A DNA stretch of 64,000 bases, from positions 1,331,795 through 1,395,794 of the forward strand of contig RPFO01000246.1 in assembly GCA_009746045.1 (NCBI GenBank). Reading direction: 5' to 3'. Origin of the DNA: Mesostigma viride (Eukaryota; Streptophyta; Mesostigmatophyceae; Mesostigmatales; Mesostigmataceae). The translations under genes were made by a program, and so were the position numbers. Positions 1 to 64,000 of the stretch are shown here, piece after piece. Position 1 is the first letter of the stretch. Each line of letters begins with the position of its first letter. Below the pieces are notes generated by a model. The model saw nothing but the letters and a program-made list of their open reading frames with translations. It was not told the origin of the DNA and did not search any database.

Positions 1-350
1 CCAGCCAGAGGAAGATAAACCGCCTCACCACGGCTGCTTTGGTGTACTCGTGTCGCACTTTGAAAACCGTCTCGTTCCGGATAGTCCAGATCGCATATGA
101 TAGCATATTAGTGCGAAGCCATACCCAGTCCAGTCGACTGTCGGACAACTCTTCCCCTGGGGGCCCCACAATACCAAATATGACAGCATTCTAATTTCTC
201 CTTCTCCCAAATCCTGCCTACTGAAGCATACTTGCAGCAAGTACCCAATCTTGGACATCCTCATAGCTAATAGATGCTGGGCAGTGGGCGATAGAAAAGG
301 AACCCAAGAGAATACACAAAGTATAGTACAAACCAGTACCGTACAATAAA
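1..350 (-). mobile_element. Retroelement C-terminal/3' fragment, copy 1
   Basis: Inverted near-identical copy of 20373-20718. Read on the minus strand, the better-preserved copy at 20.4-20.8 kb has a tract resembling the C-terminal region after the reverse transcriptase in plant-type LINEs (AIWTIRNETVF followed by a helical RRFIFLWLE segment). Here only frame-broken pieces remain and the copy runs off the window edge. It is fused at about 350 to a copy of the gene X 5' region. The LINE assignment rests on one short motif and is an inference. Confidence 0.45.
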
Positions 351-1021
351 AGCTTTTGCATCAAATCGCTCCCACTCCTCGTCACTGCACACGTGAGCTG
401 GTCGTAGCACTGCTACCCTTCTCGGCATTTACAACGTTCGGTCGCACACCACCATGCAGATGACCAAGGCTGGCTAAGTCCGGAATCCCCCCGTTTTGCG
501 AACGGAGACGGTGCCAACGTATACATGACGCACTGCACCTGCCTCTGTCCGCCGTTGGATTCAGCAGATCGACGAACCTGGCAGCATCCCGCGCAAAAAT
601 TTTTTGAACGTCTTTCGCCAAAAGGCACCATGCAACGGCAGCTACACAAACGGCCGGACCGCACGCCTCGCGCGGGGCCCGCACGCCCCGCGCGGCTGCG
701 TGCGGATCGGCTAAACTCCGTACTGCTTGGTACAAGTACAGAGGCCTCAGGAGCTAAGGCTGTACCGTTTCAGTAGACTTCTACCAATGAGCCCGTGACT
801 AACCAACACTACCGTACACTGACCGTAATATCTACCATTTGAATGACTGAGAAAATGTCCGTTTGATCAAAAGGGATCGACGACATCGAAAGCGTTGGCG
901 AGCAGACTCAAACTTGCAACGGGTGACTTAGCGGCTATCACGGCGGCGGGTGGCACGCAGGCAGGCACCAGAAAGATGGCGGTCGGTTGCTACCCACCCA
1001 TGGATACCGGACTCGAGCCGA
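351..1021 (-). pseudogene. Inverted partial copy of gene X 5' region
   Basis: The minus strand here repeats 34508-35175 almost base for base, including the start of the gene X exon (DEEWERFDAK) and about 600 bp upstream of it. The copy stops at 351, where retroelement sequence begins, and at 1021, where the 1.7 kb tandem repeat begins, so it is broken at both ends. An open frame common to both copies contains the segment KDVQKIFARDAARFVDLLNP, which may be an upstream exon. The duplication suggests that gene X belongs to a repeated family or is itself carried by a mobile element. Confidence 0.6.
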
Positions 1022-4000
1022 ATCGGTTTTCTCTGAATATAGTTTAATTAACGCATGCGGGAAAGATAAGGCCGCCATGCCTTGGCCTGGATGTGGAAGG
1101 CTGTCTGCGACATGGGCTGACTAATTCGATTTGTACAAAGGGTTTCCTGCTCGCCCGAATTTTCCTTGGATGACCCGGTTGTTTATAAGGGTCGGTGGTT
1201 ATTAATTAGCGGTCCGAGAAAATTAATTGTAGGTTTTATACGACTTCACTTGCAAAGATTCGTGTTTGGTTGCACCAGCTGAGGTTAGGTGGGGACCTGT
1301 AGGGTCGGCTGGTTGCTTACCGAATCTTTGGCTGATTTGGGTTATTTAGTGAGTCGTGATTAATTATTGTAAAGTGGATTCGGACCGGCCCAAGGGGTCG
1401 ATGGGCGCGTTTTATGTTTGTTAGTCTTGGGAACCTTGTACAACTACCTGTACGGTTAACGCACTAGCCTGGGGGTGCGTGGCCACGCTGTTTGTAGTGG
1501 CGTTTTCAGCACTGTTCAGGCCGGTGTGTGACGCATGCCGGTGTTAATTCATTTAGGATGATGTCAGCTTGTGTGTCGGCGGGCCATGCCTTAAGCAAGC
1601 TAGGCAGGCAATGATCCGCAATTGTTTCTTTCACAATGGCGGCAATGGCCGCCTGTGCAAAATTGCACATTCTAGCGCGGGTTGCATCTGTCTTGTAGCC
1701 GAGGCAGATGGTGGCACAACCGCTAAGTTGTTCGACCAAGCATAGTATAGTTGGTCGTGCAACGGAAAGAAAATTTAAATTTACCCCCATGTCGTTTTCC
1801 CCGGCTGCGGGTCTTTTTGACATGGGCGAAGGATGGGGCGTTACTCCGGCGGTTTGGCCAGCTTCGGCGGAGCTGTTTATAAGTTTCTAAAACAGCTCTA
1901 GTGTCACATCGCAGGCTTGCCACCTTGCGATGGTGCGTGGGACGTGACCTGGACTCAAAAGGTCCCGAACCAGGATCCTGTCAGCAACGACCTTTTTTTG
2001 TCATAAAATATTTTTTGTGGCGGCAGGTCAGTTGTCCAGCTGCCCCTGCCGAGGAGGGGTGGTTGGGGACAATAGGAGCCGCGCGAGAGTTGCGCTCCGA
2101 AGCTAGAAATTTCCCTATTGCGAGACTCGAGTTGGGGAGGGCGTCTCAGGGAGGCGAGGCTACGCCAGACCTTTGTCGTTCCTTTTCGTCTCAGCACCTG
2201 CTGCGCGGCTCAGTCTATTATGGTGTCGTAAAACCTCTTTCCTTTTTGGACGGTTCCGGAATTGCGAAATGCTGGCTCTTTTTGAGGGCTTGTTTTTGGG
2301 GTGGTCACCGGCTTGTGTCGCATTGTAACCAGCGGGCCCCTGCGGGGGTTAATATAGCCTAGCGCGGGCTGAGTCGCCATTTAAGATGTTGCGACACGCT
2401 CTTTCGCGCACGGTGGTCATGAGTTTAATCGGCGCAATGGGGTTGGCGCCAGGGGGGGTAATTGGGTGGAGGCTTCTTGCTTCCGCGTGCGGATTGAGAA
2501 ACCTTAAGGCCACTGTTAACTGCTGCATTTGTGGCAGGGCTCCACTTATTGTATTCAATCAAATGCTGGTCTTCTTGGGAGCTGAGTGATCTTAATCGGT
2601 TTTCTCTGAATATAGTTTAATTAACGCATGCGGGAAAGATAAGGCCGCCATGCCTTGGCCTGGATGTGGAAGGCTGTCTGCGACAGGGGCTGACTAATTC
2701 GATCTGTACAAATGGTTTCCTGCTCGCCCGAATTTTCCTTGGATGACCCGGTTGTTTATAAGGGTCGGTGGCTATTAATTAGCGGTCCGAGAAAATTAAT
2801 TGTAGGTTTTATACGACTTCACTTGCAAAGATTCGTGTTTGGTTGCACCAGCTGAGGTTAGGTGGGGACCTGTAGGGTCGGCTGGTTGCTTACCGAATCT
2901 TTGGCTGATTTGGGTTATTTAGTGAGTCGTGATTAATTATTGTAAAGTGGATTCGGACCGGCCCAAGGGGTCGATGGGCGCGTTTTATGTTTGTTAGTCT
3001 TGGGAACCTTGTACAACTACCTGTACGGTTAACGCACTAGCCTGGGGGTGCGTGGCCACGCTGTTTGTAGTGGCGTTTTCAGCACTGTTCAGGCCGGTGT
3101 GTGACGCATGCCGGTGTTAATTCATTTAGGATGATGTCAGCTTGTGTGTCGGCGGGCCATGCCTTAAGCAAGCTAGGCAGGCAATGATCCGCAATTGTTT
3201 CTTTCCCCTCCCTCCCACCCTGGAGGCTTCTTGCTTCCGCGTGCGGATTGAGAAACCTTAAGGCCACTGTTAACTGCTGCATTTGTGGCAGGGCTCCACT
3301 TATTGTATAACTCTTCCCAGAGTTGTTTCTTTCCCAATGGCGGCAATGGCCGCCTGTGCAAAATTGCACATTCTAGCGCGGGTTGCATCTGTCTTGTAGC
3401 CGAGGCAGATGGTGGCACAACCGCTAAGTTGTTCGACCAAGCATAGTATAGTTGGTCGAGCAACGGAAAGAAAATTTAAATTTACCCCCATGTCGTTTTC
3501 CCCGGCTGCGGGTCTTTTTGACATGGGCGAAGGATGGGGCGCTACTCCGGCGGTTTGGCCAGCTTCGGCGGAGCTGTTTATAAGTTTCTAAAACAGCTCT
3601 AGTGTCACATCGCAGGCTTGCCACCTTGCGATGGTGCATGGGACGTGACCTGGAATCAAAAGGTCCCGAACCAGGTTCCTGTCAGCAACGACTTTTTTGT
3701 CATAAAATATTTTTTGTGGCGGCAGGTCAGATGTCCAGCTGCCCCTGCCGAGGAGGGGTGGTTGGGGACAATAGGAGCCGCGCGAGAGTTGCGCTCCGAA
3801 GCTAGAAATTTCCCTATTGCGAGACTCGAGTTGGGGAGGGCGACTCAGGGAGGCGAGGCTACGCCAGACCTTTGTCGTTCCTTTTCGTCTCAGCACCTGC
3901 TGCGCGGCTCAGTCTATTATGGTGTCGTAAAACCTTTTTCCTTTTTGTACGGTTCCGGAATTGCGAAATGCTAGCTCTTTTTGAGGGCTTGCTTTTGGGG

Positions 4001-4998
4001 TGGTCACCGGCTTGTGTCGCATTGTAACAGCGGGCCCCTGCGGGGGTTAATATAGCCTAGCGCGGGCTGAGTCGCCATTTAAGATGTTGCGACACGCTCT
4101 TTCGCGCACGGTGGTCATGAGTTTAATCGGCGCAATGGGGTTGGCGCCAGGGGGGGTAATTGGGTGGAGGCTTCTTGCTTCCGCGTGCGGATTGAGAAAC
4201 CTTAAGGCCACTGTTAACTGCTGCATTTGTGGCAGGGCTCCACTTATTGTATTCAATCAAATGCTGGTCTTCTTGGGAGCTGAGTGATCTTAATCGGTTT
4301 TCTCTGAATATAGTTTAATTAACGCATGCGGGAAAGATAAGGCCGCCATGCCTTGGCCTGGATGTGGAAGGCTGTCTGCGACAGGGGCTGACTAATTCGA
4401 TCTGTACAAATGGTTTCCTGCTCGCCCGAATTTTCCTTGGATGACCCGGTTGTTTATAAGGGTCGGTGGCTATTAATTAGCGGTCCGAGAAAATTAATTG
4501 TAGGTTTTATACGACTTCACTTGCAAAGATTCGTGTTTGGTTGCACCAGCTGAGGTTAGGTGGGGACCTGTAGGGTCGGCTGGTTGCTTACCGAATCTTT
4601 GGCTGATTTGGGTTATTTAGTGAGTCGTGATTAATTATTGTATAGTGGATTCGGACCGGCCCAAGGGGTCGATGGGCGCGTTTTATGTTTGTCAGTCTTG
4701 GGAACCTTGTACAACTACCTGTACGGTTAACGCACTAGCCTGGGGGTGCGTGGCCACGCTATTTGTAGTGGCGTTTTCAGCACTGTTCAGGCCGGTGTGT
4801 GACGCATGCCGGTGTTAATTAATTTAGGATGATGTCAGCTTGTGTGTCGGCGGGCCATGCCTTAAGCAAGCTAGGCAGGCAATGATCCGCAATTGTTTCT
4901 TTCCCCTCCCTCCCACCCTGGAGGCTTCTTGCTTCCGCGTGTATAACTCTTATTGTATTCAATCAAATGCTGGTCTTCTTGGGAGCTGAGTGATCTTA
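1022..4998. repeat. Tandem array of 1.6-1.7 kb non-coding units (about 2.4 copies)
   Basis: The units start with AATCGGTTTTCTCTGAATA at about 1021, 2595 and 4294. Unit 1 is about 1,574 bp. Unit 2 is about 1,699 bp and carries an extra block of about 125 bp near 3203-3335 that partly duplicates the unit's own 3' end. Unit 3 is truncated and rejoins the unit end (GGGAGCTGAGTGATCTTAA) near 4980. Identity between units is very high, with only scattered substitutions. No long conserved reading frame and no tRNA or rRNA signature is visible. It could be a satellite, a non-autonomous element or tandem LTRs; I cannot tell which. Confidence 0.8.
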
Positions 4999-6304
4999 AC
5001 AGTTATTCTCCCAGTTATCGGGTTTTTCCTTAACAGGAAAGAATTCTCCCAGTTATCGGGTTAATTAAATGTTGCATGACTATATCTCACCTCCGTAATC
5101 TATCATTCTCAATGAATATATATTAAAAAGATAATTACTTACAGCAGAGTGAAATCACTCAAACCAAAGCAAACGCCCAGCTATAAATATATATATAGGG
5201 AACCAGGGGTGAAGGTCGCCAACAATTATTCTGGCATGGCAGGGCAGACACGGAGATTCGGCTAGTGGAACATCTATTATACGCAGACGGCACCGATCGA
5301 TCGATCGAGCTAGGACACTGAGCACGTGCAGACGTGGTTTGACTGCCTCGCCGAATCGAGGCCCGCATGGTGCCCATGCAGGGCTCGAGGTCAGCAAGAA
5401 GACAATTAACAGAGCTAGACGTACCTGGCGGTCAGGCTCACTCAGCCACCGCCCGGGCGGTGGCTCAGGATCGAGGGCGACCTGAGTCATTAATTAATTA
5501 ACTCTCCTTGATGGCTCTCGTCGCGTCCAGTATCGGGACCGCGCCAAGTTGCTGGGTATATATTACTCTCCAGCTGCGAGGCCGACGTGGACCACCGCGT
5601 ATCCGGCTCCGGCCTCGCCTGCATGGCACGCTTTACGCGCAATAATTAATTAATTAATTAATTAATTAATTAATTAATTAAACTCGTGCTCCCGTTGGGG
5701 AGTCACGGAGCACCGAAGTGCTTTTAATCCCTGTGTGTGCAGTGTGCACAACAGGATCCAGAAAGGGCAGAGACCCCCAGTCTCCTTCATGCCTAATCAT
5801 GCCACAGCTGCATTCCGGCACGCTAGCTAAACGGACACGCTAACGATCCGGCAATCTGTGGGTGCAATAAGACCCATGTGAGCATGGCGGCATAACAGGG
5901 AGCGTGGGCAAGTAATCTGGTCGATCATAGCCAGCCTGGACGTAGCATGGCTGTACAAGGACTAAGCTAAGGCTATGGCTGGTTGTATACCGTGGCGTTC
6001 GCGATGGACGTGACTATAGGTATATGTTGGCACAGCTATAGTGGGCAAACATTCTAAGCATTTACGCCAATACAGGGCCCTGTGGCGCAAGCCCTTGGGC
6101 GAGCTATAGAAACAGGACCTGTTTACGTGTATATACGTGTACGTGGGCTACGCTGCTCACATCCGCATGCAAGGAGGCTGGCACTTGTACCTATAGGCAA
6201 TGTGCCACTTATCACCAGCACCAATGATCAAGTATAGCGACGTCTGCCTGCAGCTAGCTAGTAGTAGGGAACTTATAGCTAGCGATCGCACCAACCAGGT
6301 ATAG
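4999..6304. other. Non-coding interval
   Basis: No convincing gene. It holds two CTCCCAGTTATCGGG copies near 5010-5060 and a (TAAT)n tract at about 5641-5682. The tract is followed by a short hairpin-like block (CTCGTGCTCCCGTTGGGG) that recurs at 29929-29955, also next to a (TAAT)n tract. Confidence 0.5.
5641..5682. repeat. (TAAT)n microsatellite
   Basis: About ten TAAT units. Similar tracts occur at 7693-7723, 12668-12682, 28266-28285 and 29904-29926, three of them at LINE tails or junctions. Confidence 0.9.
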
Positions 6305-6735
6305 ACACATCACGTGGCCCCTCCGCGCAGGGCTGCACGACCAGCTCAGCCCGGCAGCAGGCACCTCCTCACGTGGGACAGGCCCAGGCAGCAATGCCGG
6401 CTAGACGCCGCAAGGCCCGCACTTTCAAAGAGCAGCTAGAAGAGGACCGACGGGGGCTGCCTAGAGGCCTCTCCGTGATTTGGAAAAAAGATGATGGACA
6501 ATTAAGGCCATTTAAGTGGGCTCAGGTTATAGAGGACAACCACCCCCCTCCATGCAGTAGGTTCCCGGACCATGCACTGTTTGGAAACGCGGGAAGCATG
6601 CTAGGCACGACCCATAGTAGCTAGGGTCTCGGGCAATAGATGTACAGCAATAGATGTAGAGTAGGAGTGATTTTGTACCTACTAGATAGTTATAGAATAG
6701 ACCGGAGGGATTGCGTACTATACGTGTCGGTACCC
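6305..6735 (+). mobile_element. LINE-C 3' fragment (end of ORF2 plus 3' UTR)
   Basis: The peptide RRRKARTFKEQLEEDRRG, followed by LSVIWKKDDGQL and WAQVIEDN, is nearly the same as the C-terminus of the ORF2 protein encoded on the minus strand at 61173-61589. The homology continues into the 3' end, which closes with CCATCC repeats at about 6723-6740, as in the 61 kb copy. It is a 5'-truncated insertion, decayed by small indels, and encodes nothing functional. Confidence 0.85.
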
Positions 6736-6817
6736 ATCCATCCAGCTATCGGGGTAAATGCTCCGTGACTCACCTAGCTACGGGATCGAGCTCGATTAAT
6801 AAATTGATGGCTAGACA

Positions 6818-7330
6818 GGTGCGAGAGGTCCCCATGCAGTTCGATTCCGGCCTGGATTCATTTGCAGATCGCGTTTTCCACGGACCGGCACTGAACGCAA
6901 ATGGTTTTCACCTTTGCGGCGTGCCAAATCAGAATATACGCTTGGCTGATCTCGATAGTATACCGGCTACGCCCCCTTCTAAAGAAGGTTTCAGCCGTGT
7001 TCAGCCGGCCCGTCTCACGTGTCGAGACTGAAAAAGTCTCGAGTGGACACGTGTGTAGTACTCCTACACACACAGTCTGGAATGATTTATCTAGTACAAA
7101 TCCGAATGGCTTGCATCACTCCCCGGAAAGGAGAACTTTTGCGGTTGGACTGTAGGTGTCAGTTGGCGATGCCTTAGGATCAGGAGATGTCCGTCCTATA
7201 GTCAGCAAAAGTTGGTGCGAGAGGTCCCCATGCAGTTCGATTCCGGCCTGGATTCATTTGCAGATCGCGTTTTCCGCGGACCGGCACTGAACGCAAATGG
7301 TTTTCACGTTTGCGGCGTGCCAAATCATGC
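6818..7330 (+). repeat. Pair of about 112-bp direct repeats
   Basis: The block beginning GTGCGAGAGGTCCCCATGC occurs at about 6820-6935 and again at 7212-7326 with only a few differences. The roughly 280 bp between the copies shows no gene. The flanks do not identify an element. Confidence 0.8.
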
Positions 7331-7509
7331 AGAAATCAGAAAATAGCTACTAGGGAATTGCATGTTTCAGCAGAGAGTACAACTCTCTGCATGGGCAAAG
7401 CATGGCTAACTACTTTAATGAACGCTATATAATGCATCATCTGGTGTGGGTCCCATCATAGGCATACATGTACATGACCACGTCAGCTACTGTAAGCCTT
7501 ACTATCTAC

Positions 7510-7650
7510 ACTACTACTACTACTATAGGCTGAGGTTGCTTGGGCCTAGTTGGGGTGCTGGGGCCGGCGGCGGGGGTCGCCAGCATGCCAGGGTTTGTGG
7601 TCGACGACTCGACGTAGATGACCGCCCCCTGCCAGCGGTATAGTAACGAG
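7510..7650 (-). mobile_element. LINE-A-like ORF1 C-terminal fragment
   Basis: The minus strand aligns with the end of the LINE-A ORF1 at 15690-15785, including the stretch for VYWKGAAIYVGHKPW, with several indels. It is a short dead fragment next to a (TTAA)n tract. Confidence 0.6.
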
Positions 7651-7692
7651 CTTCTTCCGGCCTAGCTGCTGCCTGCCGGAGCTGTTAAGGTA

Positions 7693-7723
7693 TAGTAAAT
7701 TAATTAATTAATTAATTAATTAA
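7693..7723. repeat. (TTAA)n microsatellite
   Basis: A simple TTAA run just beyond the LINE-A-like fragment. Confidence 0.85.
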
Positions 7724-7899
7724 ACGTACTGTAGGTATATAGGTCGGCCATAGCTCCCATCGCCATTAATTGTTGCTGCGCACCACTTGAGGTCAAGTCG
7801 TCGTGCGTCCAGCGTGTACACCTGAGGTCCCCACGAGTAAGCCGCTTGTGACGCTTTAGAGAAACAGCAGCTTCACGTCCGTCATGCCAGGTTGGAAAA

Positions 7900-7975
7900 T
7901 ACGTGCGTATTGTCAAAATAAATACGGCAGTACGCGTTTTTTTGGCCCCGACGTACTATACGCGTATTTTGTAGG
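7900..7975. repeat. Dispersed CGTATT-rich element, copy 1
   Basis: About 70 bp starting GCGTATTGTCAAAATAAATA is nearly identical to 21634-21705. Diverged relatives built from CGTATT/AATACG words lie at 9113-9190 and 22833-22905. The ends are inverted (ACGCGTATT versus AATACG), which suggests a very small foldback element. Confidence 0.65.
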
Positions 7976-8088
7976 AGACGAAGGACGATCGAGGAAATTA
8001 GGCCGGTGACGATGTTATGTTGTCTGCCAACAAGGGCGCGCATCTGGCACCTAACATTTAATCGTAGCACAATTGACATCCAGGCACC

Positions 8089-8235
8089 ATGGCTAGCGAC
8101 GGTGATGGTGCGTGTCTATGGAACACGATGATGATGGGGCTGACGAGATGCATGCAGGCCGTATTCGAGACTGTCTGGACACACATCGTGAAAGAACAGA
8201 CTCTCAACAAGAAAGGGCAGCCGACAGGTAACTAA
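8089..8235 (+). CDS. Possible short first exon or 48-aa ORF, unrecognised
   Basis: An ATG in a good context (CACCATGG) opens a 48-codon frame (MASDGDGACLWNTMMMG at the start) that ends at TAA 8233. Just before the stop is CCGACAG followed by GTAACT, which would serve as a splice donor, so it may be exon 1 of a gene continuing towards 9.3-11.3 kb. No domain is recognised and no downstream exon can be joined with certainty. Confidence 0.25.
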   Translation: MASDGDGACLWNTMMMGLTRCMQAVFETVWTHIVKEQTLNKKGQPTGN

Positions 8236-9312
8236 AAGCTCAGTGCATGACGTGCACACTTTTGGATGCAAAATTCTCGGGTTCTACCACCCGAGCAAGG
8301 CTACCAGTGACCCGAGCAAGGCTAGCACCCGCCATATATCATGGGCGCCACGTATATGCGAAGGAGGCAAGAGTGAGCGAGTGCAAGAGGCCGCCGGAGG
8401 CATTGCGTCGCAGGCTGCGGGGTATTTGGTGTGACTCGCGATGCACATAAATGCCTTATTTAGCCATGCCGGCTGCTGCTAGCCAGCCACCGTACCATAT
8501 GCATGTGTTAATGGTTTAGGGAAGCTGGGTCAGGTTGCTGGCATGCATGGTATCCTGCACGCTAGCCATGCACATTGTTGGCAGCCCGCATGGATTCTTG
8601 CTTCATGTAGATCAATATTGCATGGTGGCCTACCACGAGTATAGGCAAGATGTCAGCGTTTCTGGCATAATGCATCTTATTACTTTTGGCAAGTTGGCCA
8701 ACTGACCGTGTGCTGTATTTCAGTCTTAGTATATAGCAATTCCATGCTGCCAGAGATGACGTGTTTTTAAGTTCAACCTACAGTAATGGTGGCAGCAATC
8801 TCTATACCTCTGCAAGTGTCATTGCGCATGCATATCTACTTGTGTTATTATCCTTTTCAGGTGTGCACTGATTGTGCATACAACTTTGTTATGCATGGTG
8901 TGCTTTTAACAGACTTCACAATTAAACAGGACATGCAATGCTTGTACTTGTAAGCATGCAGCAACGGTAATGCCAATGTCATGCTCAGATGATGTGTCAC
9001 ATATATAGGCATGTGGTGCATTGCAAGAACACAAAGAAAACATGCCTGATTGGTCAGAATGTTGAGGAACCCCCTGAACCATTTAAAAAACAGCATTTTC
9101 AAGAGTCACCGTACGATTTGCGTATAATACCCCGTACGAGCGTATTATACCCAATACCCATGGGCCCCGCGTACGATTGCGTATTGCGTATGCCTGTTCA
9201 CTGATGACAGGCTGCCTGCTGCGGACTTTCGTTTTGCGGTATATAGCGGTCATGCATTCGCGGGAACTCGCAGGTTTCTTTAGCGCAGCATCCTTCAGTT
9301 AGTGATTCCTTT
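8236..9312. other. Non-coding interval
   Basis: No gene or recognised repeat, apart from the diverged CGTATT block near 9113-9190. Several CATGCA words are present. Confidence 0.4.
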
Positions 9313-9356
9313 GTGCACTTCAATCTCTGCGGTGCTCGGCCACCACGCGGGCTGCA

Positions 9357-9895
9357 CAGGGATGTGCTGGAGATGAGGGAGGCGACGGCGATGTCTATGC
9401 CAAGTGCGATGGTGATGGCGACGGTGATAGCGATGGCGATAGCGACGGCGATGGTGACGCCGATGGCGTCGCAACTCAGCAGCAAGCTGGGAAGGCATCC
9501 GATACGTCCCATGAAACGAGAAAGCAGGTCAAGAACGGCACAGTATGAAATCACGACATCGTGGCGACTTTAGTTAGTGGCTGTAATGCAAATTTGTAAA
9601 TTGCGGGGGGCAGCTTTCGAAATGTTTCTTTGTTGCTGCATGTTTATATGTGCATGACGTATGTGCATTCATGCATTATGTGCAATCATTCATTGGTGCT
9701 GCTGGAACGCGTTACTTGTTACAGGGATGTGCCGGATTTGAACAAGGCGACAGAGATGCCGACACCAAGGTCGATGGTGGCGGCGATCACGTTGATGGTC
9801 AAACCGATGCCGATGCCAGTGACCATGGCCGTGCCCACGGCGATGCCAAGGGCAATGAACATGGCCATCAACATGCCCATAGCAGTGGCCAGGTA
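9357..9895 (+). other. Two related candidate exons (low complexity)
   Basis: Both blocks begin after CACAG or TACAG with GGATGTG (about 9359 and 9726). In one frame they read Met/Ala/Pro-rich peptides of similar pattern (RDVLEMREATAMSMP and RDVPDLNKATEMPTP). In another frame they read Asp/Gly-rich peptides. Each could end at a GT donor (AAGCAGGTCAAG near 9527, GGCCAGGTATAG near 9889). The shared acceptor context suggests a duplicated exon of a repetitive protein; the true frame is unclear. Confidence 0.35.
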
Positions 9896-10160
9896 TAGTG
9901 GAGCCCTGCGGGTGATACACTGCTGCGTTCAGTTGACATCAACCGGGATTGTTCTGGGACAGCACCTACCATGCATCGAGCGCGGCTCCATCTTTGCAAG
10001 TGCACGACCCCAAGCGACATACGTAGTCGTTTCAGTGAGTGGTTGAAGGTGCATGCAGGCTTCTTTGCATGGCCAAAACCACAGTCTCCAACCTGAAGGG
10101 CCTTAAGCATCGCTCGAGTCAGCGCCCCGGCCATCATTGATGGATTGAGCCCTGCATGTT

Positions 10161-11340
<1,180 letters not shown>

Positions 11341-11819
11341 TGCAGGAAAATTAAGAATGGCATTACAAAAGTGCTTACAATATGTATCATGACTCGATCA
11401 GCTGCAAATGGTGTGAGCTTGCATGAATTATTACTTGTTTCACTGAAATTATTCCAAGGATCGAGTTGTTACAACTGGCATGGCATTTGTTTACAATCAA
11501 CGGCTGCCTCCCAAGCTCAGGCAGCCAGGAATTCAGGCTTTTGTACTAGACCAGCGGGAATAAAGGGGGGGGGGGGGGAGGGGGCGGGGTTTGACGGAAT
11601 AATTGAATGGGCTAGGCCAAAAGGCTAATTGTATGTAGTTATTTCGTTGATTTTACGTTACTTTGTGAGTTTGGCACCCAATTAGTGAGCAAACTCTTGT
11701 CCAACTGAGTATAAACTGATGGCCATCAACTCTCTGTACGGGGCAGTGTATTTGTCTTAATTCTAACCACGTGTGTCCTACTTTTGTGTTTTTGTTTTGT
11801 CATTATGACTTCTGTCATA
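11341..11819. other. Non-coding interval
   Basis: It contains a 14-base G-run near 11564 and otherwise no recognisable feature. Confidence 0.4.
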
Positions 11820-12682
11820 ATGACGACACCGAGGTCCCCTACCCTACTTCACGCCGCTTCAAGCTGCTCGGCAGTTGGCTTCCCGACTGCGAGGACGACC
11901 TGACGACACGGATCGGCATGGCGTGCGGCGCACCTCCATCATGACCACCGCCGCTGGTGGAGCAACCCCGCCCTACCCCGGATCGTCAAGCGTGACCTCT
12001 TCAAGGTCGTCATTCTGACGATCCTGACCTACGGCGCCGAGACCTGGACACTGACGCAGGAGCTGGAGCATGCAACGACTCGACGGCACCGTCACCAATA
12101 TGCTGCGCAAGGCCCTTAACATCCCCTTTGGTTTGCACATTAGTAATGAGGATTTGTACGCTGATTTGCCCTACTATGTTTCCCACATTATTAGGCACAG
12201 GCGCCTGGGCCTAGCCGGGCACCTGGCCCGCACAGATCAGGTAGACACATCAGATAGACTAGCTGGCACCAAACCCGCCCAGCCTGCGCGATATGTCCTC
12301 ACCTGGCGTGCCCCATGCAGGCCGCGCGCGCGGCAGGGCCGCCACCCGTGGACTTTTCGCGATAGACTCGGCATGGACATGTGCTACACTAGACGCGACG
12401 GGCTCACGCCCGGGCAGCCTCCTGGTTTGTCTGTAATATGGCTAGGCAGATGGTACGCAAGGATAGATGGCAAGTAGTAATGTTAAGGAGACCACCCCCA
12501 ATTAGTCTGTGGGCGCTCCGCGTGTGACCGCGTATGGCATTCATAGCGATTCGGGCCGCGGTGCCCACACCCCTGTAACTAGGACCTAGATTGCTTACAC
12601 CATCCATTCCATCCCATGTTCCCCTCCCACTGAGGACAATTATGCGCACGTGACGCAGTCACGTGTCTATTAATTAATTAAT
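11820..12682 (+). mobile_element. LINE-B 5'-truncated copy (end of ORF2 plus 3' UTR)
   Basis: Nearly identical to 27450-28285 of the long LINE-B copy, from just after the reverse transcriptase through the C-terminal region (motifs GAETWTL and GLAGHLARTDQVD) to the 3' end (CACGTGACGCAGTCACGTG then TTAATTAAT). Small indels break the frame at several points (for example near 11930, 12070 and 12175). The 3' end is followed by GATGACTTC, not the long (CAT)n seen at the other copy. It is a dead insertion. Confidence 0.9.
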
Positions 12683-12762
12683 GATGACTTCTTTTTCTTG
12701 GTATAGCCACTAACTAAGTTGGCTTCGCTGTGTGGTGTTTTTAAAAAATGCTTCCTGCATGC

Positions 12763-13290
12763 AGGCCAATGCGGAGGATGCACTTTCTGTCTTGAGCCAT
12801 TTGATCCTGAAGTTGAGCGAGCGCAGTGTGGATGGGGTGGTGGTGGACGCCATCTATGACCGGGAGGAGGAGGTGAAGAGCTTCTTGAGCGAGAGCACGG
12901 ACGGCCTGAGCCCTGCGAATGATCGATGGGAAGCATTCGGCATGCACTGTGCATCCAGTGGTTGCAGGGCCGGGTTTGCAAGTTGAACGTTTTTCTCCGA
13001 AGTCTCAACAAGGAAATGGAACGTGCAGATGAGGAGTTCTTCGAGGGAAGGGGCCTGCCAGTGCTCAAGGCATGCAGGTCATGGTGTGTGATGCCACCGA
13101 CATGTGGAGCAGCACTGAATGCTGGGCTCTTTGCTGGGCATGCCGGCATCAATTGGTCCACAGGCCGCTGCATAAGGAATGGATCATTGCCGTGACGCTG
13201 CCAGCATGTGTTCATGTGTATGCATCATTCAGATTCAAGTGTGGAATGCCTGGGAACATTGTGGGTCGCTACGAGATTTGGTCAATCGCC
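12763..13290 (+). CDS. Unrecognised candidate exon(s)
   Basis: After TGCATGCAG at 12762 an open frame reads NAEDALSVLSHLILKLSERS and continues through an acidic helix (DREEEVKSFLSE) to about 12958. A second frame then carries LNVFLRSLNKEMERADEEFF, so an intron or frame break lies near 12960. Composition and acceptor context look like coding exons. No family is recognised. The piece starts about 80 bp beyond a LINE-B tail and may be the remains of a host gene. Confidence 0.35.
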
Positions 13291-13430
13291 TAACAAAACC
13301 ATGCACGTGCCACTGCCTGAGTGAGATTAATAGAATGTCATTTGAGTTAGTGCTTTTACGCATGCAGAGGAGAAGTGAGACTTCAAGGGGCGGTTACTTG
13401 GTCTGCAACTAGCATACTGCATGAGCGCGT

Positions 13431-13772
13431 GTGCTAACTAAAGAGTATGCCTCCAAACTTGCGCGCGCCGGGCACCGGCGCGGCGCGACCCGAACCTATG
13501 TGACACAACAACTGCTTGAAGATGCAGGGCTTCTGGGACTATCCGTACTCCGCGCCCGCATGATTGACAAGGAGAAATGGGCTGCCATCTGCGATAAGCA
13601 CCTTCCCGAGGGGTATGCTCCTGTTTTCTCCCCACGGGCCCCGCGGCCCGTTGCTAGCCAGGGTAGAAGTCCGCAGGTGGAGGTTATTGGTCCTGAGGAT
13701 AGCCGCTATACTACCGCCTTGTCTGCCATTACAGTAGAGGACAGCTCGGATGAGGATCACATCCCCATCTAG
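13431..13772 (+). mobile_element. ORF2 C-terminal fragment of a fourth LINE family (LINE-D)
   Basis: The 113-codon frame contains TYVTQQLLEDAGL, GLSVLRARMIDKEKWAAIC and a Pro/Ser-rich acidic tail. It aligns in pattern with the C-termini of LINE-B (GLSVIWRQMVRKDRW) and LINE-C (GLSVIWKKMMDKAKW) but differs clearly from both. No upstream reverse transcriptase is attached, so this is a 5'-truncated insertion. Its end is not obvious; AT-rich sequence follows from 13790. Confidence 0.6.
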
Positions 13773-14335
13773 TGCTTAACGGTTGGGGGATGATGCAGAC
13801 GATATTTGTTTAAACTTTTGTGTAATTATTTTTCTAATGAGATTAGCATATAGTACTCCGTGGCATGCCTTTGCGCATGACACGCAAGTACTTACTTACT
13901 TACTTTCTTATGCCTCCAAATCTGTTTTCTGTTGCATGCTTTCAGCTATTGCATGCATAGGGATATAATGCACTCTAGCTGTTTTGCTAGATGATTGCTC
14001 TATGCTTTCTCACATTTATTCAATTCAATTTAATTCAACTTCTCACATGTAATGAATTTTGAAAAAATGAAATAATGCACAAATTTTTACAGGTATATGT
14101 TTCCAGCGTTGTTAGTCCTATTTCCAAACTTACATTGAGTGGATAGGGATGGCAAGTCTTGTCGGCCCAAAATGCACCATGCATAGCTTATTATATGCAG
14201 TTTTAATGACGTGCATGCCCCTAGGTTAGCCATCCATAATACCACGAGCCACGAGCCACGAGGTAGCCATGGCTGACGGCGGAGCTCATAACTTTCACGT
14301 TTGAGCACCGAATTTAGCCGTGAATATCACAATCG
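13773..14335. other. AT-rich non-coding interval
   Basis: It holds CTTACTTACTTA and ATTCAATTCAATTTAATTC simple sequence and no gene that I can support. Confidence 0.4.
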
Positions 14336-14395
14336 ATGTCTTTCTACGACGCACATGCTGATATAATTTTGCGAAGCTATTACGCAATATATACG

Positions 14396-15800
14396 ATGAG
14401 CAAACGCCTCTCGACGCAACGCAGCCTGGCGGCTGCGCTCGGCAATGAAAATACGCCTGCAGCCTCGGCTGCAGCTTCGCCCCCCGGCCCAGACGGCGAC
14501 GGTGACACTAGTCGTGCACTGGTGCTCGCCCAGCCCCCCGGGCATGCCTCGCCATCTGCATCGCCTGAACCTAAGCGCAGTCGCTCTGCTGAGCCGCCCG
14601 CTGGGCAGAGATCTCCTTTGACGTCAACAGCTCCGGCTACTGGCAACGCAGCCCCGGATGGTTCATGGAAGACGTGTTTTTCGGCACGCACGCCTCGCTT
14701 CTAGCCCTGTGCGTGCACCTCACGTCCCACAACCGCGGCCGCTGGCCTGGTGATGGCAAGCTTGTCGACCCCGCCGAGGCTCTCCCAATCATTCACCGCA
14801 TGAATCGCCCCAAGCTCCAACGCTTCGCCCTCTGCTCCCTTGTCAGGACGCTCCGAAACCGCGATCTGGGCTTCCCCACCGCCCCCCCCCACCGAAGCCA
14901 CCATCCGCACCCTCCTTAAGGAAGCTTTCGAGCAGCACGTGACCCCCCTTGCCGCAGATGTGGCGGCAATTGGAGGCACGCTGGCTCCTGAGCTTCCCAC
15001 CATCCCCACCGCCACCGCCACCCTCCTCGCCTCCACCCCCCCCCCCCTCCGCCTCCACCGACTCCATCACCGCCCAGCTCCGCGACATCGACCAGCGCCT
15101 CAAGGATAATGCAATCGCTATCGAGGTTTTGCAGAACACAGCAGGCCTCACCGCCCAGGCAGTGAAGGACATTGCCGCCAAGCCAGCCCCGGCTGGCCTG
15201 GCCGGCGATGCTCCGGCCTCCCATCACGACCTGGGCGGACATGCTTAAGCAACATACCACCTCCACCACCTCCGCCGTCGCAGCCCAGCTCCAGCGGCAG
15301 ACGCTTGACCTCCGCGAGGAGGCCGAGCTCACCAAGCGCAGCCTCAACGCCATACTCAAGAACTTCGACATGGAAGAAGGTGAGAATTCCGAGAAGCTTG
15401 CACGTGCGTTTGAGAGCAAAATCCTTGCACGCATGGGCCTTCTTGGTGAGATCAAGCTGACCGCCCACCGCCTCCCCCGCGCGCGGGGGTAAGGCAGGGG
15501 CGCTTCCGCTTAATTCTTCTCATCTTTGAGAGCCCAGCGGACAAGATTTCGTTTCTCAGACGCCGCAAGCGGCTCGAGAAGACTCACTTCACCGTGGACG
15601 ACGACTTGACCCTGGCACAGCAACAACGGCGACGGGAGCTATATGGCCGACCTACCTCCAGCTCCGGCAGACCAAGGCGGGCCAGCCGGTGTACTGGAAG
15701 GGGGCGGCCATCTACGTCGGCCACAAGCCCTGGCAAGCGACCCCCTCGACCACCGCGGCCCCAGCAGCCCCAGCCCCAGCCTAGGGGAATACAGCAGTAG
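14396..15800 (+). mobile_element. LINE-A ORF1 (frame-broken)
   Basis: ORF1-type protein of a non-LTR retrotransposon. It starts near ATG 14396 (MSKRLSTQRSLAAAL) with a Ser/Pro/Ala-rich N-terminus. A helical segment (LQRFALCSLVRTLRNRDLGF) follows, then a proline-rich hinge, a helix with DSITAQLRDIDQRLKD, another with QRQTLDLREEAEL, and a C-terminal domain with DDDLTLAQQQRRRELY and VYWKGAAIYVG. This order matches LINE ORF1 proteins with a C-terminal nucleic-acid-binding domain. At least four frame changes (near 14690, 14900, 15240 and 15640) make it a pseudogene. ORF2 is absent: the frame runs straight into the family's 3' tail. A second copy lies split on the minus strand at 22.9-23.3 and 28.5-29.4 kb. 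Confidence 0.75.
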
Positions 15801-16220
15801 TGTAGAATAGTTAGACTGTGGCCTTGTACATGCCCGCCTACTACAGGCACTATACCAGCTTAGGCCTGGCCTTTTTAGTCATGTACATGTGTGCCTATGA
15901 TGAGCCACCCTCCAGATGATGCCTAGCTTTATTTAATTATGCAGTGCCCACGCAGGGAGTCCCTCCCTGCTGAGAAGCCATGCCCTAGCTCTTGTATAGC
16001 CATGCTGATCTTCCCCCACATGACATACTCCCCCTTAGCTGGGCATAGTGTGAAGATCGTGAGGGTGCAGGTGCCCCTGGTGCACCTAGATCAAGGGGAG
16101 CTTACATTCCCACCCTTGCATGAAGTAGCCTAGAATGTATTAAAAGCCATATGCCCCTTCTCAGGGATATGTGCTACATTTACTCCCAACGGAGTTATGT
16201 TGATTAATAATAATAATAAT
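15801..16220 (+). mobile_element. LINE-A 3' tail with (TAA)n
   Basis: Non-coding tail repeated at 29798-29904 (first part) and 63675-63985 (second part). It ends in a short (TAA)n run, as expected for a LINE that primes on such tails. The direct junction with ORF1 means that the reverse transcriptase has been deleted or that this is a non-autonomous derivative. Confidence 0.75.
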
Positions 16221-17087
16221 GCCCCTAGGAAGACTTCAAGTGAATTGGGGAAGAATTTGACTATATTGAGCCACCATCCATTCTGCACATGATTCATGAG
16301 GATTTATATGCTCCGCGCTTTTGCACGTGTATTCAATTCAATGCAATTCAATTCAATTCAATCCCATCCCCTCGCATCCCATCCCATTCCATGCTGTTCA
16401 GTTTAATTCAACTCAAATAATGCTCAAGCCAGTAAAATCTAGTCCAATTAAACACAATTCAATGTCAATCTGTACATCTGGAACATACATAAAACCATTT
16501 TGTCGCCTACAATACGCAAGGTAATGATTGTACCCAAATGCTTAGGGTTGGCACGCACCACCTCAGTGATGGCAGAATCAGCGAGTGGCCGACGAGCAGT
16601 GCTCAGTGCCCAGATGTAGGTTGCATGTTAAATACTTCATGGATCGGGGCTCCACACTATCCCAACAGGCAGATGCACGCATTGAAGGAATGCCGACACC
16701 AGGTGCACCCCACCGCGCCGGCCCCCCAGGTCCAGGACCTGGGGTACATGCACCTGCATCACATATGCCTGCAACATGGGGGGGAACCGTCCATATAGGA
16801 GCCGAAGGATCAAGGAACCAATTGCTTGCTACAGCCTGGACATCACAACCAGCAAAAGGTTACATCCACACTTGGCTAGCCCAGGAGTAACTTTCGTATA
16901 TCCATGCAGATGGAGACTTGAGCACAGACACTTAGCATCTTCGACCCTAAAATGGCAGGTTGGTCTCCATTTTCCTCAGCAATGCAAGGAGACCAGAATT
17001 AATGGCACCTCCATTTGCACCCCTTGCTCCCCCTGCACCCCCCACTTGCAGCCCCATCGGCTACCGCATTGGTGGCCATTCCCGTTT
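16221..17087. other. Non-coding interval with AATTC-type simple sequence
   Basis: Roughly 16330-16480 is built from TTCAATTCAAT and CCCATCCCATT words. The rest shows no gene that I can support; it is the 3' flank of the MYND gene. Confidence 0.4.
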
Positions 17088-19053
17088 TCACAGTAGGCCC
17101 TTCACATCTCGGAACACCTTGGCAGAGCTCGTGTCTCCCTCCGCCTCGGCCATCACCACCGCCTCGTCCAATGCGTCCTTGGCCCCCGCGCCCACGAGGT
17201 GCCGGCGGTACACCGGCTGTGTAGCCGACAGCTGTGCCCAGCGAACCACAAGAATGGCCATGCGCCTCGTAACGGGTGCGTCCTGGTCGGCCCCTACCCT
17301 GTGCATGATCATGAACTTGAGCGCGTCCACGAGCGTGTTGCATGTGGCCTCTTTGGGCGCCCGTTCCAGCCGTCGCACGCCCTTGGCCTCCTTAGTGAGC
17401 TCTAGCAACAAGTCGCACCCCCACGAGTACAAGGTGGCGTCCTCTTTCTGCATCGCCTGCCGCATCACCTGCAACAAGGTCTCCACCACTCCCGCGTCGA
17501 TGAAGCACTTGTTATTGGCGTCATCCCCCCTGGCCAGCTGGATGGCCGCGATGCACGCCTCGAGCTCCACCACCGGGTAGCTCTCCACGGTGGCGATGTT
17601 GAGCATGCGGGCAAATTATGTGCGGGCACGCGCCGCGCAGCTGGGTTGCGATGCCAAACTGGCCGCACCGGCACAGGTGGCCCACCGCGCGAGCCACCCG
17701 AGATGCCAGCATCCACAGGCTGTCGACTGCGCGGCCCGTGGTCAGGTACTCCTGGCCCACCGCCTTGCCGCACACAGTCGCCAGGTTCTGGCAGACGCGG
17801 TCGGATGCCATCACGCGCGTGTTCTCAAAAGGGGGCTCGTCCGACGCCGCCACCACGCAGATGGCCCCGCACACCCCCACGAGGAACTGATCGCCGCCGC
17901 CAAACATCGCGCTGCCGCAAAGGACCGCGAAGTGAAGGCACGCGTCCAAGGCCTGAGGCAGGCTTGGGTCGATGCCCATGCGGCCCTGGTGGGGGCATCC
18001 CGGGTCCCTGCAGTCCAGCGTCTGGGTGTACAGATTGAACAGGGACGTGCACCCCGTGCACGAGGTGAACTGGGCCTCCGGTTTACCGTTAAGGGATGCG
18101 TGGAAGCTGGCGACGATGTTTCGTATTACCACCTGAAATGTGCCCGCGCCACCAAATCTAGCGCAGGCACGGACGTCACTGGCGATCGGGCACATACAGG
18201 GGTGGACCATCTGCGAGAGGTTCCACGCCTGGTGCTCGGTCGCGCCGGCCAGCACCCTGGTCAGGTGGTCGATCCCAACGGCCTCCGCAAAGGCCGCAGA
18301 CGTGTTTGGGCTGGTGAACGCAGAGGCCAGCTTGCTGCAGACAGCCAACAGAGGGATGCCGCACTGGCCGGCCAAGATGCGGTCCAGCGCCTTGACGTAC
18401 AACGCGCACGCCCCCGCTTTCCGCAGGGTGCGCTCCTCTTGGCCACCCAGCTGGGCTCGTTTCAGGACTTCTGCGAAAGCCGAGTCGTTGGTCTCGCACC
18501 ACATCACCATGTCTAAGTCTTCGTTGTATGCGACACGGGTCCATGAGCCACCGGTTGTAGGGAACCTGTCGTCCAGTTCTCGGGAGGCTGATTCCACTAG
18601 CTCCTTGGCCCTGGCATCCGTCAGATTGCCCCCCAGATCTTCGTTTGTGGTACGCAAAAACGGGTTCGAAGGCCCGTTTCTTAACTGCTTGCAGAGCGTT
18701 TTGTGGTTCGGATAGTCCGCAGATTGGCATTCCTGTTCATGTTCGGGATTGTGTCAGGGGTTGCACCGCCGCATCACAATATGGCAAAGAATGTAAGGGA
18801 AAAGGTTGGCGGCTCCCGAGCGAGCTTTGGGCATAAAATTTGCGTATGCTGCAGGTAAAAATAAATGGTGACGCCCAGGTAGGCTGCATGATACGCATAA
18901 ATGTGCGGCATGTGCGCATGATAAAAAGCTGGCGATACGTCGACCTGGAAGCCCGCGTACTTTTGAGCAATAGTAGACAGAGCGGCACCTGGCGCACGTC
19001 TTATCACCCTTTTCTCTGCAATGACGGTTGAAGCATTGCCTCTGCGTTCCCAT
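17088..19053 (-). CDS. MYND zinc-finger protein with armadillo-like helical repeats (two exons)
   Basis: Exon 1 is 19053-18961, exon 2 is 18732-17088. The intron 18960-18733 (228 bp, GTACGC...ACAG) is phase 0 and splits the MYND finger: exon 1 gives CFNRHC, CARC and YYCSK; exon 2 supplies ECQ and HKTLC. Together they complete the C-C-C-C-C-C-H-C zinc set. MYND fingers bind proline-rich peptides in partner proteins. The remaining roughly 530 residues are mostly helical, and the C-terminal third (AGVVETLLQVM, LLLELTKEAKG) resembles armadillo/HEAT repeats. Expected length is about 580 aa. One frame break near 17615 (in CACATAATTTGCC) separates the last 170 residues; a one-base correction restores it. 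I chose ATG 19053 because it lies just before the finger. No promoter motif is obvious. The MYND call is firm, the repeat call moderate, and the biological role unknown. Confidence 0.85.
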
Positions 19054-20026
19054 AATTCCTATCTCAGGTTGCAAAGTCAGGCGAAACCCTACGTACAGAG
19101 AAGGTTACAACTAGGCAATGGTTGCTACACCATGGTGGTCAATGTTGAGCGACAATAACCTTGTCAAGCCGGTTAATTTAATGTAATTACATCCGTTAAT
19201 CCGTAGTATTTCGGGCAATACCCACCGGCGCGCATGCAAGCAATCGCCATCCTTGCTTACTAAGACTAGCTTAGTCGTGCATTCACGCTGTAATTACGAC
19301 AAGTCACAAATTTACGCGTATTAATATTGCTTGGAGCACGGGCAACCTTCAGGCCGGCGCGATTGCCCTCAGTCATGTGGCGTGCCTAAAACCATACCTA
19401 CTAGTAATCAAACACGCGTGCACGTGATCGCCGTTCGCCTGGAACAAGTAACTGTAAAGACGTTCCATATTGATTTGCGCAACCTCGGATACACAATTAC
19501 TGTATAATTTTTACATGTAGTAGACATTTATGACAGCAGGGCGCCACGTGGCATGCCAAGGAAATGCAAATGATTTCCTTTGCTCATGATGACGCAAAAA
19601 TGATCCGGCAGAGCCCATTTCTGCATGATGCGCCATCGCTGCGCTTCTCGAAGTTATAATGGGATGAATTTTTTTGGAGCATATTCGGAAAGTTCGTTAT
19701 AACTATGTTGTGTACGTAATGTGGCGGAAATGTTTATAATGGGAAAAGTCAAGACGCCTCGACACGGTAATAGGTAATTAAACACAGATTACGAGAGCAG
19801 GATAAACGTGGCTAGTGCAAGTTGATTTCAGTGATTGATAATAAGCTGAAGTGTGCGGCCATCAATAGGTGATCGTGGCCACTGATTGGCGCCTTCAGTC
19901 GCCCATATGAAGTCAGCTATCACATGCATATGATGGCATGATATATGTAGGAACGATGATGTATAGAATGTATAAGGCCCTGCACGCATGCCTGGCTGTG
20001 CCTTCCACCCTTTGCCTGCAACACAG
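19054..20026. other. Non-coding interval upstream of the MYND gene
   Basis: Moderately AT-rich, with no ORF, RNA gene or known repeat. It should contain the MYND gene promoter, but no clear element can be pointed out. Confidence 0.4.
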
Positions 20027-20133
20027 TATCGGCAGACTGCGTTTCATCTCGCTGCTGGCAACGGCCACCTGGACCTGGTCAAGTACCTGGCGGATAACAA
20101 AGGAATGAGCTTGGACACCAAGGACAAAAAAAA
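20027..20133 (+). CDS. Ankyrin-repeat exon A
   Basis: After the acceptor TGCAACACAG the exon reads TAFHLAAGNGHLDLVKYLAD, a near-consensus ankyrin repeat, then NKGMSLDTKDKK. It ends at a GTGAGT donor. Ankyrin repeats mediate protein binding. Only this exon and a decayed duplicate at 21438 are visible, so the gene is partial or dead. The long gap downstream is interrupted by a retroelement tail at 20373. Confidence 0.7.
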
Positions 20134-20372
20134 GTGAGTGCCCATGCCTAGTAGCGATGTAAAGCTGAAACGGTTGTTCAAAGCCACCTTCGGCCTTGTG
20201 CACGCCATGTGCTGCATGATATTAGTTCTGCATGCGGTCCCATGTCTGCCACTGGCTGGGACCTGCCCCAAGGCACCCACCGAGCTGAGCCCTTGCTGTT
20301 GCTCTATCGATAAGGCTTTCCTCAAACTCTATTGCGTTGTACTTTACTCTATTGCTTTTTTCTAACCTTTTA

Positions 20373-20845
20373 TTGTACGGTACTGGTTTGTACTATACTT
20401 TGTGTATTCTCTTGGGTTCCTTTTCTATCGCCCACTGCCCAGCATCTATTAGCTATGAGGATGTCCAAGATTGGGTACTTGCTGCAAGTATGCTTCAGTA
20501 GGCAGGATTTGGGAGAAGGAGAAATTAGAATGCTGTCATATTTGGTATTGTGGGGCCCCCAGGGGAAGAGTTGTCCGACAGTCGACTGGCCTGGGTATGG
20601 CTTCGCACTAATATGCTATCATATGCGATCTGGACTATCCGGAACGAGACGGTTTTCAAAGTGCGACACGAGTACACCAAAGCAGCCGTGGTGAGGCGGT
20701 TTATCTTCCTCTGGCTGGAACTCAGCAATGCGTCGCGCTTGGCTACTGGCGCAAGAACAATACAAGGTGTTGGACCCCGGGCCCAACAATGACAGGCCCA
20801 ACCCCTTAGAGCTTTTCGATGCTCTAATGGGACGCAATTAACAGG
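20373..20845 (+). mobile_element. Retroelement C-terminal/3' fragment, copy 2
   Basis: The part 20373-20718 is the direct partner of the inverted copy at 1-350. In the most coding-like frame (about 20530-20790) it reads LSYAIWTIRNETVFKVRHEY and RRFIFLWLEL, resembling the post-RT C-terminal region of plant-type LINEs. Frame changes are present. Both copies begin at the same base (TTTTATTGTACGGTACTGG), which is unusual for random 5' truncation. It sits in the presumed intron between the two ankyrin exons. Confidence 0.45.
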
Positions 20846-21437
20846 GTGCTTACTTGCATTCCTTACGGTGACCTTACGCGTGTCACTTGGCTCCCCTGGT
20901 CACATACTGCTCCTTTCTAAACATATCACCTATCACACTACACACACTTGGTAACCACTAACCAGCTGGTCGATACGTGGTACCTCTTCACCTAACGATA
21001 TTCCTATTGGTTGATAAAAAATACCCATTTACCCGGAAAATTAGAATGCTGTCGTGGGGACACCTTTCCAAATGCAGTGCCACGGGAGCAGTATGTCCGG
21101 CACTTAACACACACTTTTTTCTCTCATTACATGGTACTTACGTTGAAGTTTGTTATTGCCATGTTGTCAGCCTGCTGGCATCGGCATGCCTTGTCCACAT
21201 GAGAGGTTCTTCATCATGATTGCCCCTCAGTTCGCTTTTTGTTCCTTCACCTGTTTGCATCTAAAGCCTTGTGGCGGCGCCTTTTTGGCCTATGCCTGTG
21301 CAGCCACATGCCCATCGCACAATTCGGAAAGAGATCAATTGGGCATGGAGCTTGCCAGGCTCAGCTTACTGGTTGGCAGTACTCCTATTTCTCCACGCAC
21401 GCATGGCCGTGATTTGTACGCTTTGCCTGCAACACAG

Positions 21438-21557
21438 GACGGGTGGAATGGGCTTGCTTCACCGTGCCATGCTCGGGGTGGCCGCCTGGAGGTGGTCAAG
21501 TACCTGCAGTGGAGAAGAAGGGCATGAGCTTGGTTGGACGCCAAGGACAACGTGACT
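21438..21557 (+). pseudogene. Ankyrin-repeat exon B (decayed duplicate of exon A)
   Basis: It has the same acceptor context (TTTGCCTGCAACACAG) and the same downstream intron start (GTACGTGCCCATGCC) as exon A. It encodes GGRLEVVKYLQ and, one frame off, KGMSL and DAKDN. At least two indels destroy the frame. It arose by tandem duplication of an exon plus flanking intron. Confidence 0.6.
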
Positions 21558-21633
21558 GTACGTGCCCATGCCGGATAGCAATGTGAACCATTAATCGGGC
21601 CATTTAGTGTCACCTTTGCCTTGTGCATGCCTG

Positions 21634-21705
21634 TACGCGTATTGTCAAAATAAATACGGCAGTACGCGTTTTTCTGGCCCCGACGTACTATACGCGTATT
21701 TTGTC
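21634..21705. repeat. Dispersed CGTATT-rich element, copy 2
   Basis: Nearly identical to 7902-7972, with one substitution in the T-run. It marks the left side of the hAT-like fragment. Confidence 0.7.
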
Positions 21706-21709
21706 AGGA

Positions 21710-22790
21710 ATACATGATTTGGACTTTCAGACAGAAATTTTCGAGGTTCGAGCTGGGGCAGCGCGCTTCAAGGCGCCAGGCCAACCGGACCGTGGCGCGG
21801 CGCCTACCTTCACCAAGATTTTCTACTATGAACTAGGCTTTTCGCAAGTCCAATAATGACTTGGCAGTTGGCAAGCTAGCTGAACTTACACGGAGAGAGT
21901 GCCAGCACGATGAAAATGCCAGCCGTGCTGGGAACGTGGTACTTATTATAACACAGCCTGTATCATTAATATTGCATGGCGCTGTGCCATTGGATTTTGT
22001 CGCCACTGAGGGCAAACGTGTTTTTTTTGCAGCCATGCACGAAAAATTGGGCCAGAGCATAATTTTGTAGCGAAAAGAACTGTCTTGGTGAAGGATGCTC
22101 TGGGGAAAACGGTTTCGCAGCTGAAGTTTAGCTGCTCATTTTGCGGCTATAATATTACCAGTGGCGATGGCAAGCAGATTAGTGCGACCCGGATGCGCGC
22201 AAATTTTGCGGGCATCGCAGGGCAGGGCATAGATGCTTGCCCTGACGCAAAGATTGGGCAGAAACGGAGGTTAGTAGAATTTCAGGAGTTGTGAAGCAAG
22301 AAGGCCGGGCTGAAGGCGAGGAAGCAGCAGCACATTAGCTTCAGGACAATGGCGGAGAGCGGCCACGGCCTTGCTTTGGGGTCGGCAGGTGCAGGAGATC
22401 CTCGCCAGCAGACAATTACGAGGTTTGCACATGAGCCCCATAAACGAAGAGGAATGCCATCTCCTGGTGGCGAACTTCTTTGTTGAAAATGCTATCTATT
22501 TCCTTTCACGCGGCTCAGAGCCGCTCTTTCAAGGCGATGATTGCCGGCCTTAGTCAGTACAAAGGGCTGATCACTGCTCCCAGTCGGAATTAAGCTGCTG
22601 GTGGGCGAGCTTCTTCAGAAGCAGAAGACGAGGCTCCAGGAGAGGATACAGCGGCTCAGGGAGCAGCAAGATGTCCGCATGTGGTCCCTCACCAATGCAA
22701 GGAATGGTGCAGATTATGGGTTAATAAAGTATGCCTTCCACCATAATGTACTGATATCCATGCATAACTCTGCCCCTAAGGCCTGAACCC
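21710..22790 (+). mobile_element. hAT-like transposase fragment (N-terminal part, decayed)
   Basis: The frame 22085-22294 contains FSCSFCGYNITSGDGKQIS followed by RMRANFAGIAGQGIDACPD, which matches the pattern of the BED-like zinc finger at the start of hAT transposases (C-x2-C, then a helix, G-x-G and a Cys). The expected histidine after the helix start is not present. Further on, ANFFVENAIYF (about 22471) and LLVGELLQKQKTRLQERI (about 22600) fit the next part of hAT proteins. Stops and frame changes separate them, and the catalytic core and C-terminal dimerisation region are missing. The segment 21710-22070 is open in pieces but unrecognised. It is a dead fragment; superfamily confidence is moderate. 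Confidence 0.5.
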
Positions 22791-22924
22791 AAAAGGCCCA
22801 TTCATAACCATGCTGCAAACTGCCACGTATTCTGGTGACGTATTCTGCCAGGCTCCACGTATAATACTCGTATTTTGAGGCCGACGTATTTGACGTACCG
22901 ACGTATTGGCCAACCTGGCCGCCA

Positions 22925-23262
22925 TGTACTCAAACTGTTCAAAGGTGAGCAGCAGCCCGGGGGCGGTCCAGCCCGTTACCCCCCGGGCCGGGAGCGGGGA
23001 AGGCGGATAGCCTCCAGATTGAGCAAGCCTGGAGCTCGCTTATTATGAGGGCCATGGGGGCAAGGATTATGTTCTCAAATGCATTGGTAATCTTCTCGGA
23101 GTTCTCACCTGGCACTTGGCAGTTGGTCGATTAGTAGTGCTTGACGATGACGTTACGGCTGCGCAGCCTTGTCAAGCTCGGCCTCCTCGCGGAGGTCAAG
23201 CGTCTGTTGCCGCACGTGCTCAAGCTGGGCGGCGATGGCGAAGGTGGTGGTGGTGGTGGTGG
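22925..23262 (-). mobile_element. LINE-A ORF1, C-terminal half of a split copy
   Basis: The minus strand reads AAQLEHVRQQTLDLREEAEL and matches 15270-15500 of the LINE-A ORF1. The other half of this copy is at 28547-29442, separated by the LINE-B insertion and its (CAT)n flanks. Confidence 0.8.
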
Positions 23263-23269
23263 TGGTGTG

Positions 23270-24556
<1,287 letters not shown>

Positions 24557-24560
<4 letters not shown>

Positions 24561-27500
24561 CGACGCTCGCGGCCCCGCGGCTCCGCGGCTTTAGCAGTGG
24601 GATCTGCCTAACTCCCCTTCCCGCCCCTTTGCCTTCGCAGCCCTCGGGCTGTCGGAGAGAGAGCAACGGGTCGGCAGTGAGCCAGGTTCGCCCCGCCTCG
24701 CGCGGCCGCCTCCGAAACCTCCTCAGACTGCACGCATTTCTTATGCGTGCAGACGCAGACTCATTCTACCTGGCCACCCGAGCCAACCGTCGGCGTCGCC
24801 TCGACGCGTTGGCAGGAAGAATCGAAACGGTGATTGAAAGCATAAGTCCCCAACCCGCCCCCCCTACCCCACCACCTCCACCCCCACCCCCATCACCACC
24901 CTGCTCCATCTCCGCCCCCACCCCCGCCTGCACCCCCCTTTTCGGTCAACGCGCGCCCTTGGTCATCGCCACCTTCAACGCCCGCACGCTCCAGCCCGAC
25001 GCTGACCGCTGTCACTGCCTGCGCAGTGACGACTGTCAGTGCCATCGAGTCTCCAATCTTATTGGTTTCTGCATCGACAATAATATCGCCATCCTGGGAA
25101 TCCAAGAACACAGGCGCACTGCATCGGCCCGCGGATCAACTGCCCTTGTTGCTGACGACATCGACGGCTGGCGGTTCTACTACGGAGGCGGCGACGGCAC
25201 CGGGAACGGGGGCGTCGGTCTCCTCTGCTCCCCGCTCGCCGTACGCCACATGGGCGAACCCCAGCTGGTCAACGCTCGGCTCCTCGTGGCCACTTTTCAT
25301 TCGATGGAGGGCCACTCGACCTACGCCCTGACGGTGGGCGTTGGTTACGCACCCCACTCCGGCCACCCAGAACAAGACCGCAAGGACTTCTTTGCAGCGC
25401 TGGAGAACCTGGCGAACGGCATCCCTGGTCGCAACTACCTCGCTCTGCTGCTGGACGCCAACGCCACGCTACCACCGGGTACTGGCGGATGTCAGCACGC
25501 CCCCAACGGTACGGTCTCCAATGCCAACACTGAACTTTTTGCTGATTTGCTTACGACATGCGATTTGGTCACTGCCAACACCGCTTTCCACATAGTCCAG
25601 ATGCTTTGGTCACACACACCTCGCCAACTGGCACTGAACGCTGCATTGACTATGTTGTAATGCGCAAGCGTCATCAAGGATCTGTACTAGCTGCTCGCTC
25701 GCATGTGATCCCCCTGGTGCGCTCCGATCATCGCATCGTCACCGCCCGCATCCGCCTGCGATTCCCCTCGCCCTTTCGTAAGCACGTGGCACCACCTGAT
25801 TTGCGCACACTTCAGTTGCTCGAGAAATCTGACGACGCTCTGGAGGACTTCCCTGAAAAACGCGCCCACAAGCGCGCCGCAGAGGCGTTCGTCGACGCGC
25901 TGGACATCCCGGCCAGCCACGCCCAGCTGTTCGCTGCCGGCCCGGCATCGGCCCTTCGGCACCTCGCTGACAAGCTGCCCGCGGCCGGGGCCCTACTGCC
26001 CCCCCGCCGCCCGCCCCGCTTCACCAGCCTGCACCGGCTCCCCGCCGTCATCCAGGCCCGGCAAGCCCTGCGCGACAACAGCGACCCCGCCCGCTACGCC
26101 CGCCTCAAAGCCGATTACCACTCGGCCATCCGGCAGGCGACCAAGGAGCAGGAGGACCTTCATGTCCGCGAGTACTTCGCCCACCTCAAGGACCAGCACG
26201 GCAAGTACGCCTGGACCCGCCTGCGTCACGCCCAACGGCCCGCCGGCGGCGCGCAGCCGGCGCCGCGGACGCTCTCTGGCTCACCGCAGCAGCAGCTCGA
26301 CCAGTGGTATTCCTCCCAGTCCCGGCTGCTCGGCGCCCCCCGCCGCCTCCGCCGCTTGGCCCTCTGGCGGCCGCACGCCTGGCAGTAGCACCGGCGGACG
26401 TCCCTGCGCCGCCCACGCCGCCCGCCGCTGAGCAGGACTACACGTACCCAGCCCTGACGGAACCCCTGGCCGACCCCAACGAGCTCCCGCCGTTCACCGA
26501 GCTCGAGCTGAGCACCGCCGCCAAGCAACTCCGCTTCTATGCCGCCGTTGGACCTGACCAGCTCCCAGCCCCGGTGATTAAGCTGACGGCGCTCACGGGG
26601 TTCCTGCTTGACGTCTGCAACCGGATCCTGCTTGCCGACGCGCCGCCGATTCCTGAGTGGCAGCACAGCTACCGTATTATGCTGTACAAAAACAAAGGTT
26701 CCCCTGACGACCCCGCCAACTACAGAGGAGTCTGCATCCAGAGCGCCGCACTTAAGTTGTTCATGCGCATGATCCTCAACCGCCTTCGTTCTGCTCTCGA
26801 CTGTCACCTTGGGGAAAGTCAAATGGGCTTCCGTCCTGGGCGCAACACCGTCATGGCCATCTTCGTCGCGCGTCGCCTCTTCGAGGAAATCGCTCTCCTG
26901 CAACCTGGTGAGTTTCCCGCCATCCTGATCTTCGTCGACTTCATCAAGGCTTTTGATTCTGTCCTCTGGGACGCTCTATGGGCTGTACTTGCTCGCGCTC
27001 GCGTCCCCACTCCCCTGATTACCGTCATCCGCACGCTGTATGAGGGGTCGACCACTTCGGTGCGCACTCAACACGGCATTACCCCGCCATGCCCACTGCA
27101 GACCGGCGTCTGGCAGGGTTGCGTCCTGTCGCCGTACCTGTTTATTATTGTAGTGGATTATGTTATGCGCCAGGCACGTGCTCGCTTTGCTAGCATTGCA
27201 GGCCGTGCCCCTGGCCTAGCGATCACGAACGAGCTTGGGGAAGGGGGGCCGACTAACAAGCAGAATTTACTAGCTGACCTCATTTATGCCGACGACATCA
27301 CGCTCATCGAGAAGCCGGAGTCTGCCCAACTTTGGCTGGACTGCCTGGCGCTCGAGGCTCGGGCGGTTGGTCTAGAAATCAGCCCCAAAACGGAGGCCCT
27401 GGCCCTCGGCATGGCAGGGCCCCCACCCACACTCCGCCTCTTAGACGATGCCGAGGTCAACTACCCTCCTTCAGGCCGCTTCAAGCTGCTCGGCAGTTGG

Positions 27501-28193
27501 CTTCCCGACTGCGAGGACGACATGACGACACGGATCGGCATGGCGTGGGCGCACCTCCATGACCACCGCCGCTGGTGGAGCAACCCCGCCCTACCCCGGA
27601 TCGTCAAGCGTGACCTCTTCAAGGTCGTCATTCTGACGATCCTGACCTACGGCGCCGAGACGTGGACACTGATGCAGGAGCTGGAGCAACGACTCGACGG
27701 CGCCGTCACCAAGATGCTGCGCAAGGCCCTTAACATCCCCTTTGGTTTGCACATTAGTAATGAGGATTTGTACGCTGATTTGCCCTATGTTTCCCACATT
27801 ATTAGGCACAGGCGCCTGGGCCTAGCCGGGCACCTGGCCCGCACAGATCAGGTAGATACATCAGATAGACTAGCTGGCACCAAGCCCGCCCAGCCTGGGC
27901 GATATGTCCTCACCTGGCGTGCCCCCGGCCGCGCGCGGCAGGGCCGCCACCCGTGGACTTTTCGTGATAGACTCGGCATGGACATGTGCTACACTAGACG
28001 TGACGGGCTCACCCCCGGGCAGCCTCCTGGTTTGTCTGTAATATGGAGGCAGATGGTGCGCAAGGATAGATGGCAAGTAGTGATGAAGGAGACCACCCCA
28101 AAGCCTGTGGGGGCTCCGCGTGTGACCAAGTATGGCATTCATAGCGATTCGGGCCGCGGTGCCCACACCCCTGTAACTAGGACCTATAGATAG
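24557..28193 (+). mobile_element. LINE-B ORF2: APE endonuclease plus reverse transcriptase
   Basis: ORF2 protein of a non-LTR retrotransposon, which nicks target DNA and copies its RNA there. The endonuclease spans 24950-25790: TFNARTL (Asn), GIQEHR (Glu), GVGLLCS, LLLDANATL (Asp/Asn) and SDHRIV (terminal Asp-His). The reverse transcriptase spans about 26500-27450: MLYKNKGSP, NYRGVCI, GFRPGRNT, FVDFIKAFDSV, GVWQGCVLSPYLF and the catalytic LIYADDITL. The C-terminal region has LTYGAETWTL and GLAGHLARTDQ. Two frame shifts, near 25590 and 26320, divide it into three frames (24557-25660, 25558-26388, 26304-28193). Otherwise it is full length, with about 1,210 codons. The catalytic residues are intact. 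The clade is not assigned. Confidence 0.9.
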
Positions 28194-28545
<352 letters not shown>

Positions 28546-28546
28546 C

Positions 28547-29442
28547 GTGAATGCCCAGGTCAGGATGGGAGTTGCATCACCGGCTGCATGGGCCACCAGG
28601 GGCGCTGGTCGGGCAACATATGTATTATAAGCAGTGTCCTTCACCAATCACCGCGCCCGTCCGGCGCCCAGCTATAGGCTATAATAGATGGGCAGTGAGG
28701 CCTGCGATGGCTACGTGTTTTGCAGACACTCGGTGGCGATGGTGTTGTCCTTGATGTCGTGCTTGTCGACGTCGAGGAGCTGGGCGGTGATGGCGTCGGT
28801 GGTGGCGGTGGTGGCTTTGGAGGTGGAGATGAGGAGGCCGGTGGAGGTGGCGGTGGGCCGGTGGCGGTGCATGGTGGAGAGAAGGGGGAGCTCAGCAGAC
28901 AGATTGCCTCCGGCCCATGCGTGACTGCCACAGCTCCTCGACGGAGCGCCCGAGTACTTAGGGACAGGAAGGCGTAGAGGAGACTGGAGGCAACGGGCGA
29001 GGTTGGCTGTTGATGAGGTATTCAACCGAACGATTGTACATCCTGTGGGCATCGCAGAGGCCGGAGGCCGCGGCGCCGCTGGTGGATCAGTTCTTGCACA
29101 GTTCAAGAAGCGAGGCGTAAGATCCCCCCCAGAAGTAGCTCAGGAATCCGCGGGGGATGAGCTTGTCAAAATAGCCGTGCTGAAGCTGGAGCCAAAGTTG
29201 AACTCGTCCCAGCTCGGTTCGTCAGGGCGAATGCGCTTAATGGACTTCAGGCAATGCCGATGGCGACGAGGCGAGCCCAGGGGGAGCCGGCCAGCCGGGG
29301 CGACCACTAGTGCTTGACTAGTGGCACCACTGCCTTCCGGGCCGGAGGGCGAAGCTGCAGACGTATTTTCAGGGCTCAGCGTCACAAACGGCTCGGCACA
29401 CATGTACATACTACTACTACACACGTGCACACACATGCACAA
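28547..29442 (-). mobile_element. LINE-A ORF1, N-terminal half of a split copy
   Basis: The minus strand matches 14430-15230 of the LINE-A ORF1: Ser/Pro-rich N-terminus (PENTSAASPSGPEGSG), proline-rich hinge, then TDAITAQLLDVDKHDIKDN. It ends at the CAT array and continues beyond the LINE-B insertion at 23262. A 45-bp extra block near 28640-28690 and several indels show decay before or after the split. Confidence 0.75.
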
Positions 29443-29797
29443 AGAGAACTACGTGCACAAACACTGCCAAAGGCCTGCTACAACAAGCATGAACTCTATA
29501 GTCTCTAACCTCACCCACATTCCGGCCCCGTGTCCACGCGGCACTCGTTATTGCTGCCCATGCAGGGAAATTCCGCATTGAAAACTGGCGGTAAAAAGTA
29601 CGGTAAATATGGCAATTATTGGCATGACCGAATGTCATCAGTTTTCCTTCAATGCTTATTATACATTTGAGTGTTCCGCGCGAGCTCATTGTTAAATGCA
29701 ATGATGACAACCATTTTACATATATGGTGAGCCGTTCTCCACCGCTGATGACCATGCCACACTGGCTATGTACGGGCTAGAAAGACTCATGGCGTAC

Positions 29798-29926
29798 GCC
29801 TTTTTAGTCATGTACATGTGTGCCTATGATGAGCCACCCTCCAGATGACGCCTAGCTTTATTTAATTATGCAGTGCCCATGCAGGGAGTCCCTCCCTGCT
29901 GAGAATTAATTAATTAATTAATTAGA
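29798..29926 (+). mobile_element. LINE-A 3'-tail fragment joined to (TAAT)n
   Basis: 29798-29904 repeats 15868-15972 and stops at CCTGCTGAGAA, the exact point where the 63675 copy begins. A (TAAT)n tract follows, then the hairpin-like block seen at 5686-5712. Confidence 0.7.
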
Positions 29927-29969
29927 CTCGTGCTCCCGTTGGGGAGTCACGGAGCATTAACCCCTCAAC

Positions 29970-30003
29970 CGTCTTTGACTCGTGACTAAAATGAGTCACG
30001 AGT
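29970..30003. repeat. Short inverted repeat
   Basis: GACTCGTGACT and its complement AGTCACGAGT, separated by a few bases, form a hairpin of about 11 bp. No associated gene is seen. Confidence 0.6.
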
Positions 30004-30309
30004 TGCACAGTATGCCACAGGTGCCCCCATTCAGCCTAATTATTTTTTCTAGACCATACTAGGAACCAAGCATAACCATATTAGGGCCCACCTGGGGGTA
30101 TAGTGGGTGGTCCCAGTGCTAGCCCCCCCTGCTCTATAAATAGCCCCCCCCTCAGGGGGGTACGGTGAGTGCGCGCGGTGACACCCTTATAATGGATGAT
30201 AGACCCCTTTCCTCAATGAGTTGACCCTGGGGTTGGTTTTGTAGATAGATTTTTTGGTTAGGATGGGATACAAACACTAAAAATTGTAACTCCCCCAGGG
30301 ACCCATCAG

Positions 30310-31060
30310 CTGGTGCTAAAAATAACTGGTGACTATTTTTAGTCGTGAGTTTTGGGGGGGCTAAAATAGGCATCCTAGTGCAGTTTTGAACATGGAAACG
30401 ATAGGTAAGCATGGAGTATGGGCAAACATGCATGCTAACACTTATTCCAACCTGTGTGCCACCAATACCTGCCATAACCACTGCAGGTCCCTGCCGGATA
30501 TGATTGGAGACGACTATACGCGCAGGCCGCGAGTACGGGGTTCACAACCTTATCATGCATGATGGAGCACGTATACCTTGGATTTCACCCTATTATTTCA
30601 GGGGGGACTGCAACTGTACCCAAGCACTACATCCAAACACTTACATGTCTTGTTTCACCCAGGGACCCACAAGATAACACTAGAGGAACTCGGTTGCCGT
30701 AAAAAATGCCACTTTTATCACTTTTTATCACTTTTTATCACTTTTTATCACTTTTTATCACTTTTTATCACTTTTTACCACCCAAAACCACCCAAAAGGT
30801 GGTATAAAGTGGTAAAAAGTGATAAAAAGTGGTAAAAAGTGATAAAAAGTGATAAAAAGTGATAAAAAGTGATAAAAAGTGATAAAAAAAGCGACTTTTA
30901 CCACCTAAAACACGGCCACGGAGGTGGTAAAAGTGGTAAAAAGTGGTAAAAAGTGGTAAAAAGTGATAAAAAGTGGTAAAAGTGGTAAAAGTGGCCAAAG
31001 TGGTAAAAAGAACACCACGACGAGCACAAAAGTGGTAAAAAATACAAGGGCTGAACCGAC
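30310..31060. mobile_element. Foldback-type repeat with TTTTTATCAC arrays, locus 1
   Basis: The core 30316-30420 is shared with 57940-58035. It is followed at 30686 by AGGAACTCGGTTGCC and then by (TTTTTATCAC)n, which turns round at about 30780-30800 into (GTGATAAAAA)n and (GTGGTAAAAA)n up to about 31035. At locus 2 the same parts occur in mirror order, so AGGAACTCGGTTGCC behaves like an inner inverted repeat and the 10-bp arrays like its outer arms. No transposase is present. Confidence 0.6.
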
Positions 31061-31175
31061 AACAAGTCAGTTTAGGCCCAAACAATGAGTGATGCATCTT
31101 TATTCAACATAATATCGGCATAATTACACTTGTGAGCAGCATCTAATGAGGCCGCAAAATGCTGGCGCAGCAGCA

Positions 31176-34100
31176 TCAATCAGAATCATCCTTGGCATCA
31201 CTACCGTTAAAATCACTGTCATTCCCCTCGTTGCTAGAGGTTTGTTCTCTATAGTCCCTGACCGTGCGCGCGTGCACTTGTGCGCAACGGGGGCATGGGC
31301 TCCTTCCCCTTGTGTGATGCAGACGCCAAAGCCTCAGATTTCTTCTTTCTCTTGCGAGGCGGGGCTGCGCGTGAGGGCTCTGCCGCCGTGGTTGCCGGCG
31401 CGGGCTGCCGTTCAGCGGGCGGCTTGTTTTTCTTGCGAGGCGGGGCTGCGCGTGCCGGTCGTGCCGCCGTGGCTGCCGGCGCGGGCTGCCGTTCATCGGG
31501 CGGCTTCTTTTTCTTGCGCGGCGGGGCTGCGCGTGAAGGTCGTGCCGCCGTGCTCGCTGGCGCGGGCGGCGGTTCAGCGGGCGGCCGGCCGTTCAGCGGG
31601 CGGCTCAGGTGGGAAGTACCTGATGTCTTCCTGCCACCTTGTCGCCGTGCTTTGGAAAAACTCGTTCTCCAAAGCCCACCCGGTTGCCAGGTGACGGGGC
31701 AGCTTGCAGTGAATGACCGAAAGCTGGGGCTGATGCCGTGGGTCCAGCACAAACCCAACAGAGCTAACAGATGTTGGCCACACTAGCTTTGCCGTGCGTG
31801 GTGCCTCGGCGCTGCGGACCAACACCAAGCGTTGATCCCGAATGTAAGCCACCTCCGATGCATCGAAAAGCTCTACTCTCAGCACAAGCTGTTGAGTCCA
31901 CTGCCCCACCGGCCGCACCAGCTTCGCCACGAGAATGTGGGTCAGGTGAGCCGTACTGAGTGCTGCTTCCCTCCTTATGGTAGGCTACACCACAGTTTGC
32001 AGTCCGCCATGCTTGCTTCCTGTCAGCTTCTTTTGTCCGGTAATTGAAACCGTACAAGTGCACCCTATCATACTCCTCAGCCTTGAGCTGCACGCCGGCT
32101 GCTGCAGCCTGGACAAGCTCCGGGACCAGCGGCTGCTGGTTGAGTCCGATCCAGTCTTTGAGCCATGAGAGGTCGCTGCACAAGGGCCGCCTGCATGCAC
32201 ATCGTATACAAAGCAAGATAGCAATGCAAGAAAAAAAAAATTAGAATAACGGCAGTAGTCCTTGGAAATCAGATGAAGTTCCATATTATATACTGAAAGA
32301 AAATCAGCTCAAAGAATAGCAACTTACAATAATAGGACAGCGGCGTCTTACCAGTAGGCCTCATCGCCGTTGACTTCGGGATCTTTGTACTCCGCATTGG
32401 GCAGCGCATACTCCAACAAAATCGCGCCCACTTCATCAGATTCCGCGGCGGTGAAAGTGTAGAAATTCTTGCGGCTGCGCCCCCCCAACTCGACCTTCTT
32501 GGACGGGTCTGCGTGGATGACGTCCCAGATGTAGTAGCGGTCTTTTGGCTGAAAGAAAAAAAAGAAAGCAAACAAGACATTGCAAGCAGCGCACACAAAT
32601 ATGCACAGAAATTAGCTGCATGCAGCACAAGACCGGGCCACAAGCAGCGCGTACATAACCCTAAATCTGCACACAAATCCATAAAAAAAAAAATCGGTCA
32701 CTAGCGTGTACTTACCATCCCGGTTTTCACCATGTGATAGGCCAGATGGGTCAGCGCCTCAGACTAATTGCGATATGCTCCGTCCATGGAGCACTCCACA
32801 TTGACGTTGGACAGCTTAGCTTTCGTGATGGCCCCCATCATCCGCTCGCCCGACGCCATGGTGCGGGTGTCACATCGACCCAACAAGGGGATTTGCTGGG
32901 CCAGGTGGGCCATCATATGAACAGATTTTGCCATCTCAGACGCTGGCGCTATACGCTCCATCGCCACAGCAGCAAGCAAAAACATCTCGCCGCAGTCATC
33001 CAACTGCTGCTGAGTCGCCGGGCCGCTAGAAAACACAAAGTCCCAGGCCGCTGATTGAAGGAGAAATGCTTGCCGTGCATCGTCATCTAACCGCCCATGC
33101 AAGATGGTCGGGAGTTGCTTGCAAAAGTAGAGGATCTTGTCACGCGTCTTGGATTTTTCAGTACTCTTCGCATCGCAGAGCAAGCCACTGATCCGGCCGG
33201 TGATCGAAGTAGTCGGGTAGGCTATGCGCCATGATGTCGATCATCGAGACCTGCGCATTACAACCACACGCAAAAAAATAACACATAGTAGTAACACGAC
33301 AGCCGAAAAAAATAGTCAGTCCTATGTAAATCACACAGACCAGGCGCAAGTAGTCGAAGTGAACCTTCGACGTATATAAGCAAATAGCCCGGTTAATTGC
33401 TTAACATAAATTTGCCGCACGCGTGAGGTCAGGGGTTCGGTTCCTGCCGGAGCGAATTATTTGGGAAATAATTCCGCCAGGCGCAGGTGCCAGAATTGCC
33501 GAGCTTCTAGGAAGTGCCTGAGGCCGGTTTCCTAAGAAAGGGTTGGAGTTAGAATATTGCGGCGTCAATATTCTGATCACTCTTGAAGGAATAGTGCCGG
33601 GTGCCAGAGCCTAGAGAGCGCAGGGCTAATTGCGCGGCCCAGGGGCCGGAGGCGTAATTAGGCTTAATTACGGAGGCCAGGGGGCCGGCGTAATTAGTCT
33701 GCGGAGGCTGGGAATTCGTGAGTGCGCGGGCTGGCAGTGGGCTAGTGGCGAGCGAACGATCCTCTTCCCGCGTGTCAAATTTATGTTAAGCAATTAGCCG
33801 GGCTATTTGCTTATATACGTCGAAGGTTCACTTCGACTACTTGCGCGCAAGTAGTCGAAGTGAACCTTCGACGTATATAAGCAAATAGCCCGGCTAATTG
33901 CTTAACATTGCCCGCGGGGAGAACGTTTCCCAACAGCTTAAAGAGCTCATCAGCAAAGGTCTGAGGGCATGAGTTTTCCCCCATTAGCGTCAGCAATTGC
34001 AATGTAAACATCAAGGCCTTGCTCTCAGATCCCGGGTACAATGGCGTACCATCCTTGACTCTGGCCACTGCTTCGTCATAATTTCTAGCAAACTGGCGTG

Positions 34101-34176
34101 CTGCATCCTCTCCACTGGCCGACCCGTCGTCAGGGTCCTCGGCCATGAATTCATCGACTGTTTGTCCTTGACGCAT
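31176..34176 (-). mobile_element. CACTA/EnSpm-type transposase remnant (multi-exon, broken)
   Basis: The N-terminal exon (34176 to about 33910) reads DGTPLYPGSESKALMFTLQL and ADELFKLLGNVLPAGN, the pattern of the conserved start of plant CACTA TNP2 proteins (LYPG, a hydrophobic helix, LP-x-GN). It is interrupted there by the foldback element 33344-33908. Further exons follow: 33252-32765 (LLAAVAMERIAP and HMMAHLAQQIPLLGRCDTRT, resembling the DUF4218 region of these proteins), about 32550-32350, 32200-31575 (YGFNYRTKEADR, NCGVAYHKEG, LRVELFDAS), and a basic tail of three RQPAPAATAARP-like repeats ending near 31176 in an acidic peptide. The central catalytic part is missing and several frame breaks occur, so it is dead. 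The assignment rests on motif patterns. Confidence 0.6.
33344..33908. mobile_element. Foldback element T1 with tRNA-like B-box
   Basis: The left arm 33344-33420 (GCGCAAGTAGTCGAAGTGAA onwards) is the inverse of 33764-33845, giving a 502-bp unit with arms of about 75 bp. A second left arm follows immediately, making a perfect 126-bp palindrome at 33783-33908 (axis at GCGC, 33845). In the centre, GGTTCGGTTCC at 33434-33444 matches the pol III B-box/T-loop consensus with one mismatch. It lies inside the CACTA transposase frame directly after the codons for PAGN. It is non-coding and has no similarity in sequence to T3 or T4. Confidence 0.75.
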
Positions 34177-34189
34177 TTACAATCTCTAC

Positions 34190-34234
34190 ATGGAGGGCCG
34201 GCATCGACCGTTGATGGTCAATGCCGGCCCTCCG
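34190..34234. repeat. Hairpin-forming inverted repeat
   Basis: GGAGGGCCGGCATCGACC and its near-complement GGTCAATGCCGGCCCTCC flank a short loop. It lies just upstream of the CACTA first exon and could be a terminator-like or regulatory structure, or simply a tiny foldback repeat. Confidence 0.6.
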
Positions 34235-35096
34235 TGGCTAACCAGTTGCCATCGGGATCACAAATCGAGCCACGCTGGGGCGTCTGCGCCAGTGAGACCA
34301 CTGGCAGCTCACTAATCAACCGTGAGCATGAAGTCCGGCTCTGTCCACATTTCCAGGAACGCATCCAACATAATTTGGCGATAAAACTCAGGAAGCCTGC
34401 AGGATGACCAATGAAACTGGACAATGTAGGTATCCATGGAGGAAGGGAAAGGAGATATCACGAAATTTGGCCAGCTAGCATGTGTGTCGATGTAACTGTT
34501 CGGCTCGAGTCCGGTATCCATGGGTGGGTAGCAACCGACCGCCATCTTTCTGGTGCCTGCCTGCGTGCCACCCGCCGCCGTGATAGCCGCTAAGTCACCC
34601 GTTGCAAGTTTGAGTCTGCTCGCCAACGCTTTCGATGTCGTCGATCCCTTTTGATCAAACGGACATTTTCTCAGTCATTCAAATGGTAGATATTACGGTC
34701 AGTGTACGGTAGTGTTGGTTAGTCACGGGCTCATTGGTAGAAGTCTACTGAAACGGTACAGCCTTAGCTCCTGAGGCCTCTGTACTTGTACCAAGCAGTA
34801 CGGAGTTTAGCCGATCCGCACGCAGCCGCGCGGGGCGTGCGGGCCCCGCGCGAGGCGTGCGGTCCGGCCGTTTGTGTAGCTGCCGTTGCATGGTGCCTTT
34901 TGGCGAAAGACGTTCAAAAAATTTTTGCGCGGGATGCTGCCAGGTTCGTCGATCTGCTGAATCCAACGGCGGACAGAGGCAGGTGCAGTGTGTCATGTAT
35001 ACGTTGGCACCGTCTCCGTTCGCAAAACGGGGGGATTCCGGACTTAGCCAGCCTTGGTCATCTGCATGGTGCATGGTGTGCGACCGAACGTTGTAA

Positions 35097-35561
35097 ATGC
35101 CGAGAAGGGTAGCAGTGCTCCGACCAGCTCACGTGTGCAGTGACGAGGAGTGGGAGCGATTTGATGCAAAAGCGACCGAAGACGAAAAGCCCAAACAAAA
35201 CGTCGGTCCCAAGGAATATGTGCGGACCTTAAGACTGCAAATAACGACCTTTGGCCGTGCATACCTGGTAGACGGGTATGTCCTCAAGGAACAGGATGGC
35301 AAGATGGTGGAGGCGTTGATTAACCGGATAAAGAAGAGCTGCAGTAACTTTCTAGAAACAGCTGTGGGTGACGACAACCGTGCAGAGCTGGAAAAGTATG
35401 AGGCATCATGCTGGGTGCTAGACCCGACGACTGGTGAGCTCACCCCCCAGAAGCCCAAGGGCTCCAAACCCAAAGCCCTAAGTGTTGACGAATTCGTAAG
35501 AAAGGAGCTGAGCCGGTGGCTAAGCAACGCGAGCTCAAAAAAGCGGCAGAGTGCTGGCGCC
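35097..35561 (+). CDS. Gene X, 5' exon (interrupted by the 19.55 kb element)
   Basis: The open frame probably begins after the acceptor GTGTGCAG at about 35141. It reads DEEWERFDAKATEDEKPKQN, then a helical region (YVLKEQDGKMVEALINRIKK, LSVDEFVRKELSRWL), and reaches KKRQSAGA at 35561. There the giant element begins. Joining to 55116 keeps the frame (SAGA then EDEDDDGDLKENRQALGDE) up to a GTAATA donor at 55183. The fold is not recognised; it is a helical, charged protein. Its upstream 600 bp and first codons are repeated in reverse at 351-1021, so it is not single-copy. Confidence 0.6.
35558..35561. other. Target-site duplication CGCC, left
   Basis: Identical to 55112-55115 at the other end of the element. 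One copy plus GAGGAC restores the gene X reading frame. Confidence 0.75.
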
Positions 35562-35634
35562 GGGTGGTCCCACGCGGAATGGGGTCATTTTTGGCGCATT
35601 TTGCAAGAAAAAAACGCTAGTTTCAATCGTCCGA
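35562..35634 (+). repeat. Left terminal inverted repeat
   Basis: GGGTGGTCCCACGCGGAATG, a variable 9-15 bp, then GCAAGAAAAAAACGCTA and TTTCAATCGTCCGA. It matches the reverse complement of 55048-55111 apart from one small indel block and one substitution. Confidence 0.85.
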
Positions 35635-35855
35635 TATCTTTTTTTCGCGCGAATTTGGCGTCCGATCGCGTATTTTCGAGCTAATTTGGTGTCATAATGC
35701 TTAATTCATGTCAATTTGAGCGTACATTCCACATCGAGAGGCTTGAAAGTTAGTAATTCATGTAAATTTTACGTGGAGAGACTCGACATCATCCTAACCT
35801 TTGTATTAACCATAGGACGAGCATTGCCAGCGCATGTCCAAGTGCTAACTTTCCC

Positions 35856-38800
35856 TCACACTTTCGAGGGCCTCTTCCGTAATTTCGCTTCCGCGATCTG
35901 CTGTTCCGTTTTCGAGTTCCTCCTCTTCTTATCGATCTCCTTTGCAGGCGCCCAGACTTCCACATCCTTCCAGCTCTTGCCATCCGTCAGCTTTACCACC
36001 TTCATCGCGTAGTCCAGCGGCATCCACCACAACTTGTTCTTCAACTTCCCTCCCTTCTCCCCCTCAGCGAAAAACTTAAATGCGACGTCCCTCCACTTGG
36101 TGTCGTATCCAGACACCTGCCCATAAAGCATGACGTCTTCTAGCTTGGCATACATTGGCGTAGCCGTATCCTTGTTCCCTGCTTGCATAATGGCTGCAGT
36201 CCACCCATCACACCAAAAGGCCTCTGGTGCTCCGAACCCCATTTCCCCGTCCATAAGTCTCATTTCCAACGTGGGCTTGTCATCATCCTCATCGCCCGCC
36301 TGACTGTCTTCCGCCCCCTTAGGCTCCTCCCGTCCGGAAGTGTCAGCATGTACAGCCGCTGGTCCGAAGCCCACCGCCACATTAGCCAAGCGAAGTAACT
36401 GCTCCACATCCTCATTACCTGCGAGCAAACCGATCATGCCATCAACGCATGACTAAAATCGAGTTAGTAGAAATCGGACTGCCAACCGTAAAAAATCAAA
36501 ACACTCTACATACCAGAATTCACTCGCAGATTTTTTCTTACCCTTTTTGGCCTTTTCCTTCGACCTCTGCTCGCAGGTAGACCCCGTCTGGGGGTGGGGG
36601 GCAGGCGCCGGGGCGGGTTTGGCGGGCTCGGCAACCTTGGCAGTCTTCGCGGTCTTGGGTAACTTCTTGGAAGCAACGCGCTCCTTTCCCCCGTCCTCCT
36701 CCTCTCCGCCGCCATCCTCCTCCTCCTTCTCCTCCTCATCGTCCGAATCTGAAAGCACAACTGCTTTTCGACGCCGTTTCTGAGGCAGGGCAGGCTTGGG
36801 AGGCTTCCCCACCTTGGCCGATTTCTTGGAAGCAACGTGCTCCGCAGCCTTCCCACCCTTGGCGGATTTCTTGGTAGCAACGTGCTGCTCCTCCTCCTCC
36901 TCCTCCTCCTCCCCCTCCTCCTCCTCAGCATCGTCGTCCTCCTCCTCCTCCTCCTCCTCAGCATCGTCGTCCGAATCAGCCACTGCCACAACTGGCTTAC
37001 GAAGCTGCTTCTTCGGTACCTGAGAAATGGCCAGAGTCGGCGGGGGAACCCGAAGCTGCTTCTTCGGTACCTGAGAACTGGGCAGAGGCGCCGGGGTGGG
37101 CAGAGTCGCCGGGGGAACCCGAAGCTGCTTCTTCGGAACCTGAAAAACGGGCTGCGACGCGGCAGGCTTGGAAGGCCCACCTCCATCATCCTCAACAAGT
37201 GACACGACTGCCCGTCGAGTCACTTGAGAAGCGGGCTTCTTCGCCGCAGGCGGATCCGAATCACCTTCAGGCCCCGTATCTGTTCGGCCTGCTGCGTTCT
37301 GACCTCGACGGGGGTCTCTCCGCGGTTAGACCCTCCTGCCGGACCTCCATCCCCTCCATCCCCTCCCTCCAACAACTGTTGGTCATCCCTCTCCACCACG
37401 GCGGACAATCCCCCAGCTTCGTGGGAAGCTTTTCGCTTCTTCGCCCTTCCGAGCCTAGGCCCCCCATCACCTTCCCCCTGTTCAAGCCGCTCCCACAATT
37501 CACTCCCTTTCCCGATCCTTTCCACTATCTCTTGAAACCCCTTAATCTCCGTCTCGGTACCAAACACGATCACCATCGGTTCGAACCTGGAGAAAAAGTC
37601 GTGGGCGCAAGCCTTCAGCACATGATCGTACATCCCGCCCGGTTGGGGAATGTCCGAAGCTTTCGGGCAAGGACCGAACGCCCACCACCTGGACTGAAAG
37701 TTACTCCACTTATCACCCCAAATGTTCGCCAAGTTCAGCAGGCTCAGGCACGGAAGGGACCTGCCCAAGGGAAAGGGGCGGGCTGAAGCTGAGGCAACCT
37801 CGCCTGCCACCTGCTTGACGAGCGACTTGTCATCATCATCACCGTCTAGTAACTGACAGCAAAACCAGACCCGGCGACGGCCCCAGTCCACACTCTGCCA
37901 CTCATACTTCACGTCCCACTCCTCCTCCTCCTTCTTCGCCTCCGTCTCCTTCCCCTTCCCCTTCCCCTTCGATCCCTTCTCCAGCCCCTTCACCGGCCCC
38001 TTCATCGCCGCCTCCTTCACCCCCCCTTCGAGTAATCCAAGTTTTGGAGCGTACTTCCTGAACGCTTCCGGAGCAAAAAGTGCCAAACCCACCGTCTTGT
38101 CCTCGCTCTCTTTTAGCAGAATCTCCTGAAAGTCGATCTTGCCATTACTGATATCCTTTCTCGGAATCCTCAGATGTGCGGCGTGTTTTTTGGCTTTAAG
38201 AAGGTAGGCGATGTTCCTCGTTATGATGACGGCCACATCCCAAAATTCCCGGTATCTGGCCACAATCTCCTTCCTGCCGACCGGCCGAGCGAGAGGATGG
38301 AGATTGAAGACGAGTTCGAAAATATGAGACGCCACAAACTCCTTGCCATTTGCGTCCTTGCATCGCGCTTCCAGCGTCACATCCTCCTTGAATCTGGCGC
38401 AAATGGTCAGCCGCAGGCACTCCAGCACATCCTTGGCGATCTCCACCAACTTGGTGAGCTTTTCCGGTCCAACCTGGCAGCTCATGATGCAATCGATCAC
38501 GGCGTCCATCATAGGAAGGCTGGCCAAGTTCCTGAAAGAAGTCCAAGAGACCTTCTGGCCTTTCTTCTCCCCCTCTGCATTGGCGAATTTGCACCTTTGC
38601 ATCATCACCTCCTCAGGCGCGGGTTTCGTTGAGGCAGGATCATCAGTCTGCTCCTGTGTCAGACGGAGAAACGTGTTGGCCAGCGTGCGACTGTAAGCGG
38701 AATGCACTGAAGCAATGCTGTGGGCCGGCTTTTTCTTTCCTTCTGCTTCCTCCTCGTGTACATCCACCGCTGCCGGCTCCACATTCCCTTCCCTTCCCCC

Positions 38801-41800
38801 CGCTTGCCGCATAGCCGGGAGGATGTACGTGAGCAGATTGGTGTAGTGGCCATCCGCAATATAGTGGCCCTTCCCACGCGTGACTTTGCCGTATAGATAT
38901 AGCTTGTTGTAGTTCCACACGTCAAGCAACGCCTGGCCCAGCGTACGATCCGCCACGGCTAAGTCCTCCGAATTCGCCCCCTTGGCGATGTCGAACAGCT
39001 TCTCCAGCTTGCCGGTCAGCACCGCCTGCGACATCAATTAACATCGAGCGAGCAACGACAAAACTCAGTCATAAAAGGCGAGGGGTATAGCTGCGGATAG
39101 ACCCTAACAAAATTCGAAAAAGAAACGGCCGACAATACGCAACGAAAATTCCAACAAAAAAAAGGAGAGGGTCTAGCTGCAGCGAGACCCTCGCAAAAAA
39201 CTTGAAGCGCACACAAAAAACAACCACGAAAATTCCGAGGGTCTACCCGCAGCTAGACCCTGCCAAAATAGATAGCTTACATCTTCTTTTGCCTTAGGTA
39301 GATTTCGCAGCTCACTCCACGACGGGAGCAGGTCGCCACCCTTGAGAAGAATGACGTTCGTACCCATGTAACCACCACGGAATTTCCGCAACAGGTCCTG
39401 GAAGGCGTGCTCCGCCTCCTTAGGAGTATTTGCGAAATTGGACTCCGCCCCACCCTCGCACATCATTGCCCGAACCTCTCCCCACCCGCCATCCGGCCCC
39501 CTGAGAAACGACTTTAACCCCTTAAAGTAGTGGTTCCCATCCACCACCGCGTACCGGAGAACCAGATACGGTACCGGTACCCGTTCCTCAAAAAATTTCG
39601 GATCGTAGGACTTCATCGCAGTATTGCACAGCAGGTTGAAAACTTGCCGACTGCCCTCGATCTCCTGAGGCAAAACTGCTTCCACCTCGTCCACCCTGGC
39701 GTAGGTACGCCACTCAAGTCCTCTCGCGAGGAAAGAGGTGGTGGACTCCGTGTTAAGCCACACGTCGACTTCAGTATCCGAAAGGGGCCGGAAGTACCTG
39801 GACCCCACATCCTCCGCGTCAATCTTGGCGCCGTGGTGAATGCTTCAGCCACTTGACGAAATCCGGCATGCACAAGATTTGCTTGTCGAACAGGTCAGGT
39901 TGAGATTCGGCAAGCGCCTGGAAAGGGAACTGCCAGACCGGGACAACAACCTTGAAGTGCAAGGCGTTGTCCCGCGCATTGAGGAGAATGCGGCCGTTCT
40001 CCTTAATGGTTTCAAGGTTTAAACGCCGCTGCCTCAAAGCCTCTGGCAAAATAAGCGCGTTGACCGTCTGGATCCGCATACTGAAACATCCGGTCTGCTG
40101 AAAATCGGCCGGCCGAATCCAACGCGTTTCCCTGAGAGAATTGGCCTTCCGGATGTTCTGGTCCCTGACCTCCTTGTTCGAGTCGACCTTTTTCGAAGGC
40201 TTCCAGCTTTCAATGATAGGGTCGGTGTCCGGGTTCCCACTGCTCGTGAGCACCCCCTCCTTAAAAAGCTTGTTGAGTGACCGGAGCAGCTCAAGAAAGG
40301 GGGAGAACTCGGGCCAGTTTGGCAGGTCATCGACGTCCGCCATCCGCCTACTCGAGCAGTACTTGAGCATATCCTTCACCAGCGCGAACACGGCGTCATG
40401 ACCAGGTAACTTCTTCTCCACCGTGGCGTCTTCGTCCCCCCCGTCATCCTGAAGTAAAAAATCGAAAAGGACCGCAGGATTTGCTCAAGTCAGTAATATT
40501 TAGGCCGACCACGACATCCTGTTCAGGGACGAACAAAGTTCTGTTGGAATAATACCTTACTGACACTAAACACCAAGTCCCGCAGCCAGTCAGCGTCTAC
40601 CCGCAGCGAGAGGTCTAAATTTTCACAACAATCGTACCTGTCCAGTTTTCTGCTGCTTCTTGGCCTCCTTAGCCTTCTCCTTCTCCGCCTTCTTCGCCTC
40701 CTTCTCCGCCGCCTTCGCCTCCGCGTTCTTCTTACTGTTGGCCTTTGCCACCGCATTCAGCGCCCTTTTTCCCTCAGCGGCCCGACGACGAAAATCAGCC
40801 TTCATGAATTTCTCGATCTTGTCAACCTTTGCCTCTGAGTACTCCTTAGGCTGCCACTTGAAATTCTTGGTGGCTTTCGACTTCACCAGATTTACAAATT
40901 CATATGCCAATTCACTATTAAGGTAGCGACACCCAACACCTCCGTATCGAAATCGGCATCGACTTCCGCCTCAAGTCGTGTCAGGTACTTGCGAAACTCG
41001 GACCCCGCAGGTCCCTCCGAATCGACGCCATCGGGCGGAGACTTAAGCATGATCAGGCCAACAGCAATAATATGATCCTTCGCAACCTTCTTGCGGGAAT
41101 CCAGCTTTTCCCTTTCATGCTCAGTCAATGGAGGCTTCGCCGCCTTCCCCCCCGCAGTACCCCCAGCGACAGCCCCCGCCTGCATGACAAAAAAAAACGA
41201 ACAAGAAGGGACTTCACCTCAGTTCGATTGTTGCACCATCGTCTCTCTGCGGAGATACCCCTCAGCACGAAAAAAATCACACGAACTCGCGGCGGATGAA
41301 CGTACCTGCACAGCCACTTCTCCCTCAGCGTCTCCCCCATCCTCATCTCCTCCAGCGTTTTCATCCCCCCCATCCTCATCTCCTCCAGCGTTTTCTTCCT
41401 CTCCGGCAGCGCCTGCTGAGGCCAAACCCCCCGCCTGTCAACACCGAATACGACAGCTCATTGGAAATCAAAATTAGTCGACATTTGTATATTTCGCATA
41501 ATGCGCTCACTAAAACTTCAGGCGAAATGCAGACATCCGGATATCGTTTAATGCTTACCATTTCCATCTCGAGTCCAGACCAAATACCAGCACTGTCAAC
41601 AGCCATCGCCGCAGCCGCCCCCTGAAAAAAGACAACAGATTGGTTGGGGGCACCGTTGAAATTAGCCGAACATGTCAGTCTCAATAAAAGGGTGAGGGTC
41701 TACCTGCAGCTAGACCCCATGTAAGATGCTCGTGGAAACTCGACGGACAAGCACCCACCTTATCAACCAAGTCTGACAAATTAGGTAAATCCTCCGATAC

Positions 41801-44347
41801 GTCCCCTGGCATGGAGCCCCCCTGCATGATATGACAGGACAAACCATGAAGGTTGGTCAGCATATAGAGCCCTATTCAGGGAATGGAAACAACCCAAATC
41901 GATAAACGATATCGGCAAGTTAACGTACCGAAACGTAGAACTTCCACCTCCTCAAAATCTTCCCCAAAGGCCATATCGGCACTTGATGGGCTCTCTCCTT
42001 TTCCAGTTGCCGCCTCAATTCCGCCTCGAAGAACAACTCGAGGGACTGCCAATGGCCTCCCGCCTCTAAATCAGACCACTCCGTGTCTGTCTTGGTTCGG
42101 ATACTCTGGAGACAATCAACCAACGAGATTTGATCCAACCATTCCTGGACGATTTCCCGGTATGGCTTATATGTCTGAATAACATGGAAGTCCTCCCGGT
42201 GCCGGAAACTTTGGATCACCTGTCCAGCCCAATCCAAAAAGAAAGCGACCGCTTCCCGCGAAAGGCTGGCGTCCGGGCTGACAAGAAAGTCAGTCCGCCA
42301 CTTAACAAAAGATTGCAGTAAGTGGTCTCTTGCCATGTCCAAATGCGCGATCACTTCATGTGCGCGCTCCTCCAATCCTCCTACGTCATTCATTCTTCCC
42401 GGCACAATTACGATAAAGTCACTGTTGGACGTGTCAACAAATCCTTGCCTGACAATATCAAACACTTCATCTTCCGACAGTGAAGCCCTCGAATCCGCTC
42501 TCATATCTCCAGTCATGAGTTTAAAGAGCTGATGCAACGCAGTGGTTTTCAAGGTTTCCATATAGGAAGCCTCGATGCATGTGAAGCCAATGTGGACCTC
42601 GAACTTTTCAACCTCATCAAAGAGCGTCGACCATATTAAAGCACGACGGGGAAAGTAACGTCCGACATCCTCCTTCAGATTAAGGATGCACGACTGCGCG
42701 ATCTTCAAAACCTCATAAATGTCGTCACCAACGACCCTCTTCCCATGAATGGCTCGCTGTGTGGCTTCGAACAATGCAAGACGGCCCAGGCGGTCGTTCT
42801 TCCAAATTATGTGTGCCGACTCCGGACGGTCCACGACGACACCGGACTTCTCTGCAAACGCTATCTCGGCCGAAAGAAAGCGGATCAAGCCTCTCAAGCC
42901 CTTTTCGGCTTTACGACTCACCCCAGCCTCAGACTCAGTCTGAGCCAGGTACTGTTTCAGAATGGCCACCGTGGAGGGCTGCAGACAACAAGAGTAAAAA
43001 AAAGGCCACACATCGTCGTCGTCAACAACCTTAACTCCTAGGTCAACGTCTCTCCGCAGCTAGACCCTTACGATCAATGTATGACATAAAATCCCACCCT
43101 TTCTACGATACACACACGCCGTTCAAGCCATCTGAAAAATGTACGTCTCACATTAATAAACATACCTGATAATCGACTGAAAATCCTTCGTGAAGAATTC
43201 TCCGTTCTCGTCCTTCTCCCCCTCAACTGCCTTCGCAGCCTCCTCCTCCTTCCTCGCAGCCTCCTCCTCCTCTTCCTCGCGGCCTCTTCCGCCTTCATCC
43301 TCTCCTGTCGCATCTGCAAAAAAAGAGCGGCCTCCTCCGCAAGAATTCCTTCGCTGCCGCCTCCGTCTTCTTCTTCGCCTCCTCCTTCTGCTTCGCCACC
43401 AGGATCCTGTGCTCCTTCTCCTGGGCAGCCTTTTTCTCCTTGTACTCCCTCTCCTCCTCCTCCCTCTCCGCCTTCTCCAGCCTCTCCTTCTCCTCCCTCT
43501 CCACCCTCTCCCTCTCCGCCTTCTCGATGGCCTCCCTCTCCGCCTTCTCCTTCTCCTTGTCCTTCTTGTCGAGAGCCGCGTATTCGTCAGCAAAGCTTGC
43601 GGCCATTGCTAACAAATCGGACAACCGCTTCTGACGCGACTCCCGAACCGGCGATTCCGGGTCTTCAGGCCTCCCGTTAGTCTGATCGCGCTCGTCCTCC
43701 TCAACAAGCTCACTGATAGACTTCCTCAGCTTCCTGAGCTCTTTGGTGCGGTCGTCTTCCTCTACCCACTCGGCCGCAGGCTTACGCTTAGAACTGGAAT
43801 GCTTGGGGGACGGCGAGCGGGACGCAGAAGCGGGGGACTTGGGTGGCGGCGAGCGGGACTTGGGGGAAGGAGAGCGGGACGGCGAGCGGGACGCAGTTGC
43901 GGGGTTCTTGGTTGACGGCGAGGGGGACTTGCGAGAAGGAGAGCGGGACGCGGTAGCGGGGGGAACTTTGGGCGGAGAGGGGGACTTGCGGTTCGGCGAA
44001 CGGGTCGCAGTTGCGGGGGACTTGGGGGACTTGCGGGGCGGCGAGCGGGACGCAGTAGCTCCGGCCGACTTGGGGGGCGGCGATGGAGACTTACGGGGCG
44101 GAGAGCGGGACGGAGCGCGAGACGCAGCAGCGAGAGGGTTGGGGGGTATAATTCTGTCCAACTCGCTGGGGGGCAAGTTGGACTTGGAGGGCGAGGGGGA
44201 CTCGGTGGGGGGGACCTCGCAAGCATTTACGGGACCGAACTGCAACGGAGGAAACGCCTCCGTTGCCGTTCGGTCCGGCGAGGTGTTCGACGTCATCTTG
44301 GGTGAAACGGGAGTGGCCTTGACAGAATCGGAATAGGAGGACGACAT
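35856..44347 (-). CDS. Large unknown protein of the giant element (at least 10 exons, about 2,400 aa)
   Basis: Exons with GT-AG borders (minus strand): 44347-about 43300, about 43306-43166, 42978-41929, 41821-41759, 41621-41559, 41434-41306, 41179-40638, 40448-39281, 39026-36514, 36452-35856. The N-terminus has repeated Ser-Pro-Arg-Lys blocks (SRSPPRKSPSP type), then a long charged Glu/Lys/Arg helix. Globular parts follow (42978-41929 and 40448-37300, for example YREFWDVAVIITRNIAYLL and GSRYFRPLSDTEVDVW), then an acidic/basic low-complexity block with three VPKKQLR repeats (37150-36600), and a C-terminal region with LWWMPLDYAMKVVKL. One-base frame breaks near 43320, 40925, 39835 and 37270 interrupt it. 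No catalytic motif is recognised. It may be one gene or more than one. Most introns carry the 22-bp palindrome. It is divergent from the DDE gene across the minisatellites. Confidence 0.55.
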
Positions 44348-44423
44348 CTGCAGAACAATATCAAAAAAGCAAGTTTCACAAATGTCATTCAGAATCTGAA
44401 TCGCCGGCAGAAAAACGATGGGG

Positions 44424-44888
44424 AGGGTCTCGCTGCAGCTAGACCCTTTCGTGGATTCTAAAAGGGACATTTAGTTTAATGCAAAACTTTGGCGTCTCGC
44501 TGCAGCGAGACCCTCACTTCAAGCAAAAACAAATCATTTTTAGGGTGAGCGAAAACAAGCAACCTCCCATCATGCAAACATAAAAAAGTATACATTCCTT
44601 GGGGTCTCGCTGCAGCGAGACCCTAACGTCAAACAAAAACAAATCATTTTTAGGGTGAGCGAAGAAAGCCCCTCCCATCTTGCAAACATTAAAAGTCGAC
44701 ATTCGTAGGGGTCTCGCTGCAGCGAGACCCTAACACCGATACAAAAACAAATCATTTTAAGGGTGAGAAAAGAAAGACCCCCCATCATGAAAACATGAAA
44801 AATTGACATTCCTTGGGGTCTCGCTGCAGCGAGACCCTAACGTCAATACAAAAACAAAATTCCGAGGGTCTACCCGCAGCGAGACCCT
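44424..44888 (-). promoter_or_regulatory. Upstream region of the large gene: about 108-bp repeats, each with the 22-bp palindrome
   Basis: Palindromes lie at 44424, 44491, 44601, 44709, 44817 and 44865. Between them is a repeated block (AACAAATCATTTTTAGGGTG and CCTCCCATCATGCAAACA), giving three tandem units of about 108 bp. The position directly upstream of the first ATG (44347) makes a promoter or 5' UTR role plausible; this is inference. Confidence 0.45.
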
Positions 44889-44889
44889 T

Positions 44890-46403
44890 ACGACCACGTA
44901 TAAATACATGTGGGGGGGGAAGCTACGTATAAATACATGTGGGGGGGGATGCTATGTATAAATGCATGTGGGGGGGTGCTGGCATTAATAATTAAATGTG
45001 GGGGGGTGATGGCATGAATAAATAAATGTGGGGGGGTGCTGCCATGAATAAAAGAATGTGGGGGTGTGATGGCATGAATAAATGAATGTTGGGGGGTGCT
45101 GGCATTAATAATTAAATGTGGGGGGTGATGGCATGAATAAATAAATGTGGGGGGTGCTGCCATGAATAAAAGAATGTGGGGGGTGCTGCCATGAATAAAA
45201 GAATGTGGGGGTGTGATGGCATGAATAAATGAATGTTGGGGGGTGCTGGCATTAATAATTAAATGTGGGGGGTGATGGCATGAATAAATAAATGTGGGGG
45301 GTGCTGCCATGAATAAAAGAATGTGGGGGGTGATGGCATGAATAAATAAATGTGGGGGGTGCTGCCATGAATAAAAGAATGTGGGGGGTGATGGCATGAA
45401 TAAATAAATGTGGGGGGTGCTGCCATGAATAAAAGAATGTGGGGGGTGCTGCCATGAATAAAAGAATGTGGGGGTGTGATGGCATGAATAAATGAATGTG
45501 GGGGGTGCTGGCATTAATAATTAAATGTGGGGGGTGATGGCATGAATAAATAAATGTGGGGGGTGCTGCATGAATAAAAGAATGTGGGGGGTGCTGCCAT
45601 GAATAAAAGAATGTGGGGGTGTGATGGCATGAATAAATGAATGTTGGGGGGTGCTGGCATTAATAATTAAATGTGGGGGGTGATGGCATGAATAAATAAA
45701 TGTGGGGGGTGCTGCCATGAATAAAAGAATGTGGGGGGTGATGGCATGAATAAATAAATGTGGGGGGTGCTGCCATGAATAAAAGAATGTGGGGGGTGAT
45801 GGCATGAATAAATGAATGTGGGGGGTGCTGCCATGAATAAAAGAATGTGGGGGGTGCTGCCATGAATAAAAGAATGTGGGGGTGTGATGGCATGAATAAA
45901 TGAATGTTGGGGGGTGCTGGCATTAATAATTAAATGTGGGGGGTGATGGCATGAATAAATAAATGTGGGGGGTGCTGCCATGAATAAAAGAATGTGGGGG
46001 GTGCTGCCATGAATAAAAGAATGTGGGGTGTGATGGCATGAATAAATGAATGTTGGGGGGTGCTGGCATTAATAATTAAATGTGGGGGGTGATGGCATGA
46101 ATAAATAAATGTGGGGGGTGCTGCCATGAATAAAAGAATGTGGGGGGTGATGGCATGAATAAATAAATGTGGGGGGTGCTGCCATGAATAAAAGAATGTG
46201 GGGGTGTGATGGCATGAATAAATGAATGTTGGGGGGTGCTGGCATTAATCATTAAATGTGGGGTGTGATGGCATGAATAAATAAATGTGGGGGGTGCTGC
46301 CATGAATAAAAGAATGTGGGGGTGTGATGGCATGAATAAATGAATGTTGGGGGGTGCTGGCATTAATAATTAAATGTGGGGGGTGATGGCATGAATAAAT
46401 AAA
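44890..46403. repeat. Minisatellite 1 (about 29-bp unit, G-rich on plus strand)
   Basis: About 50 units of the type AATGTGGGGGGTGCTGCC followed by ATGAATAAAAG, with variants alternating GTGCTGCC, GTGATGGC and GTGCTGGC in a higher-order pattern. ORFs on the minus strand (PPHSFIHG-type repeats) are by-products. Confidence 0.95.
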
Positions 46404-47885
46404 TGATACGTAGCATCACCCCCCACATGTATTGATACGTACGTAGCATCACCCCCCCACATGTATTGATACGTAGCATCACCCCCCCACATGTATTGAT
46501 ACGTAGCATCCCCCCCCACATGTATTGATACGTAGCAGCACCCCCCCACATGTATTGATACGTAGCAGCACCCCCCCACATGTATTGATACGTAGCAGCA
46601 CCCCCCACATGTATTGATACGTAGCAGCACCCCCCCACATGTATTGATACGTAGCAGCACCCCCCCACATGTATTGATACGTAGCAGCACCCCCCCACAT
46701 GTATTGATACGTAGCAGCCCCCCCCACATGTATTGATACGTAGCAGCACCCCCCCACATGTATTGATACGTAGCAGCACCCCCCCACATGTATTGATACG
46801 TAGCAGCACCCCCCCACATGTATTGATACGTAGCAGCACCCCCCCACATGTATTGATACGTAGCAGCACCCCCCCACATGTATTGATACGTAGCAGCACC
46901 CCCCCACATGTATTGATACGTAGCAGCACCCCCCACATGTATTGATACGTAGCAGCACCCCCCCACATGTATTGATACGTAGCAGCACCCCCCACATGTA
47001 TTGATACGTAGCAGCACCCCCCCACATGTATTGATACGTAGCAGCACCCCCCCACATGTATTGATACGTAGCAGCACCCCCCCACATGTATTGATACGTA
47101 GCAGCACCCCCCCACATGTATTGATACGTAGCAGCACCCCCCCACATGTATTGATACGTAGCAGCACCCCCCCACATGTATTGATACGTAGCAGCACCCC
47201 CCCACATGTATTGATACGTAGCAGCACCCCCCCACATGTATTGATACGTAGCAGCACCCCCCCACATGTATTGATACGTAGCAGCACCCCCCCACATGTA
47301 TTGATACGTAGCAGCACCCCCCCACATGTATTGATACGTAGCAGCACCCCCCCACATGTATTGATACGTAGCAGCACCCCCCCACATGTATTGATACGTA
47401 GCAGCACCCCCCCACATGTATTGATACGTAGCAGCACCCCCCCACATGTATTGATACGTAGCAGCACCCCCCCACATGTATTGATACGTAGCAGCACCCC
47501 CCCACATGTATTGATACGTAGCAGCACCCCCCCACATGTATTGATACGTAGCAGCACCCCCCCACATGTATTGATACGTAGCAGCACCCCCCCACATGTA
47601 TTGATACGTAGCAGCACCCCCCCACATGTATTGATACGTAGCAGCACCCCCCCATGTATTGATACGTAGCAGCACCCCCCCACATGTATTGATACGTAGC
47701 AGCACCCCCCCACATGTATTGATACGTAGCAGCACCCCCCCACATGTATTGATACGTAGCAGCACCCCCCCACATGTATTGATACGTAGCAGCACCCCCC
47801 CACATGTATTGATACGTAGCAGCACCCCCCCACATGTATTGATACGTAGCAGCACCCCCCCACATGTATTGATACGTAGCAGCAC
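46404..47885. repeat. Minisatellite 2 (30-bp unit, C-rich on plus strand)
   Basis: About 49 nearly identical units of GATACGTAGCAG, CACCCCCCC and ACATGTATT. The C-run unit is the reverse complement of the G-run unit of minisatellite 1, so the two arrays face each other at about 46404. ORFs through it in all frames are by-products. Confidence 0.95.
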
Positions 47886-48607
47886 AATTTTAGTCAGCCT
47901 ACCATCCACGTTGCGGCAAAAGATCACCTTTTTTTGTGTTTCGGCAAAATGAAGATTTCTTGCAAACTATCGTTATGCAGGCAGGTAGCAACGTCCGATG
48001 TTATAATCCGGCAGGTAGCATGCAAACGTCGAAACGATATGAAGGGGAAAAAAAGCATCAAACAGGAGCACCGATTAGAAACGCAGCAAATGCAGTATGT
48101 GCACATCTACACCTATAACCTAACCAGACCAAAGGCATAGCAAACATGGAAAGGGTGACCCAAGTGAAAGCCTAGCACCACCATGATCGACATGTGCGAG
48201 ACCAAGAAACGCTCCATGGCAACTAGACTAAAGGGATGGATGCCAGATGTGGATTAGGATCGGCTTAGCTGACTCTACCGAGATGTCTGCAGGGTTTAGC
48301 TAGCAACGAAAAGAAGGAAGCCAGACATTTTTATCACTCTTGCTGCAACATAGAGTTTCTTGCGATGGCAGCAAGGACATGTCTTCGCCCAGCTGGCTAA
48401 CTGTGTCGTCGGCGTGCATGCGCTGTTTAGTTGCCGTTTTTGATAGAACAATTTTAGTCAGCCTACCATCCAGGATGCGGCAAAAGCTCACCTTTTTTTC
48501 GTTGTGCGGCGAAAGCAGACCGATTTCCTTGTAAACTTCCGGCACCAGGCAGGTATCAACGTAGGATTTTATAATCCAGCAGGTAGCATGCAAACGTCGA
48601 AACGATA
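47881..48607 (+). repeat. Pair of about 160-bp direct repeats
   Basis: 47884-48042 and 48450-48607 share ATTTTAGTCAGCCTACCATCC at their left, CACCTTTTTTT in the middle, and CATGCAAACGTCGAAACGAT at the right, with moderate divergence between. They lie between the minisatellite and the small ORF 48607, possibly duplicated promoter sequence. Confidence 0.75.
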
Positions 48608-48930
48608 TGGCAGCTCGTATCAGCTATGGGGTCTCTCTGCGGCTGCGCTTCTTTTTCGATGGGCGATGGGACGGTCGCAATTCGCAAAACGGACGCGGCG
48701 TCACAGGGCTGAACGGTATTGAAAAAATTGGAAACGTGGCATCCTCGTTCCTCCCCACGGAACTGAAAACTGGAAGCGCGGCGCTGGTGCAAAAGCTCGA
48801 TCCCATCTTTTGGAACCAAGCTAGCGGATTGGACGACATCCAATATGCCGTCACCCGTGCTTGTGGCCGCAGGTATAAAAAGAGACGACCTCCAGCCCAT
48901 TTACCTGGGAACATTCGGATGTTTGGCTGA
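48607..48930 (+). CDS. Possible small protein of the giant element (107 aa)
   Basis: ATG at 48607, just after the second 160-bp repeat. It reads MAARISYGVSLRLRFFFDGR, later VASSFLPTELKTGSAALVQK, and ends at TGA 48928. A half-palindrome (GGGGTCTCTCTGCGGCTGCG) lies within the first codons, as it does within introns elsewhere, so part of this may be intronic. No family is recognised. Confidence 0.3.
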   Translation: MAARISYGVSLRLRFFFDGRWDGRNSQNGRGVTGLNGIEKIGNVASSFLPTELKTGSAALVQKLDPIFWNQASGLDDIQYAVTRACGRRYKKRRPPAHLPGNIRMFG

Positions 48931-49010
48931 CATCGTTACCATGCGAAATGTACAATGAGGTTCTGGGTTCGATTCCTGGTGTGGTCATGGAAATAAATTT
49001 TTTTCTGCAC
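48931..49010 (+). ncRNA. tRNA-like 3' half (B-box) inside the giant element
   Basis: GGTTCGATTCC at 48966-48976 is a perfect pol III B-box. It forms a possible T-arm (CTGGG, loop TTCGATT, CCTGG) followed by TGTGGTCA, which would be the acceptor 3' strand. A matching 5' acceptor strand and a clear anticodon arm are not seen. TGGCTGACATCG upstream is a weak A-box candidate. It is probably a tRNA relic rather than a working tRNA. Confidence 0.35.
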
Positions 49011-49381
49011 ATCTACTGAAATCAGTCATAGCACCAAACTCACGCTGCAGCGAGACGCTATAGCCCTGGAGGCCGCTGATAAACCTGACATCCGGTACGT
49101 CTTACTATCATAGATTGCCGAACTATATAATAATAATAGTCTATACCACTTTTTCTTGTAAATGATTTACTAAATAATGATTCTATATACTTTAACATAC
49201 CATATTATTAAAGTATGTGGAATTTAACCATGCTATTCACAATATATTATAAAATCTTTTGCAAAATATACTGTAATTAGTATATATATTTTCTGATAAA
49301 CAATTTTATCAATGCTACTGTGTTATTTTTGTTATTCTCGCCATGCAGGTATCTGAGTGTTCTGGGAGAACTAATAAGAGA

Positions 49382-52300
49382 ATGAGCCGCGAAGGTGAGG
49401 AAAACCTGAAATCTTTTCGTCCTTATTGGGGTCTCTCTGCAGCTAGACCATTTATAACCACAAGCAATAGCTTAAATTCAAGGGTCTCGCTGCAGCTAGA
49501 CCCTCTTTATGGTTGCTATAAAATTAATGAATCAGAAGTCTGTGATTTAACAATCGCACGCCGCAATGAAGGGTCTAGCTGCAGCGAGACCCCAATCTTG
49601 GTCGGGGTATGCTAAGTTCACCACATCAGGTAATCTTTTCGTCTAACGGAAAAAGCCCCTCTAAGGGTCTAGCTGCAGCTAGACCCCAATCGTGGTAAAA
49701 AATGATACACTTTCGAACTTTGTCTGTAATTGTCGCTTTTCCCAACGATACTCGATTTGCATGGATTTCGTTGTGCCGGTCGTCATGGCATGCAGCACGC
49801 GAACGGGTGGGAGTTTTCGCCCTTGCGTCCGGTCGTCCAGGATTCAGTGCAATTAAGTTGAACACCGGGACGAAGCAGTCAACTGGCGCAAAAAGGGTTT
49901 TCGGAGATGAGAACCAGAATCCAGCGCAGCCTGAAGCCAAGGAAGTCAAGCGGCCGGGAGAATACTCGAAATCAAAGAGGGTTATTGGGGAATATTTCGC
50001 TGACCAGGCGTTTGAAGCGGCTCAGGCGATGACAAAACCCGAGGGGCGGGGGCCGGCTTTCGACCAGATGATTGCTGGCTTTAACTCTAGGGCCGCTGAA
50101 CTAGGTCACGGGAAGTATCATGAGGAGGCGAAAAAGCTTTACAATCAGGAGCGGATGGCAGAACTGAACAGGTTCTGGGTGGCTCGGATTAACGGCTTTT
50201 TTGATGGTCTGACCAAAAGCGACGCAGACAGAGACGTCAGGATGGTGCTGATGTCCACGCTTTACTGTGGTGACGACTTGGAGAAGGAGTTTTCGGCCGC
50301 GGAGTTGGAGAACCTGACGGGGATGGACGCCAAGAAGATTCGCGGAATTCGCGCGATACGAAGGCAGCAGAAGTTGGACTACCTCAGACACGCGCAGGCT
50401 CGCAAGGGGCGCCCTTTGCCGCAATTCGTGATTGACGCGATAGTGGACGCGTGGATGCACGATGATGAGTCGCGCGCCTCCTCCCAGATGAAGGATGTCA
50501 AGCGCACTTACAGCAGGGAGGGTCGTGGCAATCACGGGGTGCTCGTCGCCGTTGAGGGAGCGCGCTATTACATGACCTCCAAGGAGGACATGTACAATCA
50601 CTTTCTCGAAAAGCATGCGTACTGGAACAAAAGGAGTAACCAGTATGATAAGGACGTGGGCATTCACGTGGGCTACACGACCTTCTGCAAATACGCGCCC
50701 GATTGCATCAAGGGCAAGTGGAAGGAGAGGAACCTGTGCGCGTGTGAGAAGCACGTCACCATGCAGTCGGCCATGGGGGCGTGGACCAAGCACTCCAATG
50801 CGAACCACGGCAAGAACTGCAAGTGTGGCGCGGAGTGTGCGGGATGCTCCAAGTACAGAGAGCCGGACGGTACTTGCGGAATGTGGAAAGCCATTCACTC
50901 GACGGACTGGATCAAGCACTTTCACTGCCCGGTGTCCGCCGAGACTGACGGCAGGGATAACGGGCTGCGTGAAGGGGGCGGAATGGGCGGGGGGATGGAA
51001 GAGGGGGAGGGGGAAGATGAATGGCGGGGACGGGACCTGGAAGACCTCGACATTTCTGAGAGGCTGGTGGAGGACGAAGATGGGGTGCCGAGGACGGAGA
51101 GGGTTCACCGCATACTGAAGATGGCGTGTGTGGAGGGGTTCTGTCCTGAGGAATCATGCGGCATCCATAATAACTGGGTGCAGTGTGATCGGGACAAGAA
51201 TTCCACGGAGATTCTGAATTGGTTCAAGTTCGAGATGGTGGAGCAGACTGTGACCCGACGGGTGAATGTGAGTTGGTTTCGATTTTATTTCTCCGTTAAT
51301 ATGTTGTTGACTTTTTTTTTTGTGACCTATAGCTGCAGCGAGACCCTTTGTGAGTTGCAGTTATCTTATCGAAATGCGATTTTATTGCAAATCGAAACTG
51401 TCTGCGGACCTTTGCGAAACAGGGCGAGACCGATGGCAGGGCGGCGAAGAAGGTGAAGCGGCCCGAGCAAGTCCAAATGAGGTCCACCCCAGCTGAGCTG
51501 CGGGACGAGATTCTTAAGATGTGGGACAAGTTCACCGTGCACTGCTTTACGGCCTGGTCGCAGGCGGATACAATCAAGGATCGGGAGAAGAATCTGAGAG
51601 AGGGGGACGTGCTCGTGCACGGCGACTGGGCCGAGAACTACGAGAACAGCAGCTACGTCCAACTGCAGTCGCAGTACTTCCACAAGCGCAGCCACATCCT
51701 GATGCCCATGATCGTGCGTTATCGGCTCAACGGCGAGCTGGAAAAGCGCGTCTTCTTTTTCCTGGGGGATTCCAGTATCAAGCGGGGCGAGCGCGCACTC
51801 GTATACGCTCTTCGCAAGATTCTGGAAACCCTGCGGGTAGAAGTAGGGGTAGAGGTGCGAAACCTGTACATGTGCTCGGACAACTGCGCGGTGCAGTTTA
51901 AGTCCAGGTACGTGATTAACCAGATTAACGGTCTGCTCATGGGGGATCCCGACCTGCAGGCCTTTGAGTTCCACTACATGGGGGAGCAGCATGGGAAGGG
52001 GGAGGTGGATGGTCAAGGAGCGAAGTGCAAGTGCGTCTTGAGGGAAATGCAGAGGATTCCCGAAAACCAGCACATACTTGAGACCCACCAGCTAGTCGCC
52101 TACTTGAACCAGAACTGGCAGGGCGGCAAGACATCGAGCAGGGAGTCGGCCCGCGCGCGGGCCGAGAACGTCACTCGCCACTTCTTCCTTTTACCCCCGG
52201 TACGGAATTGTGTGTTATTTCAGGTTTTAAGACGTCAACTGCCGCTGTTCTATAAAAATTCAAACCCAATAAAGGTATCTCTGCAGAGAGACCCTATATA

Positions 52301-53427
52301 CTGTCATGGGTTGCTTTTCTTTTAGGTATGAAATTTCGCTTGTTCTTTCGGTATGAAGGGGTCTCTCTGCAGCTATACCCTGTGTCGAATTTCGATCACT
52401 TGATATCTTGTCGTACGTTGTTATTATGATTCGAATGGGGTCTCTCTGCAGCTATACCCTGTGTCGAATTTTGATCACTTGATATCTTGTCGTACGTTGT
52501 TATTATGATTCGAATGGGGTCTCTCTGCAGCTATACCCTGTGTCGAATTTTGATCACTTGATGTCTTGTCGTTAATTTTTTTTTTAAGGGGTCTCTCTGC
52601 AGCTATACCCTGTTTTATTGGTTTTTGGTCAATTTTGCTAATTTGAACGGTATTCTTTTTGTCCTAACTATTTGATGACAGGACGTCGAGTCCGGCCGAC
52701 GCGCGGAGGTGAGGAGGTGCCTGGCATCAAGAAGGCGCATTGGTGGCGACTGGACAAGTCCGACCCTGGCCTTTTGATGATTAGGCGCTATTCCTGCTAC
52801 TGTCCGCCCTGTTTGGCTGGGCGGTTTGAGGGATGTCTAAGCGAGTGGTCGTTTATCATCGAGTTCAATGATGCAGGAAGCTCGATGAAAACTGTCCGTT
52901 TGCTGCCACCGAGCCAGCCCAACCCTCCGGTTCGCATGGTGACGCGGGGGGAGCAGCTGAAGGACAAGCGGGAGGCGATGGGCCGGCAGATGAGACTCCA
53001 CGACTATGTGGCAGTTCCATCGGACAAGGACACGGATCACGATCCCATCCACCCGTTCTGGTTGGCTGAGGTTGTAAGCGAAGCCGGGCCGATCGTGTTA
53101 GACGAGAACTTCGAGAGGTGGGTCGAGGGCCGGAACGGACGGGAGAAGGAGCTGTTCCTCGCCGGGAACGGCATTCTTCCCGTTCGGATTTGGAAGCGGG
53201 ATAAGCATGACCCCCTGCATTTCACGCTCAACGTTGAGGATTGGCCACCGTCACGCCAGCCCGAGCTTGTGAATTGCTATCTCTGCGTCGCTCCGGCTCT
53301 CCGGCTAGAAGCACGCGTGCGCAGCGACGGAATGTGTGCCGACATCAGGATGAGCAAGGAGCTCGACAAGTGGCTTACTACGCTGGTGATCAAGGATGAA
53401 GCCCCGGAGGGGCCGGCACCGACTTAA
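49382..53427 (+). CDS. DDE-transposase-like protein of the giant element (four exons, about 990 aa)
   Basis: Proposed exons: 49382-49394, 49796-51267, 51423-52199 and 52714-53427. The first three junctions keep frame; the last acceptor could instead be 52682 with a one-base shift. An alternative start without splicing is ATG 49702. The N-terminal half has helices (EFSAAELENLTGMDAKKIRG) and Cys/His clusters (LCACEKH, CKCGAECAGC, GFCPEESCGIH), probably zinc-binding. Exon 3 has an RNase H-fold-like core: GDWAENYEN (Asp), MCSDNCAVQFKSRY (Asp) and GEQHGKGEVDGQGAKCK (Glu). The SD-x-QFK plus HGKG-x-x-DG pattern is one I associate with uncharacterised transposase-like proteins of diverse eukaryotes; the superfamily is not certain. 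The last exon carries CYCPPC and PFWLAEVV. Introns 1-3 contain one to four 22-bp palindromes each. It would act on the element ends. Confidence 0.65.
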
Positions 53428-53694
53428 ATTAACAAGAAATTGGGGTCTCGCTGCGGGTAGACGACGCCCTAGTTTCGGCTCGTATTATATCTTTAGAGTG
53501 GGGCTTCAGTAGGGTGTAAAAAGGTGGCCGCATATATTGTATATATTTTTCGAGATCTTTCTGTGGTCAAGTTTAAGGGTAGTTGATAATTTTTTGCGGC
53601 CTTCAATTAACAGTTATTTTTTACTGCAACATAATTTTATGCTGTATATTTAAATAATGATAAGGATTTCGACATTTGTTTCTGCATGTCGAGA
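53428..53694. other. 3' flank of the DDE gene
   Basis: AT-rich, with one palindrome copy at 53443. No gene. Confidence 0.4.
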
Positions 53695-53906
53695 ATTTAT
53701 TGCTCCACCCCCACAAAAAAAATCGTTCCGGAACTGTTCGAAGCGAATAGCACTGACAGGATTCGAACCCGGGTCCACATTAATGTTCGGAGTGAGGTAG
53801 GCCAGCCATCATGTTCCGCACTCAAATCTGGCTCGGGTCCGATCCCTTCCATTGCTCTTCGCTTCGAACAGCTCCGGAACAAGTTTGTGGGGTTGGAGCA
53901 ATAAAT
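53695..53906. mobile_element. Foldback element T3 with tRNA-like core (212 bp)
   Basis: The ends ATTTATTGCTCCA/CCCCCAC and their inverse pair over about 50 bp and include TTCCGGAACTGTTCGAAGCG. On the minus strand GGTTCGAATCC (53769-53759) is a perfect B-box with a T-stem. The following CAGTGCT pairs 6 of 7 with AGCAATG (53856-53850), which is the mirror position in the other arm, so the inverted repeat supplies a tRNA-like acceptor stem over 109 nt. No protein is encoded. It lies in the intergenic part of the giant element. Confidence 0.7.
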
Positions 53907-54221
53907 ACTTATTTGCCGGGCGCAGTTGTCATTCCGCCTAGTACAATTGCGTCACTAGTACAATTTTTGTCTGGGTACGGTACGAACCAATAACGCAATA
54001 TTTAGTATCTAATCGCCGCTGCTCTTGCTGAATTTTATCCGGAAGCTGAAAAGGTGTCCGGTGAAGCGAATACTAGTGACTGGTGGTCGTGCCCTTCCAT
54101 TACTCCTTATCGACAAATTTTGGGTTCTACCTGCAGTTATAACCCTTGCGCGTCTGGCTGTCGGGGTCACCAATTTCCTGTCGATTGCAAGCAGCCAACC
54201 TTGCCGAAATTTAACACTGTC

Positions 54222-54663
54222 ACAAATGGAGCAGAGCAATATTTTCGGTTCTCAGCATACCTATGTGATGGTCGACAAAAATGAGCACGCTGCAAACATC
54301 AGAATTGATGTAGAGTTGCTCGGACCTTCTGCACAGTGGGGTGCAGGTGTCATTGCGTTCGGCAATGGCATGATCGATCTGGTGCCACCCGATTCAGATT
54401 TGAACCCTGCTTACCAATGCGTGCCTGACAATCAGGCGAGAGTGGTGGTGGAGAGCACGGAAATTCCGGGCTCTCCCAATGTATCAATGATGCGCCTGAG
54501 GGCCGAGGCCCAGCAGGAGTTCCTGGCTGCTGCGGAGAACGGCGGGGCCAAGTGGAACACCAAAATGTATACAGGCGAGCCTCCCAACTACAGGGGAGAC
54601 CAGTACCAGGGAGTGTACTCCTTCGGCGATTTTGACATCGACGGATGGGGCACCTTTTTCTAG
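54222..54663 (+). CDS. Third gene of the giant element, unknown (about 147 aa)
   Basis: From ATG 54222 the frame reads MEQSNIFGSQHTYVMVDKNE, then AANIRIDVELLGPSAQWGAG, ARVVVESTEIPG and a C-terminus YSFGDFDIDGWGTFF. The frame is also open upstream to 54025, but that part contains a degenerate palindrome at 54121 of the type found in introns, so I prefer the later start or a spliced one. The sequence looks like a small beta-rich globular protein. No family is recognised. It is the last gene before the right terminal repeat. Confidence 0.5.
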
Positions 54664-55047
54664 GCGCAATGCCTAAGTTGTCAAATACTCCGACAATGTC
54701 AAAATTGCGAATGATAAAATTACGGACATGTGCACATATATGTACTGATTCAATAAAAAATTTCGGCAATTTTGTTCCCGGCATTGATAATCAAAAGCTG
54801 CTAGCAAGCCAAGGACTTCAAAAGTGGCAATAGATCGATGTAGGTCGTCGATAAACTTGTCTAGTCGTCATATTTCGGTCGCAAAATTCGTGCGTGGCCT
54901 GCAGGCATCGGACAAAGTGCACGCAACAGCAGGAGTCGGTTGAGTTCGAAGCACGGCAGACACAAAATTTCGGCGCAAAGTCCGTCGGGCGAAAAATTCG
55001 CTCGGCTGCCAAATTTTCGGCAAGAATTTCGGCGCAATGTCCGGTTT

Positions 55048-55111
55048 TCGGACGATTGAAATTAGCGTTTTTTTCTTGCAAAAATCTACCCCATTCCGCG
55101 TGGGACCACCC
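55048..55111 (-). repeat. Right terminal inverted repeat
   Basis: Reverse complement of 35562-35634. It ends ...CCGCGTGGGACCACCC at 55111, followed by the CGCC duplication. Confidence 0.85.
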
Positions 55112-55115
55112 CGCC
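55112..55115. other. Target-site duplication CGCC, right
   Basis: Matches 35558-35561. Confidence 0.75.
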
Positions 55116-55990
55116 GAGGACGAGGATGATGACGGCGACCTGAAGGAAAATCGCCAAGCGCTCGGCGACGAACATGCCAAAGGTAATAACGCTATCTTTA
55201 GCTACAGGAGTCTGCAAGCTTCTTGGTTTTTCCTTTCATCGCGGGTCTGCTATTAACCGACTTCCCGAATGTTAACGTCCTTATTCCATGCCCCGCCCTC
55301 TGCTTGCAGGCAATTCCTGCTGCCAAGCCGGCGGCAAAGCCGGCGGCCAAGCCGGCGGCCAAGCCGGAGGTCAAGCCGGAAGTAAAGCCGGAAGTAAAGC
55401 CGGAGGTCAAGCCGGAGGTCAAGCCGGAGGTCAAGCCGGAGGTCAAGCCGGAGGCCAAGCCTGTGCAGCATGCCACAGGCGTCCGAGCAGATGAAATTCG
55501 GAGACTCAGAGCTCGGCTCCAAGCCCTTGAGGAGGAGTTAGAGCTGGAAGTCGCAGGGTACGCGCCTCCACCTGTGGAGGCATCGGATGTGAGGCCGCCG
55601 CCTCCGGTGGCCAAGAAGGTTGTTCCGCCGCCCCCTCCCGTTCCCAAGCAGCCTGTAATGCCGCCCCCTCCGGTGGCCAAGAAGGTTATACCGCCGCCCC
55701 CTCCCGTTGGCACGCAGCCTGTCATGCCGCCCCCTCCGGTGCCCAGCAACGCTGTGCAGCCGTCCCCTCCGGTGCCCAACAACACCGTGGAGCCGCCCAC
55801 TCCGGGGCCCAAGCTGGCCGACCTGCCAATGCCGGATGGTCTCCCGCCTGCTCGTGTGCCTGCCATCAAGCCAGATGTCTTCGAGCCCATCACGTCGCGC
55901 CCCGCCATCAACAAGCCGGCCGCCAGCAACAAGCCGGCCGCCAGCAAGAAGCCGGCCGCCAGCAAGAAGCCGGCTGCAAAGCGAAATTAG
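55116..55990 (+). CDS. Gene X, 3' exons: Lys-Pro repeat protein
   Basis: The continuation of the interrupted exon is 55116-55182 (EDEDDDGDLKENRQALGDEHAK, donor GTAATA). After the acceptor TGCTTGCAG (55309) an exon reads IPAAKPAAKPAAKP, then seven KPEV-type repeats, a helix (EIRRLRARLQALEEELELEV), and blocks of PPPPVAKKV and PPPPVPKQP. It ends in repeated NKPAASKKPAA up to TAG 55988. The phase at the second junction is one base off by the obvious splice sites, so an indel or other splice choice is needed. Extended KP/AP repeats suggest a disordered linker or nucleic-acid-binding tail. Confidence 0.55.
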
Positions 55991-56005
55991 CTTCCTAGTG
56001 GTCCC

Positions 56006-56926
56006 ATGGACTTGGGTCTTGCGCACTATCTGAGCACCTTACTGCCAACCGCGGTGGTTCAAGAGCGACCGGGCCCTGGTGGTTTCGGAGAAGCACTGCA
56101 CGGGGCCTTCGTGGCACAAAGGTACAAGTACGAGCGCGATGGGGCGCGGCCGGCTGCGTATGTTTGGGAGCCTGGCAAAGTGGTGGAGGTGAAGCCGAAG
56201 CTCAAGGCCCCTTACGGCACGCGGTTTGTGGAGCGTGATGGGGGCTCGCAAATGCTGTTTGTTGACTTTGCCACGATGCATTACGGTGACGCCGAGGGCA
56301 ACGAGAATGCGTGGGTCCTTCTGGGCAACGTCACTGACGACGACCTTCGAGGCGCACGTGCGAAATTGAAGGAGAGTTGGGGGCCAGCAGAGGAGAAGGA
56401 GGAGGTGTCGGATGAGTATCAGTACCGGCCAAGCGAGCGCGGGCGCCACCCAAGGAGAAGGCGTCTGCCGGTGCTCCCTCCGCGCCAGCGATCCCGCCTG
56501 CCTCTAGCTCTTCGACTGCAACGGCGTCTGCCGGTGCTCCCTCCGCGCCAGCGATCCCGCCTGCCTCTAGCTCTCCGGCCGCAGCAGCGTCTGCCGGTGC
56601 TCCCTCCGCGCCAGCGATCCCGCCTGCCTCTAGCCCTTCGCCCGCAATGGCGTCTGCCGGTGCTCCCTCCGCGCCAGCGATCCCGCCTGCCTCTAGCTCT
56701 CCGGCCGCAGCAGCGTCTGCCGGTGCTCCCTCCGCGCCAGCGATCCCGCCTGCCTCTAGCCCTTCGCCCGCAACGGCGTCTGCCGATGCTCACTCCACGC
56801 CAGATCTCACCGAGGCGGAACTGGAGCTTGCCGCGATCCAGGCCATGATGGCAAAAGCGCAGCGGAAAGTTGAGCTGGAGCGGCAAGCAAAGGAGTCCCA
56901 GAGTCAGACTCCTGATCCGGTAATTT
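56006..56926 (+). CDS. Gene Y: unknown protein with a 21-aa Ala/Pro/Ser repeat tail
   Basis: ATG 56006 (CCCATGG context) opens MDLGLAHYLSTLLPTAVVQE, then a globular part (GARPAAYVWEPGKVVEVKPK, MLFVDFATMHYGDAEGNENA, NVTDDDLRGARAKLKESWG). Near 56430 a one-base shift leads to six repeats of about 63 bp encoding ASAGAPSAPAIPPASSSPAA-like units, then a helix (LELAAIQAMMAKAQRKVELE), and stops at TAG 56926. Without the shift the repeats would be Arg/Leu-rich, which is less natural. It starts 15 bp after the gene X stop and may be its continuation or a separate gene. No family is recognised. Confidence 0.5.
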
Positions 56927-56929
56927 AGT

Positions 56930-57480
56930 GGAATGTTTTTTCTGAAGCACGTTTTAGCTATGTAGTGATGTGGTGTTGTCACACCCAATTGCCATGTGCG
57001 TATATTTTTGTTACTCATGTATGTATCACTCTCATGCTAGGTCATGCATCATACCCACAGGCATAACCCATTTCACCATAGGATGTTTTGCTGGGCAACA
57101 ACTATCTGCCGTGCCTGACTGCCCCCCCCCCCCTGCCTTGCTGCCCTTGTGTCCTCTTCAATGGTGGTGCTCTGTGTGCCTGCAGGCCTCCAAAGCATGA
57201 GTGCTGGCAACTGTGTGGCTTTGTTCATGCAAAGAAGCATCATTGATCATGATGACACCTGAAGAAGAAGTAAATTAATTGGCTGGGCTTGATGCGGCCT
57301 GTGTTATTTCACAATGGTGGAAACGTATATCGCTGAGACGCCCAGTGTGGGGCTAAATCCTCATTGTAAATCAAGAGAGACAACTGTAAATGGGATGTAT
57401 TATTATTTCTAATAAAGAAACCATTTGGAATGATGGCCTGTTATAAGCTGTTCTTAACAGTGCTTGTGTTGTAATGCTGG
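56930..57480. other. Non-coding interval
   Basis: It holds a C-run near 57123 and AT-rich sequence, with no gene. Confidence 0.4.
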
Positions 57481-58060
57481 CAAACTCTGCATTTTCCCCT
57501 TTTTTATCACTGTCATTTTTACCACTTTGTGGTATTTTTTTACCACCCTCATTTTTACCACTTTGTGGCGTGTTTTTACCACCCTCACTTTTACCACTTT
57601 GTGCCGTGTTTTTACCACCCTCACTTTTACCATGCACTTTGTGGTATTTTTTACCACTTTGGTGGTAAAAGGGGTGGTAAAAGGTGGTAAAATGATTTTA
57701 CCACCTGCTTTGCTCCTAGCGTTTTCCCACCGTTTTATCACTTTTCCCCCCACTTTTACCGCTTTTTATCACTTTTTACCACTTTTTACCACTGTTTACC
57801 ACTTTTTACCACTTTTTACCACTTTTTACCACTTTTTACCACTTTTTACCACTTTTTACCACTTTTTACCACTTTTTACCACTTTTTACCACTTTTTACC
57901 ACTTTTACGGCAACCGAGTTCCTAGTGAATGCTAAAAATACCTGGTGACTATTTTGAGTCACCAGTTTTGGGGGGGCTAGAATAAACATCCTAGTGCAGT
58001 TTTGAACATGGAAATGATAGGTAAGCATGAAACATGCATGATTATGTTTATTCCAGCCTA
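57480..58060. mobile_element. Foldback-type repeat with TTTTTACCAC arrays, locus 2
   Basis: 57528-57905 consists of TTTTTACCACTTTG- and CTTTTTACCAC-type units, with one inverted segment at about 57655-57700. It ends with GGCAACCGAGTTCCT (57908) and the shared core 57940-58035 (GTGACTATTTTGAGTCACCA, TTTTGGGGGGGCTA, CATCCTAGTGCAGTTTTGAA). This is the mirror order of locus 1. Confidence 0.6.
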
Positions 58061-58319
58061 TGTGGCGCAAATATATGCCACAATAAGCGTAAATGCTTGC
58101 AGACCCGCTGCATGATACTGTGGTACTTATTTTTACATGCATGATGGACCTTGCACACAAAGTCAAAACATCCCAGCACTCCTAGATAAATTAGTGACCA
58201 AGAGACCATGCATGCAGTAACACTGAAAATTGCCAACTAGAAATAGGTGGCACTGTGACCATCACGGGGCAGATTTTCAAACTGCACAAGTTATGCATAA
58301 ACATGAAAGCTAATAAGAC

Positions 58320-58455
58320 ATGACCATGAAACAATAACCCATGCAGGCTAACAACATGAAACCAAATAACACATGCACAGGTGGGACCATGAAACAATAA
58401 CCCAGGCTAACAACATGAAACCAAATAACACATGCACAGGTGGGTCCATGAGACA
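58320..58455 (+). repeat. Tandem duplication, about 65-bp unit
   Basis: ACCATGAAACAATAACCC through CACATGCACAGGTGGG is present twice, with a third partial start at 58446. Non-coding. Confidence 0.8.
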
Positions 58456-59214
58456 ATAACACACACTTCAAACCATGCCGGCCCATGGTGATACACGGCG
58501 CGCATGAGCGCGGGCAGGAAAGGCCAAATGCCATGCCACGTAGGCAACAAATGCTAGCATTCTTAGTCAGCCTCCGTAGGACTATATCCCAGGCGGACAT
58601 GCTCCGCCCTGAGATGGCGGCGCCGTGCCACCCCCTTGAGCTTCCGGGTGGTGGCTGCTGCCCCCCTCGTGGTAGTGGCGCCCTTGAAATTCTTGGCGCA
58701 TTCGCCACGCTGGGAGAGGCGCTGCCATACCCGCTGCTTCGTCACGTTGAAGTCCAGCCCCTCCACCTGCCCGGAGTGGAAGAGGCCGAAGCAGTTCCGC
58801 TCGCTGTTGCTGCAGAACGCCATGTCACAGTGCTCGCACATGACCGAGGTCTTGTGCTTCCTGCCTTGCGCGCAGCACAGTTGGCACAGCACCTGCTCCA
58901 CCCAGACATTTGCCCATCTCATGCATTGTTAAGGGGTGCCACTCACGCCCACCTGGCTTGCCCGCCCCCTTGAGCTCAGCATAGTCGTTGGTCTCCTTGA
59001 CAATCTTGGCCACGCCCATCACGTTGGGACCAGAAAAGGGAGAACAGCCAGTTAGGTTAAATAGTGCCGGAACCTTTTGCCGCCTGAGGCAAATCGGTCC
59101 GGAACACTATTTTGCCCGGAATAACCACTTCCGAGCACCCAAGTTAATTCGGCCGAATTAACTTGGGTGCTCGGAAGTGGTTATTCCGGGCAAAATAGTG
59201 TTCCGGCCCGATTT

Positions 59215-59303
59215 GCCTCAGGCGGCAAAAGGTTCCGGCATTATTTAACGTAACTAAAACCTGTGCAACTTGGAGGTCAGGGGTTCGAATCCTCACTGAG
59301 GCA
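59215..59303 (+). tRNA. tRNA-like sequence 1 in T4 (identity unknown)
   Basis: GCCTCAG (59215-59221, inside the palindrome arm) pairs 7 of 7 with CTGAGGC (59296-59302) in the spacer, followed by A. GGTTCGAATCC at 59282-59292 is a perfect B-box/T-loop with a short T-stem. A possible D-arm (CGG, loop with GG, CCG) follows the acceptor strand. The anticodon arm is not clear, so it is more likely a tRNA-derived structure than a working tRNA. Confidence 0.4.
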
Positions 59304-59552
59304 GCTCCGGCGCATTTAGTGGTGCGTGCTCAGCGGCCTAGGCGGATGTCTCGGGCTCTTCGTCCCCCCTCCACGAGGCCAGGTTTTAGTTACGTTAAAT
59401 AATGCCGGAACCTTTTGCCGCCTGAGGCAAATCGGGCCGGAACACTATTTTGCCCGGAATAACCACTTCCGAGCACCCAAGTTAATTCGGCCGAATTAAC
59501 TTGGGTGCTCGGAAGTGGTTATTCCGGGCAAAATAGTGTTCCGGCCCGATTT

Positions 59553-59641
59553 GCCTCAGGCGGCAAAAGGTTCCGGCATTATTTAACGTAACTAAAACCT
59601 GTGCAACTTGGAGGTCAGGGGTTCGAATCCTCACTGAGGCA
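59553..59641 (+). tRNA. tRNA-like sequence 2 in T4 (identical copy)
   Basis: Exact copy of 59215-59303, 338 bp downstream, with B-box at 59620-59630. Confidence 0.4.
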
Positions 59642-60714
59642 GCTCCGGCGCATTTAGTGGTGCGTGCTCAGCGGCCTAGGCGGATGTCTCGGGCTCTTCG
59701 TCCCCCCTCCACGAGGCCAGGTTTTAGTTACGTTAAATAATGCCGGAACCTTTTGCCGCCTGAGGCAAATCGGGCCGGAACACTATTTTGCCCGGAATAA
59801 CCACTTCCGAGCACCCAAGTTAATTCGGCCGAATTAACTTGGGTGCTCGGAAGTGGTTATTCCGGGCAAAATAGTGTTCCGGCCCGATTTGCCTCAGGCG
59901 GCAAAAGGTTCCGGCATTATTTAACGTAACTCAGCCCGAGGGGCCCAAACTTGAGCTGGACAGGGGAAAGGTTTTGATAGCAGGCGGTAACCGTCATCGG
60001 CGACAGCACCGGAGTATCGGGAAAAGGAAACACACCTGGCTTGCCGAAACCAGATTTCCAGACAGTCTCGGCTGGCTCCTCAGTGGCAGGCGTGTCGTTA
60101 GGAAAAAGCGAATCATCGAGCTCAGCCTCACCGCTCGGCACCGGACCCTCCGCACCCTTCTGGTAAACAAAGCCGTCATCGGAAGCGTCCGAGACAACGC
60201 TCTCGCTGGCCGCCGCCTTGGTCTGACGGCGCCTTTTCGGGGCGTGGCTGATGGCTGGGTTCTTCTACGGGTTGCCGACAGCGCGCTTCCCCGGCTCGCG
60301 TCGCTTGACCGGTGTGGGCAGCTCGATATCCTCTGATTTGTCGTCGTCGTCCTCGCCGGCGTCAGAATCGCTATCCTGGCCCTGCTCGCTATCATCGTCA
60401 CTGCTACCTGCCGTTGGGACCTTCCTGGCTGCGCATTCTTTCACTAGAGCTTCGTACTCATCTGAGCTGCACGAATATATGAAAATCTGCTCACGGGTGA
60501 ATGGGTACGTGAGCTTGTCGTCCGGGAAATAGCACCGTGCACCATCTCCGGAACTGTTCACTGTCACTACCTTGCCCGGCAAACGTACCTCGCTGTGTTT
60601 TTCCCCATACTGCTCTATCGCCCAGTCTAGTCCGAACTTTTCCACAGGCACTGCCATGAAAATGCCCTTCTTTACCTTGAAAGTCCGTATATCTGCCTGC
60701 ATTTCGTCCGCCAT

Positions 60715-61019
60715 GTCTACGTCCGTGCTCCCCCCTTTTTTCGCATCCTTCGTTTTCGTACGTTTTTGTCAATTTTTTTTACCGCCCAAACCTGCATGCA
60801 CCAGGGTACCCTGTTGACTTTGACCAGGGTTTCCACCCTGATACGGTGGTCAAATACGGTCAGACAAGTGTCCCACGGATAGAGTGAATCTAGATCTTTT
60901 CGGTGGTCTAGTTGGTTCCCGCCAAAACCTTCCCGCCAAATCCCTACAGGGCGCACAAACTCATGCCGAATGTGAGGCATGAGAAAAACTCGCAGTCGAA
61001 AATCGGCACGAGGACGGTT
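60715..61019. other. 5' flank of the piggyBac-like gene
   Basis: It contains short related inverted words (GACCAGGGTTTCCACCCTGA and TACGGTGGTCAAATACGGTC). These may belong to an element end, but no clean terminal repeat was found. Confidence 0.3.
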
Positions 61020-63674
61020 TAGGGGTTAACCCCGATGGATGGATGGATGGGTGCAAACAGTCCTACCGGTCTATAATCTATCTACATCAGCTACATACTA
61101 CATCTATCTAACAACATTCTAACTACAACATCTACACAGCCGCATCGTGTATCTAGACAGCCGCACGCTGCCCTAGGGGAGCTGTCTGGCGTGCCTCCCA
61201 CGGGATTGCACACGCGGGCGCTTCCCCACGGGGGGGGGCTCGTTGTCCTCTATGACCTGGGCCCACTTGGCCTTGTCCATCATCTTCTTCCAAATCACGG
61301 AGAGGCCTAGGCCCCCCATGTCCTCTACTAGCTGTTCTTTGAAGGTGCGGGCCTTGCGGCGTCTAACATCACTGGGCCCGGCCCACGTCAGGAGGTGCCG
61401 GCCAGGCTGGGCTGGTCGCAGTCCTGCGGGGGGGCCACGTGAGGTGTCTACCTGGTTGGTGCGAGCTAGGTGCCCTACCAGCTGCAGGCGTCGCTGCTTA
61501 ATGGTGCTGGTGATATATGGCATGCCCTGGTACAGGTCCTCATTGCGGACATGAGCAGCATATCCTACTCTGAAAATGGAACGCAGCATGTTGGTGACCG
61601 CGCCGTCCAGCTTGCGGGCCAGGTCGGCGGTGAGGGTCCACGTCTCGGCCCCATACGTGAGAACACGAAGGACGAGGATCTTGAACAGGTCCTGTTTCTC
61701 GATCTTGCCCAGGGGCTTGCGCCACAGGGCCCGGTACTGGCGTAAAGCGTGCCAGGCTGAAGGGAGATGCGATGGTCCACATCAACCTCGCAGCTGGGGA
61801 GCAGGCTGCCCAGCAGCTTGACGCGGTCCCGATACAGGACTTGAGAGCCGTCGAGGAGATAGAGGGGCGGCGGTGAGTGGGTGAGCCCAACCGCCAGGGC
61901 CTCTGTCTTCTTGCTGACCTCAAGCCCCACTGCACGGGCCTCGATATAGCCAGGCAGTCAAGCCATGTCTGCACGTGCCCAGTGTCCTCGAAGAGGGTGG
62001 TGTCGTCTGCGTAGATGATGTCTGCCAGCCGAATCTCCGTGTCCGCACCGCCATGCCAGAATTTGTTAGCAACCTGCACTCCTGGTTCCCTGCCCACGAT
62101 GCGGGCAAATTGCTTGCGCGCCTGAATCATTACGTATTCGACCACAATAATGAACAGGTAGGGCGACAGCACGCAGCCCTGCCACACACCCTTCTGTAAA
62201 GGGCATGGGGGCGTGGTCCCGTAAGAAGTGCGCACCGAAGTGGTGGACCCTTCATACAGGTTGCGGATGACGGCAATCAGGGGGCGGGGGATCCGGAACA
62301 ACTCGAGGATGTCCCAAAGCGCAGGCCTGAAAACCGAATCGAAGGCTTTGATGAAGTCCACCAGCACAAGGTGCAAAGGGGACTCACCAGGCTGAAGGCG
62401 TTGCAGTTCCTCCACTAGTCGACGAGTATGTAGCGAAGAGCGCCTGTACTCAGTGTTGTGACCTGAACGGAAGCCGACGTGCTGAGTCTCGCTGAGGTGA
62501 CCGTCCAGGGCCGTGCGCAGGCGGTTCAGGATGAGCCGCATAAGAAGCTTGAGGGGGGCACTTTGAATGCACACCCCTCTGTAGTTGCCGGGGTCGGCAG
62601 GCGACCCCTTGTTCTTGTACAGCATCGTGCGAAACCTGTGTTGCCAGGCCGCTGGAGGTGGTTGCGAGGACAGCAGAAGGCGGTTGCAGATGTCCCGGAA
62701 GAGCAGCATAACACCTGTGTCCTCGAATTCGGCTGCAAGTTTTACAACTGCGGCAGGAATCGCGTCAGAGCCGGTGGCTGCGTCGTAACGCAGGCGCTGG
62801 ACCGCCTCCGTGACCTCGCGGGAGGTGAAAGGAGGCATGTCAGACGGGTCGCCAAGTGGGCCGACCAGCGGGGGGACTAGGTAGTCCGCCGTTGACCTAT
62901 AGGTGGGGCCGGGGGCCCAGCGGGGCCGGCCAGGGCGGCCGGGCGGGCGGCGGCGGCTGGGAGCAGGGGTGGGGGCGGCGCAGCTGTCCCCACGACCTCG
63001 GCCGTGGCCGTGGCCCAGGTACGAAGCCGCCTGGCTGGGGCGCCGGGGACGTCGTGGCGGTGGGGTCGGCCGAGGCCGTCCGGGTGCCCGAGGCGCTTGT
63101 ACCAGAACCAGGCCCCCTTGCCGTCGTGCTTCTGCTGGCAGCTGCGCAGGTCCTTGACCATCTGCTGAGCATCTGCCTTCTCAGCCTGCTCGTAGGCGGC
63201 CCTCAGAGCTGCTTGCAGCCCAGGTTTGGCGATCGGATCTCTGTTGCGGCGGAGCATCTGCCTGGCGGCGACCACTGTCGGTGCGTGACGGTGGACAGCA
63301 AGCTGTCGGCGCGGAGGCAAGGTGGGGAGGGTGCGGGCAGCCAGGCGATACTTGGCAGCGACACCACGGAGGATCACTGAAATATCACCCGGCAACGGAA
63401 TGGCGTGTAACTGCTGTCGGCTGCCCCGGGCGTCGAAGACGGCCAGGAAATCATCCCTGTGCGACATAGCGGCCTGCTCTGCTGCTGACATCTTGTCGGC
63501 ATCCTTCAGCACAATCCGGAGCACCTTCAGATCTGGCTGAGGCGCCAGCTGTCGCGACGGTTTCACCCCAGGAAACCGCAATCTGATGCGAGCGAGCACG
63601 AGACGGTGATCAGATTCCACCGTGCTGACAGAATCTTGCAGGACGCGAGCATCGACAACTGAGGGGCGCTGAGG
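61020..63674 (-). mobile_element. LINE-C, 5'-truncated: end of endonuclease plus reverse transcriptase
   Basis: On the minus strand the copy begins inside the APE domain at ESDHRLVLARIRLRF. A linker follows, then the reverse transcriptase (62838-61940): FRTMLYKNKGSP, NYRGVCIQSA, FVDFIKAFDSV, GVWQGCVLSPYLF and the catalytic IIYADDTTL. Frame breaks near 62870, 61935 and 61590 separate further pieces, GLEVSKKTEAL and the C-terminal LVGHLARTNQVDTS, RRKARTFKEQLVED and GLSVIWKKMMDKAKW. The 3' end carries CCAT repeats (61035-61050). It is related to LINE-B but a distinct family. A 3' fragment of the same family is at 6305-6735. Confidence 0.85.
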
Positions 63675-63910
63675 CCCTGCTGAGAAGCCATGCCCTAGCT
63701 CTTGTATAGCCATGATGATCTTCCCCCACATGACATACTCCCCCTTAGCTGGGCATAGTGTGAAGATCATGAGGGTGCAGGTGCCCCTGGTGCACCTAGA
63801 GCAAGGGTAGCTTACATTCCCACCCTTGCATGAAGTCGCATAGAGTGTATTAAAAGCCATATGCCCCTTCTCAGGGATATGTGTTTCATTTACTCCCAAC
63901 GGAGGGATGT
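63675..63910 (+). mobile_element. LINE-A 3'-tail fragment
   Basis: Repeats 15967-16200 with few changes and ends in a (TAA)n tract. Its left end abuts the 5' end of the oppositely oriented LINE-C copy. Confidence 0.8.
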
Positions 63911-63912
63911 TG

Positions 63913-63983
<71 letters not shown>
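63911..63983. repeat. (TAA)n microsatellite tail
   Basis: About 24 TAA units after the LINE-A tail, versus about five at 16203. Confidence 0.95.
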
Positions 63984-63984
<1 letters not shown>

Positions 63985-64000
63985 GCGTACGACTGCAGTG

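Follow-up and report, generated by a model that had tools for sequence, protein, structure and literature searches.

A family-specific 22-bp palindrome system in a giant DNA transposon of Mesostigma viride

The DNA analyzed here (the window) is a stretch of 64,000 nt from contig RPFO01000246.1 of Mesostigma viride, and the genome searched is that of the same organism (440 Mb in 2243 contigs). The window contains a 19,550-bp element, a complete DNA transposon bounded by terminal inverted repeats (TIRs) of 73 and 64 bp and lying inside an open reading frame (ORF) that we call gene X. The element has a relative in the same genome, referred to below as the sister family. The features and borders of the window element are as follows:

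35097..35561, plus strand: gene X, left part of the interrupted ORF; multicopy, with empty paralogues
35558..35561, plus strand: left copy of the target duplication, CGCC; its 4-bp length recurs in 5/5 other giant copies
35562..35634, plus strand: left TIR, 73 nt, found at 100% identity at at least 40 further places
35856..44347, minus strand: gene B, roughly ten exons (tentative), conserved in sequence and order in the sister family
44929..46405, plus strand: minisatellite, 50 copies of a 29-bp unit
46404..47885, minus strand: minisatellite, 50 copies of a 30-bp unit
49702..51267, plus strand: gene A exon 1, with a part that is Cys/His-rich by eye; 50% identical to the sister
51423..52199, plus strand: gene A exon 2, with a transposase-like core (GDWAEN, CSDN..QFKS, HGKGEVDG); 68% identical to the sister
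52682..53427, plus strand: gene A exon 3, frame broken close to the start in this copy; identity to the sister 60%
54226..54663, plus strand: ORF C, 145 aa, no family match, frame favored by a codon model
55048..55111, minus strand: right TIR, 64 nt
55112..55115, plus strand: right copy of the target duplication, CGCC, 4 bp

Both TIRs start with GGGTGGTCCCACGCGGAATGGGGT, 24 identical bases that are followed by a gap and a few changes, giving the element GGG...CCC termini. In a run that placed the right end 4 bp short, the two 100-bp ends align with a local score of 47, whereas about 2000 random pairs drawn from the window reach at most 36, with a median of 8.5. The first 139 bp of the left end recur at at least 40 other places in the genome (from 468 first-look candidates), every one at 100% identity and none of them the window's own copy, which identifies the element as a mobile unit. 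All eight left ends that we fetched share 98.9-99.8% identity over 1.6 kb, and in all eight the main alignment opens exactly at GGGTGG. We then checked both ends in 17 copies, chosen from contigs with enough room. Five have the right end inside the fetched stretch, and all five carry a perfect 4-bp duplication (TTGC, TAGG, GGTT, TGCT and AACA), with lengths of 24,049, 19,638, 21,121, 21,568 and 16,108 bp, respectively, so that giant copies range from 16.1 to 24.0 kb; in the remaining 12 the right end falls outside the stretch fetched, which is evidence neither way. These data confirm that positions 35562-55111 are a complete mobile DNA transposon with many near-identical copies. The preliminary description had proposed a single mobile unit with opposite repeats of 64-73 bp, CGCC at both borders, 4-bp target duplications and at least three genes (here gene A, gene B and ORF C), and had looked to the terminal repeat for further copies; this interpretation is supported. 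The 30-bp minisatellite unit is related to the 29-bp unit in opposite orientation (75-80% inverted match). An Rfam scan gave no match at gathering score, and a 20-mer of the TIR had none in viral contigs.

Removing the element together with one CGCC (19,554 bp, 0 mod 3) rejoins ...SAGA and EDEDDDGD... in one open frame, as had been described, and a trial splice join further downstream in gene X is out of frame. The gene X ORF scores at at least 40 genome places including the window (90 candidates), at 91-100% identity. Two paralogues, L053 and L054, are empty sites of the kind that the preliminary description had proposed to search for: they cross the insertion point with a single CGCC, and the 40 bp leading up to it contain one mismatch; after it, 195 of 209 alignment columns match in L054, and L053 has the same 80 bases as L054. 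Both outcomes named there as refuting, a lack of further copies and a lack of gene X homologs without the segment, are contradicted by these data. One amendment is needed: gene X is a multicopy ORF and not a unique host gene.

The exon 2 protein of gene A finds 147 scored places in the genome among 730 candidates, 123 of them at 91-100% identity (the window included) and 24, the sister family, at 68%. Its three motifs, each containing D, stand in the same order and are kept in the sister, and we infer from the sequence that gene A probably encodes a DDD/E transposase acting at the TIRs. Animal transposon proteins with the motifs DFAEN, SDG..QFKN and GHGKG..DG.GG presumably resemble gene A, a likeness that we take as a lead only. 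Three viral contigs that combine HGKG..DG with the glycine pattern of these animal transposons proved to be chance matches by tblastn and reading. The frame break in exon 3 belongs to the window copy and is lacking in 6/6 other copies compared, so copies without it exist. Gene B likewise has several frame breaks in the window copy; at the two that we looked up, the three other copies found differ from the window. When a codon model is trained solely on gene A, the annotated frame comes out best for 7/7 gene B pieces, for ORF C and for both gene X pieces; a retrotransposon reverse transcriptase used as a further check gave a near tie between strands (-0.02 vs -0.03).

Pfam and NCBIfam give no convincing family for gene A, gene B or ORF C, the sole match with E below 0.1 being that of an acidic low-complexity stretch to BSP_II (E 0.0039, below its cut-off). 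Gene B shows no recognized DNA-binding domain in the window and sister pieces scanned; one sister piece reaches RecQ_Zn_bind at E 0.011, again below its cut-off. Exon 2 of gene A has no relatives in viral contigs or prokaryote genomes, and exon 1 and one gene B piece have none in viral contigs. By sequence, the PDB offers no match for exon 2 or for one gene B exon; for exon 3 and a second gene B piece, its matches reach no better than E 0.24 and 0.63. Single-sequence fold predictions were not usable (pLDDT 38 for gene A exon 2 and 40 for one gene B exon), which makes the Foldseek matches of the exon 2 fold meaningless.

The element most likely belongs to Sola or a close neighbor, a placement made by its 4-bp duplication, DDD-like motifs and size above 15 kb, with Sola compared by description. 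Sola elements are described with 4-bp duplications, TIRs of 11-1124 bp and sizes from 2 to over 15 kb in the portion of PMC10741241 available to us, and the 4-bp duplication recurs in that of PMC3627910. The present family agrees in its duplications (CGCC in the window, 5/5 giant copies with both ends in view out of 17 examined, 2/2 of the miniatures described below, and three of four bases in the sister), in its 73/64-bp TIRs and in its 16.1-24.0 kb size. The accessible part of PMC12477816 describes Sola1-1_Ec32 of Ectocarpus, a 21.5-kb element with a ParB/DNA-methyltransferase gene on the strand opposite the transposase, whose product, in the view of the paper's authors, may attach to and modify the transposon that encodes it. 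As far as that excerpt goes, the two elements share a 4-bp duplication, TIRs in the Sola range, a size above 15 kb and a gene opposite the transposase. They differ in the accessory protein: that of Ectocarpus combines ParB-like with DNA-methyltransferase domains (PMC12477816, in part), whereas gene B has no such Pfam match: neither domain was found in its pieces from the window (except about 40640-41600) or the sister. The same source reports giant KDZ and EnSpm elements of algae, likewise large, multi-gene DNA transposons. Since such giants have already been reported, size alone is not new among algal DNA transposons, to judge from this excerpt of PMC12477816.

Other superfamilies were rejected. 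EnSpm/CACTA elements have CAC-type termini and 2-3 bp duplications, and Polinton/Maverick elements carry capsid genes. The present element starts with GGGTGG, has a 4-bp duplication and no Pfam match, which does not fit EnSpm/CACTA, a group that includes elements of 16-20 kb in Chondrus (PMC6431247). Kyakuja and Zisupton/Dileera make 7-8 bp duplications (PMC12730594), against 4 bp here, and gene A has no Pfam match to place it in this KDZ group. Ginger elements have 5'-TG...CA-3' termini and an integrase-type transposase (PMC10741241, as far as available); here the termini are GGG...CCC and there is no integrase match. Polinton/Maverick elements encode PolB and a retroviral-like integrase (PMC6431247), and neither of these nor a capsid appears in the pieces scanned.

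The element is strewn with a 22-bp palindrome, GGGTCTMKCTGCAGMKAGACCC, which occurs at 28 sites within it and, at up to 6 mismatches, nowhere else in the window, of which the element makes up 30.5%. At up to 3 mismatches the window holds 21 matches, against 0.00 expected. Both arms contain the half-site GGGTCT(C/A)GCTG; when half-site positions 5-8 are left open (the free pattern), 25 sites lie inside the element and two outside it in the window. The sites, given without strand, are distributed as follows:

37312..43067: eight palindromes along gene B (37312, 39083, 39169, 39239, 40593, 41239, 41696, 43046)
44425..44887: six palindromes upstream of gene B, some of them within a tandem repeat of 107 bp (44489-44858)
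48629..49686: six palindromes between genes B and A (48629, 49037, 49429, 49482, 49571, 49665)
51325: one palindrome in gene A intron 1 (region 51325..52610)
52273, 52359, 52438, 52517, 52589: palindromes in gene A intron 2, some of them within a tandem repeat of 79 bp
53443..54144: two palindromes, both degenerate, beyond the end of gene A (53443, 54123)

The palindromes thus occupy introns, promoters and intergenic DNA of the element. Seven of those along gene B lie in tentative introns, that at 37312 being ambiguous, and altogether 13 are spread over seven tentative introns; those at 49429, 49482, 49571 and 49665 stand directly upstream of gene A, while 48629 and 49037 are degenerate. None of the 28 centers falls in a tentative exon, or at most two if 37312 and 44425, near the drawn limits, are counted. 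Even with both of these scored as coding, exon avoidance has P = 1.8e-10, and 2.4e-8 after tandem copies are collapsed. The same confinement is seen at other insertions: five right-end stretches hold 34 sites in 30.2 kb of element against one in 19.3 kb beyond the ends, and that single palindrome (in L015) is of the sister type. The preliminary description does not mention the palindromes, the most informative feature of the element.

The sister family allows these sites to be compared between two related giants. Its copy on contig C1 measures 20,374 bp, has its own TIR, GGCCGGGCCCACTTCGAATGTTCCG, at both ends, and shows the same layout, with a three-exon gene A (50, 68 and 60% identity to the window for exons 1, 2 and 3) and, on the other strand, a gene B whose pieces follow one another as in the window. 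Six of seven gene B pieces were found, at 26-61% identity, the exon 2 part being the most diverged. The one copy fetched is flanked by ATTA and ACTA, an imperfect duplication matching at three of four bases. By the free pattern it contains 34 sites, with 0 in 9.3 kb of flanks and 0 centers in conserved coding blocks. The reversed sister sequence yields 8 sites, and this count and the two free-pattern sites outside the window element indicate that some of the weaker sites may be chance. By eye, the sister sites take up the same places as in the window: upstream of gene B, upstream of gene A, in introns of both genes and after gene A. In intron 2, all 10 blastn matches between the two families with E up to 0.001 lie at sites, the two strongest covering 25 bp at 92% and 22 bp at 95%. 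The picture is less clear ahead of gene A, where the top match, 17 bp long with E 0.002, is off-site and those ranked next are at sites. The two versions are separated by half-site position 6, which is T in 50/50 arms of the window element and A or G in 65/68 sister arms (distinct sites only: T in 36/36, A or G in 53/56). The absence of the palindrome from surrounding DNA and its altered version at matching places in the sister suggest that a protein of the element reads it as a private address label.

Two gene-less miniatures carry the same TIRs and two exact sites each: one of 586 bp (L050:4623-5208) with the duplication TGAT, and one of 1340 bp (L051) with TGTC. The 586-bp miniature has no match to the giant element apart from its ends.

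We consider it probable that the element is a giant cut-and-paste, Sola-like transposon in which an element-encoded dimer reads the family-specific palindromes and so marks its own copies. The gene A transposase would cut and join at the TIRs, and the palindromes would be bound by a symmetric dimer of an element-encoded protein, for which the product of gene B is a likelier candidate than the transposase. What favors gene B as the reader is its conservation in both families and the lack of any other evident role for it; the sites in gene-less miniatures mean that the transposase would also fit. Marking along the length of each copy would amount to self-recognition, and could serve either to hold off host silencing, in the manner of plant VANC, or to bring copies together and activate them for transposition. 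A more specific form, in which Sola-like giants use a gene B dimer to coat private 22-bp palindromes, defeating silencing or licensing transposition, while the symmetric half-site change avoids cross-talk, is a tentative proposal to which we give somewhat less than even weight. If true, it would be an independent counterpart of plant VANC, built on a protein family for which the libraries used contain no matching model.

The strongest alternative, which we regard as unlikely, is that the palindromes are sites of the gene A transposase, used for synapsis or cleavage only, with gene B as an unrelated passenger. Two exact sites kept in each gene-less miniature are what a cis requirement would predict, and the Cys/His-rich look of exon 1 agrees with this reading. 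Against it, the sites span the whole element and cluster at the 5' ends of both genes instead of being subterminal, and the sister family has retained both the order and the sequence of gene B. A parasitic nature, with the palindromes as very small repeats that multiplied within the transposon and do nothing for it, is improbable. Tandem repeats of 107 and 79 bp, and of 58 bp in the sister, have indeed multiplied some of them, but such spreading would have had to reach matching positions in two families despite diverged introns, to produce a symmetric, family-specific base change and to leave no center in a tentative exon. Less probable still is action in RNA, as hairpins or site-site duplexes within one transcript that aid splicing or expression. 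Many sites are intronic, and shuffled versions of the stretch upstream of gene A fold far less well than the stretch itself (z -11), but low folding energy follows from the presence of palindromes whatever their role, and the miniatures, which have no genes, and the intergenic DNA contain sites as well. Nor do the arms compensate each other: within-site concordance across 23 sites is 191, against 190 +- 4.7 for shuffled arms, showing neither excess nor covariation, which points to two half-sites read by a dimer and not to a hairpin. An integrated virus or Polinton-like element is very improbable, for although a size near 20 kb, several genes and TIRs would suit it, no polymerase, integrase, capsid or ATPase family appears in the pieces scanned, exon 1, exon 2 and one gene B piece have no viral-contig relative, and the duplication is 4 bp where Polintons make 6 bp.

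Returning to the dimer-read label, the sites are reminiscent of the targets of VANC proteins of Arabidopsis VANDAL transposons, which belong to another superfamily. In the accessible portion of PMC5735166, VANC21 binds a short motif that its own family carries in introns, between genes and in terminal noncoding parts, and VANC motifs are 8-9 bases long, often lie in tandem repeats and differ between related families. The window element resembles this system in having an own-family motif concentrated in noncoding parts, often in tandem and divergent between related families; its motif is a 22-bp palindrome, whereas the VANC motifs of 8-9 bases are not described as palindromic in that portion (PMC5735166). 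None of the element's proteins has a VANC-like match in the family libraries. These putative binding sites are most likely read by an element-encoded dimeric protein for own-family recognition, comparable to VANC targets. For Sola1-1_Ec32, the available text of PMC12477816 makes no mention of palindromes, and the literature searched, mostly without subscription papers, yielded no comparable palindrome system, which is no proof of absence.

The main new result is the family-specific 22-bp palindrome system in a giant transposon. To our knowledge, self-recognition and resistance to silencing are understood in sequence detail for few transposon systems. Here, one genome offers two giant families that are related, with gene B proteins that correspond and palindromes that correspond but have diverged, as well as miniatures that keep the sites. 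A recognition code of this kind would be directly testable, since each of two proteins could be set against each of two versions of the site, which a single base position tells apart, and gene B would add a protein family without a library match.

The exact palindrome pattern has no occurrence in viral contigs or prokaryote genome contigs. Genome-wide it occurs 1479 times, its reversed control 0 times. Among the exact-pattern places listed, many form pairs about 226 bp apart, an arrangement of the miniature type.

The open reading frame into which the giant element is inserted, gene X, is itself repeated: its sequence is found at no fewer than 40 scored places in the same genome, the window included, at 91-100%, and gene X may belong to another mobile element. 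In the window it lies in two parts:

35097-35561, gene X, first part of the interrupted ORF
55116 onwards, gene X, second part of the interrupted ORF

Between genes B and A, the giant element carries two abutting minisatellites, whose units are related and run in opposite orientation, so that the pair makes up an inverted array spanning roughly 3 kb:

44929-47885, minisatellite pair, one with a 29-bp and the other with a 30-bp unit, each unit present in about 50 copies

In the flank of L008, another genomic copy of the element, the stretch L008:133-1513 matches the minisatellite at 72-75%, suggesting from sequence similarity that L008 inserted into the minisatellite of yet another copy. A further copy, L015, may sit within or next to an element of the sister family, since a palindrome of the sister type (half-site position 6 A/G instead of T) occurs at L015:6695, 21 bases beyond its right end.

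Other features were also noted in the window. In a nested fold-back at 53692-53909, inverted arms 26 and 53 nt long enclose a stretch in which a tRNA-like B box was recognized by eye; ARAGORN called no tRNA at this fold-back, and its sole call in the window is listed here with the retrotransposon-like ORFs:

4729-4805, tRNA-Thr (TGT)
23151-28193, retrotransposon-like ORFs that match reverse transcriptase (RVT_1, E 6e-25)
61540-63998, retrotransposon-like ORFs, resembling those at 23151-28193 by eye

A 338-bp tandem repeat (59050-60025) carries the perfect palindrome AGTTAATTCGGCCGAATTAACT in each of its three copies, and the near-palindrome TAGGCACAGGCGCCTGGGCCTA occurs at two window sites, 12192-12213 and 27803-27824.
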